Of a stretch of DNA of 64,000 nucleotides, positions 1-64,000 are shown one piece after another. The stretch is taken from assembly GCF_019797745.1 (NCBI RefSeq), contig NZ_VOSI01000002.1:682001-746000 (forward strand). Direction: 5' to 3'. How positions within the stretch are numbered: position 1 is the stretch's first letter; each line of letters begins with the position of its first letter. Source of the DNA: Edaphocola aurantiacus (GTDB lineage Bacteria > Bacteroidota > Bacteroidia > Chitinophagales > Chitinophagaceae). Below the pieces are notes generated by a model. The model was not told the DNA's origin. It saw only the letters and a program-made list of their open reading frames with translations, and searched no databases. Made by a program: the position numbers and the translations under genes.

Positions 1-186
1 TTGCCCACGCCGGTTGCCCGTTTAACAAAGGCAAGTTTTAAAAAGAATAGGAATAAGGGGAATCTGGAAGACGCTCTATTTCGGATTATTGGGGAGCAAC
101 AGCCACCCATAAAGCTAAATCCAGACTTTATCAGCGAAATGATGGGCTTTCCTTTTGGCTGGTTACAACATCCTTTTAAAGAATAG
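1..186 (+). CDS. C-terminal fragment, possibly a phage-type DNA methyltransferase or related protein (cut by window edge)
   Basis: The reading frame is open from the first base and ends with a stop at 184-186, so only about 61 C-terminal residues are visible; the TTG at base 1 need not be a start. The tail contains LNPDFISEMMGFPFGW. As I recall, a 'LNP.FvE.MMGfP.gW' signature near the C terminus is common in phage and mobile-element cytosine methyltransferase-like proteins. That resemblance is the only functional hint, and no catalytic motif is inside the window. The next gene lies on the opposite strand and ends 14 bp after this stop. Confidence 0.35.
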   Translation: MPTPVARLTKASFKKNRNKGNLEDALFRIIGEQQPPIKLNPDFISEMMGFPFGWLQHPFKE

Positions 187-199
187 TTAGGTAACACTC

Positions 200-433
200 C
201 TACTTTTTGAAAAGCCAGTACCAGAGAAGAAGGATCCCAAGAACGATCAAAGTAAAGCCAAATAGTCTGCCTATTCTTTCAAGACAGGAGGTGCCAACTG
301 AACTTTCATAGCTTTTGAATTCCTGAAGCCCGCTTTGGTTACGCCTGTAAAAACGGTTCCGATTAATCCAGTATCTAAGCCCATAGCCAATAATTAAGGA
401 TAAAATTCCCAATAGAAATAGCAGGTTTCCCAT
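200..433 (-). CDS. Small two-helix membrane protein, unknown function
   Basis: This 77-residue protein has a hydrophobic helix at about residues 4-16, a basic linker (YWINRNRFYRRN), a short polar stretch and a second helix at about residues 58-74, ending in FKK. The layout fits a small inner-membrane protein. Similar short proteins with a 'GYGLRYWI.R..FYRR' segment occur in Bacteroidota genomes and often carry an unreliable permease label; I see no transporter signature. It converges on the fragment to its left and is separated by about 195 bp from the next gene to its right, which runs the other way. It is a plausible real gene because composition and membrane topology are coherent. Function is unknown. 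Confidence 0.5.
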   Translation of the reverse strand: MGNLLFLLGILSLIIGYGLRYWINRNRFYRRNQSGLQEFKSYESSVGTSCLERIGRLFGFTLIVLGILLLWYWLFKK

Positions 434-628
434 AACATTTTAGAATTGGTTATTTCTAATTTAAGCATAAAAAGGCATAATCTAATTAGTCAATCTTATA
501 ATATATTTAGTTAATGTAATCTGATTGAATAATTTTTAGTGTACACCCATAAAGTATCAATAATTGTTTCTGCGCATTCCGATTTTTACATCCAGAATTT
601 GAAAAATACTCAAACAAAAGGAGGATAC

Positions 629-1237
629 ATGGAAATTGAGCTATCAAAAATTGCATACATCCCGCGCCTGGATGACCAGGCCTTTGCTGCAAATTTGCTG
701 ATTAATGGGGAAAAGGTTGCCAGTGTTACCGCTAAGAATGGAATTGTACAGGTTTTGCCTGCAACAACAAAAGCAGTGGACCTGCTTAAGAAAGCAGAAG
801 CCTTTATTCAAAATCAAGAGCACATAAAGTTTGTTGGTGGAGAATATACTCCTGTGAAGTTAGATTTGTCCGGCTACCTGTTTACCTTATTCGATGAGTA
901 CTTAAGAGATAAAGAGCTGAAGAAATTTAACAAGAGAGTTGAGCTCTTACAAAAGAAAAATGTAGTTATCGGAGTAGCTGGGAAGTACACACGCAATCAA
1001 AGCCTGCAAATTCCTTTAGAGGTTTTGTTGCATACTCAATCAGGTATTACCATGTTATCAGAGATACTTTCCCATAAAGTTTTGCAATCCCTATCTGGAG
1101 AAGAAAAGATTCTCAATACCAATATCCCACTGGATATTCTATCAAATGCAGGCCTTACTCAAGAGCAACATCTCCTGGAAGAACCTCCTGTTGTGCAAAA
1201 GAAGTCCACAAAGAAGTCCTCGGGTTTAAAACCATAA
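629..1237 (+). CDS. Unknown protein, member 1 of a paralogous pair next to mobilization genes
   Basis: The start is placed at the ATG at 629 because AAAGGAGG lies just upstream and because the paralogue at 1315 starts with a matching N terminus (MEIELSKI here, MKIELKKI there). An upstream in-frame ATG-less extension from 539 has no such support. The product is about 202 residues: an N-terminal beta-rich segment (FAANLLINGEKVASV), a helical middle, and a lysine-rich tail (KKSTKKSSGLKP). Both paralogues share 'FtANLyI.Gk.V', 'LlkKAE' and '.EKILN.NIP'. No catalytic motif is visible. Position ahead of a relaxase operon suggests an element-associated role, but this is inference only. Confidence 0.6.
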   Translation: MEIELSKIAYIPRLDDQAFAANLLINGEKVASVTAKNGIVQVLPATTKAVDLLKKAEAFIQNQEHIKFVGGEYTPVKLDLSGYLFTLFDEYLRDKELKKFNKRVELLQKKNVVIGVAGKYTRNQSLQIPLEVLLHTQSGITMLSEILSHKVLQSLSGEEKILNTNIPLDILSNAGLTQEQHLLEEPPVVQKKSTKKSSGLKP

Positions 1238-1314
1238 ACAATTAACCAACCTAATGATTTACGCCTAAATGACCGCTGATAAAGGCTGTAATCGCTACTT
1301 AAAAATACAAGCAT

Positions 1315-1926
1315 ATGAAGATTGAACTGAAAAAAATTGAGTTTAGTGAACGGATGAGCCAGGAGACCAATTGCTTTACGGCTAACTTATATATAGATGG
1401 CAAGTATGTGGGGGAGGCTTCCAATACTGGAATTGGAGGTCCGACCGATTACGAAAGTTATTCAGAGGAGGGCAGGGCTTTGATTAAAAAAGCAGAGGAA
1501 TATTGTAAGGGACTTCCGTCTGAGACGTTTGAATCCGGAGGTCAGACCTACACACTTAAAATGAGCCTGGAGTCATATATCGATGACCTAATGAGTAAAT
1601 ATCTGAAAGAGCAGCAAACAAAAAAACTGCTGGCTAAGATGAAGCAACATATTGTTTTTAGCCGGGATGTTTCTGTTTATTATCAGACGTTGCGGTTACC
1701 TCAACCAATAGATCAAATGCTCTCCAATCAAAAGGGCCGAAATTATATACAGCTGGCTCTTTTAGATATTGAAAAACAGCTTAAAGACGGCGAGAAGATC
1801 CTGAATCCCAATATACCTGTTCAACAGTATAGAGACTTTGGTATAAAAGAAGGATCCTATCAGCCCATGGAAATAAAATCAAATATTAAACCTGAAGCTA
1901 CAAAGAAAAAAGGGAAATCACTTTAA
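1315..1926 (+). CDS. Unknown protein, member 2 of the paralogous pair
   Basis: This 203-residue protein is homologous over its whole length to the protein at 629-1237. Shared blocks are an N-terminal 'IELkKI', 'FTANLYIDGKYVG', 'LIKKAEEY' and 'GEKILNPNIP' near the C terminus, and it ends in a basic tail (KKKGKSL). It contains GIGGPTDYES, a Gly/Asp-rich insert missing from its partner. I recall the 'FTAdLYinGkkVG..' type of N terminus in Bacteroidota conjugative elements as uncharacterized proteins, which agrees with the mobilization genes downstream. Its stop is 9 bp before the next start, so it is probably cotranscribed with 1936-3189 and 3205-4791. Function is unknown. Confidence 0.65.
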   Translation: MKIELKKIEFSERMSQETNCFTANLYIDGKYVGEASNTGIGGPTDYESYSEEGRALIKKAEEYCKGLPSETFESGGQTYTLKMSLESYIDDLMSKYLKEQQTKKLLAKMKQHIVFSRDVSVYYQTLRLPQPIDQMLSNQKGRNYIQLALLDIEKQLKDGEKILNPNIPVQQYRDFGIKEGSYQPMEIKSNIKPEATKKKGKSL

Positions 1927-1935
1927 TTAGGATAT

Positions 1936-3189
1936 ATGTCAAAGATAGAAGCACTATTGGAATATTTGTTTTCATTAGGTTTTGAAGGTGAGCAGCTGAT
2001 CGACCAGGTTCGTCGGCAGTATCTGGAATTTAAATCTTCTTTTATGCTAAGGCATCATATGAAATTTGGTGAAGAACGGATGGAGTTTAATTTGCAGTTC
2101 AATTATGACAGACAATTTAGTGCTTACCGTTTATCCGGTTATGAAGCTATCCATTGCAACCCTATTGTCATCGATCATAGGGTCATCAACGGAGTGGATA
2201 CCTTGACGCTTGAACAGCGTATGGCCGCAATGGATTGGGATAGGTTATTTCAGGAAAAGGGAGAGGGGCTATGGAAAGATCCATTGGCTAGCCTTATATG
2301 GAAGGATCTGGAGCAATTACCAATCCATAATGATTTTGATGGAAGTATTATTAGGGACAACTTGTTGTTTAAGTATCTGCCCAGGGAAACATGGAGTATT
2401 AGCCAGGAAGAGTTAAGTGAACTATATGAACATAAGCAATCTTTCGTTGCCGGGGATAATGGTCTGGCTAATACTTTGTTGGCATATCGAATATGCTCTG
2501 GGCAGAACCAGGAGTTACTGGAGGCAATAAAGCATACGGGAATGGAGCTTTATAGTGATATCCCCATAGAGGATTGCCTAAAGGTTCATCTATCCCGGCC
2601 TCAATTTTTATTTGAGCTCTATGCGACAAAATATGGGCGTGAAGGAACATTGGATATTCGTACGCAGGTAATCTGTCGTGATGACGGCTTTAGGATGCAA
2701 TCACTAGAAGCGACTGCCATTACTTATCCCCTGCAGGTACATGGTACATACGGTGAGGTAGATACACATGACTTTGAAAATGCAGTGAAAATGATTTCCT
2801 GGCAAGATTTTGAAGCAGTGTTGGAGCATGATCCGGTAAAAGAATCGAGGATAAGAAAGGAGGTCGTTCATCTGCTTGTTGATCTTACCCGGCTATGGGA
2901 GAGCGGGAGTGAAGGACAGGACATGGCCATGTATTTTTATCTGCGATACATCCAAAAGAGTGATGAAGTGAATGAATATATCTCTCCAGCTTTACTGGAC
3001 AGTGTTGCCCAGCTTCCCAGAAGGCTTGCCAGTTTTAATGCGGATACAACCGTCGATCATATCTACAATCAGTTTTGGAAAACCGAAGCCCCTATAAACA
3101 AAGACCAGGAAGAGGACTTGAAAACGCAAAAAAAGAGGCCAGGGCAGGGAAAGGAAAATAGGACGTCCAGATATAGAAATAGACATTAA
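1936..3189 (+). CDS. Unknown protein with two copies of an 'LEQ..A.iDW' module, first of a second paralogous pair
   Basis: The 417-residue product resembles the 528-residue protein that follows 15 bp downstream. Aligned blocks include the N-terminal 'LLeYl.SLGF', 'FNFvYD.QF..YRL..Y', and 'v.GvDtl.LEQrmAAMDW'. A second, weaker copy of the module begins at about residue 215 ('FELYATKYGREGTLDI', 'HGTYGEVDTHDFENAVKMISW'). The C terminus is a basic tail (KKRPGQGKENRTSRYRNRH). I recognise no enzymatic motif and no signal peptide, so it is likely cytoplasmic. Tight spacing with 1315-1926 and 3205-4791 suggests one transcript ending at the terminator at 4836. Confidence 0.65.
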   Translation: MSKIEALLEYLFSLGFEGEQLIDQVRRQYLEFKSSFMLRHHMKFGEERMEFNLQFNYDRQFSAYRLSGYEAIHCNPIVIDHRVINGVDTLTLEQRMAAMDWDRLFQEKGEGLWKDPLASLIWKDLEQLPIHNDFDGSIIRDNLLFKYLPRETWSISQEELSELYEHKQSFVAGDNGLANTLLAYRICSGQNQELLEAIKHTGMELYSDIPIEDCLKVHLSRPQFLFELYATKYGREGTLDIRTQVICRDDGFRMQSLEATAITYPLQVHGTYGEVDTHDFENAVKMISWQDFEAVLEHDPVKESRIRKEVVHLLVDLTRLWESGSEGQDMAMYFYLRYIQKSDEVNEYISPALLDSVAQLPRRLASFNADTTVDHIYNQFWKTEAPINKDQEEDLKTQKKRPGQGKENRTSRYRNRH

Positions 3190-3204
3190 GAGGAGAGAAG
3201 GAAT

Positions 3205-4791
3205 ATGGATGATTTATTAGACTACATGGAATCATTAGGTTTTTCCAGCACTGAATTAAGGGCGACCATTATCCAGGGATATAACGACCAGAGGTCAGAT
3301 TTTGATGTGGAAGAAATATATAAATATGAAGATGAACAGGTGAAATTTGACTTCAATTTTGTTTACGACAACCAATTTAAAGATTATCGTTTAAACCGGT
3401 ATATTGTATCCACTGTCCCGAATATTGAGATAGAACAGAAAATTGTTGCCGGTATTGATATTGCAATGCTTGAACAAAAAGTAGCGGCAATTGATTGGAC
3501 TGCACATTTTCAGGAATTGTCAGAAGGTAAACAGGCAACATGGGATCAATTAGACATTATTAACCAGCTAAAGTATATACGGAATAGCGGAGAAGAAGGC
3601 CTAAAGGTGAGCGCTTTGTTGACGTGTAAATACTGGCCTAAACATAAATGGTCCAATGAGGAAATACAACTATACCAGACGCTTAGAAACCGAAAAGTTT
3701 TTATACCTGGAGTAATTGGATTGCCAACAAAAAATCATGCTATAAATATCGTAAGCGGTAGAATTGAACGCCTGTATAAAAAGATCGCCAAATCAGGTAT
3801 TGAGCATTTTGGATCATTTGATCTAAGTAGTATTCTCGATTTATATTGTTCTAAGCTGGAGGCACCGTTTGATCTGTACCACTCCCTTAAACTAAAAGAA
3901 GGTGTACTGGAAATCGAAATTCCGGTAAAAATTGATAGAGGGAGAGAATATGTGCCTGAGCTTATGAATATTTCCTTTAAGCAGTATCCAACTGTGGTTC
4001 ATGGCTCGTACTCCGAAATTGACACAGCACTTTTAGAGCAAAAGATGCAGCAAATTAACTGGGAAAAAGATGAGCTGGCCGTTGTTGGAGCGGATGATAA
4101 TCTTATTTTTCATCCTCATGTGCAGCAAATAGTAGACCAGGTAAATCGTCTGAGTACTGAGCCTGGTGCAGAAGAAATCGTCAATTATTTGAAGGTAAAG
4201 TACTGGCTCTGGACTCAGATGGATAGTAATATGGAGCGCGCAGTGGTTGCCATGCAGGAGTGGAAAGGAACCCGTCAGTACTTCCATCCAGAAGATGACC
4301 TGGAAACAATTTCAAACCTGATGCAAGGGGTTGCTGTTCAAAGCCAACAGTTAACTTCCTATCGTGAAATGCAGGGAACCTGGTTGGAAATGGATCTGAA
4401 AGCAATAAATGAAAAGGGTCTTAATCTGATTAGAACTATAAAAGGACCAACTTATTTGCAATTGGAAACTATGGTGAACATGCTCCCCTCTGACGGGACA
4501 ATGTACATTGGAGATATTGTCAGAAACCTTGCGAAAGGCAATCAATTTGAGCTTCCTATCCATACAATTGGAGGTAAAAGCACGATAAAAGTCCAGGCTG
4601 ATCCTGAACATAACAGCCTGTTACTGACAACTGGAGATGACAAGATAATTCCTTTTAATTTCAGCTTAGATCCGGATTGGAGCCCAGTAAAGCCAACCAA
4701 AATCAATGAAGAGTTTAAACAAAAAGGAAATGAAAATTCCTCAAAAGGAAGGCAGAACAAGAGCAAACTGAAACGGAAGAGGCCAGGCTGA
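3205..4791 (+). CDS. Unknown protein, second of the 'LEQ..A.iDW' paralogous pair, with an extra C-terminal domain
   Basis: The 528-residue product repeats the architecture of its neighbour. Module one is at residues 1-110 ('FNFVYDNQFKDYRL', 'AGIDIAMLEQKVAAIDW') and module two at about 225-295 ('LYHSLKLKEGVLEI', 'VHGSYSEIDTALLEQKMQQINW'). It adds a C-terminal region of about 110 residues beginning at 'RTIKGPTYLQLETMVNML', which looks like a separate mixed alpha/beta domain. It ends in a very basic tail (KSKLKRKRPG) that could bind nucleic acid. Its stop is followed by a clear Rho-independent terminator. I cannot name a family; DUF3945-like element proteins were considered, but the sequence does not match well enough. 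Confidence 0.65.
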   Translation: MDDLLDYMESLGFSSTELRATIIQGYNDQRSDFDVEEIYKYEDEQVKFDFNFVYDNQFKDYRLNRYIVSTVPNIEIEQKIVAGIDIAMLEQKVAAIDWTAHFQELSEGKQATWDQLDIINQLKYIRNSGEEGLKVSALLTCKYWPKHKWSNEEIQLYQTLRNRKVFIPGVIGLPTKNHAINIVSGRIERLYKKIAKSGIEHFGSFDLSSILDLYCSKLEAPFDLYHSLKLKEGVLEIEIPVKIDRGREYVPELMNISFKQYPTVVHGSYSEIDTALLEQKMQQINWEKDELAVVGADDNLIFHPHVQQIVDQVNRLSTEPGAEEIVNYLKVKYWLWTQMDSNMERAVVAMQEWKGTRQYFHPEDDLETISNLMQGVAVQSQQLTSYREMQGTWLEMDLKAINEKGLNLIRTIKGPTYLQLETMVNMLPSDGTMYIGDIVRNLAKGNQFELPIHTIGGKSTIKVQADPEHNSLLLTTGDDKIIPFNFSLDPDWSPVKPTKINEEFKQKGNENSSKGRQNKSKLKRKRPG

Positions 4792-4835
4792 TTTGGCTTA
4801 GTGCGATCAAATATCATTTATTATAAACAAGGTTT

Positions 4836-4860
4836 AAAAGGCCATATTCAGGGCCTTTTT
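4836..4860 (+). terminator. Rho-independent terminator after the paralogous-gene cluster
   Basis: AAAAGGCC (4836-4843) pairs perfectly with GGCCTTTT (4852-4859) across an 8-nt loop, and the right arm runs into a T tract. It lies 45 bp after the stop at 4791 and separates the upstream four-gene cluster from the oriT-like hairpins. Confidence 0.8.
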
Positions 4861-4869
4861 GGAGATACC

Positions 4870-4979
4870 GATGCCTTTTCGGGCATCAGCAAGATGTAGG
4901 ATTGTCGACAATCCGCATCTTGCCCTGCGCTTATTATATAGCGCCGGGACTGGGAAAACCCTTCGGAGTCGGGTTTTCC
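4870..4979 (+). other. oriT: Candidate origin of transfer (oriT): cluster of four hairpins just upstream of mobilization genes
   Basis: Four inverted repeats sit within 110 bp. They are GATGCC/GGCATC (4870-4887); GCAAGATG/CATCTTGC (4889-4923), which encloses the perfect palindrome GGATTGTCGACAATCC (4899-4914); GCGCT/AGCGC (4927-4944); and GGAAAACCC/GGGTTTTCC (4953-4979) with a 9-nt loop. The block lies 40 bp before the gene for a ribbon-helix-helix-like accessory protein and the relaxase gene. Inverted repeats next to a nick site, beside the cognate mob genes, are the usual layout of oriT. The nick position cannot be read from the sequence. A short open frame crossing the block has no protein-like character. 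Confidence 0.6.
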
Positions 4980-5022
4980 TTTGGCCACTGTTCAGTAGAA
5001 TAGGACAATTGTGGGGGAGAAA

Positions 5023-5415
5023 ATGGGAAAGAAAGACAGGCTAACGCACAGGATACATACCCGGATTACGAAGGAAAAATACGAGGAACTCTCCGTATTA
5101 CTGGCCCAATGCCGGGGGATAAAATCGCTCAGTGAACTGCTCCGGGATATACTCAGCAACCGGAAAATTAATATCCAAACCTATGACCGATCACTGGATA
5201 CTGTTATGGAGCAGCTGTCTTCTATCCGAACAGAGCTACATGCTATGGGAGTAAACATTAACCAGGTAACCAGGAGATTCCACGCGGAGAAATTACCGGA
5301 GGCAAGGTTACTACAGGTTATGGAAATAGAACAACAATACCGGGATGTTGGAAAGAAGGTAGATAGACTTTTTGAAATCATACAAAAACTTTCAGCGCTA
5401 TGGTTGCCAGGATAG
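5023..5415 (+). CDS. MobC-like relaxosome accessory protein
   Basis: This is a small basic protein of 130 residues: an N-terminal DNA-binding type segment (THRIHTRITKEKYEELSVLL) followed by 'SLSELLRDIL', then a helical C-terminal half with 'ELHAMGVNINQVTRRFH'. The 'R.t..Eye.l...a.......lSe.lR..l' pattern followed by 'l...g.NiNQitr..n' is characteristic of the MobC/BfmB relaxosome family. Known members bind oriT and help the relaxase open the strand. The ATG at 5023 is chosen over GTG at 5011 because GGGGGAGA stands at ribosome-binding distance from it. The gene overlaps the relaxase start by 16 bp, which suggests translational coupling. Confidence 0.8.
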   Translation: MGKKDRLTHRIHTRITKEKYEELSVLLAQCRGIKSLSELLRDILSNRKINIQTYDRSLDTVMEQLSSIRTELHAMGVNINQVTRRFHAEKLPEARLLQVMEIEQQYRDVGKKVDRLFEIIQKLSALWLPG

Positions 5416-6614
5416 TTAGCGGGAAAAGTATTCGGGGGGTGCTCGTTTATAATGAGCGGAAGGTGGAAAGGGCAGAGGCCAGCCTGCTTATGGCCGTCGG
5501 CTTCGGTCGGGACGCGGGGGATCTTTCCTTTAAAAGTAAACTTGACCGCTTCCAGAAACTTACCGGTCAGAATCAGCGGACACAGACAAATACGCTGCAT
5601 ATCTCCCTTAACTTCTCCCGGCAGGATGTCCTTGATGATGAGCTATTATGCCGGCTGGCAAGCGATTACATGCAGGCCATCGGGTTTGGGCAGCAGCCTT
5701 ACCTTGTGTACCGGCACTACGATGCGGCACATCCTCATATTCATGTGGCAACCGTAAATATTGCTATAAGTGGAGAGCGGATTGAAACCCATAATATAGG
5801 AAAGAATCAATCCGAAAAGGCGCGCAGGGAAATTGAAGACCGTTACCATTTAATCCGTGCCGAAGACCAACAGAAGGAAACAGATTATATGCTGCGGCCA
5901 GCCATACTGGAAAAAAAGGTCTATGGAAAGCAGGAAACCAGGGCCGCTATTACGGCCATTGTCAGGGAGGTCACCGGAACGTATCGCTTTACTTCGCTAC
6001 CGGAACTGAATGCCGTGCTCAGGCAGTTTAATGTTATTGCTTGCGATGGTCAGGAAGGTAGTCTGATGAGAGAAAACGGTGGGCTGACCTTTCATTTACT
6101 GGATGACCAGGGACAGAAGGTCGGGGTACCAATAAAGGCCAGCTCTATTTATGGTAGTCCGACGCTTAAGAATCTGGAGAAGAAATATGGGCGTAACCTC
6201 GAAGAGCGGAAGCCATACGGACTAAGGTTAAAACACCTTTTGGACAGGGCCATTAAGCAATCCGGAGATAGAGAAACACTGGAACGTAACCTGAGAGAGC
6301 AGGGGATCAGGATACTGCTTCGGGAAAATGCTCAGGGTGGCCTGCAGGGAGTCACCTTTGTGGACAATGCTACAAGATCTGTTTTTAATGGGAGCAGTCT
6401 TGGCAAAGAGTATGGGGTAAAATCATTTATGGAACGCATCGAGGGAATGGTCAATGATAATGGAAATTTGGCCACTATAAGTATCGATTCAAGGAAAGAA
6501 GACAGAGATAAGGCAGTATTTATCTTCATAAAGGGACAGCCAGGTGCAGATAAGGATAAAGAAAGCAGGCAGGTAAAGTCCATAAAAAGAAAAGGAATGC
6601 AGCCGGATAAGTGA
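5400..6614 (+). CDS. Relaxase/mobilization nuclease (MobA/VirD2 type)
   Basis: The 404-residue protein begins 'MVARIVSGKSIRGVLVYNERKV', a start typical of Bacteroidota relaxases. It has the three-histidine metal site in 'HPHIHVATVNI' (H111, H113, H115) and an upstream strand 'TLHISLNFS' (residues 65-73). The family nicks one strand at oriT, stays covalently attached through a tyrosine and is piloted into the recipient. A Tyr candidate near the N terminus is Y18 in 'VLVYNERK'. The C-terminal third is basic and less conserved. The gene overlaps the accessory gene upstream and is followed 25 bp later by the coupling-protein gene, which makes a compact mobilization operon. No frameshift was seen. 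Confidence 0.9.
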   Translation: MVARIVSGKSIRGVLVYNERKVERAEASLLMAVGFGRDAGDLSFKSKLDRFQKLTGQNQRTQTNTLHISLNFSRQDVLDDELLCRLASDYMQAIGFGQQPYLVYRHYDAAHPHIHVATVNIAISGERIETHNIGKNQSEKARREIEDRYHLIRAEDQQKETDYMLRPAILEKKVYGKQETRAAITAIVREVTGTYRFTSLPELNAVLRQFNVIACDGQEGSLMRENGGLTFHLLDDQGQKVGVPIKASSIYGSPTLKNLEKKYGRNLEERKPYGLRLKHLLDRAIKQSGDRETLERNLREQGIRILLRENAQGGLQGVTFVDNATRSVFNGSSLGKEYGVKSFMERIEGMVNDNGNLATISIDSRKEDRDKAVFIFIKGQPGADKDKESRQVKSIKRKGMQPDK

Positions 6615-6639
6615 ATAATGGAATTATTAGTTAGAGGAG

Positions 6640-8628
6640 ATGAATACAGGAGAGAATGCGGAAGCGCTAAGAAAGATTATAGATTTTATTCGGAAAGTCA
6701 GCTTATTGGTTTTGGGCCTGCACTATTATGTATATTGTTACGGCGCCTTTGAGCAATGGGGACTTACGCATAGAATTGGGGTACAACTTTTAAGCAGTAT
6801 AGGCAGGATGGGACTCTTTAACCATTTTTATGTATCAAAGACGGGGGCGTTGTTGCTGCTGCTCGTTTCGCTAATCGGAGCCAAAGGTAAAAAGGATGAG
6901 AAATTAAAACTCTCTGCAGCCCTTCGGCATTTTATGGCTGGCTTAATTATATATGGGCTAAGTTATCTTTTGTTTAAGCTCGATGCCTCTGTGCAGGACC
7001 TAGCCGGTTTATATATGGCCGTTACTTCCATTGGCTACCTGTTAATTCTTTATGGTGGTAACCTTTTGTCCAGGATCATTAGCAAGCGATTGGATACTGA
7101 TATTTTCAACAAACTACAGGAAACCTTTCCGCAGGAGGAGCGTTTGTTGCAAAACGAGTATTCCATAAATCTGCCTGCCCGATACAATTTTAAGGGAAAG
7201 GTCCGCAAATCATTTATCAATATCATTAATCCATTTCGGGCCTTATTGGTTGCCGGCACTCCCGGCGCGGGTAAGAGCTACTTTGTGGTCCGTCATGTGA
7301 TCACGCAACATATTGAAAAAGGATTCTCCATGTTCCTCTATGATTTTAAATTCCCGGATTTATCCATCATTGCGTATAATGCCTTTCTTAAATACAAACA
7401 GAAATATCAGGTAGAGCCGAAATTCTATGTAATTGATTTTGATCATATCTATCACAGATGCAATCCCCTTTATCCCGAATCGATGACTGATATTACCGAT
7501 GCTACGGAGAGCAGTCGGACGATCATGCTCGGTCTCAATCGTGAATGGATTAAAAAATCCGGTGATTTCTTTGTCGAGTCACCAATTAATTTTCTGACGG
7601 GCATTATCTGGTACCTGCGTAAATATCAGGAAGGGAAGTACTGTACGCTACCGCACTGCATAGAGTTGATGCAGATGCCTTATGATAGTTTGTTTCCGGT
7701 GTTAAGGACAGAACCAGAAATAGAGGTACTGATCAATCCTTTTGTAACCGCTTATGTTAATGGGGCGATGGAACAACTGGAAGGCCAAATCGCTTCCGCT
7801 AAAATTACTATGGCAAGGTTGTCGTCTCCGATGCTCTATTATGTACTAACCGGTAATGACTTTACGCTGGATATTAACAATCCGGAGGAACCGAAACTGG
7901 TCTGTGTGGGAAACAATCCGCAGAAGACCCAGGTATATGGCGCAGTGCTTTCTCTATATGTATCCAGGATGTTGAAGCTGGTCAACCAGAAGGGGAAACT
8001 GCCCAGCTCGCTTATTTTCGATGAATTTCCAACTATATATATTGGAGGCGTTTCAGGCATAGAGGGTACTATTGCCACTGCCCGAGGGAATAGGGCAAGT
8101 ACTACTTTGGCAGTCCAGGATATATCGCAATTACGCAAGGATTACGGCAAGGAATCTGCAGATGTAATCTTTAATATAGTAGGTAATATTATCTCTGGAC
8201 AGGTGCTTGGGGATACAGCCAAATCGCTGAGCGAGCGTTTTGGAAAGATCATGCAGGATAGGGAAAGTCTTTCCATAAATGCCAGTGATGTCTCTGTAAG
8301 TAAGTCTACGCAACTGGAAACGGCCATACCTGCATCTACTATTTCCAACCTGTCTTCGGGGGAATTTGTGGGGGCTGTAGCTGATAATCCAGACATGAAA
8401 ATACCGCAAAAGATATTCCATTGCGAAATCATTAACGATCACGCAGCTATTGCAACAGAGGAGAAAGCTTTCGTGCCCATACCCAAACCGGGGACGGTGA
8501 CGGCCAAAGATATAGAGGACAATTACCTGCGGATAAAAGACGAAGTGGCCGCAATTATTGACGAGGAAATGGAACGGATTTATAATACACCTGAGCTGGC
8601 GCACCTACTGGTAGCAAGAAATGAATAA
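6640..8628 (+). CDS. Type IV coupling protein (VirD4/TraG/TraD-type ATPase)
   Basis: The 662-residue protein has several N-terminal membrane helices (about residues 16-35, 63-80, 98-118, 123-145). A cytoplasmic P-loop ATPase follows, with Walker A GTPGAGKS at 206-213 and a Walker B-like 'SLIFDEFPT' near residue 457. A conserved 'TTLAVQDISQLRKDYGK' block is followed by 'NIVGNIISGQVLGDTAKSLSERFGK', as in TraG-like coupling proteins. The family links the relaxosome to the type IV secretion channel. In Bacteroidota elements this gene directly follows the relaxase, as here, and is often called mobC. A likely ribosome-binding sequence (AGAGGAG) precedes the start. No secretion-channel (tra) genes are in this window. 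Confidence 0.9.
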   Translation: MNTGENAEALRKIIDFIRKVSLLVLGLHYYVYCYGAFEQWGLTHRIGVQLLSSIGRMGLFNHFYVSKTGALLLLLVSLIGAKGKKDEKLKLSAALRHFMAGLIIYGLSYLLFKLDASVQDLAGLYMAVTSIGYLLILYGGNLLSRIISKRLDTDIFNKLQETFPQEERLLQNEYSINLPARYNFKGKVRKSFINIINPFRALLVAGTPGAGKSYFVVRHVITQHIEKGFSMFLYDFKFPDLSIIAYNAFLKYKQKYQVEPKFYVIDFDHIYHRCNPLYPESMTDITDATESSRTIMLGLNREWIKKSGDFFVESPINFLTGIIWYLRKYQEGKYCTLPHCIELMQMPYDSLFPVLRTEPEIEVLINPFVTAYVNGAMEQLEGQIASAKITMARLSSPMLYYVLTGNDFTLDINNPEEPKLVCVGNNPQKTQVYGAVLSLYVSRMLKLVNQKGKLPSSLIFDEFPTIYIGGVSGIEGTIATARGNRASTTLAVQDISQLRKDYGKESADVIFNIVGNIISGQVLGDTAKSLSERFGKIMQDRESLSINASDVSVSKSTQLETAIPASTISNLSSGEFVGAVADNPDMKIPQKIFHCEIINDHAAIATEEKAFVPIPKPGTVTAKDIEDNYLRIKDEVAAIIDEEMERIYNTPELAHLLVARNE

Positions 8629-8669
8629 ATTAAGAATAGAAAAGGAATTATGAAAACCATTTGATTTTT

Positions 8670-9428
8670 TTACGTGTCACTATCTGAAAGAGATTCGTAA
8701 AATTCCCTGATTGTGGCTTTGTCGTTCAGTATTTCTCTTACATGTGGGTTGTCTCTTATAAGTAAAACAAATCTTTTTTGTGCCTCACAAAAGGCATGGA
8801 TAAGTTCTAGTGGGTTAGGAAAGAGGACTTCAAGATCTTGTTTATTAAAAAGTAAGCTGGAAAGTTCTTCTTTCCTTTTTTCACCAGCGTAAAATCTGTT
8901 TACGAACACTGTATCAATGACAGGGGTGTTGCCGCTGGATACATAATCCGGACTTTCGTACACCCAATTTGGGTGATGAACAAGGTTGAATTGCTTTGGA
9001 TGCTTTAAAAAGTTTGCCCAACGTTTTACATCGTAAAATACTCGAAAATGTTCCAATTTATATTCATTTGGCAATTGTACAATATCAAAATATTGGAATA
9101 TCTGTTCAACCTGGAGGTATAAAAGGAAAATGAACGTTGAGAGGGTAGCATAATAGTCTCTGAAGTAACGATAACCTAAAAGAAAATTTTCAATTCGGCG
9201 GTTAGACTCGTTCATATTACATCCAACACAGTTATGACTGTCCTCTGATTCAAAATAATTATGAATGGTACAGAACAAGGATTCATCACCAATACTAACT
9301 ATATCTGTTGGTGTATTATGAAACTCAAGGTAATATACCAGGACTTCTTTGAATATTAATTTTAAGGGAGATCCATCGTCAAGTTGGTCATAATAGGAAT
9401 TAATAAGCTCCTCTGTTTTGCCTTTCAT
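8670..9428 (-). CDS. Unknown protein with a HEPN-like R-x6-H motif
   Basis: The 252-residue product is predicted mostly helical. 'DVKRWANFLKHPKQF' at about residue 130 contains R-x6-H with an adjacent N, close to the Rx4-6H signature of HEPN ribonuclease domains. Upstream lies a Cys pair (CVGC, about residue 67) in 'SHNCVGCNMNESNRRIENFLLGYRYF'. HEPN proteins are frequent as toxins and in defence loci, and the site just outside the mobilization operon suits a defence or stabilisation cargo gene. It converges on the coupling-protein gene (41-bp gap) and diverges from 9499 over a 70-bp AT-rich spacer that must hold both promoters. Family assignment is tentative because the rest of the sequence is unfamiliar. 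Confidence 0.5.
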   Translation of the reverse strand: MKGKTEELINSYYDQLDDGSPLKLIFKEVLVYYLEFHNTPTDIVSIGDESLFCTIHNYFESEDSHNCVGCNMNESNRRIENFLLGYRYFRDYYATLSTFIFLLYLQVEQIFQYFDIVQLPNEYKLEHFRVFYDVKRWANFLKHPKQFNLVHHPNWVYESPDYVSSGNTPVIDTVFVNRFYAGEKRKEELSSLLFNKQDLEVLFPNPLELIHAFCEAQKRFVLLIRDNPHVREILNDKATIREFYESLSDSDT

Positions 9429-9498
9429 AAATAAATTGAATATATAATATGATTATTAAAAATAGAAAATATTATGAACGATTAAAAATTATAAATAG

Positions 9499-10020
9499 AT
9501 GGGAAGAGAAATCAGGAAAGTGCCCAGTAATTGGGAGCATCCTAGGGATGAGAACGGTAAATTCAAACCAATGTTTGCAGAGTCCTATGAACAGGTATTA
9601 AAAAAATGGATTGAAAATAACAGTCTTTGGAGTGAGGGTAAGCATCCCAGTCAGGCTGAATTCCCAAAGGAGACCAGGGATTGTAAATTTTACGCAGAGT
9701 GGGCAGGTGATCCACCAAACGTGGAATATTATAATCCCAACAATTGGTCTAAACAGGAAGCCAATTGTTACCAGGTTTATGAAACAACTTCTGAAGGCAC
9801 ACCTGTAAGCCCTATATTCGAAAATACAAAGAGTTTGGAGCGCTGGCTGATCCAGGATGGATACGACCTGGAAGACGCAAAAGAATTTATAAAAAAGGGT
9901 ACTGAGTTTACTTATACAGTGACTAAATTCATTGATAAAGACAAGCAAATATCGGATACTGTCATAAAAGAGAAGGGGAAAGTATCAAAGATACAGCGCA
10001 AAAAAGGGAGAGGGATTTAA
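9499..10020 (+). CDS. Conserved phage/element-associated protein of unknown function
   Basis: The 173-residue product opens with 'MGREIRKVPSNWEHPRDENGKFKPM', followed by a Trp-rich stretch ('WIENNSLWSEG', 'FYAEWAGDPPNVEYYNPNNW') and 'YQVYETTSEGTPVSPIFE'. I recognise this 'MGREIR.VP..WeHP.d..G.y.Pm' plus 'YQvyEt.SEGTPvsP.F' pattern as a conserved protein found in phages and in many bacterial genomes, with no known role. It is soluble and ends in a lysine-rich tail. A strong terminator overlaps its stop codon, and it starts 70 bp from the divergent HEPN-like gene. Codon use does not differ obviously from the neighbours. Confidence 0.65.
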   Translation: MGREIRKVPSNWEHPRDENGKFKPMFAESYEQVLKKWIENNSLWSEGKHPSQAEFPKETRDCKFYAEWAGDPPNVEYYNPNNWSKQEANCYQVYETTSEGTPVSPIFENTKSLERWLIQDGYDLEDAKEFIKKGTEFTYTVTKFIDKDKQISDTVIKEKGKVSKIQRKKGRGI

Positions 10021-10039
10021 CAAATCCTTCTCCCTTTTT
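10006..10039 (+). terminator. Strong Rho-independent terminator overlapping the stop of the 9499 gene
   Basis: GGGAGAGGGATTT (10006-10018) pairs with AAATCCTTCTCCC (10022-10034) with one G.T pair, a 3-nt loop and five Ts at 10035-10039. The left arm lies inside the coding sequence and the stop codon is in the stem-loop. Confidence 0.85.
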
Positions 10040-10105
10040 AACACGGGCTCCTTATGCTTTATTGATTTGCGATAATACTTACGATTGTTCCCTAAAAACG
10101 GCTAC

Positions 10106-10178
10106 GGTACTCAGTTTGAAATATGAGGAATTCAACCTTCGAATTGTGGTATTCAGCCCGAAATATGGGGATTTGACC
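10106..10178. repeat. Pair of imperfect direct repeats of about 31 bp, 42 bp apart
   Basis: The copies start with GGTACTCAGTTTGAAATATG (10106) and GGTATTCAGCCCGAAATATG (10148). Both continue with a purine-rich GGA and end in a pyrimidine pair after TTCA or TTGA. They lie in the 330-bp non-coding stretch between the terminator at 10039 and the lipoprotein gene at 10368. The rest of that stretch holds no convincing gene. The repeats could be protein-binding sites or remnants of an insertion. Confidence 0.4.
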
Positions 10179-10314
10179 ATATTAGAGCCCCGTTTTTACA
10201 GCAAAGCCTTATGGCCATGCCTAAATTAGTATTATCAAAATGCAGACATATGGAAAGCAAAATTACACTTATAAGAGCTCGCCTTCCGCCAGGTTTAAGG
10301 TATATGGGGAGATA

Positions 10315-10340
10315 ATGGTAACCCCGGATAGGGCTACCAT
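10315..10340 (+). promoter_or_regulatory. Leader hairpin upstream of the beta-helix lipoprotein gene
   Basis: ATGGTA (10315-10320) pairs with TACCAT (10335-10340), and an inner CCC/GGG pair extends the stem after one mismatch. It ends 27 bp before the ATG at 10368, so it would form in the 5' untranslated leader. There is no T tract, so it is not a terminator. A role in message stability or translation is a guess. Confidence 0.35.
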
Positions 10341-10367
10341 AATTATGAAACTAAAAAATTCTATATC

Positions 10368-11834
10368 ATGAAAAGAACTTTAATCATGCTGGCTATAACA
10401 GGAGTTATGGCTCTGGCAAGTTGTCACAAACCAATTGGCGACAATCCGTTTAACGATGAAAAATTAGAAAGTAAATTAGGGGCAACAAATGTAACTGTTT
10501 CCTGTCCACCCACAGTGCTCAGCGGAACGATCAGTACTAATACCACCCTAACTACAGGTACTTCATACCTACTCAGCGGCAACGTAGTGGTTGATGGTGC
10601 CACACTGACTATCCAGCCTGGAGTGGTGGTTATGGGTGAAAAATCCAGTAATGGAGCCTTAATTATAAAACCTAATGCGCAGATCAGTGCTGTTGGAACG
10701 ATTACCAGTCCGATCGTGTTTACCTCTGATCAGGCCGCCGGAAGCCGTGCTGCAGGAGATTGGTTTGGGGTTGCTATCTTAGGTAATGCACCAAATAATC
10801 AAAGTAATAGCATCAATTTAACTATCAATTCTTCAACCTTTAATTTTGGAGGGCCTTCCTCAGCATCGTCATCCGGTAATTTTGAATATGTGCAAATTCA
10901 CTATGCCGGTGCTGGTGGAGGATCAAGTGATGTTCTAACTGAAAGTTCATTAATTCTTGGATCTGTTGGAAGTGGCATGACCGTTAAAAATGTCCAGATT
11001 TCAAATTCTCTTAAAGATGGATTAGGAGTGTGGGGTGGTGAAGCTGGAGTGAAAAAGGTATTTACGCACAAAATTTCAAGGTCAGACTTTAGAATGTCTC
11101 AAGGTTATCGGGGTAATGTTCAAAATATCTTTGGTTTTAAAGATGATGCGTCTACAACAGTTACTACCATTCCAAGCTTAGAAGTGTCAAATTATTTAAG
11201 AGGGTCTAACAACAGCCCATTTACTTATCCAACCATATCAAATGCGAGCTTACTAGGTGGCAGTTATTGTGCAAGCGGGGATACTGATTTTAAAACTGCT
11301 GTTTTAATACGTAATAATGGAGATGCAAGAATCTACAATTCTGTTATTGAAGGGTTTAGTCAATACGGATTATATCTTGATGATGCAGGAATTGTAGCTA
11401 AAACTGCAAGTGGTACGGATCAACTCCAATTCTCTCATAACTCTATTCTTTCTAGTGCTACAGTGCCTTATGGTAATGGGTTAGGGGCAACAACCTGGTT
11501 TGCCGCAGGAGGATGTAGTGCTAACTCTTTAAATACAATGACTGATTGGTTAACTGCAGGCCCGCCACCCTCTTGCCGTGAGTCCGGTAACCAGATCAAC
11601 GGCGGTATTGTAAGTGGATACTATAACAGTAGTCTATGTGGAGATAAATGTTCTTCATTTCCTAATCTTTACATCAATACTTCGACTTCAGATCTTGATG
11701 TGCCGGATTATTCCATGTTAGGTGCATTCTTTGATCAGCCAGATTATAGGGGGGCTTTACAATCGTCCATGGATACCTGGCTTGTCAATACCTGGATTGA
11801 TTTCTGCCAGCAAACACGTAATTATTGTTTGTAA
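10368..11834 (+). CDS. Secreted lipoprotein with a right-handed beta-helix-like domain
   Basis: The 488-residue product has a lipoprotein signal peptide ending in LASC (Cys19). Next comes a region of regular short beta repeats, such as 'TGTSYLLSGNVVVDGATLTIQPGVVV', 'GALIIKPNAQISAVGTITSPIVFTS' and 'GNFEYVQIHYAG', typical of right-handed beta-helix surface proteins in Bacteroidota. Later segments 'TAVLIRNNGDARIYNSVIEGF' and 'YGLYLDD' continue the helix. The C-terminal 'GAFFDQPDYRGA' followed by 'W...W.DF' is a family-like ending. Several Cys in the last third may form disulphides. It probably sits on the outer membrane surface or periplasmic face. Ligand or enzymatic role is unknown. It is monocistronic: terminators flank it at 10039 and 11853. 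Confidence 0.7.
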   Translation: MKRTLIMLAITGVMALASCHKPIGDNPFNDEKLESKLGATNVTVSCPPTVLSGTISTNTTLTTGTSYLLSGNVVVDGATLTIQPGVVVMGEKSSNGALIIKPNAQISAVGTITSPIVFTSDQAAGSRAAGDWFGVAILGNAPNNQSNSINLTINSSTFNFGGPSSASSSGNFEYVQIHYAGAGGGSSDVLTESSLILGSVGSGMTVKNVQISNSLKDGLGVWGGEAGVKKVFTHKISRSDFRMSQGYRGNVQNIFGFKDDASTTVTTIPSLEVSNYLRGSNNSPFTYPTISNASLLGGSYCASGDTDFKTAVLIRNNGDARIYNSVIEGFSQYGLYLDDAGIVAKTASGTDQLQFSHNSILSSATVPYGNGLGATTWFAAGGCSANSLNTMTDWLTAGPPPSCRESGNQINGGIVSGYYNSSLCGDKCSSFPNLYINTSTSDLDVPDYSMLGAFFDQPDYRGALQSSMDTWLVNTWIDFCQQTRNYCL

Positions 11835-11852
11835 GCAATTCCATAAAAGTAG

Positions 11853-11886
11853 AGCAGCAGCGCTAAAAAGCGCCGCTGCTTGTTTT
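11853..11886 (+). terminator. Rho-independent terminator after the beta-helix lipoprotein gene
   Basis: AGCAGCAGCGCT (11853-11864) pairs with AGCGCCGCTGCT (11869-11880) with one mismatch and an AAAA loop, followed by TGTTTT. The convergent gene on the other strand ends at 11910, so it may serve both directions. Confidence 0.75.
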
Positions 11887-11909
11887 CATTTAACTTCCAA
11901 AATTAATAA

Positions 11910-14171
11910 TCAACGTATCAAGTTTATGTCCCCTTTTAATATCTTCTGATTTCCGTTGTAGAAGTCCAGTATAATATAATATTGATATACCCCTTGCTGG
12001 CTTGCCGCTCCATTAAAGTTACCATCCCAACCATTGTTATTTCCGCTATCCTGGTAAACTATCTGTCCATACCTATTATAAATCTCAAACCTCCGGATAG
12101 TAAAATGGTCTCCGGGTATTTTAAAGAGATCGTTCAGCCCATCACCGTTTGGCGTAAATGCATTGGGCATAATCATCCGCTCGTCTGCGTTTACTATAAT
12201 TTCTGAATAGGCCGTATCCCAGCAACCATAGTCGTTGATACCTACTACGCTAAAGGTAGTATTTTCTGTTGGGCTGGCCAGTACTTCTTCCCGAAAAGAG
12301 TTGTCCAATGGACTAATTGGCTTCCAGGTATAATAAGTAGCTCCGCTGGCCCTTAAAGTAATCAGCTCCCCATTAATTATTTCTGCAAAGGCGGGAGAGA
12401 TACTTACTTCAGGTTTGGGATAAGCGGTAAGGGAAATATCAATTGAAGTGGTACAACCTTCCGAAGAGCTGATTTGTAGTTTGTATATTCCTTCCTCTAA
12501 TCCACTAGTCTGAAATACCGAATCTGTAGATGCTGCATGGACAACAAGTCCCTGCCCATTTCTTAGTGTATAATCATATTGTCTGTTACCTGCTTTTCCT
12601 GCTTGCAGGCTAATATTTCCGGGACAGCCATATTGTTGGCTTTTAACCTCTGGAAGCGGTATGAATACTACAGAATAGGTGTCAATAAATACCGAGCAAT
12701 CTTTAGTATAATAAAGTAGGTAATGGCCATCTTCAGTTATCGTTCTATGGTTATTTGTACTGCCGTTTTCCCAACGATAACAGGATATTCCTTCCGGTGT
12801 TTCTATTAAAGTATCTGTTTTGAAACATACAGTAATACGGTTACTATTACCATTTAAAGTATCTATATTTCCACTTTTCGGCAAGACCATTTGATAGGGC
12901 AAATCAGTTATTGCCAAACTACCCATACCATTCCATTGGTTCCAGATGGCATTGACTTGTGGGTTGGAGGATATCCCTAAATTATTTGGGAAGCTAATAA
13001 CGTGTAGTGCCAAACCGGGACCGGTTCCTTCACAAACTTCTGGATGGCTATTCCCAAGATATATTTTTCCATCGGGACCTATTTGCATGTTTCCCATGAT
13101 ATTGGTTGTGATAGGACAAAATGGTGCATAGTATTGTGCATACGGATTTGTAAGGATCATTGACTTCGATGCGGTAATTGCTGAAAGCGAGGATTGGTTG
13201 AGATCAAACTGATAGACATACTGATCAAATTTCCATTCACCATTAGCCCAAGGTATCGCATATCCTGCATACAGCTTTGAGTTATCTGGTGAAAAGCAGA
13301 CAGCATATACTTTTTCTCCGGTATCAATAACTTGTAGGTTTTTTAATTTACCAGAACATTTTTCAAAATCATACATTTCCAGGCCACCTGGAAAATTTAG
13401 TATGCCTCCATGATCTACTGCCGTTGCTACTTTTTTCCCATTTGGTGAAACTGCTAATATCCCATTGCTGCCCCAATAGTTCATAACAGGAAATGATCCG
13501 ATTTCTGAAACCACAGGATTGCTGGATACTCCGTTGCTTGTTACCTTAAAGCTCAGGTACTGATTGTATGTTCTATGCCGGGCCACAAGCCAGATGCCGT
13601 CACATCCGGCAATGGCAACCATCCTACAGCCAATTAAGGTGTTATAGGTATAGGCCAATACATTTTTGTATCCGGGTACAATATTCCCCCGGCCATTATT
13701 TAGTGTTATGTCAAACAAACAATAAATTAATCCACCGTTACGGACATAGAAAATATAATATTGATTACTGTTTCCAGGACGCGGAATAATAACCGGTCTG
13801 CTATATTCCATATCATTGGTCTGCAGGAACGCAGTTCCGGCAATGGGTACTTCGTTTTTATCGAAAATACAGGGCGCGTCCTGGCCATTTCTGGTATAAG
13901 TATACCTCTTAACGATAAACAACAATGAGCCTCCCGCATCACAGACCGCCTGGGCATAATTATACTGATGTTCGGTTGGATACATAGTGGTTGCATTCTG
14001 GCTCTGGTAAACGGTACCATTTACATAAGTGGTATCCCGAAGGAGGGGGGGATTGTGGTTAAAGTCAAGGGAATAATGATTTCCAAAGGTCCATATATTG
14101 TTTTGTCCCTGGCCGTAACCAGCTTGCCACAGCATGAGTATCCATAGATACCCAAATATCTTTCTCATCAC
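11910..14171 (-). CDS. Large secreted protein with type IX secretion type B sorting domain
   Basis: The 753-residue protein has an N-terminal signal peptide ('MRKIFGYLWILMLWQAGYGQ'). A beta-propeller-like first half carries WD-type segments ('VYAVCFSPDNSKLYAGY', 'GPDGKIYLGN'). Ig-like segments follow, and the C terminus is the gliding-motility/T9SS type B signature ('MPNAFTPNGDGLNDLFKI', 'FEIYNRYGQIVYQ', 'NNGWDGNFNG', 'GVYQYYIILDF'). The family is exported through the type IX system to the cell surface or medium. Two adjacent Met codons make the exact start uncertain by one residue. It begins 15 bp after the stop of the 914-residue gene upstream, so the two form an operon. The ligand is unknown. 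Confidence 0.85.
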   Translation of the reverse strand: MMRKIFGYLWILMLWQAGYGQGQNNIWTFGNHYSLDFNHNPPLLRDTTYVNGTVYQSQNATTMYPTEHQYNYAQAVCDAGGSLLFIVKRYTYTRNGQDAPCIFDKNEVPIAGTAFLQTNDMEYSRPVIIPRPGNSNQYYIFYVRNGGLIYCLFDITLNNGRGNIVPGYKNVLAYTYNTLIGCRMVAIAGCDGIWLVARHRTYNQYLSFKVTSNGVSSNPVVSEIGSFPVMNYWGSNGILAVSPNGKKVATAVDHGGILNFPGGLEMYDFEKCSGKLKNLQVIDTGEKVYAVCFSPDNSKLYAGYAIPWANGEWKFDQYVYQFDLNQSSLSAITASKSMILTNPYAQYYAPFCPITTNIMGNMQIGPDGKIYLGNSHPEVCEGTGPGLALHVISFPNNLGISSNPQVNAIWNQWNGMGSLAITDLPYQMVLPKSGNIDTLNGNSNRITVCFKTDTLIETPEGISCYRWENGSTNNHRTITEDGHYLLYYTKDCSVFIDTYSVVFIPLPEVKSQQYGCPGNISLQAGKAGNRQYDYTLRNGQGLVVHAASTDSVFQTSGLEEGIYKLQISSSEGCTTSIDISLTAYPKPEVSISPAFAEIINGELITLRASGATYYTWKPISPLDNSFREEVLASPTENTTFSVVGINDYGCWDTAYSEIIVNADERMIMPNAFTPNGDGLNDLFKIPGDHFTIRRFEIYNRYGQIVYQDSGNNNGWDGNFNGAASQQGVYQYYIILDFYNGNQKILKGDINLIR

Positions 14172-14186
14172 AATACATTTTTAGGG

Positions 14187-16931
14187 TTAAGAATTTGTTT
14201 TGATCATTTGCATAGATCCCAGGCTTTTCCCATTCCGGTCAAAAACCTGTAATAGATATGTCCCAGCTGCAATCTGTTCCGTTGCAATGGTATTATTACC
14301 TGCCTTAAGTGCTACCATTAACACCATATTTCCTGTTATATCCATTATACGCAGCTGGCCATTTTGAGGCATTTCAAGGCGGATAGAACGGTTAAATGGA
14401 TTTGGTGAAACCAATATGCCATTTTGTGCCAATACATCTTTTATTCCATTGGAATTGGTTATCTCTATTTCATTGGACAATCCGCTGCAACCATTGCTAC
14501 CGTTTACCCTTAGACTATATGTTCCGTTAAGGTTAACAGCATAGCTTGTTCCGTTTGCCCCTGCTAAATCTTGTCCGTTCCGTAGCCATTGGTAGGAGTT
14601 GTAGGTTTGATTTACTGTAAGGATATTTCCGGTTTGAGTAATGGTAGGATGTGGCGCCGGATTTACCGTAATCTGTAAGGTGGCGGTATCACTATTCCCA
14701 CAGCTATTTATGGCAACTACCTTTATCATACCGCTGGTACCACCTAATGTAACCGTTATGCTATTGCTTGTACTGCTTCCGGTCCAGCCTGTTGGCAGTA
14801 TCCAAGTATAACCAATAACCCCGCTTACTGCCGGAACCTGGTAGTTCTCCGCATTTCCCTCACAAGAGGTTAATTTGCCCACAATGGCCCCAGGGGCTGG
14901 GGGAAGATCGCACATTTTTATTTTCATCAGCATAGCGTCCGTCAGCCCGCCAAATACGGTCTGAAAGGCGCCCGTTGTGGCAAAGTTATTTACGCTATTT
15001 GTGCCTCCGCCAATAAATACATTCCCATTTTGTACAGAAATGGATTTGCCTGTTTCTGTTACATCACCGCCAAGGTATGTAGCCCATGTTCTATTGCCTC
15101 CAGGGCCGAACTTAGCTAAAAACACCTCTTCCGGTGAATTGTCATATACCGGCTTAATTCCATCAGGGGTAGCAATACTTGAAGGACTGGTTGTTTCTCC
15201 GCTCATGTAAAGGGATCCACCTGAAAAGTCTATTGCGCTAAAGATTTCTGTCCCACTGCCACCAAAATAGGTACTCCAGAGCATAGAGCCGAAGGAGCTT
15301 AACTTAGCCAGGAAAGCATCAGTAGTACCTCCACCGTACCAGACCTGGTATGCATTAGCTGTTGAAATACCAGTTTGACTTTCAGTTGCTCCGGTAAAGT
15401 AGATGTCGTTTAGGCTGTCTGTTATAATACGATAAGGACGTTCATAGCCGGTGCCACCATAATAAGTTGCCCAAACTCGGTTTCCTGCGCTGTCAAACTT
15501 TGCCACAAATGCATCCTGGCCGCCACTGCCAGTCTGTTGGTAAACACCATTAGTAGCGATGCCGGTAGTGCTAACTGTATAACCGGTGACAATAACGTTT
15601 GCAAGTGTATCTGTAGTAACGCCTATAATTGCATCATTGGCAGTTGTACCTAAATAAGTTGACCAGATCCGGTTTCCTGAACTACTAAATTTTGCAATAA
15701 ACCCATCATTTGTACCAGGACGTGTAGCCTGAAAGGAACCAGGTGTAGCAATTCCCGCTGGACTTTGAGTATTGCCTACAAGATATATATTGTTATACCG
15801 ATCTGCGGTCACTGCTACGTGATCTGTGCCCTCCACGCCAGTGCCACCAAAATAAGTACCCCATATCTGCTGGCCAGCAGTATCGAATTTAACCAGGAAG
15901 GCATCATAAGATGCATTGGTTCCTGCTTTTACCTCCTGGTATGCGCCAACAGTAGAAATGCCATTTTGAGAATTGGTTCTACCCGCAACGTAAAGATAGC
16001 CTGCGGTATCGATAGCTAGTGATAAGCCATGCTCTACATTAGACCCGCCAATATAGGTGCCCCATAATCGCTGTCCCTGCTGGTTGAATTTCATGAGAAA
16101 GGCGTCTGCGCCTGATGGGTTACTACCTCCAGCAAAAGTTGTTAGATGTGCCCCGACTGTAGCTATATTGTTGCTACTGTTTGTAGCACCGGTTATATAC
16201 ACCATGCCGTCTTTGGCAACTTTTGTATCCCAAACTTCCTCAAATTCTGTACTGCCGATATAGGTAGCCCAATCAATAACAGGGTCAATGACAATTGCAC
16301 CTTTGTATTTACCCAATCCGAAACTGAGTATTCCATCTTGTAACAGGTAGTTACTTGAAATAGTCTTGCCATCCTGCTGGTAGGCGTAGGGCTTCTGTTC
16401 CTTTATAGAACCGAAGGGTGTTGTAACAAGAAGGTTGCCACTCCTGTCTAATTGAAGTTGATCGGCACCCAGATATTGTACTTTTATTTTAGAAGGGTCT
16501 GCATCTTTGCCGATAATGAAATCATGTTCCAATTTTCCATCACTATTCAGGTAGAAAATCCAATCGATCCCCGGATATACCTCTTTGTATGCAATTTGAG
16601 CATAACAGGCCGCCTTGCTCTTTCCGGCATATTGCTCATAATAGGGCTGCTTTTGCTGACCGATGATATTGATGTTCTCGTTTCTGTCTGATAGCAGAAC
16701 ATCCATCCTATATATCTGTCCATTTTGGTGCCACTGGTAGTGTATGCCACCGGTTGAGAAGTAAACTTTGATCCCATCTTTGGTATCCAGGGAAAAACGG
16801 ATATCGTTTCGGGGGTTAAGATATTGGTCTGTGACCTGGCCTGTATTTTCCATAAATCCCGTAAATGCAAAACATTGACGAACCTGTAAAAAACAAAGAC
16901 ATACCATTAGCGTAAAAATCCTCGTAATCAT
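14187..16931 (-). CDS. SBBP-repeat secreted protein with T9SS type A sorting domain
   Basis: The 914-residue protein has a signal peptide and then an N-terminal domain common in such proteins ('FMENTGQVTDQYLNPRNDIRF'). Seven SBBP-type repeats of about 60 residues follow, each with 'W.TY.GG....' and '.IYv.G.T.S..GIaT.GaYQ' (about residues 215-690). A Cys-containing PKD/Ig-like part precedes the C-terminal T9SS type A signal ('ILVSPNPFNRSIRLEMP', 'GTYLLQVFDRNGKSLGSMQMIK'). It is likely displayed on or released from the surface. It is the first gene of a two-gene operon with 11910-14171 and diverges from the gene at 17080. No enzymatic motif was seen. Confidence 0.85.
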   Translation of the reverse strand: MITRIFTLMVCLCFLQVRQCFAFTGFMENTGQVTDQYLNPRNDIRFSLDTKDGIKVYFSTGGIHYQWHQNGQIYRMDVLLSDRNENINIIGQQKQPYYEQYAGKSKAACYAQIAYKEVYPGIDWIFYLNSDGKLEHDFIIGKDADPSKIKVQYLGADQLQLDRSGNLLVTTPFGSIKEQKPYAYQQDGKTISSNYLLQDGILSFGLGKYKGAIVIDPVIDWATYIGSTEFEEVWDTKVAKDGMVYITGATNSSNNIATVGAHLTTFAGGSNPSGADAFLMKFNQQGQRLWGTYIGGSNVEHGLSLAIDTAGYLYVAGRTNSQNGISTVGAYQEVKAGTNASYDAFLVKFDTAGQQIWGTYFGGTGVEGTDHVAVTADRYNNIYLVGNTQSPAGIATPGSFQATRPGTNDGFIAKFSSSGNRIWSTYLGTTANDAIIGVTTDTLANVIVTGYTVSTTGIATNGVYQQTGSGGQDAFVAKFDSAGNRVWATYYGGTGYERPYRIITDSLNDIYFTGATESQTGISTANAYQVWYGGGTTDAFLAKLSSFGSMLWSTYFGGSGTEIFSAIDFSGGSLYMSGETTSPSSIATPDGIKPVYDNSPEEVFLAKFGPGGNRTWATYLGGDVTETGKSISVQNGNVFIGGGTNSVNNFATTGAFQTVFGGLTDAMLMKIKMCDLPPAPGAIVGKLTSCEGNAENYQVPAVSGVIGYTWILPTGWTGSSTSNSITVTLGGTSGMIKVVAINSCGNSDTATLQITVNPAPHPTITQTGNILTVNQTYNSYQWLRNGQDLAGANGTSYAVNLNGTYSLRVNGSNGCSGLSNEIEITNSNGIKDVLAQNGILVSPNPFNRSIRLEMPQNGQLRIMDITGNMVLMVALKAGNNTIATEQIAAGTYLLQVFDRNGKSLGSMQMIKTNS

Positions 16932-17079
16932 AATTCAATAGTTTAAAGGTTGATAATAAGGAGGCCTCCCTTTTTCCACAAAGCAAAGACTTATATTTAA
17001 ATTATTTCATTGAGATTTTCACCAAATGTGGAGTGTCACTTTTAAGATTATTGGTGTAACTTCGGGTAAATTACTGTTT

Positions 17080-18597
17080 ATGTACCAGGGTAGAAGTGAT
17101 TTGATTCAGTTGGTTAAGAGCCTTTCCAGTAGCGAAAAGGCGTATATTTCAAAGTCCTTTATGAAAGCAGGGGTAGGTACGGGATATCAACAGCTGTATG
17201 ATGCGATTAAAGGCAGTGAATCTGGGATGGTAAAAAATAATTCGGATTTGCCAACTAGTAAAATGACTGATCAAAAGAGAGGGCTTTATAAATATATCCG
17301 CAGGCATCTTCGGCAGATGCATCAGGAGCTGTCCATAGACATTATCCTTCAAAATAACCTCACAGACATCGAGATCTTATATGGTCACAGCCTTCCTGAT
17401 CAAGCTATTCACCTAATGGAAGAAGCTAAAAAACTCGCATTGGAACATGAGCGGTTCAATTTATTGCTTCAGATTTTACAATGGGAACAGAGGCTCAATA
17501 TTGTAGCCGAGAAACCCACCCGATCTATTGAGGCCATTAGAAAGGAAGAGGAGGCTATTGGAGTAAAGCACCTCCAGATCCTTAAGTTAATGGGGCTCTA
17601 TCATCAGATTGTGGTTATGAAAAAGACCCATGGGTATGCCAATGGAACTGTCCGCAAACAGTTGGATAGTCTTTTGATGGAATCTTCTGGCTTCCCAAGT
17701 GAGAAACAATGTAAGAGCATAAAGGCCAGGTTTTACCACGACCTTATTTTGTCTTTATATAATTGGATGGTCTTTGACCATAAGCTGGCTTATTTTTACA
17801 GTAATAAATTACTACTAACCCAGGGTCGGATAATTCTTCCTGAAGATTATCTGAACGGGCTATTCCAACATATTACCTCCTGTGTATGCCTGGTAAAATT
17901 TACAGAAGCCATAAACTGTATTGGTTTAGCTGAACTGCATATGGGGGAATATAATCTGGATCAAAACAGTGCACGTCAGCAGTTTTTCTTTATTTACGAT
18001 GCTACCTACAGAATTATTATCTATACCTATACCGGTAATATTGAAGAAATGAAGGACCTGATTGAAGAAGTTGAGCTTAGGTTAAAGTATTATGCGGGTA
18101 CACTACCTTCTGAACTACGACAGGTAATGAAGGGTAATTTGATGAATGCTTATATGGCTATTGGAGACTATGAGCATGCGGAGCAAATATGGAATCAGCT
18201 TTTTACCCATTCATCGAAGAGGATACGACAGGACATCTATGCTGATTTATTTCTGTTTAGAATTTTTTTCTTATTGCAAACAGGCCGTTATGAACTGGTC
18301 AAAAGTATTGCGCTTTCGGCAAACCATTATTATAAGGATGTGGTAGAAGAAAAAAAAAGTTATGCTTTTGAGCATAAGATAACCAGGTACTTTGCCCGAT
18401 CAATTCAGTGGGAGGATGTGGGCGCGAGAAAGAAAGCACTAGAGGAGATTAAAGGATTATTTACTGCACATATTGAATCAAAAACAGGAGTGATTTGTTT
18501 TCAGGAACATTATAGCCGATATGAAATCTGGTGTGAGGCGATTATAAAAGGAATTCCATTTTATCAGGCCGCAAAGGAGTGGTATTATAATCGTTAA
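17080..18597 (+). CDS. Helical-repeat (TPR-like) cytoplasmic protein of unknown function
   Basis: The start is placed at ATG 17080 (505 residues), because 'MYQGRSDLIQLVKSLSSSEKAYISKSFM' resembles the N terminus of a Bacteroidota family beginning with a '.LI.SL..SEKrYFK.f.' motif. The upstream in-frame ATG at 17026 would add 18 unsupported residues. The rest is alpha-helical, with TPR-like pairs such as 'LPDQAIHLMEEAKKLALEHERFNLLLQIL' and 'GDYEHAEQIWNQLF'. No signal peptide or catalytic residues are visible. The gene diverges from the SBBP-repeat gene with about 150 bp between them. A regulatory or scaffold role is possible but not shown. Confidence 0.6.
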   Translation: MYQGRSDLIQLVKSLSSSEKAYISKSFMKAGVGTGYQQLYDAIKGSESGMVKNNSDLPTSKMTDQKRGLYKYIRRHLRQMHQELSIDIILQNNLTDIEILYGHSLPDQAIHLMEEAKKLALEHERFNLLLQILQWEQRLNIVAEKPTRSIEAIRKEEEAIGVKHLQILKLMGLYHQIVVMKKTHGYANGTVRKQLDSLLMESSGFPSEKQCKSIKARFYHDLILSLYNWMVFDHKLAYFYSNKLLLTQGRIILPEDYLNGLFQHITSCVCLVKFTEAINCIGLAELHMGEYNLDQNSARQQFFFIYDATYRIIIYTYTGNIEEMKDLIEEVELRLKYYAGTLPSELRQVMKGNLMNAYMAIGDYEHAEQIWNQLFTHSSKRIRQDIYADLFLFRIFFLLQTGRYELVKSIALSANHYYKDVVEEKKSYAFEHKITRYFARSIQWEDVGARKKALEEIKGLFTAHIESKTGVICFQEHYSRYEIWCEAIIKGIPFYQAAKEWYYNR

Positions 18598-18728
18598 AAA
18601 ATGGATTTTCAGGTGGAATTGTAAATAGAAATAGGATTTTTATTTAAATATACTCAAAAAAGCTATGGGGTTTTTACTCTATTTAAATGGGTAATTTTCA
18701 CATTTCTCAATTTTTTAAATTTTTAATC

Positions 18729-18748
18729 TTTGGCGTTTGCAAACCAAA
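18729..18748. promoter_or_regulatory. Inverted repeat upstream of the patatin/MBL operon
   Basis: TTTGG-CG-TTTG is followed directly by CAAACCAAA, an almost perfect 9-bp inverted repeat with a 2-nt bulge, 15 bp before the ATG at 18763. TAATCTTTG at its left edge resembles a Bacteroidota -7 box with one extra base. The repeat could be an operator. The 165-bp gap from 18598 is otherwise AT-rich with nothing else recognised. Confidence 0.4.
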
Positions 18749-18762
18749 AGGATATTTTTTAA

Positions 18763-20076
18763 ATGATTAATGGGAAAAAAATTGGTCTTAGTTTGTCTGG
18801 TGGAGGTTTTAGGGCTGCAGCATTTCATTTGGGTGCTTTGAAGAGGTTGAAATCTATGGGTATTTTGGATCATGTTGATGTTATTTCCACAATTTCTGGA
18901 GGATCGATAATTGGTGCTTATTACGGCTTAAATAAAAATGATTTTAAGGATTTTGAAATAAATTTTAGAAAATGCCTGAAAAAAGGAATGATGTTGAGAA
19001 TGATATTTTCATTGAGGCTCATTCTCTTTTATGTAGGATTTCTTGCATGTATCTGTGGGATCTGTATTTTATATATAAAAGGCAATCTTTGGTATTTGGG
19101 TTCAATGTCAATTATTGTAATGCTCTCACTAATTTTTATATTTCAATTTAAGCTACTGGCCTTTACAAAAGCGAAAGAAATAGCTTTTGAAAAGATTTTT
19201 TTTAAGAATAAAACAATTTCTGACTTACCATTAAGTCCAATTTTTGCAATAAATGCAACAAATCTTGAGACAGGAACTTTGTTTACATTTTCACAAACGA
19301 AAATTGACGATTCTAGTTATCACTATCCCAGAAATGGTGGGTTGAAAATCTCATTTAAGGGGGAAGCAATACCAATTTCGTTAGCGGTTAACAGCTCGAC
19401 GAATGTTCCATTTCCGTTTGGGCCAGTTGGGATAAGGGCAAAATATTTTAAAACTTTAGAAATGTCAAAAGAGGTGAAACCAGCATTAATGGATGGAGGT
19501 CTTTATGACAATCAAGGTATTCATAAAATTACTCAATTAAAATCGTCATACAATTGCAATGTAATTATCTGCTGCGATGGTTCCCAGCCCTTTTCCTATT
19601 CTTTTAAAACCAAAAATTCTATTGGATTATTAAGAAGAACTTCAGATATAATGATGAGAAGAATTAAGAATCTTCAATTTGTTAGAAATGTATATGAAAA
19701 CAAGCAAGAGATCGCGTACTATTCTCTTGACTGGACTTACGAAAAATGCCTAGGTTCTTTTGTTACTAAGGCCGTTAATGGGGAATTATCCAATGAATTA
19801 CTCTCCTTTCATAATATTGATATACAATGCTGGCTGGATAAGAAGGATTGTATTTCTAATATTACTGAAATTGTTAAAACAAGAATTGGTTTTGATCAAT
19901 TGATCAAAGAGGGCTTATCTGACGAAGAAGTTCTCGAAATGTCAAAGATAAAAACCGGACTTGCATCCTTTAGTGAGGATAGAATTGAGAAACTGGCTCG
20001 CCATGGCAGCGTGTTAACAGGAATTCAAGTTAGTCTATATTGTCCATCCCTTAAAAATAATAATTATGAAATTTGA
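18763..20076 (+). CDS. Membrane-embedded patatin-like phospholipase
   Basis: The 437-residue protein carries the patatin signature: oxyanion-hole motif 'SLSGGGFRAAAFHLG' (residues 9-23), nucleophile serine in 'STISGGSIIGA' (about residue 46), and catalytic Asp in 'LMDGGLYDNQG' (about residue 246). Two hydrophobic helices are inserted between serine and aspartate (about residues 84-106 and 110-130), so the enzyme is probably anchored in the inner membrane where its lipid substrate lies. Patatin phospholipases act as membrane-destroying effectors in several anti-phage systems such as CBASS (CapV). It is the first gene of a three-gene, AT-rich operon and overlaps the next gene by 11 bp. No cyclic-nucleotide synthase gene is adjacent. 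Biological role is inferred. Confidence 0.85.
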   Translation: MINGKKIGLSLSGGGFRAAAFHLGALKRLKSMGILDHVDVISTISGGSIIGAYYGLNKNDFKDFEINFRKCLKKGMMLRMIFSLRLILFYVGFLACICGICILYIKGNLWYLGSMSIIVMLSLIFIFQFKLLAFTKAKEIAFEKIFFKNKTISDLPLSPIFAINATNLETGTLFTFSQTKIDDSSYHYPRNGGLKISFKGEAIPISLAVNSSTNVPFPFGPVGIRAKYFKTLEMSKEVKPALMDGGLYDNQGIHKITQLKSSYNCNVIICCDGSQPFSYSFKTKNSIGLLRRTSDIMMRRIKNLQFVRNVYENKQEIAYYSLDWTYEKCLGSFVTKAVNGELSNELLSFHNIDIQCWLDKKDCISNITEIVKTRIGFDQLIKEGLSDEEVLEMSKIKTGLASFSEDRIEKLARHGSVLTGIQVSLYCPSLKNNNYEI

Positions 20077-21064
20077 AATTGATGTTTTAAATGTCGGTAA
20101 TGCCGACGCAATTATACTCAGATATATTGATGATAGTGATAAAGAGTATGTTGTTCTAATTGATGCAGGTAATAAAGGTGATGGTGAAAAAGTAATGGAG
20201 CATATCAAGAATTATACTGATAAGAAATGTATTGATCTCGCGATTTGTACTCATCCTGATAGTGATCATATTGGCGGTTTCAAAGAAATCGTAGGAAATA
20301 TGGATATTAAGCAATTTTGGATTCATGATCCAAAATTGAGTTATATTAAAGATAATATTGAAAGTGATCAACATCTTAAAAATACACTCTTATCTGAATC
20401 TATAATTGTCCCTTTGTTTGAGAGTATTAAAGAATCAACTGAACTTTTAAGCCTTATTGATTCCCGTAAAATACCAAGAAACGATCAACCATTTGCTGAT
20501 TTAAAATTTGACGATGCATGTTTAACAGTTGTTGGGCCATCTGAAGATTTTTATAAAGAACAAGTCAAAGGCTTTAGGAATATAGCTTCGCTTTTTGAAA
20601 GTGCCAATTCATCAATGTTAATTCCAGGAGAATATAAAAGGCACCTTGAATCAGTTACTCAAAATTTTATTAGTCATTTAAATGATACTGGTAAAGAAAA
20701 TAACAGTAGTGTGATTTTAATGTTTGAGCCAAAGGATGGTGAAAAATACTTATTCACAGCAGATGTAGGGCCCATTGGGCTTCAACGAGCAATTGATTCG
20801 TTTAAAATTTCAGATTTAACATGGTTGAAAGTACCACACCATGGTAGTAGGCGTAACCTAGAAGACCTAATTGTTGAAAAACTAAGACCTAAAATCGCAT
20901 ACATATCTTGTAAAAAGAATAGCCATTATCCAGATGAAGGTGTGGTTAAATGCCTAATACAAAATAGATGTAATGTTTATGCTACATATTCTGGAAGTTT
21001 ACGGCTTTCTTATGGGGTAGAGCCTAGGGGTGAATATAAAAATGCTACACCTATAACAATTTAA
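20066..21064 (+). CDS. ComEC-like metallo-beta-lactamase-fold hydrolase, operon member 2
   Basis: The 332-residue protein starts 'MKFEIDVLNVGNADAIIL', followed by 'VVLIDAGNKGDGEKV', the metal motif 'THPDSDHIGG' (HxDxDH type, about residue 68), a central 'LFTADVG' Asp ligand and 'VPHHGSRRN' (about residue 265). This is the layout of the C-terminal MBL domain of ComEC/Rec2, here free-standing and without membrane helices. MBL-fold enzymes of this group cleave phosphodiester or related bonds. A nuclease or nucleotide-phosphodiesterase activity is possible but not specified by sequence. It overlaps the patatin gene by 11 bp and lies 7 bp before a second MBL gene, which indicates tight cotranslation. 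Confidence 0.8.
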   Translation: MKFEIDVLNVGNADAIILRYIDDSDKEYVVLIDAGNKGDGEKVMEHIKNYTDKKCIDLAICTHPDSDHIGGFKEIVGNMDIKQFWIHDPKLSYIKDNIESDQHLKNTLLSESIIVPLFESIKESTELLSLIDSRKIPRNDQPFADLKFDDACLTVVGPSEDFYKEQVKGFRNIASLFESANSSMLIPGEYKRHLESVTQNFISHLNDTGKENNSSVILMFEPKDGEKYLFTADVGPIGLQRAIDSFKISDLTWLKVPHHGSRRNLEDLIVEKLRPKIAYISCKKNSHYPDEGVVKCLIQNRCNVYATYSGSLRLSYGVEPRGEYKNATPITI

Positions 21065-21071
21065 TAATATT

Positions 21072-22190
21072 ATGAGTTTAGAAGTTTCGAGGGTGTTTCA
21101 CCCAGTTGGTCAAGGCGCGTTTTATTCTGAAAGCCACTATGAAGAAAATGGTCGAATCTTCAATATTGTTTATGATTGTGGATCTTTGACAATCAGGAAA
21201 ATAAAATTGGAGAGGAAGGTAAAAGGTGCTTTTAGAGAAGGTTCTACAATCGATATTTTGTTCCTTTCTCATTTTGATGACGATCACATAAATGGGGTTG
21301 AATACTTGAAAAAGCATTTTCAGATAAAATTGGTTGTAGTTCCTCTCGTGGATGAAGAAGAGAAGGTTTTAATCAAATTTAAACGATTTTTAGATTCAGG
21401 AAATACTGATAATAGCCTTTTGGATAATCCAACGAATTATTTTGGTCCAGAGACTCAAGTAATCAGTATTGAGCCATTGGATTTTGGTGGAAATATTTTT
21501 GAATTAAATTCTGGTCAAAATGATAATTTCATTGACCTTGATAAAAATTTGAGAATAAATCACTATCCTAGTGGAACAAGAATTTCCGGCTCGATTATAG
21601 CCAATTGGTGTTTTATTCCATTTAATTACAAGCAAGAGGAAAGATCTCGTTTGTTTAAGGAGTTATTAATTTATAACAATTTAGAATTTGAAAATTTAGA
21701 AAACGTTGAATATTTGAATGAAAGGAAATCCGAACTTCGGAGTGTTTATAAAAAAGTTGATGGAAGTATTAATATTAATTCTTTAGTCTGTTATTCTGGT
21801 CCTTTAAATAAAATCAATGATCGATTTATCGTGGATTGTTTAATTACAAGGCCCTTTGATAGGTATTATCTTGGTGGTTTAGGTGGTTGTTTATATATGG
21901 GTGATGTTGATCTAAATGTCTCAAATATTATTGACGACCTATTTCAAAGGTTAGGGAATTTATGGGGAAATGTAACTACTGTACAAATCCCTCATCATGG
22001 CGCTAATCGTAGTTTTAATAGTAAATTGCTGAATGAAAATTTGAGGCATTTAGTTATAAGCTATGGAACTAATAACCCATGGGGGCATCCGGCCGATTTT
22101 GTTATAGAAAACTGTTTAAGAACGTGTAATTTAAGCCTTGTATCTGAATATTCGGAAAGCATGACCGTAGAACAGATTTACATTAAATAA
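21072..22190 (+). CDS. Second metallo-beta-lactamase-fold protein, operon member 3
   Basis: The 372-residue protein opens with 'VSRVFHPVGQGAFYSE', then 'NIVYDCGS', the metal motif 'LSHFDDDHINGVEYL' (HxDxDH, about residue 75), 'LYMGDVDL' for the bridging Asp and 'IPHHGANRSFN' (about residue 310). It is a divergent relative of the preceding gene product with a longer middle region. All main metal ligands appear present, so it is probably active rather than a decoy. The three genes share strong AT bias and end at 22190, facing the rteC homologue. Cleavage target is unknown. A paired MBL arrangement next to a phospholipase suggests one functional unit. Confidence 0.75.
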   Translation: MSLEVSRVFHPVGQGAFYSESHYEENGRIFNIVYDCGSLTIRKIKLERKVKGAFREGSTIDILFLSHFDDDHINGVEYLKKHFQIKLVVVPLVDEEEKVLIKFKRFLDSGNTDNSLLDNPTNYFGPETQVISIEPLDFGGNIFELNSGQNDNFIDLDKNLRINHYPSGTRISGSIIANWCFIPFNYKQEERSRLFKELLIYNNLEFENLENVEYLNERKSELRSVYKKVDGSININSLVCYSGPLNKINDRFIVDCLITRPFDRYYLGGLGGCLYMGDVDLNVSNIIDDLFQRLGNLWGNVTTVQIPHHGANRSFNSKLLNENLRHLVISYGTNNPWGHPADFVIENCLRTCNLSLVSEYSESMTVEQIYIK

Positions 22191-22320
22191 ATCGTTTGTG
22201 AACCGTATGTTATTTTGGTTTTAGACAAAAAGATTTAAAATATTTATGGAATTATTTATTCATATAGTTTGTGCTCTGTTAATATAAAGTGTATTAAAAT
22301 CGTTTAAAGATTTATTTGTA

Positions 22321-23163
22321 TCAATTACTTAAGTCAGTTTCATCCATTCTCTGAATAAGCTTTTCTTTCAGCTCGTCAAGGAAAGCAGTCCTACTGGATT
22401 GACGGATACGAATGTTCTGGAAGGTTCTGTAAAAGGGGCCAAGATCCACATGAAATAGTTGTTCTAAGGCAGTAATGATCTTTTTTACCTCGGCTTTTCC
22501 GTTATTTATACATTTGGCAGAATGTAATGCGTAAGCCAATTCAATGAGAGCTACCTTATTGGTAGTCCATTCAACAAATACTGGGTTTTTGGTATTTTGA
22601 TCTCCATTTTTGTTTTTTAGTTTAGCAATTTGCTCGCTAACATATTTTAATATGCTTTTATATGCTATAACTTTTGAGAGTTCGATGCTTGCCTGTGGGA
22701 TATTTTTTTCCATTTCTTGTATGGGTTCAACAGGTAAAAATGAAGGTAAAACTGTTTTTCTGCTAAATAAAACTGAATCTTCCTCCTCCCTTTGGATTTT
22801 ATGGTAAAGCTTGAGCATAATATTTCGTTGTAATAGCTGATCGTAATAATTTGACTGTTGTTTGAAGAAACCGAGTTGAATTTTCCTTTCTTCAAATTCG
22901 GGTCTTTGCAATTCGATATGCATCAACTCAATATAGTAGAGTGTTTCCGAATGTATTTTTGGTATAATTGTTTTGAATATTTCAATTTCTTCTCTTTCCG
23001 TCGAAAATTTATATTTTTCGATTGATAGTCTCAACTGATAATAGGCTTCACGGGTAACTTCGTAACATTGTTTATAATAGTCAAGGCCGGTTACTCCAGT
23101 AGAACAAATTTCATTTAGCCTGTTGTACATTTGTTGACTAAGTTTTTCTGCATGTTTTATCAT
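22321..23163 (-). CDS. rteC: RteC-family element regulator
   Basis: The 280-residue protein is helical and ends with a block I recognise from RteC: 'VFVEWTTNKVALIELAYALHSAKCINNGKAEVKKI' followed by 'ALEQLFHVDLGPFYRTFQNIRIRQSSRTAFLDELKEKLIQRMDE'. In CTnDOT-type conjugative elements RteC activates excision functions, and RteC-domain genes are widespread in Bacteroidota integrative elements. Its presence 14 kb from the relaxase and coupling-protein genes supports one element spanning 1-23 kb at least. No RteA/RteB regulators were found in the window. The long leader on its 5' side is shared with the divergent gene to the right. Confidence 0.85.
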   Translation of the reverse strand: MIKHAEKLSQQMYNRLNEICSTGVTGLDYYKQCYEVTREAYYQLRLSIEKYKFSTEREEIEIFKTIIPKIHSETLYYIELMHIELQRPEFEERKIQLGFFKQQSNYYDQLLQRNIMLKLYHKIQREEEDSVLFSRKTVLPSFLPVEPIQEMEKNIPQASIELSKVIAYKSILKYVSEQIAKLKNKNGDQNTKNPVFVEWTTNKVALIELAYALHSAKCINNGKAEVKKIITALEQLFHVDLGPFYRTFQNIRIRQSSRTAFLDELKEKLIQRMDETDLSN

Positions 23164-23501
23164 AACCTGTTGATTTAGGTGCTAATGAACTAACAGCACA
23201 AATCTGTAGTGTTGCCCTTTAATTTACAAGGCATTCTATTTCAAAAATGGCGAATCAGGGAAATTTGTAACTGAAATATAACACAATAATGTGAAATAAG
23301 GTATTCTTTTATAAAGAACGATAGATTTATCGGAAAACAGCAGGGTGGGTAATTTTACCCTTTGTTAGCCGGGCAAATCACCCTTTTTTGATTTTTTCTA
23401 TTGATAATCAATAAGTATATTATAATTCTGATAATTATTCATTGCTTTTCTCAAAAGTAGGTATTAGATTCGTTGTTAAATTTTAGCCAAAAGCCTAAAA
23501 A
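23164..23501. promoter_or_regulatory. Divergent regulatory region between rteC and the RHS operon
   Basis: About 340 bp without a gene, very AT-rich. It contains a perfect palindrome ATTGATAATCAAT (23400-23412), suitable for a dimeric repressor. It also has a stem AGGGTG (23342-23347)/CACCCT (23379-23384) followed by TTTTT, with an inner GGGTAA/TTACCC hairpin (23347-23360). The latter could act as an attenuator or terminator on the plus strand ahead of the RHS operon. Promoters for both genes must lie here; no clear TAnnTTTG box was found. Confidence 0.4.
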
Positions 23502-23576
23502 ATTAACAATTTACTCCTGACCAATTTTAAGTTCAAGACGTCTTTTGCCTGGCTACTTTTTTGCCTGATTCCCAAA

Positions 23577-26468
23577 ATGGGCTTAGGCCAGGTCTACCGT
23601 GACTCCTTACAACTGAGCACGGATTTGTTGTATATGGCTAATGATAAAGCGATTTCCCAGGATTTTTTCTATACCACTGCTAAAGAACTTAAGGCTACGC
23701 TCGCTGTAAAAGCACACTACATCAGCCCAAGAGGCGATAGTACGCTCATTCTTCGTTCCGTGTCGGACGAGATCATGCTGCCCGCCGATAAACATATACT
23801 CCAGTACCATTACGGTAAACAGTCTAAAGAACTGTACACAGCACCAGGCTTCGCAGCCTGTCTTCGGTATGCAGATCAGTTGCCAGCCGGCAGGTATGTA
23901 TATACTGTAAGCCTGTACCAGGGCAATGATACCCTTACCCATACCTATTTCCTCAAGCAGGTCGACAGTGCAATATCGGCCGAGTCTGCGCTGCGCCGGG
24001 ATATTATGGAGATCGTACAGACTTCTGTAAAAGCTAACGGAGGAAATGGTGATTTAAAAGCCTTGCAGCAAAAAGCATCCAATAAAGTCAGTAATGCACT
24101 GAACCTGTCTCACAACAAAATAGACCGTTATCTGCGCAAAAAGCAGCTGACTGCACAATATTTGCGCTCAGGAGATGATGAGCTGCTGCATCTGTACAGC
24201 GATACGCTGCTTGTGGGCACGATAAGCCTGCCGGCTGCACAATCCTTTTCTAACCTTTATGTGCAGGAAAAAGAGCAGTTGAATAATCGTATCGCAGACT
24301 TCTCCAAAGATCAGCTGGAGAATATGCGTTCCCTGCAAAACCAGTTTCGCGAAATACTGGAAGGAGAAAAAAAGGATCGCAGCATTACCGGTGACATCAA
24401 TGTGTCGGGCAACTGGGCCAACCAGCAGGAGCCTAACTCTATGCAGGATAATCAGTATTACGAAGTAGGGGGGCAGTTGTCCTTCCCTATAGCCGATATA
24501 CCCATTACCCTTACGGGATATTATACTACTCAGGATCAGCATCGCGAAGCCAAAGCCAGTTACTTCCGGTTCAGCTACGATGCCCAGAAGGCCAAAGAGC
24601 AGCTGATGAAACTGGTGGGCAGTTACAATAAAAAATATGAGCAGACCTTTAATAAAGGATTCTCTTATGATATGGTGTACAGCCAGTTTGTAAACGGGCT
24701 ACAGTCCGAAAAAAACAACCTGCTGAATCGCCTGAAAAAAGAAGCCGGGGTGGAAAACTTCGACCCATCGGTATACAACGAAGCGTATTTTAAAGCCAGG
24801 GCAGAAGAACAGGTTGCCCGGCTGAAAGCAAAAGCGATCGACAGCGCACAACAGCTGGCTGCGGGTAATGATACCCTTGCCGCAGCCAAAGCTAAAGCAC
24901 AAGCCCTGCAGGCCAAAGCCACAGCGCAATATGCAAAGGCCATGGAATACTATAACAAGATCCAGGCACTTGAAGAAAAGATCAGACGATATGAAAAACT
25001 GGTGCAGCAATATAAGCAGAACCTGCACTATGACTCGCTGCTGGCTTATGACCAGTTGAAGGACCTGAAAGATCTTGATCAGATGTCATATAAAGATATG
25101 GCTAAAAAAGCAGCAGGTCTGCTGCCGGAGGGCAAGGCCAAGACTTTTATTGCCGGGTTGACCAGCTTCGATGCCGGTATCTTCCCCAAATATGTATCCC
25201 GTTTTACCCAATCCGGTCAGATGATGAAAGGCCTGGATGCGGGTTATGATATCGGATTTGCCGAGATCGGCGGTGGCTATGGCAATACCGAGTTTGTAGA
25301 CCGTACCGGAACCGTAGAGACCTATAAGGCCTATAACCTGCGTATGACCAGCAAACCGGTTAAGCAGCAGCAACTGGGATTTGTGTACTATGGTTATTCC
25401 CCATCTAAACGCTGGCTCAAAAATGATGATTTTTTTAAAGGGGCGGATCTGTCATTGCCCAGCTTCCGAAACCCGATCAGTATTGTAGCAGCCACTTATA
25501 ACGGCAGCTTCGGTAAAGACATACATGTAGAAGGGGAGTATGCTTTCTCTAACCAGCAGCGTAGCAGCAGTCAGTATACCGATCAGGGTAATGCCGCTAT
25601 AGCCTGGAAAGAGCGCTCGGCCTATAGCCTGAAAGCAGACGGATCATTATTAAACAACAATGTACTGCTGCGCGGCGAATACGAATATGCCGGCAAGAAT
25701 TTCGAGAACAATACCCTGCCCATGATGCTGTCCGGTATAGAGCGTCTGCAGGTAGGTGCAGAGGGCAATCTGTTCCGTTCCTTTTTGCGGATGAATGTAG
25801 AGTACAACTACATGATACAGCAAAACTTTACCAATACCGGAAAGAATGCCAAGTGGGGATTTGCCTTATCTACACACAGTAAGCGTTATCCGTCTGTAAG
25901 CATATCCTACAAGCCATTTACGACCTTCCGCACCTTTACCGATACCTTAAATGTACCGCAGAAGCCGGTGCTGGGAGAGGTCTGGACCGCTAAAGCCAAT
26001 TACCAGATCAAGAAGAAAAACTACGCGCTGCGCTTCACCCTGGTGTATAATAAAAACACCAGCATCATGGATACACTGAATTACAGTAGTTCCATGCTGC
26101 AGTTCAATACCCTGTACAGTACTGCCACACAAAGCCTGATGCTGACACTGGGTCGCTCCGGGATACAATCTACCAGCATTGCCGTGCCTTATCCGGCATT
26201 TAATAACAGCAGTTACCTGATGCTGAGCGGTACGCAGCAGTTCAGTAAGGGCACAGGTGTTGGCCTCAGTACCGATATCGCCGTAAACGAAACCGGCCTG
26301 GCTAAGTACGGCTGGGGTTGTAACGGATTTTACCGCCTGCCCAAACAGCCCCTGACTATAAGATTAAATTTCAGAAACAGTAATTATAAAATGGCTGAAA
26401 CTACAGCATGGGAGCACCTTTACGGAGGCAGCCTGGAACTGTTATGGCAGATCAATACTAAACTATAA
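23577..26468 (+). CDS. Outer-membrane beta-barrel protein with coiled-coil insert, first gene of the RHS operon
   Basis: The first ATG gives 963 residues but cuts through a signal peptide. The frame stays open upstream and encodes FKFKTSFAWLLFCLIPK just before this Met, so the true start is probably a non-ATG codon upstream (ATT 23502 or CTG 23517 are in frame). Residues 1-140 form a beta-rich domain, 150-300 and 380-500 are helical with long Ala/Lys/Gln coiled coil ('AKAKAQALQAKATAQYAKAMEYYNKIQALEEKIRRYEKL'-like, several heptads), and the C-terminal 400 residues alternate in the manner of an outer-membrane barrel and end in 'LELLWQINTKL'. A transport or anchoring role for the downstream RHS proteins is inferred from operon position only. 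Confidence 0.6.
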   Translation: MGLGQVYRDSLQLSTDLLYMANDKAISQDFFYTTAKELKATLAVKAHYISPRGDSTLILRSVSDEIMLPADKHILQYHYGKQSKELYTAPGFAACLRYADQLPAGRYVYTVSLYQGNDTLTHTYFLKQVDSAISAESALRRDIMEIVQTSVKANGGNGDLKALQQKASNKVSNALNLSHNKIDRYLRKKQLTAQYLRSGDDELLHLYSDTLLVGTISLPAAQSFSNLYVQEKEQLNNRIADFSKDQLENMRSLQNQFREILEGEKKDRSITGDINVSGNWANQQEPNSMQDNQYYEVGGQLSFPIADIPITLTGYYTTQDQHREAKASYFRFSYDAQKAKEQLMKLVGSYNKKYEQTFNKGFSYDMVYSQFVNGLQSEKNNLLNRLKKEAGVENFDPSVYNEAYFKARAEEQVARLKAKAIDSAQQLAAGNDTLAAAKAKAQALQAKATAQYAKAMEYYNKIQALEEKIRRYEKLVQQYKQNLHYDSLLAYDQLKDLKDLDQMSYKDMAKKAAGLLPEGKAKTFIAGLTSFDAGIFPKYVSRFTQSGQMMKGLDAGYDIGFAEIGGGYGNTEFVDRTGTVETYKAYNLRMTSKPVKQQQLGFVYYGYSPSKRWLKNDDFFKGADLSLPSFRNPISIVAATYNGSFGKDIHVEGEYAFSNQQRSSSQYTDQGNAAIAWKERSAYSLKADGSLLNNNVLLRGEYEYAGKNFENNTLPMMLSGIERLQVGAEGNLFRSFLRMNVEYNYMIQQNFTNTGKNAKWGFALSTHSKRYPSVSISYKPFTTFRTFTDTLNVPQKPVLGEVWTAKANYQIKKKNYALRFTLVYNKNTSIMDTLNYSSSMLQFNTLYSTATQSLMLTLGRSGIQSTSIAVPYPAFNNSSYLMLSGTQQFSKGTGVGLSTDIAVNETGLAKYGWGCNGFYRLPKQPLTIRLNFRNSNYKMAETTAWEHLYGGSLELLWQINTKL

Positions 26469-26487
26469 AACATATTAATACCGTTAT

Positions 26488-27615
26488 ATGAACCACAATT
26501 TTTTCAAACGCATTGTCTTAAGCCTGCTCCTGCTTTGCGGGGTATTGTATACCCATGGCCAGCAGCGTATGGTCCTGAACCTGGGTATGGTAGACGGTGT
26601 TGAATTAAGCAAAACCAACCTGTTTGACTACCAGATCATCTCCTCATTAGGCAGTAGCCGTGCGGCCACGCTGAACGGGCAGATCCGCTACCGGAACATG
26701 CCTTATTCCATTGGGTATAGCATAGACCTGAGCATACAGCCGGGTGTCAATAATATTCGCGAAGCCGCCAGCCGCGCACGTATGACGTACTCCTCCGGTT
26801 CTATGAAAGAACTGTTTGAACAATATGGTAAACTGCCGGAAGGCATTTATGAATATTGTGTAACCCTGACCCTGAATAGCAACGGTTCGGGAGAGACCGC
26901 AAAGGAAACTTACCAGGAGTGTGTATATGGCAGAGGTACAGATGTGTTCCTGATCAACCTGGTAGATCCGGAAGATAAGGCCAGATTGTATGAGTATAAT
27001 CCCATGCTGAGCTGGACGGTGAATTATCCATTTGCTGCTGCCTTAAGTTACAAGCTGAAAGTCGTAGAACTGAAGCAGGGACAGAATGCAATTAATGCCG
27101 TAAAGCGCAATAATGCTGTGTATGAAGAGAAAGGCCTGATGCAGCTGAGCCAGACCTATCCGGTATATGCCAAACCGCTGCAACTGAACCATACCTATGC
27201 CTGGACGGTAGATGCTTACTACAAGGACATCCTGTTGGGTGGCGCAGAAGCCTGGACATTTACGATCATAGAAGATACGCTGCTGAAAGCGGTACCGAAG
27301 GAGATATCCTACTATGACTTTGCAAAGCATATCGGAGAAACAAAAATATTTGCAGTGGATACGCTAAAGCTAAAATATCAATCATATACGCGTCTTAAAG
27401 ATTCTATGAAATACCAGATCGTTTCAGAAAAAGGCAAAGAAGTCATTTCCGGTACCCTGTCCTTTTACAGCGAACCTACATATTTTGCCATGGATCTGAC
27501 AGGGATTGGTAAGTTCCAGCACAAGAAAACCTATTATATGTATATAACTGATGCTAAGGGCAAAAAATACACAGTTCCTTTTATTTACATCAATTCTTTA
27601 TACCTGGACAAATAA
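26488..27615 (+). CDS. Exported protein with fibronectin/TANFOR-like domains, RHS operon
   Basis: The 375-residue protein has a clear signal peptide (residues 1-24, 'IVLSLLLLCGVLYTHGQ'). A beta-rich N domain follows, then a segment '.NPMLSWTVNYPFAAALSYKLKVVELKQGQ' with 'YPVYAKPLQLNHTYAWTVDAYY' (about residues 170-255). That pattern matches the Bacteroidota TANFOR-type Ig-like repeat ('P.l.W......YkLkvvel..gQ', 'YaW.vdA'). The last 110 residues are a further beta domain. The protein is probably periplasmic or outer-membrane associated. It begins 19 bp after the barrel gene and its stop overlaps the next start by one base, so it belongs to the same operon. Molecular role is unknown. Confidence 0.6.
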   Translation: MNHNFFKRIVLSLLLLCGVLYTHGQQRMVLNLGMVDGVELSKTNLFDYQIISSLGSSRAATLNGQIRYRNMPYSIGYSIDLSIQPGVNNIREAASRARMTYSSGSMKELFEQYGKLPEGIYEYCVTLTLNSNGSGETAKETYQECVYGRGTDVFLINLVDPEDKARLYEYNPMLSWTVNYPFAAALSYKLKVVELKQGQNAINAVKRNNAVYEEKGLMQLSQTYPVYAKPLQLNHTYAWTVDAYYKDILLGGAEAWTFTIIEDTLLKAVPKEISYYDFAKHIGETKIFAVDTLKLKYQSYTRLKDSMKYQIVSEKGKEVISGTLSFYSEPTYFAMDLTGIGKFQHKKTYYMYITDAKGKKYTVPFIYINSLYLDK

Positions 27616-28205
27616 TGAAAAAGATATTTCTGATTGGTTTGGTCATTTTGTCGGCCTGTAATCAAAAACAACAGGACAATGAAACTAAAGGCTGGCAATA
27701 TAAAGATCCGCTTACAAAGATCATGAACAATAATGGGGTGCAGTATACCATTACCCTGCAAACAGCAGAACAAATGGCTTACTTGCGAGCATTTGATAGT
27801 AAAACACAAAAACTCGATGAACAGCGATACGCCGAAGAGCTCGAACAGACCAAAGACCATTTCTATTTTGTAATTACACAAAAAGGTGGAAATGACCGGA
27901 ATGTACTGGAACAAAATGCGGGTAATGAAGAAATGTATGCTAAGCGTTACCAGTACTACCAGACCGATGCACAGCAGGATATGTGGCTGGCCAGTTGCCG
28001 GGATACTGTATCTCCCGATGCTTACCTGTATGAAAACAACATGGGTGTTGTTTCCGAGAACCGGATGGTTGCTGCATTCCCGGTAGGTAAAGATACCTGT
28101 GACATTCAATTAATTTTCCATGACCGTGCTTTTGATAATTACCAGATCAGGGCAAGTTATGCTTATAAAGATATTCAAAACGCTCCGAGAGCAAAACAGT
28201 ACTAA
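27615..28205 (+). CDS. Small lipoprotein, RHS operon
   Basis: The 196-residue protein has a lipobox LSAC (Cys15) after a short hydrophobic signal ('MKKIFLIGLVILSAC'). The mature part is polar, rich in Gln, Glu and Tyr, without recognisable motifs; 'DPLTKIMNNNGVQYTITLQTAEQMAYLRAFD' is the most regular segment. Start ATG 27615 overlaps the preceding TAA by one base. The next gene starts 1 bp after its stop. Outer-membrane anchoring is expected. It may be an assembly or plug factor for the RHS proteins, inferred only from the tight gene order. Confidence 0.6.
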   Translation: MKKIFLIGLVILSACNQKQQDNETKGWQYKDPLTKIMNNNGVQYTITLQTAEQMAYLRAFDSKTQKLDEQRYAEELEQTKDHFYFVITQKGGNDRNVLEQNAGNEEMYAKRYQYYQTDAQQDMWLASCRDTVSPDAYLYENNMGVVSENRMVAAFPVGKDTCDIQLIFHDRAFDNYQIRASYAYKDIQNAPRAKQY

Positions 28206-28206
28206 T

Positions 28207-31200
28207 ATGATGATGAAGTATAATTCTCAGCTGTTTCGACTGACCGCCAAAACTATGTTTACCGTTCTGGCCCTGGAACTGGTTTCACCTGCCATAAGAA
28301 GCTATGCCCTTACAAGTGGACCTTCACAACCCGAGGTACAGAGCTTTGAGCCAGTGGGTACTACCGACATGGTTGATCTTTTTTCCGGCGACTTTGTATA
28401 TAATATTCCTTTACTTGATGTGGAAGGATATCCTGTAAATATTGCCTATCATAGTGGCTCAAATGTAGAGTCGGAGGCCAGTTGGGTAGGGCTCGGATGG
28501 AATATTAACCCGGGCGCGATCAACCGTTCAGTACGGGGTATACCGGATGACTTTAGCGGGGAGCAAATTGAAAAACAACTGCATGTAAAAGATGAAACCA
28601 CAGTCGGCTTAAAGCTTGGTGCAGATGTGGAATTGTTTGGTCTTGAGTTTTTAAGAGGCGGCATAGGAAACAGTATTACCTATAATAACTACAAGGGAAT
28701 GGGAGTAGGCTTTGATGCCAGTTTAAATTTAAAGACCAATTATGTAACCACCGGGCTTGGTTTAACTGTAGGCTCACAAGAAGGTGCGACGCTGGATGCC
28801 AACCTCTCAACCAATGCCAGTGATGGCGCTGGTGTAAGTGGTTCTGTACAGGGAAGCACAGGGTTTAATACCCGAAGCGGGCTACGTGATCTTAGTTACG
28901 GGATTTCAACCAACCAGTTCCCGCTTACGTTTAATTCTTATATTCCCATTGGTCTGCGCAACTATGTATCTACGATCACCAATGCTACTCATGCAAGAGG
29001 TATATCTTTCAGTACCGGACTCGGTATGGAAGTGCTTGGTACATTTCCCCATTTCAGAACTGAAGTGTCAGGAAGTGTAACGCACCACGAAGAAGATGGC
29101 TCCATGCCGGCCTATGGATATCTTTATTTGGAAAAATCAGGAGAACGTTCCATAACGGATTTTTCCCGTGAGAAAGATGGCATTTACAATAAGTCCCTGC
29201 CGAATTTACCGCTCTCTTCCCTGACCTATGACCTATATTCCATTTCAGGTCAGGGTACCGGCGGTATGTTCCGTCCGTTCCGTAACGATATCGGAACCGT
29301 ATCTGATCCTAAGCTTGATAGTGATAATGATAACTTTTCTTCCAATGTAGAGGCGGGGTTCGGAACGGGCTTTGGTGGCCTGTTTGAGATTGGAACGAAT
29401 GTAAATATGCTTTTTTACAGCATGAAAACCGGTGCCTGGAAAAAGCGGCCTTTCCTTGCGTCTCAAACCGGGTCTTTATTTGAAAATGTATTTTTCAAGC
29501 AGGCAGGAGAGCTGACCCGTTCTGTAGGATCAGGAGAAGCCATTACCAGTGGTAAAGAACCTTTAAGGGTCGATAGTTCGATGAATATGTTCAATAAACA
29601 GCGGGCAGCCATTGGCTTACTGCCCCGTTTTATAGGGCAACATGAAGATCGTAATCCAAGGGCAAATAATATGTCCGTGTTTACTAATAAAGAAGCCATC
29701 ACTCCAGGGGTAGCTATCCATCAAAAAATTGAAAATTATCCAAGAAACCAATTCACTGGTAATCCTCAGGTTGAAAAAGTTGATCGTTTAAAAACCAATA
29801 CCAAACAAATCGATGCTGCAAAACCTAACCATATCGGAGAGATCAGTCAGATACTTCCGGATGGCAGAAGGTATATTTATAGCATCGGTGCCCGTAATAA
29901 TGTTCAAAGGGAAGTAACTTTTAGCACCGGTTATAAAGAAATGTCAGATCCGGCTTATACCAGTGGCCTGATTAGCGCTTATTCAGACCAGGAAAATTCC
30001 TATGCCAATCCAAGTGGCCGTGATCGTTATTATCAATCAACTACAACACCGTCGTATGTACATAGTTATTTGCTTACCGATGTATTATCAGCAGATTATG
30101 TAGATATTACCGGCGACGGGCCAACAGAGGATGATCATGGAACTTATACAAAAATCAATTATAGCAGAACCAGCAAAGATTTTAAATGGCGAACGCCCTA
30201 TGAGCGTCCAGGAGAAAAAAGAGCACAGTTTAGCCCGGGTTATTATTCTGATAAAGGTGATGACAAGGCGAACTATATTGTAGGATCAAAGGAGATGTGG
30301 TATATCCATTCTATTGAAAGTAAAAACTACATTGCAGAGTTCTATACTTCTCCACGTAAAGATGGCATGGGCTATAAAGGTAGCCTGGGTGTAGATAATG
30401 TATCCGGAGATATCGGTTCAGACACCAGTCAGCGATTGTACCGCCTGGATTCCATTAAACTATTCAGTAAACGGGACCGTTTTATTAATGGAGCTAATGC
30501 TACTGCGATAAAAACAGTTGTATTGGTTTATGAGGAAAACGCAGCAAACCAGTTATGCCCAGGCATCCCCAACTATACCGGAGCTAATTCCGGTATCGGT
30601 AAACTCACTTTGAAAAGGATCTATTTTAAGTTTGGTAACTCCAATCGTAGTCTGCTTAATCCTTATGAGTTCAATTACAGTGCCTTTAACCCATCATATA
30701 ATTTTATGGCTAAAGACCGCTGGGGGAATTATAAGCCCGCTGTGGGAGGACTGTCAAATTACGAGTTCCCTTATGTTACCCAAAATAAGGCTGCTGCCGA
30801 CAGCAGTGCCATGGCCTGGCAGCTGACTGAAGTCAAACTACCATCAGGTGGTTCTATTAATGTGCAATATGAATCAGATGATTACAGCTATGTGCAGGAT
30901 AAGCGTGCTATGGAAATGTTTAAAGTTTCCGGAGTTGGCGCGGATAAAAATTTTATCGCAAAATCTGAGCTATATGAAGGTGAAGGTGAAAATATTATCA
31001 ACAACTATATCTACTTTAAACGCGATACAGCAAGGGAAATAAGCGGAAGGAGCCTAAAAGAAAATTACCTGCCGGAAGATGACCTGTTATATTTCAATTT
31101 CTTTGTAGATATAGGAAACAAGAATGCTTATGAACCCATAAAGGCTTATGGAAAAGTCGAAGAAATAGGTAAATGTACAAACGATTCCTTATATGGATAT

Positions 31201-34200
31201 GTGAAGCTGAAACAGGAAAAGGCCGGCAAAAGTACAGATAGGTTAATGAATCCCGTTACCCTTGCAGGTCTGAATATTGGAAGGTTCTATCTCCCCCATA
31301 TCATTTACCCGGGTTATACCGACGGGGAACTCAGCCTAAAGCAAACAATCCAGGGTATGGTAGGGGCTACAGAAGAGCTGTTTACCATCGCACAGAATCC
31401 GAATATCCGGTTTATGAAACGTGGCCTGGCAAAATCTATCGATCTGACGCGTTGCTATATCCGTGTAGGTACTCCTGGCATGTCTAAACTGGGTGGTGGC
31501 TGCCGCGTTAAACGACTGACCTTCTCAGATGGCTGGAACCAGATGACCGCTGGCGGACAGGTAAGTGTCATGGGTAAAGATTACAGTTATACCATGACAG
31601 ATGCCACCACCGGTAAGAAGATCAGTAGCGGTGTAGCCAATTATGAGCCTATGATTGGCGCCGATGAGAATCCTTGCCGTAAGCCGGTGTATTACTCCGG
31701 AGATGGCGGAAAATTACTACCTGCCGTACAACTGTTCCAGGAAGAGCCATTGGGTGAATCTTTTTATCCAGGAGGCTCAGTGGGATATAGTAAAGTCACA
31801 GTGAGCAGCATCCACAAACAAGAAGGCGCTGCTTCGAAAGGGGTGGATGAATATGAATTCTACACGGCAAAAGATTTTCCAAACTATATAGATAAAACAG
31901 TGATCAATACCGATGAGCAATACCGTCGTGGTGGTTTTGTGCAGCAAAAGGAAATCTTAAGCCTGAGCCAGGGCTATAGCCTGGTGCTCAATGATATGCA
32001 TGGAAAAAGTAAAGCCATCAGTAACTATGTGGCCAGAAAAGGCGGTGAGCAGGAGCTGATCTCTTCAGTAAAATATAATTACCAGCTAAATGCCCAGGGT
32101 AAGTTAGATAATACCGTAAGCGCTGTGGGCAGGAACAACGATCCATTTAATCCGCAGTATGAAATTGCTAATACTACACTGGGCCAGGAAGTTGACTTAA
32201 CCGTTGACTCCAGACAGCGGGTTAATAGTTCTTTATCTATACCTGTAAACTTTAACCTTAACGTTCTATTCTTTGCACCTTTTGTAGTGGTACCGGTTCC
32301 AACGGTATTTACACCGGTAAAGCAGAATATCAACACATTCAGAACCCATACCGTAACCAAAGTGGTTCAGCAATATGGTATCTTAAAATCTACAGAGGTG
32401 ACCGATCATGGGGCCAAAACGCTTACGGAAAATCTGGTATATAATGCGGAAAATGGTCAGGTTGTTGTTTCAAAAACAAATAACGAGTTTAATGATCCCC
32501 TTACTAAAATAGATTACCCTGCCAGCTGGATGCATCCTAATATGGGTGGGGCTTATGCCAACCAGGGGTATAGTTCCCGAGCCGGTCTGCTATATGTAGA
32601 TAGCGCCCTTGATGGTTATATTAAAAATATCCAGGACTTCAATTTATTTACCGAAGGGGATGAGCTGTTGGTTACAGATGACAAGGGCGCCCAGTATATC
32701 CTTTGGGTTGAGGGCAAAACTGCCTGTCCGGTTATTGATACCAGTGGCAGTGGTAGTGGTGGCGGTACTGGCGGAGGAACAGGTGGTGGCGGAGCATTGG
32801 TCACCACAATGGTACCGATCAAAGACAATCTTTTCGGGACCATTTCCTGGGGCTCTTCTACTCAATCAACAGGTTGTTGTGCATTGAAGGTTACGCCAAG
32901 AGCCAAATACCCTAATGGTGATGGTGTCAGTTGGCGCACACCTAAAACGATATTGGAAAATATTACCATTAAAGTCATCCGTTCGGGAAGGAAAAACCAG
33001 CTGGGAAGCCCAATGCTTAGTCTTAGTCTTTCCGGAAGCTATGTGCCCACAAGCTTTGCCGATCTTTTTTCGAACAGCACATTGCAGGGCAAGGTGCTTG
33101 CCACCCAGGCAACACGGTATGGAAATAATGCGGAAGAAGACCAGATTGAAGGAACATTATGGGGGGCAAACTATGGCTTCAACACCTTTGTTCGTGGACT
33201 GAAGGGGGCCTATAGACCAACTGAACAATACGGATTGTTGGGTTCCCGTGATTATAATAATGACCATGCACGTAAAAACGGAACCCTGGCATCATTTACA
33301 CAGCCCTGGAAAAATCCAAATACCATTGTACCCGGTTCTTGTCAGGACCTGGCTTCCAAATACAGCTCCGGTTGGCAAGCTGACTCTACCTGGCTACTGG
33401 CTTCTAAAATTACCAAATATGGCAGCAATGGGCTGTCACTGGAAGAGCAGGACGCATCGGGCGTGTATTCAACAGCATTATACAGCTATGGAGGGAACCT
33501 TCCGGTTGCCGTAGCCCAAAATGCAAGGTACAAGCAAGTACGCTATTTTTCGTTTGACGATATGTTCAGTCTGAACAGTGGCAACCACTGGATGATGCTT
33601 AAGTTTACCGGAAGCAGTACACCTATCTCTTACAGTCAGCTGACCAATACTTATTATAACCGGGAATTTGGCGTAAGTCCGGCAGGCACCCTTGGTTCTG
33701 GTCTGGCGATGCAAACAGAAGGCCATAGTGGCCTGTACAGCTTAAAGTTAAATGGCGGGGCCCTTAAAATTGGGGCCGGGGCAGACTTTGGCTTTGGAAA
33801 TAGCTACTATGTCAGCGCCTGGGTAAAATCAAATACTGCACCGACCAATACTTCCTTATATATAGTCGGCACAACCGGTGGTTCAACCAACAATTATTAT
33901 CCTTTTACCACCATTAGCAAACCAATCGAAGGGTGGTATAAAATGGAAGGGGTAATTACCATCCCGACCCATACAACCTTAAGCGTTGCCGGTATGGGTG
34001 GAATTGTATTTGATGACCTGCGCATATGCCCGGATAAGGCAAACATGAAATCCTTTGTATATGATGTGCTGACCAGCAGGCTCATGGCCCAGCTGGATGA
34101 AAACAACTTTGCAACCTTCTATGAGTACGATGCAGAAGGAAAACTGGTACGTACCAAAAAAGAAACCAACAAGGGTATCCTTACTTTGAGCGAAAGCAGA

Positions 34201-34218
34201 ATGTCTGCAGCCAAATAA
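28207..34218 (+). CDS. Giant RHS-type shell protein without a toxin tip
   Basis: The start is set at ATG 28207, right after the lipoprotein stop, giving 2003 residues with a signal peptide ('LTAKTMFTVLALELVSPAIRSYA'). The N terminus 'PSQPEVQSFEPVGTTDMVDLFSGDFVYNIPLLDVEGYPVNI' plus 'ASWVGLGWNINPGAINR' is the SpvB-like opening found in Bacteroidota RHS systems. A Gly/Ser/Thr-rich linker (32739-32799) marks a domain border. The C-terminal part has a carbohydrate-binding-like beta domain ('GLYSLKLNGGALKIG', 'YYVSAWVKSNT', 'GWYKMEGVI', 'GIVFDDLRI') and ends in 'RLMAQLDENNFATFYEYDAEGKLVRTKKET', a single YD-type motif. It lacks the RHS core and any toxin tail, so it resembles a TcB-like partner of the RHS protein downstream. 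Confidence 0.75.
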   Translation: MMMKYNSQLFRLTAKTMFTVLALELVSPAIRSYALTSGPSQPEVQSFEPVGTTDMVDLFSGDFVYNIPLLDVEGYPVNIAYHSGSNVESEASWVGLGWNINPGAINRSVRGIPDDFSGEQIEKQLHVKDETTVGLKLGADVELFGLEFLRGGIGNSITYNNYKGMGVGFDASLNLKTNYVTTGLGLTVGSQEGATLDANLSTNASDGAGVSGSVQGSTGFNTRSGLRDLSYGISTNQFPLTFNSYIPIGLRNYVSTITNATHARGISFSTGLGMEVLGTFPHFRTEVSGSVTHHEEDGSMPAYGYLYLEKSGERSITDFSREKDGIYNKSLPNLPLSSLTYDLYSISGQGTGGMFRPFRNDIGTVSDPKLDSDNDNFSSNVEAGFGTGFGGLFEIGTNVNMLFYSMKTGAWKKRPFLASQTGSLFENVFFKQAGELTRSVGSGEAITSGKEPLRVDSSMNMFNKQRAAIGLLPRFIGQHEDRNPRANNMSVFTNKEAITPGVAIHQKIENYPRNQFTGNPQVEKVDRLKTNTKQIDAAKPNHIGEISQILPDGRRYIYSIGARNNVQREVTFSTGYKEMSDPAYTSGLISAYSDQENSYANPSGRDRYYQSTTTPSYVHSYLLTDVLSADYVDITGDGPTEDDHGTYTKINYSRTSKDFKWRTPYERPGEKRAQFSPGYYSDKGDDKANYIVGSKEMWYIHSIESKNYIAEFYTSPRKDGMGYKGSLGVDNVSGDIGSDTSQRLYRLDSIKLFSKRDRFINGANATAIKTVVLVYEENAANQLCPGIPNYTGANSGIGKLTLKRIYFKFGNSNRSLLNPYEFNYSAFNPSYNFMAKDRWGNYKPAVGGLSNYEFPYVTQNKAAADSSAMAWQLTEVKLPSGGSINVQYESDDYSYVQDKRAMEMFKVSGVGADKNFIAKSELYEGEGENIINNYIYFKRDTAREISGRSLKENYLPEDDLLYFNFFVDIGNKNAYEPIKAYGKVEEIGKCTNDSLYGYVKLKQEKAGKSTDRLMNPVTLAGLNIGRFYLPHIIYPGYTDGELSLKQTIQGMVGATEELFTIAQNPNIRFMKRGLAKSIDLTRCYIRVGTPGMSKLGGGCRVKRLTFSDGWNQMTAGGQVSVMGKDYSYTMTDATTGKKISSGVANYEPMIGADENPCRKPVYYSGDGGKLLPAVQLFQEEPLGESFYPGGSVGYSKVTVSSIHKQEGAASKGVDEYEFYTAKDFPNYIDKTVINTDEQYRRGGFVQQKEILSLSQGYSLVLNDMHGKSKAISNYVARKGGEQELISSVKYNYQLNAQGKLDNTVSAVGRNNDPFNPQYEIANTTLGQEVDLTVDSRQRVNSSLSIPVNFNLNVLFFAPFVVVPVPTVFTPVKQNINTFRTHTVTKVVQQYGILKSTEVTDHGAKTLTENLVYNAENGQVVVSKTNNEFNDPLTKIDYPASWMHPNMGGAYANQGYSSRAGLLYVDSALDGYIKNIQDFNLFTEGDELLVTDDKGAQYILWVEGKTACPVIDTSGSGSGGGTGGGTGGGGALVTTMVPIKDNLFGTISWGSSTQSTGCCALKVTPRAKYPNGDGVSWRTPKTILENITIKVIRSGRKNQLGSPMLSLSLSGSYVPTSFADLFSNSTLQGKVLATQATRYGNNAEEDQIEGTLWGANYGFNTFVRGLKGAYRPTEQYGLLGSRDYNNDHARKNGTLASFTQPWKNPNTIVPGSCQDLASKYSSGWQADSTWLLASKITKYGSNGLSLEEQDASGVYSTALYSYGGNLPVAVAQNARYKQVRYFSFDDMFSLNSGNHWMMLKFTGSSTPISYSQLTNTYYNREFGVSPAGTLGSGLAMQTEGHSGLYSLKLNGGALKIGAGADFGFGNSYYVSAWVKSNTAPTNTSLYIVGTTGGSTNNYYPFTTISKPIEGWYKMEGVITIPTHTTLSVAGMGGIVFDDLRICPDKANMKSFVYDVLTSRLMAQLDENNFATFYEYDAEGKLVRTKKETNKGILTLSESRMSAAK

Positions 34219-34247
34219 TTACTACCTAATCTAAAAAGAAAATCGAA

Positions 34248-34979
34248 ATGAGAAAGCAATATAAAATCTTACTGGCGCTGGTACTCACCGGGTCTGCGGT
34301 TGCCGGGGCAGTGATCCGTCAATATGGTGGAAGGGAAGCAGAGCGTAATAATCCGGTTTACAATGCGATGCTGGAAAAAACATTTAGCGGTGAGCACTTA
34401 TCGTACCGCTACCAGGTAACGGTATTTAATGATAATGGCCCGGTTGATACTACCTGGGGAGCCATCTATAAGGCCGGCACAGACTATATAGATAGCAATG
34501 ATATGTACTATAAAGCCCTTACCGGGGACGTATTTGTCAATTTAGACAGAAGAACATCCGTTGCCTATTATGCCTTTTTAAAAGATGTGGAACAAAAGCT
34601 GGGATTTAAACGGGAAGATATGAACGCAGAGCTGTTTAGCCTTCCGGATTCAAGTCTGGCAAAGATTGGCCATTGGAAACCAATTGAACAGCTGAATGAT
34701 TCCTTAAGCGCGATAGAATTTGAAGTAACCGATAGTACCCAGCAGTTACAAAAAGCCAGATTTGTGATCCACCGCAACCGCCAGCAAATCGTTTCCGGAC
34801 AGCTAACACTTGGACCGGGAACGGTGTTGGGCGACCAGAGCGCGGAGATTGAAATGTCTGAAATCAGCACTGTTCCGGTAGATACCCGCGCGAGAACAGC
34901 AGAGCAGTTTTCGCTTAATAACGGGGTCTTAAAACCATCGGCATCTATGGCTAAATACCATGTACAAAAATTATTCTAA
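34248..34979 (+). CDS. Small exported protein between the two giant RHS genes
   Basis: The 243-residue protein has an N-terminal signal or anchor helix ('ILLALVLTGSAVAGAVI', residues 7-23). A mixed alpha/beta domain then resembles small envelope proteins with a LolA-like curved sheet ('LSYRYQVTVFNDNGPVDTTWGAIYKAG', 'LSAIEFEVTDSTQQLQKARFVIH'). There is no lipobox. It lies 29 bp after the shell gene and 23 bp before the toxin gene, so it is part of the operon and could serve as chaperone or assembly factor. That role is inference; no family was recognised. Confidence 0.6.
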   Translation: MRKQYKILLALVLTGSAVAGAVIRQYGGREAERNNPVYNAMLEKTFSGEHLSYRYQVTVFNDNGPVDTTWGAIYKAGTDYIDSNDMYYKALTGDVFVNLDRRTSVAYYAFLKDVEQKLGFKREDMNAELFSLPDSSLAKIGHWKPIEQLNDSLSAIEFEVTDSTQQLQKARFVIHRNRQQIVSGQLTLGPGTVLGDQSAEIEMSEISTVPVDTRARTAEQFSLNNGVLKPSASMAKYHVQKLF

Positions 34980-35002
34980 GTAAAGGATTTAAATAAGGTA
35001 TT

Positions 35003-38000
35003 ATGAGAAAAATTGCTCAATATATATATCAATTTATTTTACTGGTATTATGTACCGGTATGATCGGGTACGGTCAGGATATTAAGTTTCGTCCGGACCA
35101 TGAATCAAAAGCATATTATTCCCGCAGTATTAAAACCATGGGATCACCATCGGGATACAATGATCTGCTGGGTACTACCAGTGCATTTGAATGGTTCGAA
35201 ATGACCTCAATTCCTTCCTCCTGGTCTCAGAAGTATACATTCAAAAGCGTATCCAATTACATTAAGGTAGCTATAGATCATAATGCAAAAGATGTAGTGA
35301 GCAATTACAAATACCAGCTTACATTCCAGGTTAAAGGATATAGTGATCCGGCCAGTCCGGGTACCTATACCACCCAAAACCATATCATTACCCTTGAATA
35401 TAATAAGGATTCCCTGGCTGCCTATAAGGATGCAACCCTGCTTAAACTACCGGGAAGCGGATTTTATTCCTTTGATCTTACCTTAATTGATGTTCAGGAA
35501 ATCAGTGGCTCCAGTCCTATGGCAGTCTCTAAATCAGGTCTGGCCCCAAACTTTTATATCCAGGCTGAGGTGGTAACCCAGCGCTATGATGATGATCTAT
35601 CTGGTAAAATGATTTTCGTCAATTCGGCTTACCACAGCGCCAGCCAGGAACTGGAGGTGAGATGGGGGAATTACGCACCATCGGAAGTAAGCAGCCTGCC
35701 CTCCGGATTTATGCCGATGTATGATAATTTTAAACCGGTGAAGTATGAACTGGAGTGGACTTATATAGATGATTATAAGCTGAATGATTATAATCATACA
35801 AGCGGAAGTGCGGGGTATAAAAATACGGCAAGTACCTTTTCTGTACCTTATAATTTCAAAAATAATGCTACACGAATCCAGACGGAGAACAACTATTTCT
35901 TTATCCCGGTGGTTTATGGACATGGCGCAGTTGTATTCCGTGTAAGAAGGATCCGTCCCGATAATGTCAACTTTACCGATCTTGTTTATTCCGATTGGAA
36001 CCTTCCGGAGTCAGGAAACCTTACTAATACCTCATTCGGAACAGGCGGTCTTAATGTCAATCCTTATCGCGCACCTTCAAATTGTATCCTGATTGTAGAA
36101 ACGCCCCATCAGAGTGATAGTGTAAACTACCAGTATAGCATCAGTTTTGCGGAAGAAGGTAAGTATAAGCATGTACTGAATTACTTTGATGGTATGGGAA
36201 AGAATCGGCAAACACAGACAAAAATTAATTCAGACCTCAATTATGTGGTGGCAATAGATAAAATCTATGATTTTGAAGGGCGTCCGGCCATTACTACATT
36301 ACCAACACCGGTGCTTAGCAGTAATTTGCAGTTCAAAAGCAACCTCTCTTTACATGCAGGAACCAACCAGCCCTATAGGGCTCCAGACTTTGACACCGGT
36401 TGCGTAACCGATACAGTAGCCCCTTTTGCATCAGTTGCGCTGGCAAGTGTATATTATTCTGATCAGAACACAGATAAATCCGGGATGCAAAAATTTGTGC
36501 CTGACGCGGGAGGTTATCCATTTATTCAGACCATCTATTCTCCTGATTATACCGATAAGGTACTCTGGCAGGGTGGAGCCGGGAAGAATTTTCAGCGTGG
36601 TAAAGACCACGGAACCCGATATGCTTATGTCCGGGCCGGGCAGAATGAGCTCAACAGATTATTTGGAACCGAGGCCGGCTATTTCCAGTATTACCCTAAG
36701 CAGGTAACGGTAGACCCGAATGGGCAGGCCAGCTTTGCTATTGTAAACCCTGCAGGGAAAACCGTGGCAACGGCCCTGGCTGGAACTTCACCTTCTTCAC
36801 TGCTATATCCTATTGATACGCTCGCAGATATGGCTTCAGCAAGCTATAAAGTGCAGGATATTTTAGCCGGTAACCTGCAGCAGATAGATAATGGCTTGCG
36901 CCGTGCTGAATATAGTTATTATAATGAAGCGGTGGGTTTTAACGGCCTTCGCTATAGTGCGGATATTGCTCCGTTCCCTACCGGATGTGGCAACCAGTAT
37001 ATCAATATTGCCGGAAAGCTGAATTATAAGATCATAGACGAGTGTGGTGGCATATATTTATCTAAGTCAGATGTCGCTGGTACTAACTCGGTTACTACCA
37101 GTAATCAGCACCAATATTACTGGGGAACTAAAGATTCTGTTCAGCTGATGCCCGGAAAGTATACGATCATTAAGGAGCTCAGCTTTCCGGATAGTACTAT
37201 CAGGAGTATGGCTTCTTCATTTGTCGACAATAATACCGGAAATGGCCTGTGTTATACAGGTAAAGAAGTATTTATCCGGAGCGAAATTGAAAATACAAGC
37301 TTTCCATGTCCTCCTTCTGATACCTTTAATGCCTGTGACGCGCTGCGCCAGAGACTGAAATCAGAGCTGTATCCCGGAGCTAAGTACGGACAGTACATTA
37401 AAGCGGATGACGGCTCATTTATTGCCGGAAGCGGTAACTCTATTTTTACCTATTATGATGTGTATGATAGCGTTAGCTATTACTGGGAGCATACCGATAC
37501 GCCAAAGATCGGCGATCGTTGTAAATACAAATTAAGGATTGATGACTGGCAAGATGAACCGACTGTACCCGGATCTAATCTGCTGTTAACCGAAATGGGT
37601 AGTGACAATAAAATACCATGGGTATGGTATGATGAGGTAATGGCGCCATATCCTCAGGGTGGTTATTTTTATACGGGCTCTGCACCATATAAAGTAAAGC
37701 ACACCTATATCGATACGCTTTACTGTGAAACAAAAAAAGCCTATTATCCCAATGCGGTAAATGTGGGTAAATGCCTCTATCATGTCTACTACCTCGGAAA
37801 TTGTTCTGTTCCCGGCTCTACTGGCGGATCCATGGCTACTGGAACAGATAAATATATCTGGGCAACAAGCCTGGCCGAAATTCCAACTTCAACGGTGGTT
37901 ACCCAGTCAGTGCCTATAGGTAACTTTATGTCGAAAGTGAACTGTACGGTATATCTGGATACAACGAACTATGAAATTATTGAGTGTAATGATGGAACGC

Positions 38001-41000
38001 CCTATTACCGTTACCAGGTTCCCTGTTTAAACGGCTTAGACCTTCAGCTGGAACAAATGGATGTCTATGGACAGATCAGCACCCTGACTGTAGCCCTTGA
38101 GGATGCTTCTCCCGAGCAGTTAATTCAAGGGTTTAACGATAATGTTGCTGAAACATTACTGCCATTGCATCCTGAATATTGTAAACTGCTGGCCTGTGAT
38201 ACAGGCAATTTTGAGGCCCGCTTGTCCGGACTGGAAACATACGATCAGGCAGTCTCTCTAGGCTTGCATACCCTTTCCGGTATTGTTGCTCAAGATCCTT
38301 TATGTACTGCCAATAAATCAGGCGCACCCTACAGTGCCGATCAGTTGTCTTATTTCGCGGCTGATGGAAGCCTGAGCGCATCCAATGCCGCGCTGCTCAA
38401 ACGCTTTGACTCGATGGCTGTTGCACAGGCATATTGTGGATGTAATTCAGCAGAAGCAACCGTTTATTGCCGCGAACAGCAGTATCAGAGCCAGATCAGC
38501 AGCATGACACTGGCCAGTAAGGAAATTAAGGATTTGTATATTAAATCCCTTAAAGCCCTATACCTGGCCAACCGGGGTTTACTGAAACAAAGGTTGACAG
38601 ATGGAGCAACGGCCGATTGCGGACCATGTGACAGTTTCCGCATGAACATGATTGGCATGCCTAATTTTACAACCATTTTTGATGCAAACGGAGATGTAAC
38701 CAGTGATTATATAGACCAGGATGTGAAAGATCTGATTAACAGCAGAAAAAATAATACCAGCGATACATCTCGGCCGGCAATGGTTGCCGGTATGGTTTCC
38801 GGTGGCAGTCAGGATTTCTGTAAACACCAGATCGCCATTATAATGGAAGACCTTAAAAGTTGCGGTAATTTGGACAGTGCGGAACTAGCCGGCATGGGCA
38901 CCTATCTGGAATCATTTTGTACAGGCACTTCCATGGGCGAAAATATTACCCCGGACATTATCAAAAACAAGCTCGTAGCCATGGGCAAGTACGATGACAT
39001 GTGTGGGCCTTTCCTAACCAAATATGCTGTATTTAATAAAAAACTGCTGACAGAAAAAGGTAGTTATATTGCTAAATCGCCTGAGTTCTACCAGGGTCTG
39101 GGTGACTTTATGAACCGTATAGATGTTACCAATGCATTATTAAATGCCCAGGCGACAGGCAGTGGTTCTGCTTCAATAACGATTACTAATAGTAATGTAT
39201 TTGAAAAGGCGCTGCTTACCCGGTTTGCATTATCCAGTGGAAGTAGTATTAATATTAATGGTTTCGTAACTACCTATCCGATCAGTGCCGGCAATACGGT
39301 AAATGCAACAGTATATAAACTGGCAATTACTTCCGGTAGCCTGAGCGATACGCTGTTTCTTGCAGAGCGAAACGTAGCGGGTAATGTACTGGCCAGCCCC
39401 TTAAAAGAAACCGATCCTTTAGGCGCCACTTTATTTACTTATATAAATTTTAGCAACAGTCATAACCTTTTTGCCGATAGCCTTACTTATGGCCTTGCCG
39501 AAGGTGGCGTGGCAGATAATCTGGCCTACATTACCTTAAATAAGCAGGTTGTGGTACAGTCAACGGGTGCTACGCGTAATACCAGCACTTTGTATAATAT
39601 CTGGAGCCATAACCTCCCTATGATGGACCCAAGAAGTCCGGATGGGGTAGAGGAGTGCGTTAACTGTGAACTGTTGCGCCGGGCAGTTGCCGACTATTAC
39701 AGTGCTGCCGCTACTTACCTTATGCCTACCAATGCTGCACACCCGTTTTTTGAGACCAGCCTGCAAAACTACCTGAACTATAAACTGGGTAAAAAACATG
39801 GCATAGAACAGTATGAAGCGCTGGCAGCAGGCTGTGGCCTTACCGATAAGATTGCCATAACCGGATCTCCCGCTACCGTGCAGGTAACTTTTGCCACCGC
39901 TGGCGCCACAGACTTTAGTCCTGCCAAAAGCTTTGTTCAATCACTGCAGCAGGCTTTCCCTTATGTGCGCATTGATCATTTTATGTTCAAAAATATGTCG
40001 GATAATAAGGTGACGGTATGGTTTGATCTGGCAACGATCAGCGATAGAGACACCATCAGAAACCTTAGAAATTATATCCAAACCAATGCGGGGGCAGGGG
40101 TTTACCAGTACCTGCCTGCAGGTTACAGTGCGGAATTGTTTAAACAAAATGGTGCCGCACCGGCGATTAGTGGAGGGGCAGTCAGCAATCAAAGTGTTCG
40201 CATACTGAACCAGGATGGAAGCTATAGCGATGCAACCCGTTATATGATCGATGCAACAGGTACGTTGCCCATAGATAAAGCAAGCGTAAGCCAGGCGGTA
40301 TTGAATTTTGCGGGGACTGATACCACAGCGACCTATATAAAAATTGTATTGGGTAATAAATTATACCGAAGCAGCGATTACAATACGACCGATAAGCAGG
40401 CTTACCTTACCTATGTATATGGACTCTCAAGCCTTAGTGAAAGTGAGGTTGCTGCAGCCCTTGCTCCGGCAACCCTGCAACAGCAGATCAGTGCATTTTC
40501 CTCAACAGACCTGAAACTGAGTTATAACAGCCCCTGGTGTACCGACAATAAGGGTAGCTTGTATTACTGGAATAAGAACCAGGGAAGCCACGGTGGATTT
40601 CAGCGCCTGAACACCTTACTGGGCCAGGTAAAAGCCAGCCTGGGCAGTAATAAGTTATTCCCTGCTGCTGCTACCGTAAATATCAGTGGAAACACTGGTA
40701 GTGGCAATGCATCGGTAAAAGCCTTCCGCCAGGGGAATGGAAATGCCTGGTACCGTATTTTTGATACGGACAATAAACTATACAATATCTATATCACCCC
40801 ATCTGTAAAGATGGCCGGTCCTGCCCAGGAGTATGCCATGCTCAGCGTGAGTCCATCTGTATATACAACAGAAGGCGCAACTGATGTATACCGCTTTAAT
40901 GTGCTCATGGCCCGCGGTACCGATACGGTAACCGTTTATGGATATACTGACTTCCCGATTGCTGCTGGAAGCAAATTGCAGGATGTAGTGCTGCAGGATA

Positions 41001-44000
41001 ATTATGGGCAGCAATTACAATGTATCGATACCAATAGTTGTGAGCACAGTAGCCTGCTGGCTGCGGTGGAGCAGGGTACCCAATTGCACTTTACCTATAT
41101 CGATTCTGTGAAGGCAGGTCTTGCCGCTGCCATGGCATGGTTTTACCCTAAAAATGCGATAGACACCTTGCAACATAGCATGCAGTCCCAGCAGTATCAC
41201 TACACTCTATACTATTATGACCTTGCCGGAAATCTTACCCGTACTGTACCGCCGGCAGGGGTACAGGCCCTGGGAACTGTAGCAACTGCTGCAGTTGATG
41301 GCGCCCGTAATGCCAGCTCATCGGTTACCAACCTGAGTATGAAAGCTGAACATAATAAGGCCAGTAACTATCGCTATAACAGCTTTAACCAGCTGGTATG
41401 GCAGCAGACGCCGGATGGGGGCATTACCGAGTTTTTCTATGACAAGGCTGGTCGCCTGGTGTTCTCACAAAATGCTGTACAACGCGCTGGAAAAAAGTAT
41501 AGTTATACCTTATATGACGACCAGAGCCGGGTGGTGGAAACAGGACAGATTACCGGAGATACGACCCTTTCTGTAGGTCAGCACCCGGTATTTATTACAA
41601 ATCTGTTCATGAAGAATATGAACGGGGCCGGTAGCATTGCCGATTGGGTTAAAGTTAAAGTAAGGGAAGAGGTAGTGGCTACCCGTTATGACAAACCATT
41701 GATCTCCCTGCAAGGATTCGATAATATGCTTTCCGATCAGCAGAACCTGCGTAAGCGGGTGAGTGCAATCCTGTATAGCCCGACGGTAACCACGCAGATG
41801 TCTATCGACTCCTATTATCACTATGCGACCCACTTCAGTTATGATGCCATGGGCAATGTGCAAACGCTTACCCATGACAACCCATACCTGGATTACATGA
41901 AACAGCGCTTCAAACGGATTGACTACGATTATGACCTGTTGAGTGGTAAGGTGAATATGTTGAGCTATAACCGCGGCTTTGCCGACCAGTTCTACCAGCG
42001 TTACGATTACGATGCTGATAATCGCCTGGTAGCCACGTTCAGCTCCAAAGACGGGCTGGAATGGGACCGTGATGCGGCTTATGCCTATTATAAGCATGGT
42101 CCGCTGGCCGAAGTGCAGTACGGCGACCTGAATGTACAGGGCGTACAGTATGCCTATACCATTCAGGGCTGGCTGAAAGCCATTAATGGGGACGGCCTAA
42201 ATACCGATCGCGATATGGGCCATGATGGTGTAGATAGCGTATACCCGGCCGATGTGATGAGCCATACACTGGATTATTATGCCAGTGATTATAAGGCCAT
42301 AGACCCGGCTGCCAGCGTAAGCACCCTTCCAAATCCTACGCGTTCCCTGTACAATGGTAATATTGTGCGCCAGGCTACCGCTACGGTGGGCAGCCCTAAT
42401 ATGGTGCGCGACTATACCTATGACCAGCTGCACCGGATCAAAAAGACAGAGTACAGCCTGTATGATAATATTACTATGGCGATGACCAGCATGGTTGATG
42501 CCTATAAAAATACGTACAGTTACGATCCTGACGGCAATATCCAGACCCTGACCCGTAATGACGGAGCGGGTAACCCACTGGATAACCTCAGTTACCATTA
42601 TCTAAATGCCAGCCAGAATAATAAACTGGGCTATGTAAGCGATGCGGTAAGCACCACCGGTGGCAATGACCTGAAAAATAACCAGGCCACCGGCAACTAT
42701 ACCTACGATGCCATTGGTAACCTCAAGAGCGACGCCAGTGAGGGTATTAAGGATATCCGCTGGAATGTGTACGGTAAAATGCTGACCTTAAGTAAGGGTA
42801 CTACCCAGGAAGACACAATGCAGCTGCAGTTTGCCTACGATGGTATGGGTAACCGTATCCGTAAAGACTACTGGCAGAATATCGGCAGTGGTAATACAGG
42901 AGCGTTGCGTACCAGCGATATTTATGTGCGTGATGCCCAGGGCAATATCCTTGCAGTATATAAAGAGAAAGCAACCATTAATGGTAGCAATACCATAGAC
43001 TGGTTGAATGATCAGCTGATTATGTCTGCTACGGCTACAGAGCTGGCTCCTTTCTACACCAACCAGGTGGGCAGCAATGGTGCTTTTGTCAATGACTTTA
43101 TGAACCAGGTGGTGGGTACCAACGGCAGCTGGGCTTATAATAAAATCATCAGCAAATCGACGGCTTATTATATGAGCCAGTCGCAGCCGATGTATGGTCA
43201 GGCCCTGCAAATGTACCTGCCCACCAGTTATGGAGATATTGTAGCTACGGACTGGAATCTGATCGGCAATGCCTTTATGGGAACACCGGAAAAAACGATG
43301 CGCGCCGGCTACTTGATCGAAAACCTGACCAATGCTGAGAATGATGCGGAATCGCGGAGCCAGACCCTTTTGCACCTGGTAAGCGATACCCGCGCGCTGG
43401 CTGATGATCTGCTTGCCAATATGGGCTATGATCCCGAAGGTTTGACCGAGTGGGATAAAGTTATGGCCATGCAGAACTTTATTGAAGAGCACGGAAGTAG
43501 AGATTTTGGTAATCTGTTCGTGGATAGAGTAAGGGATTATGACCCATCACCTTTCTGGGAAAATATGCTTAAGGATCCTGTGGTGTTGCGCCAGGATATA
43601 CTCGATAATATCCGCCCGGTGACCGAGGCCCTTATTGATGGGCTTGCTGACCGTACCGATGGCAATAACGAAGACCTGATCGGCTATATGGCCGATTGGA
43701 TGGACGGTAATGACCCCGGAGTATTCCTGGGCCAGTTCAGCCCTGCGACCAAACTGAATGTGATCTATGATGAAGATAAACCCTTATTTTTACAAACCTA
43801 TATCGGCACTTACGGTATAGCCAATGTAAGTCATGCGATCAAAGCCATACCAGGAGTAACAGCCATATCGGTGAACAGCTGGATTGTAAATGCGGCCAAT
43901 AATGGTATACTGCCGATGTCGGTAATGCAGTTTGTAAATACACCAAATCCACAGAATATCGATGCCGATACGCTATACCTGGCCGAGCATCACCTGTATG

Positions 44001-45298
44001 GCAGCAGCAGACTGGGCATCAAGTACTACCAGCCGGAACAGTATAGAAACATCTATACACCCGGTAGTCCAGTGGTACAGGGAGCCAGTGCAAGAGTGCC
44101 CTGGTACAGCCTGGCCTACGAGGAAATGGTGAAGAAGGGTGTACGCAATCCGCAGAGCCCTGCAGACCGTCTGGTGGATTCCTTTGCTACGGTAAGAACA
44201 CTAGGAACTAAAGAATATGAACTTACCGATCACTTAGGGAATGTACTAGCTAATGTACTTGACCGTAAGACGGGCTATGGTGCAGCCAATTTATTGTACA
44301 AAGGCTTCCATGCCGATGTAAGCAGTACAACGGATTATTATCCGTTTGGGTTTGGGATGAATGAGCGGAGTACTGGAAGTGGAGGAAGGTTCGGATTTAA
44401 TGGACAGGAAAAGGATAATGAAGTAAAAGGTAAGGGTAATCAATTAGCATTTGAATTTAGAGATTTTGATCCTAGATTAGGGAGATTCTTTGCAGTGGAC
44501 CCACTTTCGCAAAAGTATCCATATTATACACCTTATCAATTCGCGGGAAATCGAGTAATATCAAGTATCGATATTGAAGGACTAGAGGATTTGTATTTTA
44601 TGGATCAAAAGATTGAATCCATTAAAGGAGAACCAGTTGTTACGATAATTAATGGAGTTGAAACCATGCAACAAGAAATGGCAGATTTTAAAAATCCCGA
44701 TATAAATAAAGGTTATAATATAATAATATTAGATGGATTCCAAGAGGTGAAAAATGAGTCAATGTCTTCTAAGGCATTTAGAGGGATGGGGAAAGCTTAT
44801 ACAGGGCCTCGATTAGATGCAAAGATGGTGGAAATGTATAGCACTGGTGTCCTAACGGCAAATGATGATATCTTTACCCCAGAGGTTATGGGTAGCAGGG
44901 CATTTAAAGAAACTGTAGCGCAAAAAAGAGGTGTTGTATTTATTTATTTACCTAAAGGAACAGTCGAAAAGTCTAGATTAGCAGCAAAGCAATTAGACGA
45001 TATATATGAAAGATTTAAATTTTTTGATGCAGCAAATACTATTATTCATGAAGCGATTGCTCACGCGTTTAGAAGAGTTAAATATGGAAGTAAATTTACA
45101 GAAGAGCAAGATCACGATACGTTCTTTAAAGATGAAAGTTCTGATGTTAAATGGGATGCAAGTAAAGGTACATCTCCCCAATATACCTATATAAAAGATC
45201 ATCTTCCAAATTCAGTTGCAGGGAAAATTCAAAGGGAGATTGATAGGCAAATTGAAAATATGAAAAGCAACAGTAAATCTAAAACAAAATCAAAATGA
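35003..45298 (+). CDS. Giant RHS polymorphic toxin with HExxH metallopeptidase-like C-terminal tip
   Basis: The 3431-residue protein has a signal peptide (1-25, ending 'GYGQ'), then beta domains with 'YFDGMGKNRQTQTKINSDLNY' (about residues 394-414), a Cys-rich central part, and YD-type repeats from about residue 2065 ('YYYDLAGNLTRT', 'EFFYDKAGRLVFSQ', 'YDYDADNRLVATF'). The RHS core ends with 'YELTDHLGNVLANV' and 'FNGQEKDNEV', 'FRDFDPRLGRFFAVDPLSQKYP..TPYQFAGN' (3070-3185). After 'DIEGLEDLY' composition turns AT-rich and the final 240 residues form a variable toxin domain with 'NTIIHEAIAHAFRR' (HExxH, 3349-3353), a zincin-like zinc site. About 320 residues (2672-2990) are inserted between 'DAQGNILAVYK' and 'HLYGSSRLG'. 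The family delivers toxins to competitors. The target is unknown. Confidence 0.8.
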   Translation: MRKIAQYIYQFILLVLCTGMIGYGQDIKFRPDHESKAYYSRSIKTMGSPSGYNDLLGTTSAFEWFEMTSIPSSWSQKYTFKSVSNYIKVAIDHNAKDVVSNYKYQLTFQVKGYSDPASPGTYTTQNHIITLEYNKDSLAAYKDATLLKLPGSGFYSFDLTLIDVQEISGSSPMAVSKSGLAPNFYIQAEVVTQRYDDDLSGKMIFVNSAYHSASQELEVRWGNYAPSEVSSLPSGFMPMYDNFKPVKYELEWTYIDDYKLNDYNHTSGSAGYKNTASTFSVPYNFKNNATRIQTENNYFFIPVVYGHGAVVFRVRRIRPDNVNFTDLVYSDWNLPESGNLTNTSFGTGGLNVNPYRAPSNCILIVETPHQSDSVNYQYSISFAEEGKYKHVLNYFDGMGKNRQTQTKINSDLNYVVAIDKIYDFEGRPAITTLPTPVLSSNLQFKSNLSLHAGTNQPYRAPDFDTGCVTDTVAPFASVALASVYYSDQNTDKSGMQKFVPDAGGYPFIQTIYSPDYTDKVLWQGGAGKNFQRGKDHGTRYAYVRAGQNELNRLFGTEAGYFQYYPKQVTVDPNGQASFAIVNPAGKTVATALAGTSPSSLLYPIDTLADMASASYKVQDILAGNLQQIDNGLRRAEYSYYNEAVGFNGLRYSADIAPFPTGCGNQYINIAGKLNYKIIDECGGIYLSKSDVAGTNSVTTSNQHQYYWGTKDSVQLMPGKYTIIKELSFPDSTIRSMASSFVDNNTGNGLCYTGKEVFIRSEIENTSFPCPPSDTFNACDALRQRLKSELYPGAKYGQYIKADDGSFIAGSGNSIFTYYDVYDSVSYYWEHTDTPKIGDRCKYKLRIDDWQDEPTVPGSNLLLTEMGSDNKIPWVWYDEVMAPYPQGGYFYTGSAPYKVKHTYIDTLYCETKKAYYPNAVNVGKCLYHVYYLGNCSVPGSTGGSMATGTDKYIWATSLAEIPTSTVVTQSVPIGNFMSKVNCTVYLDTTNYEIIECNDGTPYYRYQVPCLNGLDLQLEQMDVYGQISTLTVALEDASPEQLIQGFNDNVAETLLPLHPEYCKLLACDTGNFEARLSGLETYDQAVSLGLHTLSGIVAQDPLCTANKSGAPYSADQLSYFAADGSLSASNAALLKRFDSMAVAQAYCGCNSAEATVYCREQQYQSQISSMTLASKEIKDLYIKSLKALYLANRGLLKQRLTDGATADCGPCDSFRMNMIGMPNFTTIFDANGDVTSDYIDQDVKDLINSRKNNTSDTSRPAMVAGMVSGGSQDFCKHQIAIIMEDLKSCGNLDSAELAGMGTYLESFCTGTSMGENITPDIIKNKLVAMGKYDDMCGPFLTKYAVFNKKLLTEKGSYIAKSPEFYQGLGDFMNRIDVTNALLNAQATGSGSASITITNSNVFEKALLTRFALSSGSSININGFVTTYPISAGNTVNATVYKLAITSGSLSDTLFLAERNVAGNVLASPLKETDPLGATLFTYINFSNSHNLFADSLTYGLAEGGVADNLAYITLNKQVVVQSTGATRNTSTLYNIWSHNLPMMDPRSPDGVEECVNCELLRRAVADYYSAAATYLMPTNAAHPFFETSLQNYLNYKLGKKHGIEQYEALAAGCGLTDKIAITGSPATVQVTFATAGATDFSPAKSFVQSLQQAFPYVRIDHFMFKNMSDNKVTVWFDLATISDRDTIRNLRNYIQTNAGAGVYQYLPAGYSAELFKQNGAAPAISGGAVSNQSVRILNQDGSYSDATRYMIDATGTLPIDKASVSQAVLNFAGTDTTATYIKIVLGNKLYRSSDYNTTDKQAYLTYVYGLSSLSESEVAAALAPATLQQQISAFSSTDLKLSYNSPWCTDNKGSLYYWNKNQGSHGGFQRLNTLLGQVKASLGSNKLFPAAATVNISGNTGSGNASVKAFRQGNGNAWYRIFDTDNKLYNIYITPSVKMAGPAQEYAMLSVSPSVYTTEGATDVYRFNVLMARGTDTVTVYGYTDFPIAAGSKLQDVVLQDNYGQQLQCIDTNSCEHSSLLAAVEQGTQLHFTYIDSVKAGLAAAMAWFYPKNAIDTLQHSMQSQQYHYTLYYYDLAGNLTRTVPPAGVQALGTVATAAVDGARNASSSVTNLSMKAEHNKASNYRYNSFNQLVWQQTPDGGITEFFYDKAGRLVFSQNAVQRAGKKYSYTLYDDQSRVVETGQITGDTTLSVGQHPVFITNLFMKNMNGAGSIADWVKVKVREEVVATRYDKPLISLQGFDNMLSDQQNLRKRVSAILYSPTVTTQMSIDSYYHYATHFSYDAMGNVQTLTHDNPYLDYMKQRFKRIDYDYDLLSGKVNMLSYNRGFADQFYQRYDYDADNRLVATFSSKDGLEWDRDAAYAYYKHGPLAEVQYGDLNVQGVQYAYTIQGWLKAINGDGLNTDRDMGHDGVDSVYPADVMSHTLDYYASDYKAIDPAASVSTLPNPTRSLYNGNIVRQATATVGSPNMVRDYTYDQLHRIKKTEYSLYDNITMAMTSMVDAYKNTYSYDPDGNIQTLTRNDGAGNPLDNLSYHYLNASQNNKLGYVSDAVSTTGGNDLKNNQATGNYTYDAIGNLKSDASEGIKDIRWNVYGKMLTLSKGTTQEDTMQLQFAYDGMGNRIRKDYWQNIGSGNTGALRTSDIYVRDAQGNILAVYKEKATINGSNTIDWLNDQLIMSATATELAPFYTNQVGSNGAFVNDFMNQVVGTNGSWAYNKIISKSTAYYMSQSQPMYGQALQMYLPTSYGDIVATDWNLIGNAFMGTPEKTMRAGYLIENLTNAENDAESRSQTLLHLVSDTRALADDLLANMGYDPEGLTEWDKVMAMQNFIEEHGSRDFGNLFVDRVRDYDPSPFWENMLKDPVVLRQDILDNIRPVTEALIDGLADRTDGNNEDLIGYMADWMDGNDPGVFLGQFSPATKLNVIYDEDKPLFLQTYIGTYGIANVSHAIKAIPGVTAISVNSWIVNAANNGILPMSVMQFVNTPNPQNIDADTLYLAEHHLYGSSRLGIKYYQPEQYRNIYTPGSPVVQGASARVPWYSLAYEEMVKKGVRNPQSPADRLVDSFATVRTLGTKEYELTDHLGNVLANVLDRKTGYGAANLLYKGFHADVSSTTDYYPFGFGMNERSTGSGGRFGFNGQEKDNEVKGKGNQLAFEFRDFDPRLGRFFAVDPLSQKYPYYTPYQFAGNRVISSIDIEGLEDLYFMDQKIESIKGEPVVTIINGVETMQQEMADFKNPDINKGYNIIILDGFQEVKNESMSSKAFRGMGKAYTGPRLDAKMVEMYSTGVLTANDDIFTPEVMGSRAFKETVAQKRGVVFIYLPKGTVEKSRLAAKQLDDIYERFKFFDAANTIIHEAIAHAFRRVKYGSKFTEEQDHDTFFKDESSDVKWDASKGTSPQYTYIKDHLPNSVAGKIQREIDRQIENMKSNSKSKTKSK

Positions 45299-46122
45299 TA
45301 AAAATAGGATTATTAACCGGTTTAGTTTTTTTAGTTTCTTTCTGTCATGGACAAAATCCAAATTTTCCCTTTTATGGAAAATTCATAAAACAGGAACTTC
45401 AGAATATAGACTTAACATTATACTCCAAGATTGAGCTTTTAAAAGTGGAAGGAAATGATACTTTTAAATATCAAGAATATATAATTTCAAATGGAAAGCT
45501 TAAAAAAGAAATAGAATATACAAAAACAAACGACGGTAATTTGTTAACAAATGAATTGCTCTTTAATTGGAACAATGATCATTTACAATCAATGGCGATT
45601 AAAAGAGATGATAAGGATTCAATATTTTATTTATATGAATATAGGTTCCCTCAAATTACTTTATGGGAGAAGAGAAGAGAAAAAACTACTCTTCTATCGA
45701 TTCAGAAATTTAATAAAGATTCAACCATAAATGTTGAGAAAAGGATGGATGCAAATGGCAAAGTTTATAACTGGGTTGAGTTCTTATATTCAAAAAAATC
45801 CATGTCGCGTAAACTTTACGAAGGAAAACGACTTCAATCGGAAACAATTATTAGCGAACTTGATCCTTTTAACGAAATTGAATATTTTTCGGATTATAAT
45901 GATTTTTCAAACGGGATTCAAAATGAAAATAATAACAAAATAACACAATTTGAAAAGAAGACCCTAAATGGTCTTAATCAAGTTGTTCAAAGGGTTGTTT
46001 GCTTTAGTGATGGTGATGTTATAGTTTACAATTATTCATATAACAACGGACTATTAAGCTCAATAGGATCAATATTGAGTAATGGCAAAAAAAAATTGAT
46101 TATTTATAAATATTATAAATAA
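45295..46122 (+). CDS. Probable immunity protein for the RHS toxin, exported
   Basis: This 275-residue, strongly AT-rich gene overlaps the toxin stop by 4 bp (ATGA), the usual toxin-immunity arrangement. A signal peptide (residues 1-20, 'LLTGLVFLVSFCHGQ') points to the periplasm or outside. The Cys is preceded by Phe, so it is not a good lipobox. The body has repeated 'Y..NGkL..e..y' and 'ysnGlL.sig' strands reminiscent of MORN/YwqK-type antitoxins of Bacteroidota. Export of the immunity protein implies that the toxin acts outside the cytoplasm, which fits an extracellular or periplasmic metallopeptidase. Immunity function is inferred from position and composition. Confidence 0.6.
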   Translation: MIKIGLLTGLVFLVSFCHGQNPNFPFYGKFIKQELQNIDLTLYSKIELLKVEGNDTFKYQEYIISNGKLKKEIEYTKTNDGNLLTNELLFNWNNDHLQSMAIKRDDKDSIFYLYEYRFPQITLWEKRREKTTLLSIQKFNKDSTINVEKRMDANGKVYNWVEFLYSKKSMSRKLYEGKRLQSETIISELDPFNEIEYFSDYNDFSNGIQNENNNKITQFEKKTLNGLNQVVQRVVCFSDGDVIVYNYSYNNGLLSSIGSILSNGKKKLIIYKYYK

Positions 46123-46136
46123 TTTTTGCCCTTGTA

Positions 46137-46277
46137 TTGAGGCAGTTCAAGAGTATCGTAGAATATCGAAGCACTACAAGATCATTTTATTATTCAAAAG
46201 GATTACCAATTGTCGAAATCAACATTGGCATACAAGAAGAATCGATAAATTCATTAGCTTATAGCTTTTGGGATTAA
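46137..46277 (+). pseudogene. Possible remnant of a displaced toxin or immunity cassette
   Basis: Within the 324-bp gap after the immunity-like gene, a frame of about 46 codons (TTG 46137 to TAA 46275-46277) reads like real protein ('EYRSTTRSFYYSKGLPIVEINIG', 'SINSLAYSFWD' at its end) but lacks a good start. RHS loci often keep tails of exchanged cassettes downstream of the active tip, and this may be one. A chance open frame is also possible. Confidence 0.25.
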
Positions 46278-46324
46278 GTTTTAAATTTCACCATTTGTAG
46301 CTTTAAGGAAAAATCGATACCAAT

Positions 46325-46362
46325 AATTGAAGCGACAACTTTTCGTCGCTTCAATTGTTTTT
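46325..46362 (+). terminator. Strong Rho-independent terminator ending the RHS operon
   Basis: AATTGAAGCGAC (46325-46336) pairs perfectly with GTCGCTTCAATT (46345-46356) across an 8-nt loop, followed by GTTTTT. It separates the RHS operon from the lanthipeptide locus 85 bp downstream. Confidence 0.9.
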
Positions 46363-46381
46363 CCTTACTTACAACGTATAA

Positions 46382-46430
46382 TGCCATTCAAATAATTTAT
46401 TAATGCATTTATAAAAAATCGGATAGTTTG
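46382..46430 (+). promoter_or_regulatory. lanB promoter with LytTR-like half-sites
   Basis: TGCCATTCAAATA (46382-46394) matches the 13-bp motif found near lanA (TGACATTCAAATA at 50950). A weaker copy (ATGCATTTATAAA) starts 21 bp later at 46403, and after another 21 bp TAGTTTG (46424-46430) resembles a Bacteroidota -7 box. The lanB start follows at 46447. The regular 21-bp stepping suggests a LytTR response-regulator operator touching the promoter. Confidence 0.6.
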
Positions 46431-46446
46431 GATTAAAACAACTATC

Positions 46447-49209
46447 ATGAAATATAACCTCAATAAAAAAGTCCTTTTTAGGACACCACAATTTCCTATC
46501 AATGCTAAGCTTGAAGACTGCTGGGATGACCTAAAAGCCTCAATTAAGATATCATCGCCTGACTTTTATAAGATTATAGAGCACATGCATTTTGAAGATA
46601 TCGAAAATGACTCAAGGCCAGTGCAGTACACGATCGCTAAGTATTTTAATCGTGCACGGTTTCGCCCTACGCCTTATGGCACTTTTGCAAGTATCGGAAT
46701 AGCTGGCCTAGGGAATCCTGGAGATATCCTAACCCTAAATGATAAAATGATCAGGCACTCCTTTCTTGACTGGCGGGAAATTATTGAATTTCAGGATCAG
46801 TGGTCACAATATTCGATACAAGATCTTTGTTTTCAATCTAATTCAGCCAGTTATAAATGCGGTGAACTGATACGATGTATTTATAAGAATGGGGAGCAGT
46901 TTGAATTAAGTGATATTCCATATTATCAAGTTATTGTAGACTTGATTGAATTCTGCACGGAAACTAGATCTTTCATGGAAATCAAAGCTCGTTTTCTTGC
47001 AGATTTTGAGAGTGAATCTGATCTGAAAGAAATACTTGTAACGCTTATTATAAACCAACTGATATTTACTAATTGCCAGGCAAGCATTATTGATGACCTT
47101 CATAAATTAGAGTGCTTCCCCGGTCGGGTAAGAACTTATGATATTTGTCAAAGAACAAGTGATAGCGGTTCAATCCATTTTCCATACGAAGTTGAACTCA
47201 AGGAATTGATAACTTTTCTTTCTGGACAATACTCAAGTTCAGAGCCTGAAGATCTGATACGGTTTAAAGATCGGTTTTTAAACCAATACGATCAGCGGGC
47301 CATTAAATTGCTGGAAGCCCTTGATCCCGAAATGGGTATCGGATATGGGGACCTGGAAAATTATAATGGAGACGAACTTATAGATCTGTTTACGGGTTTT
47401 GAGTCAATTAAAGAAAAGAGCCCTGATCTGTCAGAATTGTTGAAAAAGAGTCTATTCACAAAAGCGACTTTGCCATCCGTTATTCATCTGGAGGACTACA
47501 ATGATCTTAAAAAGAAAGAGTGGCATAAAATACCGAACACATTTAACGCTATAGTCAGTCCTGCGGGCGATGGCTATTTTGTCAGTATGTTAGGGGGGGC
47601 ATCTGCCAATTCCATTTTAGGTCGATTCAATCTGGTAGACGATGAAATTCTTATGTTGTGCAGAGATAATGCGAGGTTAGAATCTGAAGCTAATCCAGAG
47701 GTGCTCTTTTTTGATATTGCTTATTGTGGCGAGAGAAATGTCGATAATATCAATAGGAGGAGACCAATTTATGATTATCAGGTTTCTATTCATTCCTTTT
47801 CAAAAAATACAGCCCAAATCCCTTTAAATGACATTTATATAGGAGTCCGTTCGGCTGAGGTCATATTGTATTCAAAAACATTAAAAAAGAGACTTATTCC
47901 CAGACTTTCCAGTGCTTATACTTATACACGTTCTGATCTTTCTTTATTCCGGTTCCTATGTGATATACAGAGCCAAAATATCAAGCTCTCTTTAATCCCC
48001 AATTTAGATACTGCGTTTGAAAACGTAGACTTTAAACCCCAAATCCGCTTCAAAAATTTGATACTATCACCTGCAGGTTGGAGAATTAGGCTCGAAGATT
48101 TTCCTGTTTCCAATGAAAATTTTAAAAATGGGGTAAGCCTTAATGGGAGGTATCGTTTTGTAAAAATTGGGTATGCTGATCAAACACTACATCTGAATAG
48201 TGGTTCAGTGGAGGATTTGGATCTAATCTATTCGATTCTGAAAACCAAAAAGGAACTTTGGATACAGGAGAGCTTTACCCAGGAAGAAATTCTGATCCGT
48301 GATTCAATTGGTAATTCCTATGCAACTGAGCTGGTATTAAGTATTTCCCATAATAGTACCATTTATCCTGGTGTAAGACTGAATAGCAACGAAACAAATG
48401 TGCAGAGGACCTTTTTGCCTGGAAGTGAATGGATGTATTTTGAATTGTTTATACATCCATGTAAGGCAAACGAAGTACTAATTGCCCAAATATCTTCTGT
48501 CTTAAACCAACTTAAAGGTAAGATTCAGAAGTGGTTTTTTATCCGGTACAATGAGTCTGGGGATCACCTTAGGCTACGACTTCAGTTAAATGATTTATCC
48601 GATTATAGCATGGTAATGGAATTTATACAAAAGTTTTTTGCTGAGATAAGAGACAGAGGCTTTCTGAAAGATTTAAGAATATGTACTTACAGGCGGGAAT
48701 TGGAGCGTTATGGTTCTAATATCATAGATCAGGTCGAAGAGCTGTTTTGTCATGATTCAGTATATGTTCTGCAGGTTATTAAAAATCTCCCTGATAAAGT
48801 TACACTTTATCTGAATACAGTTGACATAATGATCAGGGTGGGAAACTCCATTTTTGGAAAGTTGGAATTACAACCTGTTTTTAGTAAATTGTTATCAGTC
48901 CATAATAATGAACATAATTTAAATTCGAAGGCATTTAAAGCCATCAATAGCTTTTATAAGATAGAGATTAGGCCAAGGCAAGCAGAAATTTCAACCGTGT
49001 CGGAAATTGAAATTACAAATGCCTATATTGCCGTTCTAAGGCCTCTTGCACGGGAGAGGCAGATTCAACTATTTGCAGATTTTTTCCATATGCATATAAA
49101 TAGACTCTTTTCCGATAAGCAAAGAGAACATGAGACTATTATATATAATCTTTTGATGAACCGGATCAAGGAGATTCAATTCAAGCGAACTTCATTAATG
49201 GAAGGATGA
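46447..49209 (+). CDS. lanB: Class I lanthipeptide dehydratase (LanB), full length
   Basis: The 920-residue protein contains the N-terminal glutamylation domain, with 'ARFRPTPYGTFASIGI' at 70-85 (the family's 'sRpTPfGlFa' motif). It also has the C-terminal elimination (SpaB_C/thiopeptide-type) domain from about residue 654 ('RTFLPGSEWMYFELFIHP', 'WFFIRYNESGDHLRLRLQL', 'YRRELERYGS'). LanB enzymes use glutamyl-tRNA to dehydrate Ser and Thr of a precursor peptide in the cytoplasm. The length is usual for an unsplit enzyme. The precursor gene lies 1.85 kb downstream beyond a two-component pair on the other strand. Its 3' end overlaps the response-regulator gene by 15 bp tail to tail. Regulation by that pair is suggested by the repeats at 46382. 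Confidence 0.9.
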   Translation: MKYNLNKKVLFRTPQFPINAKLEDCWDDLKASIKISSPDFYKIIEHMHFEDIENDSRPVQYTIAKYFNRARFRPTPYGTFASIGIAGLGNPGDILTLNDKMIRHSFLDWREIIEFQDQWSQYSIQDLCFQSNSASYKCGELIRCIYKNGEQFELSDIPYYQVIVDLIEFCTETRSFMEIKARFLADFESESDLKEILVTLIINQLIFTNCQASIIDDLHKLECFPGRVRTYDICQRTSDSGSIHFPYEVELKELITFLSGQYSSSEPEDLIRFKDRFLNQYDQRAIKLLEALDPEMGIGYGDLENYNGDELIDLFTGFESIKEKSPDLSELLKKSLFTKATLPSVIHLEDYNDLKKKEWHKIPNTFNAIVSPAGDGYFVSMLGGASANSILGRFNLVDDEILMLCRDNARLESEANPEVLFFDIAYCGERNVDNINRRRPIYDYQVSIHSFSKNTAQIPLNDIYIGVRSAEVILYSKTLKKRLIPRLSSAYTYTRSDLSLFRFLCDIQSQNIKLSLIPNLDTAFENVDFKPQIRFKNLILSPAGWRIRLEDFPVSNENFKNGVSLNGRYRFVKIGYADQTLHLNSGSVEDLDLIYSILKTKKELWIQESFTQEEILIRDSIGNSYATELVLSISHNSTIYPGVRLNSNETNVQRTFLPGSEWMYFELFIHPCKANEVLIAQISSVLNQLKGKIQKWFFIRYNESGDHLRLRLQLNDLSDYSMVMEFIQKFFAEIRDRGFLKDLRICTYRRELERYGSNIIDQVEELFCHDSVYVLQVIKNLPDKVTLYLNTVDIMIRVGNSIFGKLELQPVFSKLLSVHNNEHNLNSKAFKAINSFYKIEIRPRQAEISTVSEIEITNAYIAVLRPLARERQIQLFADFFHMHINRLFSDKQREHETIIYNLLMNRIKEIQFKRTSLMEG

Positions 49210-49905
49210 AATAATCTTCGGCAGAACGGATAATCGGTACGTTCTGCCGATAGGAATTTTATTTCCATTTTCCATGTAAATTAGGTTTCCCTGGATTGAA
49301 CTTACTTTATTAGTATTGATCAGGTAGGACCTATGGACCCTTATAAAATGCTTTGAAGAAAATTGCTCGAGGAGCTTTTCTAGAGAACTTATGAATATGT
49401 AATTTTTGTTGTTAAGAACAAGGGTCATATAGTTTCCGTCGGATTTGATATAAAAAATATCACCCAATTTTATCTTAATAAAGCTGCCTTTATGTTTCCC
49501 TGGAATAGTTATTATTTGCTTGAGAACACTTACCTGATCTCCACAAATAAGTTTTTTGACTTTTTCTACTGCTTCGTTGAATCGTTCTTGTCTTATTGGC
49601 TTTAATAAATAGTCTGCTACATTAAGAGAAAATGCTTCGAATGCATACTCTCTGTATCCTGTTGTAAAAATTACTATTGTTTTGCCTTTCATCAAATCTG
49701 CAACGTCTAATCCGGATATGCCGGGCATTTCAATATCCAGGAATAATAGGTCGATGTGCAATCCATTGTCGACCTCTTTTAAAAAATCTGCAGGACTACT
49801 GGAAGTTCCGATGAGTTGGAGGTCCTCATGGTTCTTTATCATAATTTCCAGCACTTTGAATTGTGAAGGGAAATCATCTAATATAAAGCATTTAAGCTGG
49901 GTCAT
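49195..49905 (-). CDS. LytTR response regulator of the lanthipeptide locus
   Basis: The 236-residue protein has a receiver domain with acidic pocket 'ILDD' (residues 8-11), phospho-acceptor Asp in 'LLFLDIEMPGISGLD' (about residue 57), and Lys in 'YLLKPI'. A C-terminal LytTR DNA-binding domain follows ('KIKLGDIFYIKSDGNYMTLVL', 'FIRVHRSYLINTNKV', 'IPIGRTYR'). LytTR regulators bind pairs of short direct repeats one or two helical turns apart. A fitting repeat family is present at 46382, 50950 and 51295. The gene overlaps the kinase gene by 14 bp, so the two are coupled, and runs into the lanB 3' end. Confidence 0.9.
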   Translation of the reverse strand: MTQLKCFILDDFPSQFKVLEIMIKNHEDLQLIGTSSSPADFLKEVDNGLHIDLLFLDIEMPGISGLDVADLMKGKTIVIFTTGYREYAFEAFSLNVADYLLKPIRQERFNEAVEKVKKLICGDQVSVLKQIITIPGKHKGSFIKIKLGDIFYIKSDGNYMTLVLNNKNYIFISSLEKLLEQFSSKHFIRVHRSYLINTNKVSSIQGNLIYMENGNKIPIGRTYRLSVLPKIISSFH

Positions 49906-50932
49906 TTCTTAATATTTTTAGGTCGAGTTCATAGAATCCGGCAGCAAAAGACTCTTTCCATCGATACCTTTTTGGGTAAAAGTTTTCAAGAGTTTGAAGA
50001 ACTGATTTTGTTCCCATTTGCTCCCGCTCACTATTAGGTAAATTAATGGCAGTTTTGTTTTGTATGAGTATCTGGACTTTTGAAATATCTGCCTTAATCA
50101 ATATAAATGGTGGCATATCTTTCTTATTGAAATCTGCATGTTTAAACACATTTTCGATTAAGGTAACCAGCGCATGAGGGGGGAAATCCATCTGTTTAGA
50201 TTCTTCATCTATCTCTAAAGAAAGTTGAAAATTTGTTTTACCTAAATTTTTGAAAAGATCAATAACCTGTTCCATGACTTTAAGCTCGTTTGATAAGGAG
50301 TTTCTAAAGGCTGGGTTGCTCATTTCCAGCGCGCTGGTTTGAATATCCATTAAGGAGTAAATAATCCGTACCGTTTCTGGCGCCCTTTCCATTAAAATTC
50401 CTTGTACACTACTTAATGCATTTACCATTAAGTGAGGGCTCATTTGGGTACGGAGTAACGCTAGTTCTAACTTTGCATATTCCTCATTTTGTTTTGAAAT
50501 AGCGACATCTTGTTCTCTCTTTTGTCTCTCGTAAAGAATTGATTTTTTGGCATACCAATATCCGAAAGCGATAGAGAAAATATAAATCTGCCTCATTAAA
50601 TACCTTAATATATAGGTTTTATATTGGCTATAGTCAAATGCTACATTTCTAAAACGATATTGGCCTAAAGTAATTCCAAAAATTAAGTATGCGAATGTTA
50701 CTACATAAATTGCTAGTAATAATACTTTAATTGACCAAAGCTTTATTAATAGGTCTATCTTCGGGAGTATTAAATGGGTTGCCAGAAAGAAAAACACAAT
50801 TTGTACACCATAAAAAATTATAAAATCGCCGAGAAAAGCTTTTGAACCCATTAAGAGTACGACATAGGACTCTATAAAAATGAATAGCGCTATTGCAAAT
50901 ATGTGCCATAATATTTTGTTAGTTTTTGACAT
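49892..50932 (-). CDS. LytS-type sensor histidine kinase of the lanthipeptide locus
   Basis: The 346-residue protein has four predicted membrane helices (about residues 8-26, 34-55, 66-90, 110-128), a short coiled coil ('RQKREQDVAISKQNEEYAKLELALL'-type, part only), then the His_kinase domain with phospho-acceptor His in 'RTQMSPHLMVNALSSVQ' (about residue 166) and the ATP-binding N box 'LVTLIENVFKHA' (about residue 255). This kinase class pairs with LytTR regulators, as here. With no extra sensory domain, the membrane part is the likely sensor. It might detect the peptide product or envelope stress. It diverges from the precursor gene across a 128-bp region carrying the putative operator. Confidence 0.9.
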   Translation of the reverse strand: MSKTNKILWHIFAIALFIFIESYVVLLMGSKAFLGDFIIFYGVQIVFFFLATHLILPKIDLLIKLWSIKVLLLAIYVVTFAYLIFGITLGQYRFRNVAFDYSQYKTYILRYLMRQIYIFSIAFGYWYAKKSILYERQKREQDVAISKQNEEYAKLELALLRTQMSPHLMVNALSSVQGILMERAPETVRIIYSLMDIQTSALEMSNPAFRNSLSNELKVMEQVIDLFKNLGKTNFQLSLEIDEESKQMDFPPHALVTLIENVFKHADFNKKDMPPFILIKADISKVQILIQNKTAINLPNSEREQMGTKSVLQTLENFYPKRYRWKESFAAGFYELDLKILRNDPA

Positions 50933-50949
50933 AGAAATTTTTTAAAGTA

Positions 50950-51020
50950 TGACATTCAAATAGGTAATAATGCTGTTTAGACATAATAATGTGAAGATTT
51001 TGAGGTTGTGCTTATATTTA
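50950..51020 (+). promoter_or_regulatory. Divergent kinase/lanA control region with LytTR-like repeats
   Basis: TGACATTCAAATA (50950-50962) and TGCTGTTTAGACA (50971-50983) are 21 bp apart, a degenerate third copy starts at 50992, and TATATTTA (51013-51020), close to the TAnnTTTG -7 box, follows 21 bp later. Precursor start is at 51061 and the kinase start is at 50932 on the other strand, so one operator could serve both. Confidence 0.6.
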
Positions 51021-51060
51021 AGTCAATTAAATATTAATAACAATTCAGAACTAACAGATT

Positions 51061-51213
51061 ATGAAAAATCAAAGTATTAAAATTGAAAGAATTTCTTCTT
51101 TTAAGTTCCAAAGCAATTTAAACAAGAAAACTACAGGGAAGTCGGGTGGTGATCCAACTACTACAACGGTTGGCACTAATCCCACAGTAACTTTTCTATG
51201 TGTAGTAAAGTAA
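51061..51213 (+). CDS. lanA: Class I lanthipeptide precursor peptide (50 residues)
   Basis: The 50-codon gene encodes a charged leader 'MKNQSIKIERISSFKFQSNL' continuing 'NKKTTGKSGG', then a Thr-rich end 'DPTTTTVGTNPTVTFLCVVK'. The 'LNKKT' box followed by a Gly-Gly is typical of Bacteroidota class I lanthipeptide leaders, and 'F.FQSNL' resembles the FxLx recognition box. If cleaved after GG, the 20-residue core has seven Thr, no Ser and a single Cys, so at most one lanthionine-type ring and several dehydrobutyrines could form. It is flanked by a regulated-looking promoter and a strong terminator, which fits a highly expressed monocistronic precursor. Confidence 0.85.
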   Translation: MKNQSIKIERISSFKFQSNLNKKTTGKSGGDPTTTTVGTNPTVTFLCVVK

Positions 51214-51239
51214 TTTATTTGAAGATTGTTCAACTTTTT

Positions 51240-51262
51240 GCCGGGTTATCCCGGCTTTTTTT
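51240..51262 (+). terminator. Strong terminator after the precursor gene
   Basis: GCCGGG (51240-51245), loop TTAT, CCCGGC (51250-51255) and seven Ts. It lies 26 bp after the precursor stop and makes lanA a single-gene transcript. Confidence 0.95.
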
Positions 51263-51294
51263 GTTTTATATAGGTATGCTTTCAGAAAAGTAGG

Positions 51295-51369
51295 TGTCAT
51301 TCGTAAAGGAAATACTGTCGTTTAAATAATTTATTTGTCGTTCGTACAAAGAATGCTGCTGTTCAGATA
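51295..51369 (+). repeat. Four tandem 13-bp repeats with 20-21 bp period (probable LytTR operator array)
   Basis: TGTCATTCGTAAA (51295), TGTCGTTTAAATA (51316), TGTCGTTCGTACA (51336) and TGCTGTTCAGATA (51357) begin 21, 20 and 21 bp apart. Together with copies at 50950, 50971 and 46382, the positions T1, G2, T6, T7, A11 and A13 never vary. Two-turn spacing on one DNA face is what LytTR proteins recognise. The array precedes a TAACTTTG box at 51421. Confidence 0.7.
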
Positions 51370-51420
51370 AAAAATCCCAAAACTGGGAAATGAATTGATT
51401 TTCGTATTTGTTTTTGACTA

Positions 51421-51428
51421 TAACTTTG
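51421..51428 (+). promoter_or_regulatory. Bacteroidota -7 box (TAACTTTG) downstream of the repeat array
   Basis: TAACTTTG is an exact TAnnTTTG match, with the T-rich TTTTC about 21 bp upstream in the -33 place. Transcripts starting here would have a leader of about 380 nt before the gene at 51812. That leader is AT-rich, has an ATAATTC/GAATTAT inverted repeat (51610-51626) and no convincing small gene. Confidence 0.5.
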
Positions 51429-51811
51429 TGTTCAAGAAAGGCAGAATGGAATAGGAATAAATATTAAAAGTTCAGGATTGAAATGCAGATATAATAATAA
51501 AAATTGACAAAGAATTTTTGATTTTCAAGTAGATTTTAAAGGATATAAAAGCCAATAAAAATGGTGCTGTGTCGAATTGCTTTTTGTTGTAAATATAATT
51601 TTTATTTCCATAATTCTGTGAATTATTAAGTCTAATATTAGTCATTTGGCATAGAATGTGATTTCGGCGGAAAGATGACTTTTTCATAAAAACTGGCGTA
51701 GCTGAAAACCAGTAAAAAAGAGTAGGCACTATTTCTAACCCGCAAAACCAGTTGCTTAGTAATTGGCCGGAGCCGATAATTTTTTCAAAAACTCCCCAAA
51801 AATTTAAAATT

Positions 51812-52120
51812 ATGAAACGTATCGTTTTATCAACAGCTGCCCTTATGCTGGCTACAGCATTCTCGTTTGCAGGCACTCCTGAGACAAAAACCGAAGCAAA
51901 AGCAAAACCTGAAGTAAAAACCGAAATTGCTTCACAGGTTTATCACTATGATTCTAAAAATAGCAATGGTACGATCAATTTCTTACCTGGGGAACCAGGT
52001 CAAAATGATTGTACCGACGGTGAAACTCCATGTCGTTGGGTTTCTGACGCACCGTTGACTTCTCCTATGAGCCCTGCTCAAATCGAGAGCCAAGCGACTG
52101 TAACAGATTACCGTCCATAG
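51812..52120 (+). CDS. Small exported protein, tentatively DUF6520-like
   Basis: The start is placed at ATG 51812, which gives a 102-residue product with an ideal signal peptide ('RIVLSTAALMLATAFSFA', cleavage near residue 21). A longer upstream frame from 51752 lacks this logic. The mature part is Lys/Glu-rich and then has 'VYHYDSKNSNG', two Cys in 'NDCTDGETPCRW' and a Pro-rich tail. Short secreted proteins with such a 'C...G.pC.W' region occur next to SusC/SusD and TlpA genes in Bacteroidota (DUF6520 type, by memory). It converges on the TlpA-like gene and shares a bidirectional terminator with it. The four-repeat array upstream suggests control by the lanthipeptide two-component system. 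Confidence 0.65.
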   Translation: MKRIVLSTAALMLATAFSFAGTPETKTEAKAKPEVKTEIASQVYHYDSKNSNGTINFLPGEPGQNDCTDGETPCRWVSDAPLTSPMSPAQIESQATVTDYRP

Positions 52121-52147
52121 TTTTTTGGGACTATAAAGGTTAAAAAT

Positions 52148-52178
52148 AAGGGGAGCAGTTTACTGCCCCCTTTATTTT
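52148..52178. terminator. Bidirectional terminator between convergent genes
   Basis: AAGGGGAGCAGT (52148-52159) pairs with ACTGCCCCCTT (52162-52172) with one bulged A. T-rich runs follow on both strands. It serves the small exported protein gene on the plus strand and the TlpA-like gene on the minus strand. Confidence 0.8.
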
Positions 52179-53677
52179 TAAAGATACTTCCGTATTGCTT
52201 TTGCCAGTGAAACTGTACTTGCACGCAATTCAGGCGTGTCTAAAACGACGACTTCGCCATTTTTATCAACAAGCATTACATAAGGAGATTTGTACACACC
52301 CAGATAGTTATACAAGGGGTGTAGATTACCTTCCGGGCCCGTGTTAAGGTTTACGCATTCTTTGTTTGAATAGGTATTGTTGGCAATAGACCTTAACCAC
52401 ATGTCCTTTTTAGTGTCGCAGGAAACAGAAATTACCATGAACCGTTTATCCTCTTTAAATTCCTCTTCTACTTTGGATACTATATTCTGGTAATAAGTGG
52501 CGCATGCCCCACAACCGCTGAACCAGAAATCTATGAGCAAGAGCTTTCCTTTATAAGATCCGAGGTCAATCTTTTTACCGGACGGATCATCGAAAACAAA
52601 TCCAGAAATATTTTTACCCAACAATTGCCGGTGTTTTTCCAGCATCAGCTTATACCTTGGAATGGTAACCAGGTTATTTGCTATGTTAAGGCCGTGTTTT
52701 TTTTCTGACACCCCCACAAGGTTTATTGCACCAAGCAACATGGATTGTTCTTTGAATCCATTGCCGATCGGCTTGATTTCTTTGATTATATTGGAAATGT
52801 CAGGCGTGCTGGTTTTAAGGTTCGCTACCAGATATGCTATCCGGCCGTAACAGGTTTGAAATTCAAGAGAAGAGGCTATTGCACTATCGGAAACGGCCAA
52901 TTTCGGGTATGGGAAAAAAGTTGACAAGACCTTGTCCGCAAAGAAACTGCGATCGGCCTGAGTTTTGTTCTTAAGTTCTCTTTGGGAATAGGAGACTAAA
53001 AACTCTGAAACATATTGTCGATCCCTCATTAAGATATCTGTCTGGAGCACTTCAAAAGCAAAAGGGGACATAACATTTTTCCCTTTTTGTAAAACATGAA
53101 GCAACCGCTCGATCTTTTCTTTATCCACAGGAATAGTGTCTGTATAAGGATCCTTAAAATAAGCTGCGTTTTTTTCCGGATGCGTCTGTAATTCATTGTT
53201 ATAATCATTCTGTTCTTTTCTGACGGCATATAGCGTGTTATATTTTTCCGCCCCCTTTCCGCTAAAGGTTGTATTAGTGGAATAATCACTAATTTGTGCG
53301 TTGTCTGGAATATTTATAGTAATATCGTCGCCGTCTTCCCAGAATAATTCGTTAGCTAGCATTCTCGAATCCCCCCTCCAGCGAGGATGTGTTTTAAGTT
53401 TTTTAATAGACACATATCCGTAAGGAAATTCCACATCAGCCTTAAGTGAACAATATCCACTTTTGTCTACAATTGCAATAAAACTGTTTCTTATTTTTTG
53501 ATTTACTGTCTGCGGGCCGAACATAAGGGACAGGGTGTCACCCGGGGCATTTAAAGCATACTTTACTTTAATATTTATTGTATATGTTTTCTTTTCCTGC
53601 GCCTGAACCATGTTTGGGACTAGGTTTGCTACAAAGCAAACAATATACAGGAAATAGTGTATGATTGAGTGTTTCAT
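52178..53677 (-). CDS. TlpA-like thiol-disulfide oxidoreductase
   Basis: The 499-residue protein has a signal peptide (1-26, ending 'MVQA'), a beta-rich N-terminal domain as in Bacteroidota TlpA/DUF4369-type proteins, a helical middle, and a C-terminal thioredoxin fold from about residue 355. 'LGSYKGKLLLIDFWFSGCGACATYYQ' carries the redox pair CGAC, and the cis-Pro region is 'VYKSPYVMLVDKNGEVV'. It acts in the periplasm in reduction or isomerisation of disulfides. It is the last gene of the SusC-SusD-TlpA run, starting 1 bp after the susD stop. Such a trio is common in Bacteroidota, and the exact substrate is unknown. The Cys-containing secreted protein downstream may be a client, which is a guess. 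Confidence 0.85.
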   Translation of the reverse strand: MKHSIIHYFLYIVCFVANLVPNMVQAQEKKTYTINIKVKYALNAPGDTLSLMFGPQTVNQKIRNSFIAIVDKSGYCSLKADVEFPYGYVSIKKLKTHPRWRGDSRMLANELFWEDGDDITINIPDNAQISDYSTNTTFSGKGAEKYNTLYAVRKEQNDYNNELQTHPEKNAAYFKDPYTDTIPVDKEKIERLLHVLQKGKNVMSPFAFEVLQTDILMRDRQYVSEFLVSYSQRELKNKTQADRSFFADKVLSTFFPYPKLAVSDSAIASSLEFQTCYGRIAYLVANLKTSTPDISNIIKEIKPIGNGFKEQSMLLGAINLVGVSEKKHGLNIANNLVTIPRYKLMLEKHRQLLGKNISGFVFDDPSGKKIDLGSYKGKLLLIDFWFSGCGACATYYQNIVSKVEEEFKEDKRFMVISVSCDTKKDMWLRSIANNTYSNKECVNLNTGPEGNLHPLYNYLGVYKSPYVMLVDKNGEVVVLDTPELRASTVSLAKAIRKYL

Positions 53678-53678
53678 C

Positions 53679-55061
53679 TTATCTTAAATTTTGGTCAATG
53701 CCGCTTATTCTGATTTCAAGGTCAGGGATATTTAAGACATATCGTGGACTATTTGGAGCAAGGATATAGGTTTGACCCTTTAGAGTGATCTTTTGTTCCA
53801 CTGCAAATTCCGGTTCAAGGTTAAATCTTCTGAGGTCTTCCCAACGAGAATTAGTATACCGGGCGAGTTCTTTCCTTCGTTCGTCAATAATGGTTAGCAG
53901 CAATTTCTTTGGATCATTTTGGGTTATGGTGGGTGCAGTCCCTTTTTTATAGCGGTTAAGCAACAGCAAATTCAGATCCTTTAGTGCTGCCGCAACATTT
54001 CCGGTACGTATCAAACACTCTGCCCTTATCAGGTATATTTCGTTTGTCGCAATACCACCAAAAGTGGCAGAAGTTCCTGTATAACTGGCTACAAAGTTGA
54101 GCCTGTCTCCGGTTAGGGCATAGCACAATTCTTTTCTCAGATCATTGTCTTCATAAAGATTATATAACTGCCTGCTGGCCTGGACGACAGAGCCTTTTGT
54201 CGAACCCCTGAAATTACCGCCAATAGAATACCCATAAAAAATGATTTCGGGATTGCCGATGCCATTTGCAGGAAACCGGAAGGTGCGGGAGGGAGAAACA
54301 ATTTGATTATCATTATAATCAATTAATGTTGCTTGTTTGGACAATACGGCGTCGCATTGCAATTTTGCATTTGCATAGTTTCCGGTGGTTAGATATACTC
54401 TTGCAAGTAATGCATGAGCGGCTACAGCCGTCGTCCTGGTTAGAATTGGTTTTGTTTCAGGAAGTAATTTTGAGGCTTCTTTAAGATCATTTAAGATTAA
54501 ATTGTATACCTCCTGAAGGGAAGATCGTTGCTTAGTTTCATTTGTATTAGTATTTGTCCTGATGGGTAGCCCTGGGTCATTGCTGGCAGTTGCTTTACTA
54601 TAAGGTTTACAAAATACCTGGGCGAGTGTATAATACGCATAAGCCCTGTAAAAGAGCGATTGTCCCTTAAGGTATAATGCGGTCTGATCATTTGACGGAA
54701 ACTTATCAATGCCGTCCAGTACTATATTTGCGGAATTGATTACCGTAAAGGGATGGTTCCATTCGTTTGCCGATCCATTAAGCCAATTTATTTTAAGGCT
54801 CCAGGTATATTGGTTCAAATCAGATTCAGATAAGTTTCCTGCATCGGCATCTGCGACAAACACATTATCTGTTCCGGCATTGGCCACAAAAGTATATTGC
54901 CGGTTGAGTACATTCTCATCATCAAGTATAGATTGGAAATCACTTAACGTTTGTGGTACAGAAAGCCCTTTGTCTGGTTTAACGTCAAGCCAGTCCTGTT
55001 TGCATCCTGTTAGCAACCATAAAAACAGGACAAAGGTATAAAAGGTTAAATTGCGGTTCAT
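53679..55061 (-). CDS. SusD/RagB-family outer-membrane lipoprotein
   Basis: The 460-residue protein has a lipobox LTGC (Cys19), the usual SusD start 'DWLDVKPDKGLSVPQTLSDFQ', TPR-like helices ('GQSLFYRAYAYYTLAQVFCKPY', 'AHALLARVYLTTGNYANAKLQCDAVL') and the C-terminal 'LLTIIDERRKELARYTNSRWEDLRRFN'. SusD proteins cap the paired SusC barrel and capture ligand. It is slightly shorter than typical glycan-type members (about 500-550) and resembles the group paired with FecR-controlled receptors. It lies 4 bp after the susC stop and 1 bp before the TlpA-like gene. The ligand cannot be told from sequence. Confidence 0.9.
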   Translation of the reverse strand: MNRNLTFYTFVLFLWLLTGCKQDWLDVKPDKGLSVPQTLSDFQSILDDENVLNRQYTFVANAGTDNVFVADADAGNLSESDLNQYTWSLKINWLNGSANEWNHPFTVINSANIVLDGIDKFPSNDQTALYLKGQSLFYRAYAYYTLAQVFCKPYSKATASNDPGLPIRTNTNTNETKQRSSLQEVYNLILNDLKEASKLLPETKPILTRTTAVAAHALLARVYLTTGNYANAKLQCDAVLSKQATLIDYNDNQIVSPSRTFRFPANGIGNPEIIFYGYSIGGNFRGSTKGSVVQASRQLYNLYEDNDLRKELCYALTGDRLNFVASYTGTSATFGGIATNEIYLIRAECLIRTGNVAAALKDLNLLLLNRYKKGTAPTITQNDPKKLLLTIIDERRKELARYTNSRWEDLRRFNLEPEFAVEQKITLKGQTYILAPNSPRYVLNIPDLEIRISGIDQNLR

Positions 55062-55065
55062 AGTT

Positions 55066-58000
55066 TTAAAAATTAGCGTTTATTCCTAAAGAAAATGACT
55101 TTGGTTGTGGTACACCAAAAGTAGATTGAGGGTCAATTCCCAATTTGTTCTTTCTCCATATGATGCCAGGATTTTTTGCGTACAAGAAAACATTCAATTT
55201 AATTTTTTGAGTGACTAAATGTTTACTCAGGTCATAACCCAACCTTATGTCCTGTAACCTGATATGATCTCCAGCCGTGATTAATGCTTCAGAGTATTGG
55301 TAGAAAGAGGATCTGTTGAAATTATCGGGATAAACAAATGAGGGAACATTTGTGTTGTTTTCGTCCCCGGGCTTTTGCCATCTATTCAAATAATCCATAT
55401 GTCCTTCACTGGTAAGGGCAGCAGTGTAACTTGGGCTGGCTGAAGATCTTCTGAAAACATAATCGAGAAAATAGGTTATATTAAAGGAAAGATTAAAATC
55501 TTTATAATTGAAGTCATTTCTTAATGAGCCGAACGATTGGGGAATAAAATTTCCTGCATACACGAGATCAGATTCTTTTAGGTTGGCAGTTATTGCAGCA
55601 TAATCTTCACTTTTCCCATCGTTGACCCATCCAACCGGATTCCCGTTTTCAGGATTTAAGCCCTCCCAGCGGTAGGCAAAGACTGCATTAAGTGGTTTCC
55701 CTTTCACTCCACCGAAATTGCTTATACTCGTGTAAGGGGCATCATAGCGCACCACTTCATCTTTAATGAAACTGTAAAGTATTGCTGTGTTCCATTGTAA
55801 TGGTCCTTGTAACCATTTGATATTAAGATTAATGTCTATTCCTTTTGTCTTTGTTTCAGCAGTATTGGCATTATAGGAAACAAAACCGGTTTGTGGTGCG
55901 AGATTTGTTTTTTGTACAAGGTCGATTCCATTCTTTTTATAATATTCTATACTTCCCGTGACTACATTATTTCGTAATCTGAAATCCAAACCAAGGTTCA
56001 TGTTTTTCACCCGTTCCCAGCTTAGGTCTGGATTTGGTGCGGTTAAACTTAAAATGGCCTGCGCACCGGTAAGCACAGAAGACATGTATCTTCCGGTCAG
56101 AAGGGCGGTACCGTTTCTGTATGTATTTCCATTGTATCCAAATGAGCCTCTTAGATTCAGGTAAGGTATCATGGTTGAATGAAAAAAGGATTCATCACTG
56201 ATTTTCCATCCTGCACCCAGGGACCATAAAGGAGTGAACCGGTTATTTACGTTTGCCCCAAATAAATTTGCGCCATCAGTTCGGGCACTGGCCGTTAGGA
56301 TATATCGATTTTTATAACTGTATGAACCATTAGCGTAATAGGATACAAAGCGGTTGGTGATCCCGAAAATTTTACCGGCAGGACCCGGAAGTCGTGCAGA
56401 TCCGGAAGGGCTTGTCGGGAAGTAAGTGAGGTAATCCAGGGTCATATTTGTTGTTCCAAACTGGTCGTCATAACCAAGGAGGCTTTGGGCACTTCCTTCC
56501 GTTTTTAGTTCCCTTGTCTCGAATCCGGCCAGGCCAGCAATATTGTGTACTCCGATAGTTTTGTCAAAATTCAGTTGCGTCCTCAAATTTGTAGCGGACC
56601 AATTATAGTTGGACAGGTCAAGGATGGCGCCTTTTGGGAAATTATATGTAAACGTCCTGGTTGTATTATTGTATATGGAAAAACTATTGAATAGATCACG
56701 AACATAGTAGCTTTCAGGCGACTGATAATTGCGGGTACTGATTTTTTGCTGTTCTTTCTGGTAATTAACAGAAGCGGTTAATTCCGGAAGTATCTTGTAC
56801 TGTGCACTGATCCTGGCAAGGATACTGTTTACTTTTGTGGCATTATCGGCTAATGATAATTCTTGAAGTGGCCGGTATCTCCAGTCTTTGTAGCCAATGG
56901 CTTCCATTTCCTCTAAAAAGCTGTCACTATATTTATAGGGAACAGCTGAAGGACTTCGATCATCCTGTACCAGACGGGAATAGGGTAAGAAATTTCCGCT
57001 ATATTTTGAATTAAAAATTGTATAGGTGTTAAAGGTGTTATTCAGATCTGTTTTGCTGTCTGAATAATTTAGTCCGGCAGTTATTTCGAGATTTTTCAGG
57101 GGACGGTATGTGTTTAAAGAATTTATCGTTATCCTGTTATTGCCGTTTCTTACAAGGCTTTCCTTATTTTTATCGTAACCGGCACTCAGTCGGTATGTCA
57201 GGTTCGGGGTTCCACCATGTAAGGCCAGTGAATACTGTTGTTTTACTGCTTTCTGATATATATACTTACTTATATCATTACGAACATCGATATTTCGTAA
57301 AGCGTCGAGTTTGGTTTGTCCTTCAACATCTGATATTAAACCGGAACGGACCTGGTCCATTATCCGGACGGCATCACTAACCACTGGATGATTAGAAGTA
57401 TTGGTAAGGTCAGCATTGTAGTATCCTTTATCAAAAAGAAACTGCTCTGTTTCAATAAAACTCTTTGAATCCAGGAACAATTTATCATAAAATACATCTG
57501 GTTTTCCTGAAATGGTAAGATTACTATTGAAGTCGATGTTAATTCTTTCATTATTCCTTCCCTTTTTGGTCGTAATCACGATTACGCCATTTCCCGATCG
57601 TGCCCCCCAGATTGAAGCAGCTGTTGCATCTTTAAGGATGGTAATGTTTTCTATATCATTTGGATTGATCGAAGACAGTTCTCCTTCAAAGGGGAAATTG
57701 TCCACCACGATCAGTGGATCAGTGGAAGAGAGATAGGTACTTTGTCCCCTGATGATTAACCCTGAAGTTCTGTTATTTGGATTGGTCTGAATCCGGCCTA
57801 CTTCCGGGTTATTATTAAAATTAAAATTCAGTCCAGGCACCACCCCATTTAACCGATCTAATATATTGGTGGAAACCGAACGGTTGAGCAGTTTGTTATC
57901 TACCTGAACATAACTGCCCACCGCTCTGTCTTTAGGTATAGATTGGTATCCGGTATTGATCACATCTGCAGTTTCCATTACGATATTTGTCGCAGTGAGG

Positions 58001-58623
58001 TGAATATCACCGATGTTTCCATTTACTTCGATATCCTGTGGCTCGTAACCCAGCATTTTTATACTTAGGTGATCACCATCTTGTACGGTAATTTCAAAAG
58101 CACCTGATCCGCTGGTGCTTGTAGCATTTCCTCCTTTACCAGCAGTGATAGTAGCTCCTGCCAGAGGACTGCCTGCCTGGTCGAGAACCCGACCTGATTT
58201 CTTTGCCGGTTGATCTCCTTTTTTATCTGGGGTATTATCAGGAGTCGGTCTTTGACGGATAATGATGTTCTTTCCTTTGATTTCATAATCCAGATTCTCT
58301 GGTTGATTTTTAAAGATCTCCCGCATAGCCTGATCAATACTTACCCCTTTGAGGTTAACGGTTACCGGCCTTGTTTTGGTAAGCGTTGCTGAAGGTGCCA
58401 TAATTACAAAATCGGTCTGCGCACGAAGTTTTTTAATGACTTGTTCCAGTGACTCGTTTCTGGCCGTTAGGTTAATGTCTTGCGCACGGGCAATACTGCT
58501 GGCGGCAAAGAGTGATACACATAAGGTAAGCACTCGTAGGGAATGGGCATAGGAGGGTAGTTTTTGTTTACTTTCCTGCAGGTTGAAACCTCTGCCGCCC
58601 ATTGAATGAAATAAACCATTCAT
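55066..58623 (-). CDS. SusC/RagA TonB-dependent receptor with STN signalling domain
   Basis: The 1185-residue protein has a long signal peptide ending 'ASSIARAQ', an STN domain at about residues 50-115 ('NESLEQVIKKLRAQTDFVIM', 'VTVNLKGVSIDQAMREIFK'), a CarboxypepD-reg-like domain (145-205, 'GRVLDQAGSPLAGATITAGKG'), a TonB plug with 'IRGQSTYLSSTDPLIVVDNFP' and 'ILKDATAASIWGARSGNGVIVITTKKG', and a C-terminal barrel ending 'FSLGINANF'. STN domains pass ligand occupancy to a FecR anti-sigma factor, and a fecR gene and ECF sigma gene lie just upstream on the same strand. This makes a complete trans-envelope switch. The transported ligand is unknown and could be glycan, peptide or siderophore-like. 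Confidence 0.92.
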   Translation of the reverse strand: MNGLFHSMGGRGFNLQESKQKLPSYAHSLRVLTLCVSLFAASSIARAQDINLTARNESLEQVIKKLRAQTDFVIMAPSATLTKTRPVTVNLKGVSIDQAMREIFKNQPENLDYEIKGKNIIIRQRPTPDNTPDKKGDQPAKKSGRVLDQAGSPLAGATITAGKGGNATSTSGSGAFEITVQDGDHLSIKMLGYEPQDIEVNGNIGDIHLTATNIVMETADVINTGYQSIPKDRAVGSYVQVDNKLLNRSVSTNILDRLNGVVPGLNFNFNNNPEVGRIQTNPNNRTSGLIIRGQSTYLSSTDPLIVVDNFPFEGELSSINPNDIENITILKDATAASIWGARSGNGVIVITTKKGRNNERINIDFNSNLTISGKPDVFYDKLFLDSKSFIETEQFLFDKGYYNADLTNTSNHPVVSDAVRIMDQVRSGLISDVEGQTKLDALRNIDVRNDISKYIYQKAVKQQYSLALHGGTPNLTYRLSAGYDKNKESLVRNGNNRITINSLNTYRPLKNLEITAGLNYSDSKTDLNNTFNTYTIFNSKYSGNFLPYSRLVQDDRSPSAVPYKYSDSFLEEMEAIGYKDWRYRPLQELSLADNATKVNSILARISAQYKILPELTASVNYQKEQQKISTRNYQSPESYYVRDLFNSFSIYNNTTRTFTYNFPKGAILDLSNYNWSATNLRTQLNFDKTIGVHNIAGLAGFETRELKTEGSAQSLLGYDDQFGTTNMTLDYLTYFPTSPSGSARLPGPAGKIFGITNRFVSYYANGSYSYKNRYILTASARTDGANLFGANVNNRFTPLWSLGAGWKISDESFFHSTMIPYLNLRGSFGYNGNTYRNGTALLTGRYMSSVLTGAQAILSLTAPNPDLSWERVKNMNLGLDFRLRNNVVTGSIEYYKKNGIDLVQKTNLAPQTGFVSYNANTAETKTKGIDINLNIKWLQGPLQWNTAILYSFIKDEVVRYDAPYTSISNFGGVKGKPLNAVFAYRWEGLNPENGNPVGWVNDGKSEDYAAITANLKESDLVYAGNFIPQSFGSLRNDFNYKDFNLSFNITYFLDYVFRRSSASPSYTAALTSEGHMDYLNRWQKPGDENNTNVPSFVYPDNFNRSSFYQYSEALITAGDHIRLQDIRLGYDLSKHLVTQKIKLNVFLYAKNPGIIWRKNKLGIDPQSTFGVPQPKSFSLGINANF

Positions 58624-58739
58624 AATTTTTTGGTTAGTGGATACAGCTTACACCTGTTGACAATAATGCCGACAATGAGTAAGTTTGTATCAGGGTTAAA
58701 AATGTAGATTGTCTGAATTTTAATTTTTACCCGATACCC

Positions 58740-58765
58740 GCCGGAGTTGTTAGCGCAACCCCGGC
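58740..58765. terminator. GC-rich hairpin between fecR and susC
   Basis: GCCGGAGTTG (58740-58749) and CAACCCCGGC (58756-58765) form a 10-bp stem with one mismatch on the plus strand and a G.T pair on the minus strand. On the minus strand no T tract follows, so it may be an attenuator or message-processing site between fecR and susC rather than a true terminator. Confidence 0.4.
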
Positions 58766-58801
58766 ATTTTTATGGTACCCTGGCAAACATATGAAACGTC
58801 T

Positions 58802-59959
58802 TTATCGCTTTGTTACCGTAATCCTCCTTCCTTGTATTTTAAATGATAATCCTGCCAGATCAGAGATTGGCTCCAAAATTTCCGATAATTTCCTGTTCTT
58901 CGGTATTTCCATCATAAATAGTTCCTCTGATATACTGGCTGGATAGTCGATGTCTACATCATACCAGCGTTCGAGATGTTTAAAGATCTGCCCTAAAGTG
59001 AGATCATTAAAGACAAACAGGTTCTTTGTCCAGCCGATATAATCCTGTCCGTTGATATTCTTTAAATTGAACTTTCCGTTAGTAAATTTTGCAAGCTGAT
59101 TAGGGGAAAGGATGACAGAACCTTTTGAAGCAGTAGCCTGCACCAGTACCTTTCCTTCGAGTAAGGCAGTCTCAATCGGTTCATTCTCGTATGCCTGTAC
59201 ATTAAAATGAGTACCCAGTACCGTAAGTACCTGTCCGGCCGATTGTACTTTAAATGGTTTAGCTGGATTATGACTGACTTCAAAATACCCTTCGCCGGTT
59301 AACTTCACGAGTCTTTCCGATCCGTTGAATCTGGTAGGATAGGAGAAAGTAGAACCTGAATTTAATTGTACTCTTGTGCCGTCTGCTAGTTTTAGGCTGT
59401 ATATACCGCCTTTAGGTACTTCAATAGTAGCCAGTAATACTTCATCGGTTGCGGTAATTGTCTCTCCATCCTCGTAGGCGATGCTACTGCCCTCAATACT
59501 TACACCTGATTTGCTATCTTTTAGTTCAAAGCGCTTCCCATTGGAAAGGGTTAGGGTTGCTTTATTGGTCCCTGGCAAGACATCTGATCCATAAATACTC
59601 GTGAGCTGCGGTACATCCGGTTTATTGTCCATATTCATAAAAGTAATGGTCATGCCGATAACCAGGAGTGCTGCAGCGGCAGCGATCCATTTGAATGGCA
59701 GTATTTTTCTTTTTGTTTCCGGATCTCCAGGTAAATTAGCCTTAATATGTGCCCAGGCTTCTGCAGTAACACCATCTACCTGTTCTTCTGCAGTTTCGGC
59801 ATCCCTAATCTGTTCGGATTGAAGGTAGTTATCTATGAGTCCATCCAGCTCATCACTCTTACCGGTTGTTTCAAAATAATCATAGAGCTGGCGGGTCTCC
59901 AGGGTGCTGGCTGTACCGGCAACGTATTTGTCAAATAGCTGTTTTATATTCTGCTCCAT
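58802..59959 (-). CDS. FecR-family anti-sigma factor
   Basis: The 385-residue protein has an N-terminal cytoplasmic helical part ('MEQNIKQLFDKYVAGTASTLETRQLYDYFE'), one membrane helix ('WIAAAAALLVIGMTITFM', about residues 90-107), a periplasmic FecR domain ('LSNGKRFELKDS', 'VPKGGIYSLKLADGTRVQLNSGSTFSYP', 'YFEVSHNPAKPFKV', 'GTHFNVQAY') and a C-terminal STN-interacting DUF4974-type domain ('LKNINGQDYIGWTKN', 'LGQIFKHLERWYDVDIDYP'). It should hold or activate the adjacent ECF sigma factor in response to the SusC STN domain. It lies between the sigma gene (99 bp upstream) and susC (178 bp downstream). Confidence 0.92.
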   Translation of the reverse strand: MEQNIKQLFDKYVAGTASTLETRQLYDYFETTGKSDELDGLIDNYLQSEQIRDAETAEEQVDGVTAEAWAHIKANLPGDPETKRKILPFKWIAAAAALLVIGMTITFMNMDNKPDVPQLTSIYGSDVLPGTNKATLTLSNGKRFELKDSKSGVSIEGSSIAYEDGETITATDEVLLATIEVPKGGIYSLKLADGTRVQLNSGSTFSYPTRFNGSERLVKLTGEGYFEVSHNPAKPFKVQSAGQVLTVLGTHFNVQAYENEPIETALLEGKVLVQATASKGSVILSPNQLAKFTNGKFNLKNINGQDYIGWTKNLFVFNDLTLGQIFKHLERWYDVDIDYPASISEELFMMEIPKNRKLSEILEPISDLAGLSFKIQGRRITVTKR

Positions 59960-60058
59960 GATCTTTTGATTAGGTATATATAGGAAATACCCTTAGCCAA
60001 AGATTATTAGCTATATAGAAATCAAAAAAAAGGAAAATAAAATGTAAGTAGCTAGTAA

Positions 60059-60640
60059 TTAGCTTAATAAAATTGCGGCTAATAACAGGGATTGACCGAT
60101 CAGTCCAGCTTTCAATTGCTTATTGGCCTGTTGTAAGAGCTGGTTAATGGTGTTGGGGCTGATACCCAGCTGTTCGCTGATTTCACTGTAGCTATGGCCT
60201 TCGATCTTATGCAGCGTAAATACTTCCTTTTGTCTGGGGGTAAGCTTTTGGAGGGCAGACTCCAGAATACTCTTCGCATCCTTTTTATCCAGCTGCCATT
60301 CGATAGGAGAATATGCCTCTTCAAAAGCGTTATGGCGGTGATAGGCCTGGTCTAAGAGGGCCTTTCTAAAGCTCTTTTTGCAAAAGTTTGATGCGATGGT
60401 ATAGAGGAATGCCCCGAATGATAGTTCGGGATCGAGCCGATCCCGAACTTCCCAAACTTTTAGAAAGACATCCTGTAAGATGTCCTTGGCAAGCTCTTCA
60501 GACTTGAGTAGATATAGGAGTCGATAGGTCAGTTTGCGAGAATAGCTTTTATATAAAACCTCAAAGGCATCCTGATCACCTGATTTTACGCGATTAATAA
60601 GTTCTTTTTCCGGAAGTATGATATCAGCTTTCATGTGCAA
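60059..60640 (-). CDS. ECF-type RNA polymerase sigma factor
   Basis: The 193-residue protein has sigma region 2 ('DAFEVLYKSYSRKLTYRLLYLLKSEELAKDILQDVFLKVWE') and region 4 ('LTPRQKEVFTLHKIEGHSYSEISEQLGISPNTINQLLQQANKQLK'), joined by a short linker. It is a FecI-like sigma-70 family member as found beside FecR and SusC. A hydrophobic C-terminal tail ('LIGQSLLLAAILLS') is frequent in this Bacteroidota group and may bind the FecR membrane part. Two Met codons (60640 and 60634) could start it. It probably drives the susC-susD-tlpA genes on the same strand. Confidence 0.92.
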   Translation of the reverse strand: MHMKADIILPEKELINRVKSGDQDAFEVLYKSYSRKLTYRLLYLLKSEELAKDILQDVFLKVWEVRDRLDPELSFGAFLYTIASNFCKKSFRKALLDQAYHRHNAFEEAYSPIEWQLDKKDAKSILESALQKLTPRQKEVFTLHKIEGHSYSEISEQLGISPNTINQLLQQANKQLKAGLIGQSLLLAAILLS

Positions 60641-60742
60641 TCTGGTTAATTACAATTGTGTCCGGCGGCAGCATATATAAAATAGGGAAATCACAAATAA
60701 GGTTCCTGCAAGGCAGGGGGACATGCATTCAATAAGTATGTT

Positions 60743-60750
60743 CAAATATA
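60743..60750 (-). promoter_or_regulatory. Candidate -7 box for the ECF sigma gene
   Basis: On the minus strand 60750-60743 reads TATATTTG, an exact TAnnTTTG. It is about 103 bp before the sigma start. No good -33 TTTG is at the expected distance. The remaining divergent space 60641-60989 is AT-rich and shows no further gene or repeat. Confidence 0.35.
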
Positions 60751-60989
60751 TAAATAATTAATTTGAATGACAGCCATGTGACTGTAAAAACCGTGAGAAA
60801 AATGGGGTAGTCAACAATGAGGAATAACCTGGAAGCATAAATGGGCTGGTTTTAGCTGCCATCTTTACCAGTAAAGGGCTTGTACCGGTAACCTAATACT
60901 CTATCTATAAATTATAAATACTGTAGTTTCATGGTTAAAAAATAAATCGTAATATTATCTTATACTAAAAGTTTAAACATCCTAAGCCC

Positions 60990-61472
60990 GTGTATATTCC
61001 CTTTAAACTCCTAATCAAAACGCAATTGGATGAACTGGCGAGATCAGGTAATAAGTACCTAGTATTGCAAAATTTCAAGTGGCCGAATCTTGGTATTGTA
61101 AAGGGGCTAATGATACATCCTTACAACGAGCCGTTGCTGGCTAAAATGCACCAAGTTCAAATGGGGCATGAAGATGCTTCCTTATATGAAATAGGTCAAA
61201 ATAGCCGCGATATTGAATTATTGATGGATAGTAAAGAACACCTGGTTTTTTCAAATGAAGTTAGTGATTCCAACTGGCGCAAAGTGCTGGTAGAATTGTA
61301 TGGGCAGCAGATTAAAAAAGTAATTCTATTAAGGGATATATTTCCGCTTGTTTATAATATTAAAATTAGTTTTCAACTGGAAATGGGCCAGTTATTTGTT
61401 TTGATAAGCAATGACCGGAAGATTCATAAGGAGCCTTTTTATGATTTTGTTATGGAGGGCAGTAGAAATTGA
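60990..61472 (+). CDS. Unknown small cytoplasmic protein
   Basis: A GTG start at 60990 gives 160 residues ('VYIPFKLLIKTQLDELARSG' at the N terminus, read with Met). No signal peptide, membrane helix or known motif is visible. 'LGIVKGLMIHPYNEPLLAKMHQVQMGHEDASLYEIG' and 'KVILLRDIFPLVYNIKISFQLEMGQLFVLISNDRKI' suggest an alpha/beta fold. The gene is followed by a terminator at 61502 and diverges from the sigma gene over 350 bp. Coding status is supported by length, terminator and sensible composition. Function unknown. Confidence 0.5.
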   Translation: MYIPFKLLIKTQLDELARSGNKYLVLQNFKWPNLGIVKGLMIHPYNEPLLAKMHQVQMGHEDASLYEIGQNSRDIELLMDSKEHLVFSNEVSDSNWRKVLVELYGQQIKKVILLRDIFPLVYNIKISFQLEMGQLFVLISNDRKIHKEPFYDFVMEGSRN

Positions 61473-61501
61473 TAGAATAAAAGTATAGACTTGGTAAATT
61501 A

Positions 61502-61540
61502 ATTGGGCACGCAATGCATGCCCAATCCTGTTTTGTTTTA
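61502..61540 (+). terminator. Terminator after the 60990 gene
   Basis: ATTGGGCA (61502-61509) pairs perfectly with TGCCCAAT (61519-61526), followed by a T-rich CCTGTTTTGTTTT. It is 29 bp after the stop at 61472. Confidence 0.7.
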
Positions 61541-61653
61541 GTTCATAGGAAATCATTTTACTTTTGGCAGCTCTGTTTCCAATTTGAGCGAGCAAATATA
61601 TTGAAATTCTAATGGTTTCCTATTTTGAACTGAATAATGTCTTTTTATGCTAA

Positions 61654-62043
61654 TTATTCAAACTGTATTTCGTAAATCAGTTCACCGGTTGCAGTAACAG
61701 CTTGGCCGGGGCTGTTTGATACTGCGATAGTGCTGCCATCTAAAAACCATTTTCCTACAGAGGGGATTGCAGTTGGATCATAATCTGGAGGAAGAACAAG
61801 ATTTAAGGGCAGCCGGTTTAAAAAAGCAATGGAAGCCCTGCTGGCCAGTTGCGCGATAAATACAGGGTCCAAGGCATTTAGGTATGCTAGTTGTGCAGCG
61901 TTAAGAACTACGTGATCATCTACCCAGGAGATATAATCTGTAAAAACTGCATTTGCTTCAACTTCCAGTTCTGCATTGGTCAATGCATAAAGGGTCGTTT
62001 GCAGATCATCGAACCCATCTGGTGTAAAAGGAACTTTTGCCAT
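61654..62043 (-). CDS. Small unknown protein, member 1 of a divergent pair with a LytTR membrane protein
   Basis: The 129-residue acidic protein is homologous to the 127-residue protein at 63193-63576. Both share 'LTnAELeVeA.....Dy..W', '...L...Q..Y' and a late '.nl.LPP..' followed by a short beta part ('GELIYEIQFE' here). The first 75 residues look helical. No signal peptide, membrane helix or Cys motif is present. The gene is transcribed away from the LytTR membrane protein at 62247 across 203 bp. Family and function were not recognised. The repeat of the same two-gene layout downstream supports a functional link. Confidence 0.6.
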   Translation of the reverse strand: MAKVPFTPDGFDDLQTTLYALTNAELEVEANAVFTDYISWVDDHVVLNAAQLAYLNALDPVFIAQLASRASIAFLNRLPLNLVLPPDYDPTAIPSVGKWFLDGSTIAVSNSPGQAVTATGELIYEIQFE

Positions 62044-62246
62044 ATTGTTTCAGTTTTAAGAGATAAAATATTGCGTTCTTATATCGAAAGTTTACCGATT
62101 CAAAATTATCTGGAAAGTAGCTGCATCAATTTACACTACTATTTCAAATATAAAAAATAAATAATATATTAGCAATAAGGAAGAAAATGAATTAATTGAT
62201 TGATTATTGTTGAGCTATTAAGTAAGCTCCAGGTAATTGCAAAGTA

Positions 62247-63155
62247 ATGAGTATACCGCCCATTAAATATAATGATCTGTGGTTTAGAATAATTGTCTGT
62301 TTGCTGTCTGCCCATTTTTTGGTTATGGTGGGAGAGAAGGTAGATACGTTGGAAGCATTGACTATTCCTTCATACTATCCAACCCTTTTGATCAATTATA
62401 TAATCGCCCTTCTGATTGCCTTTGCGGTAAAAAAGGTTACGGTTAGCCTGGATAAAACCTTACGGTGGGAAAATGATCTCCTGCGCCGCCTGATCCTGCA
62501 ATTCGTTTTTGGTGTGTTTGCGGTATCTGTTCTGTCCTTTGCTCTGGTTTTTATTTACTTCATTTCTTTTGGTCAGGATATATTGGCATCCACCTATCCG
62601 GCATATGAATTCCCGTTTTCCGTAGTATTGATTCTTTGCCTGAACTTCTTTTATGTAACCTTCTATTTCTATCAGCTCAGAAGAGAAAGTCATCTGTCAG
62701 GGCAACTGGAAGATAAGGATTTCTCGATGCAGGTAGTTCATAATATTGTGGACGAACTACATCAGCGGGATAAGAAGGAGATTTTGATTATTGATATGGC
62801 AACCAGAAGTATTCCGGTCCGTATTTCAGAGCTGGCATTTACATTTGTAGACAGCGGAGCCACATTCGTTATGCTAAAAAGCATGCAGAGACTGCAGGAT
62901 GCGTACGTGGTAAATAGTACCTTAAAGGATCTTGAGCAGAGCCTTGATGGAGATCGTTTCTTTAGGATCAACAGGAAATGTATAGTAAACTTCGATGTGA
63001 TCAGAGCCTATAAAAGTGGGCAGGACAGATCGCTCGTGTTAATATTGGAACCGGATATTACCAAATGGATCGGTATGGAACAACAAGATTTGATCAGGAT
63101 ATGTACCGTAAGTGCCGATAGGGTGTCAGCATTTAAACGTTGGATTGATCGCTGA
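62247..63155 (+). CDS. Membrane protein with C-terminal LytTR DNA-binding domain
   Basis: The 302-residue protein has four predicted membrane helices (about residues 12-28, 45-62, 84-110, 125-145), then a helical linker and a LytTR domain ('IPVRISELAFTFVDSGATFVMLKSM', 'FFRINRKCIVNFDVIRAYKSG'). It lacks a receiver domain, so DNA binding would be steered directly by the membrane part, a one-component design known in Bacteroidota. It starts 203 bp from the divergent 129-residue gene and ends at an inverted repeat shared with the convergent 127-residue gene. The gene cut by the window end at 63665 appears to be a paralogue. Confidence 0.8.
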   Translation: MSIPPIKYNDLWFRIIVCLLSAHFLVMVGEKVDTLEALTIPSYYPTLLINYIIALLIAFAVKKVTVSLDKTLRWENDLLRRLILQFVFGVFAVSVLSFALVFIYFISFGQDILASTYPAYEFPFSVVLILCLNFFYVTFYFYQLRRESHLSGQLEDKDFSMQVVHNIVDELHQRDKKEILIIDMATRSIPVRISELAFTFVDSGATFVMLKSMQRLQDAYVVNSTLKDLEQSLDGDRFFRINRKCIVNFDVIRAYKSGQDRSLVLILEPDITKWIGMEQQDLIRICTVSADRVSAFKRWIDR

Positions 63156-63158
63156 AAT

Positions 63159-63188
63159 ATTGCGGCAGGAAATTATCCATGCCGCAAT
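63159..63188. terminator. Inverted repeat between convergent genes, possible terminator
   Basis: ATTGCGGCA (63159-63167) pairs perfectly with TGCCGCAAT (63180-63188) across 12 nt, between the stop of the LytTR membrane gene (63155) and that of the small gene on the other strand (63193). No T tract follows, so function as a terminator is uncertain. Confidence 0.45.
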
Positions 63189-63192
63189 GGTT

Positions 63193-63576
63193 CTACACCA
63201 GGGTGAAGGAAACGTCTATTTGAAAACTTCCGGTGAGTTCCAAGGTTGCATTAGAGTAGACAACATCGCAGAACATATTCTCGCGTGTTTCTTTAGCTCT
63301 TCTGGGAATCGGGTTCAGTGGTGGCAGAGCAAAATTTATGGTACCTCTTTTTAACAGGCAGGCGGCATGAATAAATCCCCAGAACGATTGGATATTAAGG
63401 GGTGCTCCGGAAATATACTCCTGTTGCTCAATGGTCAATGTAAAATTGGTGTTCATCCAATTGTAGAAATCCGATGCCATTTCAATTGCTGCTACGCGCA
63501 ATTCAGCATCGGTCAAGAGGTAAAATTCATCCAGGACAAGTGTTACATTGGCCGGGGTAAGTGTAGGTGCGGGCAT
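63193..63576 (-). CDS. Small unknown protein, member 2 of the divergent-pair family
   Basis: The 127-residue paralogue of the protein at 61654-62043 shows 'LLTDAELRVAAIEMASDFYNWMN' against 'ALTNAELEVEANAVFTDYISWVD', then 'TLTIEQQEYISG' and 'INFALPPLNP', with a C-terminal beta strand pair ('LELTGSFQIDVSFTLV'). It is divergently placed from the LytTR-type membrane gene at 63665 with an 88-bp spacer. No export signal is visible. Its function is unknown. Confidence 0.6.
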   Translation of the reverse strand: MPAPTLTPANVTLVLDEFYLLTDAELRVAAIEMASDFYNWMNTNFTLTIEQQEYISGAPLNIQSFWGFIHAACLLKRGTINFALPPLNPIPRRAKETRENMFCDVVYSNATLELTGSFQIDVSFTLV

Positions 63577-63664
63577 AAAGGGACGTTTTAGTTTATACTT
63601 TGATTACTTGTATGCCTAATATAAGCAATTCAAATATTTAAGTAAAGAATTAAAAGCAAATAGC

Positions 63665-64000
63665 ATGATGAGAAATATCTTGGATAAATTCTACGTTAGG
63701 TTAATTCTGGTTTTATTGATATCCCTGTTCGTTTCTGAAACGGGCAGCACCATTGGACTTACCCATCGGCTGTTAACACTTGACTTTTATAAGGAGTATT
63801 TTGCAACAGTCTTTATAGCGCAGATCGTATTTGAATTGGTGCACTATCTCAACGGTAGATTGGATAAGAGGTATGACTGGACTTCAGGCTGGTTTAAAAG
63901 ACTTCTTGCCCAGATAGGGCTAGGAATAGTCATTCCTTCATTAGCCGTGCTTTTATTGGCAACAGGATATTTTAGATTCTTCGGTGTCAATATCCTAAAA
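63665..64000 (+). CDS. Membrane protein, N-terminal part, probable second LytTR-type regulator (cut by window edge)
   Basis: Starting at ATG 63665, 112 codons are visible. Hydrophobic helices occur at about residues 11-24, 42-57 and 82-100, with loop motifs ('LDKRYDWTSGWFKRLLAQI') in the same order as 'LDKTLRWENDLLRRLILQF' in the protein at 62247. This parallel predicts a LytTR domain beyond the window. It is divergently paired with the small protein at 63193-63576. Confidence 0.6.
   Translation, partial: MMRNILDKFYVRLILVLLISLFVSETGSTIGLTHRLLTLDFYKEYFATVFIAQIVFELVHYLNGRLDKRYDWTSGWFKRLLAQIGLGIVIPSLAVLLLATGYFRFFGVNILK

What the first reader, a model, noticed from the sequence alone, without database searches (positions are those of the whole stretch)
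44389..46122. RHS toxin tip with HExxH motif and exported immunity protein, AT-rich and sharply bounded
Base composition and codon use change right after the RHS core end (near 44,400), and the tip encodes IIHEAIAHAFRR, a zincin-type metal site. The partner gene overlaps by ATGA and has a signal peptide. Together this suggests a recently exchanged metallopeptidase cassette acting in the periplasm or on the surface of target cells.
Basis: partly seen in the sequence, partly recalled or inferred. Interest (0 to 1): 0.7.

Follow-up and report, generated by a model that had tools for sequence, protein, structure and literature searches.

The report
RHS toxin tip with stretched zinc-site motif
A giant bacterial RHS surface toxin carries a swapped-in end piece that looks like a zinc-dependent protein-cutting enzyme with an unusual, one-residue-longer metal motif, next to an exported gene that probably protects the producer.

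Summary
The RHS tip, the ATGA-overlapping partner with a signal-like N-terminus, and the sharp composition step are real. Two labels are wrong. The motif is H-E-A-I-A-H, i.e. HExxxH, not HExxH. The step (GC change point 44,394; interval 44,368-44,436) lies inside the RHS core, at its FGFNGQEKDNE motif (from 44,390); the core ends near 44,584. All 7 comparable locus pairs from the genus lose DNA identity between that motif and the core end, so it is the likely exchange zone. Across 117 RHS tips, metal-motif tips with a detectable partner have a signal-like partner in 19 of 19 cases, against 35 of 89 for the others. Best reading: an RHS polymorphic toxin with a new HExxxH zincin-like peptidase tip acting outside the cytoplasm, guarded by an exported immunity protein. 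Both AlphaFold models were useless (mean pLDDT 39 and 37), so fold and catalysis remain inferred.

The parts
35003..44389 (+). RHS body: signal-like N-terminus, DUF6443, RHS repeats
   Evidence: ORF; Pfam DUF6443 E 2.9e-9 and RHS_repeat E 7e-8
44336..44584 (+). RHS repeat-associated core
   Evidence: TIGR03696 E 1.3e-10
44390..44422 (+). FGFNGQEKDNE: likely exchange zone inside the core
   Evidence: GC change point 44,394; 7 of 7 pairs lose identity between here and the core end
44585..45298 (+). Toxin tip of 237 aa, HExxxH family
   Evidence: relatives G244, G165, Aureibacter; alignment A2; leave-one-out profiles
45047..45064 (+). HEAIAH = HExxxH, residues H3349, E3350, H3354
   Evidence: sequence; invariant in 4 of 4
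45113..45115 (+). H3371, candidate third metal ligand
   Evidence: invariant in 4 of 4; role inferred
45295..46122 (+). Partner gene, predicted exported immunity protein of 275 aa with N-terminus MIKIGLLTGLVFLVSFCHGQ
   Evidence: ORF; signal-like by hydrophobicity; no relative in 244 family genomes

Best explanation
An RHS polymorphic toxin with an exchangeable toxin-immunity cassette. Shown: a DUF6443/RHS body with a signal-like N-terminus is joined, at the FGFNGQEKDNE motif of its core, to a core-end + tip + partner cassette of different composition; relatives carry other cassettes there; the tip belongs to a small divergent family in which H-E-x-x-x-H and a third His never vary. Inferred: the tip is a zinc-dependent, zincin-like peptidase whose active-site helix has one extra residue between Glu and the second His, as in dipeptidyl peptidase III. 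The protein leaves by Sec, the RHS shell holds the tip, and the tip, released after the core, cuts a protein outside the cytoplasm of a competing bacterium. The partner is secreted to the producer's own periplasm or surface and blocks the tip there. The way across the outer membrane is open: the T9SS protein SprA is present, no T6SS sheath protein was found.
For: HExxxH plus third His in 4 of 4 members with pairwise identity down to about 20%; each member recognised by a profile of the other three at 2.5e-11 or better, best of 115 other tips 0.043. Three of the four His of the window tip are the invariant ones. Signal-like partner for 19 of 19 metal-motif tips against 35 of 89 others, p 5.6e-7; 15 of 15 against 30 of 82 tip clusters, p 2.2e-6. 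HExxxH occurs by one inserted residue in an M91 tip, L114, and is a working or predicted zincin motif elsewhere (PMC10499314 and PMC5512222, passages). Swap zone. SprA present, PF05591 absent.
Against: No known peptidase family matches. Profile comparison with M91 is not significant (E 0.08, probability 0.7%). Both structure models are unusable. In a comparison with 115 single tips the best score was a metal-motif tip aligned at HE..H, but the overall shift is weak (one-sided p 0.027) and several non-metal tips score nearly as high. The window's partner has no relative in 244 genomes, so immunity rests on gene position. Signal peptides were judged by a hydrophobicity rule, not a trained predictor.
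Confidence: 0.6

Rival explanations
1. The tip is a metal-dependent hydrolase other than a peptidase, for example one acting on peptidoglycan or lipid, using the same HExxxH...H site; the partner is still an exported immunity protein.
For: The conserved residues fit any metal hydrolase; envelope targets fit an exported partner. Other exported-partner tips here include one with an HGCMRIN stretch, L,D-transpeptidase-like by recall (L020).
Against: H-E followed by His on one predicted helix is the zincin signature, and 17 of 117 tips of this survey carry plain HExxH, so peptidases are common in these proteins.
Confidence: 0.2
2. The tip is a cytoplasmic toxin or binding domain of unknown activity; the HExxxH pattern is structural, and the signal-like partner is an unrelated exported or membrane protein.
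For: HExxxH arises by chance in about 0.5 of 117 shuffled tips; 35 of 89 non-metal tips also have signal-like partners.
Against: The motif and a third His are invariant across very divergent members; all four partners are signal-like, and those of G244 and G165 look homologous.
Confidence: 0.15
3. The cassette is inert: a decayed or non-toxic tip kept by chance.
For: No assay exists; the delivery route is unknown.
Against: Intact 3431-aa frame and overlapping partner, conserved putative site, swapped tips and silent cassettes: hallmarks of polymorphic toxins in PMC3482391 (passages).
Confidence: 0.05

Closest known systems
RHS polymorphic toxins with zincin tips (Tox-MPTase1-5, Tox-HopH1), Zhang et al. 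2012, PMC3482391 (passages read)
   Same: C-terminal tip on an RHS body, next to a likely immunity gene, exchanged as a cassette; predicted metallopeptidase
   Different: All their listed motifs are HExxH (or HEELH), and no immunity family is listed for Tox-MPTase1-5. Here HExxxH, a third His, and an exported partner
Peptidase_M91 (PF14891) tips of RHS proteins
   Same: RHS tips of the same bacterial family; one of them (L114) has HELLSH, an HExxxH made by one inserted residue
   Different: No Pfam match for the window tip; hhalign not significant; third motif differs (xEN against a His)
Dipeptidyl peptidase III, M49
   Same: HExxxH spacing in a zinc peptidase (PMC10499314, passages)
   Different: No Pfam M49 match; position five is Ala, not the Gly of HEXXGH; M49 is not a toxin tip
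HEXXXH metallopeptidases of polyvalent proteins, PMC5512222 (one passage read)
   Same: HEXXXH zincin-like domains in genomic conflict proteins, with a predicted bend in the helix
   Different: Found in phage and conjugative proteins; relationship to this tip not tested, since their alignment was not at hand
TANFOR polymorphic toxins, PMC7073777 (outline and section 9 read)
   Same: Large Bacteroidota toxins, most with a periplasmic signal peptide, with a downstream immunity gene; T9SS export is speculated there
   Different: No NCBIfam hit in the first 1,666 aa of this protein; this one is DUF6443/RHS

Membership tests
RHS polymorphic toxin system | RHS repeats and RHS-associated core before the tip | tested here: met
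RHS polymorphic toxin system | Tips differ between relatives after a shared body | tested here: met
   7 of 7 pairs with at least 85% upstream identity have different tips; G240
RHS polymorphic toxin system | Adjacent immunity gene that neutralises the tip | not testable with these tools
   Adjacent overlapping gene present; neutralisation needs an experiment
Zincin HExxH peptidases (incl. Tox-MPTase1-5) | HExxH | tested here: not met
   HEAIAH is HExxxH, also in the three relatives
Zincin fold | Strand-helix core with the metal site on the helix | tested here: inconclusive
   mean pLDDT 38.9 and 36.8
Peptidase_M91 | Match above the Pfam cut-off | tested here: not met
   0 families for the window tip; hhalign E 0.08
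Peptidase M49 (DPP III) | HEXXGH and a match to the family | tested here: not met
   HEAIAH; no Pfam match
TANFOR toxins | N-terminal TANFOR domain | tested here: not met
   No NCBIfam match in residues 1-1666; that the library holds the TANFOR model is recalled, not checked

The most novel reading that the evidence does not exclude
The tip founds a new family of HExxxH zinc peptidase toxins in RHS proteins, with HExxxH...H as its metal site. It is part of a wider rule in these bacteria: metallopeptidase tips are always coupled to exported or lipoprotein immunity proteins, so these RHS proteins deliver peptidases to the periplasm or surface of rivals rather than to their cytoplasm.
Probability: 0.45. 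Interest if true: 0.6.

Novelty: new variant of a known kind. Interest (0 to 1): 0.47.

Why it matters
If true, it adds a metallopeptidase toxin family that an HExxH search would miss. It places the swap zone of these RHS toxins inside the core, so a tip boundary drawn at the core end misses about 65 residues of the exchanged piece. It also gives a simple genomic rule (exported partner means extracytoplasmic target) for sorting the many unknown RHS tips of Bacteroidota. PMC3482391 calls Imm65 the only lipoprotein-like immunity protein in its collection (passage); here 8 of 19 partners of metal-motif tips have a lipobox-like site.

Tried and rejected
HExxH label: rejected, the motif has one more residue. 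Core end at 44,400: rejected, the core match runs to about 44,584.

Tip as an isolated orphan: at first supported (no hit in viral contigs, in plasmids, or in genome contigs twice), then overturned by the two-sequence profile over 394 family genomes and by a plasmid search with the G244 tip. The same profile found no credible new member in samples of 298 order and 395 phylum genomes. Weaker hits: G355 (E 2.5e-4) proved to be a helicase-like protein and was dropped; the other ten (E 0.006-0.08) were partial matches and were not followed. Plasmid searches with the G165 and Aureibacter tips gave nothing beyond the Aureibacter plasmid itself.

Excess of HExxxH tips as evidence by itself: rejected, because two of the four (window, G244) entered the survey through this tip; 2 of 115 remain, which is not an excess. 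L049 (HEEGHED) was moved to the 'other' group by my judgement as a chance-like match; its partner is not signal-like, so keeping it would make the rule 19 of 20. At a hydrophobicity cut of 2.0 the split is 17 of 19 against 34 of 89, p 6.3e-5; with added position and charge rules it is 18 of 19 against 30 of 89. The survey is not a full sample: 149 core-bearing ORFs, from which 16 duplicate, 7 cut, 4 core-cut and 5 short tips were dropped; only part of the places listed were fetched, and that call left further matches unlisted.

An IS1-like transposase in the window, or remnants of other cassettes just behind the partner, were sought and not found. Paper searches: no held paper holds RHS, HEXXXH, toxin and metallopeptidase together; this says nothing of papers not held.

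Full report
What is there. The window belongs to a 3.69 Mb genome (G000, contig C2) of a family whose members are rich in RHS proteins (core match in 66 of 98 sampled genomes). That the family is Chitinophagaceae is my guess from the sequences and comes from no call. The giant RHS gene 35003-45298 and the gene 45295-46122 overlap by ATGA. The RHS protein has DUF6443, RHS repeats and the RHS-associated core and a hydrophobic N-terminus typical of Sec export (seen in the sequence).

Motif. The residue numbers given (H3349, E3350) are right; the second His is H3354.

Boundary. The most likely GC change point is 44,394 (two-log-unit interval 44,368-44,436). This is the start of FGFNGQEKDNE (44,390), inside the core, whose profile match ends near 44,584. 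The core part after the motif already has tip-like codon use (GC3 0.200 against 0.470 for the body). A change point on GC3 alone is less sharp (44,369, interval 44,159-44,420; or 44,183, interval 44,156-44,372, when only codons from 1,700 on are used). Of 117 tips, 34 had the motif in a form that could be anchored. The 7 pairs among them with at least 85% identity in the 90 nt upstream, all from the five genomes of the genus, all have different tips. Identity falls below 0.75 by the bin at +30 in 5 of 7 and by the bin at +90 in all 7, i.e. before the core end at about +195. One pair is a silent cassette of this genome against another species of the genus (98% upstream). G165 holds a silent cassette whose frame opens just before the same motif. 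So the exchange unit is core-end + tip + partner.

Alternative tips. Congener G240 has the same upstream genes and a syntenic giant RHS (46.6% identity over about 2,725 aa) that runs off its contig. Two short contigs of G240 with a matching core hold three tips: a nucleotidyltransferase-like one with a cytosolic-looking partner, an HExxH one with a signal-like partner, and an unknown one, with IS1-like transposase genes between or beside them (these names are recalled, from reading the sequences). That these tips belong to the syntenic gene is inferred. The window's own genome also has a second giant RHS with a HEFFHGMGLDH tip and two silent cassettes.

Relatives of the tip. G244 was found with the tip alone (E 5.8e-4; 2 of 394 genomes, the own one included); G165 with the two-sequence profile (E 6.3e-35); an RHS protein on Aureibacter tunicatorum plasmid pAT2 with the G244 tip (E 3e-3, 96% of the query), present twice on that plasmid. 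Each of the four is recognised by a profile of the other three (window 2.5e-11, Aureibacter 1.5e-13, G244 4.5e-40, G165 2.6e-42), while the best of 115 other tips reaches 0.043. Window and Aureibacter are not similar by direct BLAST (E 0.19), so their link runs through the other two. Fifteen columns are invariant, among them H155, E156, H160 and H177 of the tip (RHS 3349, 3350, 3354, 3371): HEAIAH, HEVAQH, HEMDFH, HEVYLH. The window tip has four His in all, three of them invariant. All four partners have signal-like N-termini; those of G244 and G165 look homologous, the other two do not clearly align.

Families. For the window tip there is no Pfam, PHROGs or PADLOC match, in NCBIfam only the core, and in PDB sequences nothing meaningful (best E 0.032, a gyrase chain; the four-member profile 0.71). 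Other members give only matches of E 0.0056-0.1. M91 comes closest in kind: the L114 tip is an M91 member (E 5.9e-10) whose HELLSH aligns to HExxH with a single extra residue. Of the 19 M91 matches in 147 genomes, 15 show HExxH in the matched stretch, one HExxxH (the same tip as L114), two have QELIH there, and one could not be read. HExxxH is a known zincin motif in DPP III and in tubulin carboxypeptidases (PMC10499314, passages) and a predicted one in polyvalent proteins (PMC5512222, passage); some DPP III enzymes have the five-residue form instead (PMC5805324, PMC9820243, abstract starts in the listing). Profile comparison of this tip with M91 is not significant.

Partner rule. Among 117 distinct complete tips, 17 have HExxH (mean 0.49, at most 4, in 500 shuffles) and 4 have HExxxH (mean 0.50, at most 3), two of these being the window and G244. 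With one chance-like HExxH match set aside, partners of metal-motif tips are signal-like in 19 of 19 (one tip had no partner), against 35 of 89 for the others (8 without) (Fisher p 5.6e-7); per tip cluster 15 of 15 against 30 of 82 (p 2.2e-6). The measure is a hydrophobicity rule, and partner choice by script is crude.

Structure. Two AlphaFold jobs gave mean pLDDT 38.9 (two sequences) and 36.8 (single). Both put the motif in a long helix after a strand, but at this confidence that carries no weight, and no fold search was run.

Mechanism. Export by Sec, shielding by the RHS shell, release of the tip at the core end, metal-dependent cleavage outside the cytoplasm, and protection by an exported partner are inferred from anatomy and precedent. 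SprA of the T9SS is present; the T6SS sheath family PF05591 is not found in this genome, while the same search finds it in E. coli. T9SS export of such toxins is only speculated in print, for TANFOR toxins (PMC7073777, section 9).

Noticed in passing
G000:C2:116000-122200 (L008): Second giant RHS with a HEFFHGMGLDH tip, followed by silent core-tip-partner cassettes and IS1-like transposase genes (transposase family recalled).
   Followed up: partly
window 46447-49209: Lantibiotic dehydratase (Lant_dehydr_N and C) directly downstream of the cassette, with a response-regulator and histidine-kinase-like pair beyond it on the other strand; a possible RiPP locus.
   Followed up: no
L114 / L150 (G029:C30): M91-type RHS tip with HELLSH, a natural one-residue insertion in the zincin motif.
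   Followed up: partly
L149, L152 (G003:C28, G002:C12): Two M91 matches with QELIH in place of HExxH: possibly altered or inactive sites.
   Followed up: no
L020 (G031:C1:697869-698069 region): RHS tip with an HGCMRIN stretch, L,D-transpeptidase-like by recall, and a lipoprotein-like partner: another likely envelope-acting tip.
   Followed up: no
L174 (NZ_AP025307.1, 164000-178900): Aureibacter plasmid pAT2 carries two copies of a short RHS core-tip gene near tyrosine recombinases, in a repeated stretch.
   Followed up: no
window 28120-34218 and 34248-34979: A 2032-aa protein and a 243-aa exported-looking protein lie upstream of the giant RHS and keep that order in congener G240; no clear family except a weak CBM_4_9 match to the first.
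   Followed up: partly

Follow-up and report, generated by a model that had tools for sequence, protein, structure and literature searches.

Phased direct repeats as probable operators of a LytTR response regulator at a LanB dehydratase locus of Edaphocola aurantiacus

Which protein reads the short direct repeats that precede several promoters of a LanB-encoding locus in the Bacteroidota species Edaphocola aurantiacus (genome 3.69 Mb), and which genes does it control through them? The locus was analysed within a 64,000-nucleotide stretch of this genome (the window, to which all coordinates refer). The LanB dehydratase (46447..49209, + strand) is short but full-length with 920 aa, both Lant_dehydr_N and Lant_dehydr_C (PF04738 and PF14028) being matched and conserved residues being present in both domains. 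A response regulator is encoded at 49195..49905 on the minus strand. It combines a receiver domain containing the conserved residues D57 and K102 with a LytTR DNA-binding domain (Pfam LytTR, E=7.6e-21) that displays the contact motif FIRVHRS, and is the predicted binder of the repeats. The nearest profile model to this protein is BtsR, with a score under the model cut-off, while ComE (4cbv) is among its PDB matches. The regulator gene overlaps that of a LytS-type membrane histidine kinase (Pfam His_kinase; 49892..50932, -). A 50 aa precursor peptide with a single Cys, located within a C-terminal T-x-x-C, is encoded by lanA (51061..51213, +), and a DUF6520 small exported protein follows at 51812..52120 (+). 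Beyond the latter, the minus strand carries genes for TlpA-like, SusD, SusC, FecR and ECF sigma proteins.

Seven copies of a 13-bp box were proposed for this locus in the original prediction, and each was found at its predicted position and fits the pattern TGNYRTTYRNANA. The lanB promoter contains the operator box TGCCATTCAAATA (46382..46394, +), followed 21 bp later by a degenerate second box ATGCATTTATAAA (46403..46415, +) and by the -7-like box TAGTTTGG (46424..46431, +). This degenerate box constitutes an eighth copy with its core YRTTYRNANA intact; hence, lanB combines a strong box with a weak one. At the lanA promoter, a distal box TGACATTCAAATA (50950..50962, +) and a proximal box TGCTGTTTAGACA (50971..50983, +) precede the -7-like box TATATTTA (51013..51020, +), which is the sole match of at least 5/6 to a -7 element on the plus strand of the gap between the kinase gene and lanA. 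The order of elements here is box, TGTG, 19 bp, TATATTTA. Downstream of lanA, an array of four boxes, TGTCATTCGTAAA (51295..51307), TGTCGTTTAAATA (51316..51328), TGTCGTTCGTACA (51336..51348) and TGCTGTTCAGATA (51357..51369), all on the plus strand, leads to a perfect -7 box of the Bacteroidota type, TAACTTTG (51421..51428, +). All boxes share the same orientation, and the clustered ones start 20 or 21 bp apart as predicted, with spacings of 21 bp for the lanA pair (50950/50971) and of 21, 20 and 21 bp within the array (51295/51316/51336/51357).

The original prediction further held that the -7 boxes continue this stepping. This applies to lanA and lanB, where the -7 box lies exactly 42 bp from a box start (51013 from 50971 and 46424 from 46382), but only roughly to the third promoter, where the distance is 64 bp (51421 from 51357). 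As 42 and 64 bp correspond to approximately four and six helix turns, the boxes would share a face of the DNA with the polymerase site. Published LytTR operators are 9–11-bp direct repeats separated by 11–12 bp that directly precede the promoter; their spacing is highly conserved, their sequence little (PMC6193735). In the Bacteroides examples, 11 bp separate the repeats from TGTA or TGTG, after which come 19 bp and TATCTTTG (PMC6193735).

We consider it very probable that the adjacent LytTR regulator (49195–49905) uses the boxes as its operators, and that this protein activates lanA, lanB and the 51421 promoter through them. The boxes directly precede promoters, occur in tandem only at this locus and recur as phased repeats in dozens of species, and are therefore most likely sites of the neighbouring regulator. 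Binding of the boxes by this protein is predicted. Activation, rather than repression, is proposed because the proximal box abuts a poor -33 region on its upstream side, with its start 42 bp before the -7 box.

A similar density of the motif across unrelated intergenic regions had been named beforehand as evidence against its significance, and genome-wide scans gave different answers for the single and the tandem box, only the latter withstanding this check. The single box has 206 matches in the 3.69-Mb genome compared to 167 for a reversed-pattern control, and the 64-kb window itself contains six further matches besides the seven copies. With counts this near background, the single-box scan is uninformative. 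The tandem form, defined as two boxes with a gap of 6–10 bp (period 19–23 bp), is found four times genome-wide, each time within this locus, whereas approximately 0.03 matches are expected from the single-site density and the control yields 0. The regular expression was derived from the window copies themselves, so independent support is provided by a Sphingobacterium relative and by a motif-blind test, both described below. Behind the three exact 21-bp pairs, the next rank is held jointly by the lanB pair and two others (2 mismatches each), although a tandem scan allowing up to 3 mismatches drowns in background (75 matches compared to 68 for the control). A weak box pair with 3 mismatches is found at 60739–60772 (-), preceding the ECF sigma gene that belongs to the adjacent FecR/SusCD/TlpA group; it was dropped as a candidate operator because tandems with this number of mismatches sit at genome background.

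The Sphingobacterium relative (L057) is a metagenome-assembled genome of 6.6 Mb, with a LanB that is 58% identical to that of the window. Its lanA is preceded by a 21-bp box pair and its lanB by one clear box only, and at lanA as well as at lanB of both species the start of the proximal box precedes the -7 box by exactly 42 bp. After lanA, L057 contains four boxes at 21, 20 and 21 bp, and behind them the TTTGTTTTTGACTATAACTTTGTG promoter block of the window. The stretch from the array to the third promoter, covering the 64 bp to the -7 box, aligns without gaps between the two, and the -7 box itself lies within an identical stretch. Three tandem matches were found in the L057 genome, all within this locus. 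The four-box array before DUF6520 was also sought in the other related loci, and is present only in the window and L057.

These observations bear on whether the repeats are a by-product lacking a regulatory role, arising from tandem duplication, AT-rich phased tracts or plasmid-type iterons. The intergenic DNA is indeed AT-rich, and iterons are likewise direct repeats of 20–22 bp. However, the copies differ outside the motif positions while motif and phase are still kept in L057. Furthermore, no replication gene was seen near the boxes, and the contig is of chromosomal size (950 kb). Together with the comparison across species that follows, this makes an origin as a by-product extremely unlikely, and both simple tandem duplication and plasmid iterons were rejected.

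By scanning named genomes, 80 loci containing this short LanB type were found, drawn from Taibaiella, Sphingobacterium, Pedobacter, Mucilaginibacter and Chitinophaga. Within the fetched stretches, 78 of the 80 contain a match to the LytTR regulator and 75 a match to the kinase. Two arrangements were seen: a window type, consisting of LanB, regulator, kinase and usually one precursor, often with DUF6520, TlpA and SusCD; and a Pedobacter type, with LanB, kinase, one to seven precursors and regulator, where SusCD is generally absent on that side. The window matrix mostly fails on distant relatives because the box sequence drifts, and we instead determined self-similarity within 170 bp upstream of the precursor gene, using a threshold of at least 10/13 identity and no prior motif. 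A repeat was detected at 21 bp in 24 of 76 loci and at 22 bp in 16, compared to 0–8 loci at each remaining spacing between 12 and 59 bp, although these counts come from related species and binomial statistics overstate their independence. Conservation of the repeats upstream of orthologous loci, named beforehand as a check, is seen both in L057 and in this 21–22-bp peak. Control upstream regions from the same loci show only 5.9% at 21 bp, and other species hold the 21-bp phase at the same place with different sequences, neither of which is expected of a by-product.

By type, the 21-bp repeat was found in 10 of 22 window-type loci, while the Pedobacter-type loci are divided between 21 bp (14/54) and 22 bp (15/54). 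The lanA pair of the window is only 7/13 identical and hence is not counted among the 10, and several further window-type loci have no pair reaching 9/13. The repeat sequences vary by species (for example GGTCATTYARAWA, GGTTACCCA, TTTCACAT and TTTCATCAC): the box sequence drifts between species and the spacing persists, as in published LytTR operators. A distance of 41–43 bp between box and -7 box was found at several loci beyond the window and L057, with the spacing frames outside L057 placed by hand and L072, L103 and L132 departing from 42 bp. In window-type loci, the lanA repeat has a top-5% match before the lanB of the same locus in 6 of 15 cases; in Pedobacter-type loci, the lanA repeat is not common to the lanB promoter (2/43).

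Given that the repeats behave as operators, the identity of the protein that reads them has to be considered. The genome encodes 12 LytTR proteins besides the regulator, so the pairing of regulator and boxes rests on conserved linkage only. Two of the additional genes are located ~11–13 kb downstream of the boxes: one at 62247–63155, coding for a LytTR protein without receiver domain, and a second just past the window end (contig position 746214). Either of these, or another of the 13 LytTR proteins, might be the reader of LytTR-kind operators at this locus. We regard this as unlikely, as almost every related locus combines LanB and the precursor with the regulator–kinase pair, and the tandem boxes are restricted to this locus. 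In addition, the window and L057 share both the box sequence and an identical contact motif, FIRVHRS, whereas most loci with differing boxes have a different motif. A non-LytTR activator or repressor that makes use of 21-bp phasing appears very unlikely. Other regulator families also use direct repeats at two helix turns, and binding by the LytTR regulator is itself a prediction. Nevertheless, the locus holds no other conserved regulator gene, and the geometry is within ~1 bp of that of LytTR-controlled Bacteroides promoters (PMC6193735). Repeats of 20–21 bp, a fixed 42-bp distance, an adjacent LytTR regulator and recurrence among relatives are all in keeping with the predicted LytTR-type operator on a single DNA face, read by the regulator at 49195–49905.

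Several known systems resemble that of the window. The LytTR Regulatory System (HdrRM, BrsRM and the LRS-like operons of Bacteroides; PMC6193735) likewise has direct repeats of ~20–22 bp before the promoter, and the Bacteroides LRS-like operons, with ATTCA-like cores followed by TGTA/TGTG, 19 bp and TATCTTTG, possess nearly the geometry of lanA. The partner of the regulator in that system is an inhibitory membrane protein, whereas in the window it is a histidine kinase, and the window regulator carries a receiver domain, unlike its counterparts. The repeats serve autoregulation in the LytTR Regulatory System; in the window, the proposed targets are peptide genes and a promoter with four boxes. 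The AgrA (PMC4227749) and ComE type similarly combines receiver and LytTR domains, a kinase partner and direct repeats before promoters with poor elements. It differs in that the window promoter elements are of the Bacteroidota -33/-7 kind, and the AgrA contact motif is FFRCHNS as opposed to FIRVHRS. The operator core YRTTYR follows the AgrA consensus only partly. The sites of YpdB from Escherichia coli are reportedly GGCATTTCAT repeats with a spacing of ~21 bp that precede a transporter gene. YpdB is a LytTR response regulator that binds promoter DNA at two cooperating sites (PMC4847170).

We propose that the regulator works together with the overlapping membrane kinase, and that in its phosphorylated form it would bind the boxes in pairs, the two sites being separated by two helix turns and lying on a single DNA face. 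Its targets would be lanA, lanB (one strong and one weak site) and, via the four-box array conserved in L057, the lineage-specific promoter at 51421, which probably runs into the DUF6520 gene as its likely target. The original prediction had also included the regulator's own operon among the targets. Autoregulation of the kinase–regulator operon is not supported: although found immediately before the kinase start, the boxes are oriented away from it, and no -7-like box was found on the minus strand near the boxes, where another promoter type is possible. In nisin-type systems, the cluster-encoded kinase–regulator pair NisRK controls precursor and modification genes, as proposed for the window, although NisR is an OmpR-type regulator, whereas the window regulator is of the LytTR type and is encoded in a genome without LanC. 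By analogy to nisin, the inducing signal is possibly the modified peptide itself.

The description of this region as a lanthipeptide locus holds in so far as LanB is present, and is put in doubt by the remaining evidence. LanC (PF05147) has no match in the genome, which is 99.98% complete, and 13 of the 23 genomes tested that encode this LanB type (the window genome included) lack it. The absence of any LanC from the genome was noted for the window and for relatives L060–L136. Precursors lack cysteine in 56 of the 77 loci that have a recognised precursor. Those of the window type mostly contain one Cys near the C-terminus, often as S/T-x-x-C. Precursors of the Pedobacter type were observed to be Cys-free and often encoded by up to seven near-identical genes in tandem. 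With no LanC and mostly Cys-free precursors in relatives, the lanthipeptide label is not established, and a dehydrated peptide containing no more than one ring is an equally likely product.

A literature search that covered few subscription papers returned no LytTR operators linked to such loci in Bacteroidota, apart from one paper in which all three terms merely co-occur; the lanthipeptides of Pedobacter lusitanus have reportedly been the subject of a dedicated study. The operator type is already known; a LanB system that lacks LanC and has a LytTR pair of its own may be less well known. The locus points to a dehydratase-based peptide family lacking the usual cyclase, and the boxes give this peptide-modifying locus, common to ~80 Bacteroidota genomes, an operator that can be tested and is unique in the genome. 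The fixed geometry allows prediction of promoters and precursor genes in silent clusters, while the drifting box sequences form a natural series for studying how LytTR domains read DNA. It is conceivable, if rather doubtful, that Sphingobacteriales and Chitinophagaceae share a LanC-independent signalling system based on LanB-modified peptides, in which the LytS-type kinase would sense a dehydrated, often Cys-free peptide, and the LytTR regulator would amplify its own inducer via species-specific operators that drift with the regulator while the 21-bp phase is kept, thus rendering the circuit of each species private.

Further features were observed in the region. A DUF805b RNA (RF02914, cis-regulatory) is located at 51692–51728 in the DUF6520 leader, and also precedes DUF6520 in L058 and L072, as seen when Rfam was applied to seven loci. 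Between lanA and DUF6520, the loci L031, L033 and L037 contain a small ORF (~50–65 aa, with a hydrophobic C-terminal part) that is apparently missing in the window and L057. Lastly, a 3431-aa ORF at 35003–45298 contains repeats that, judged by eye, are YD/RHS-like.
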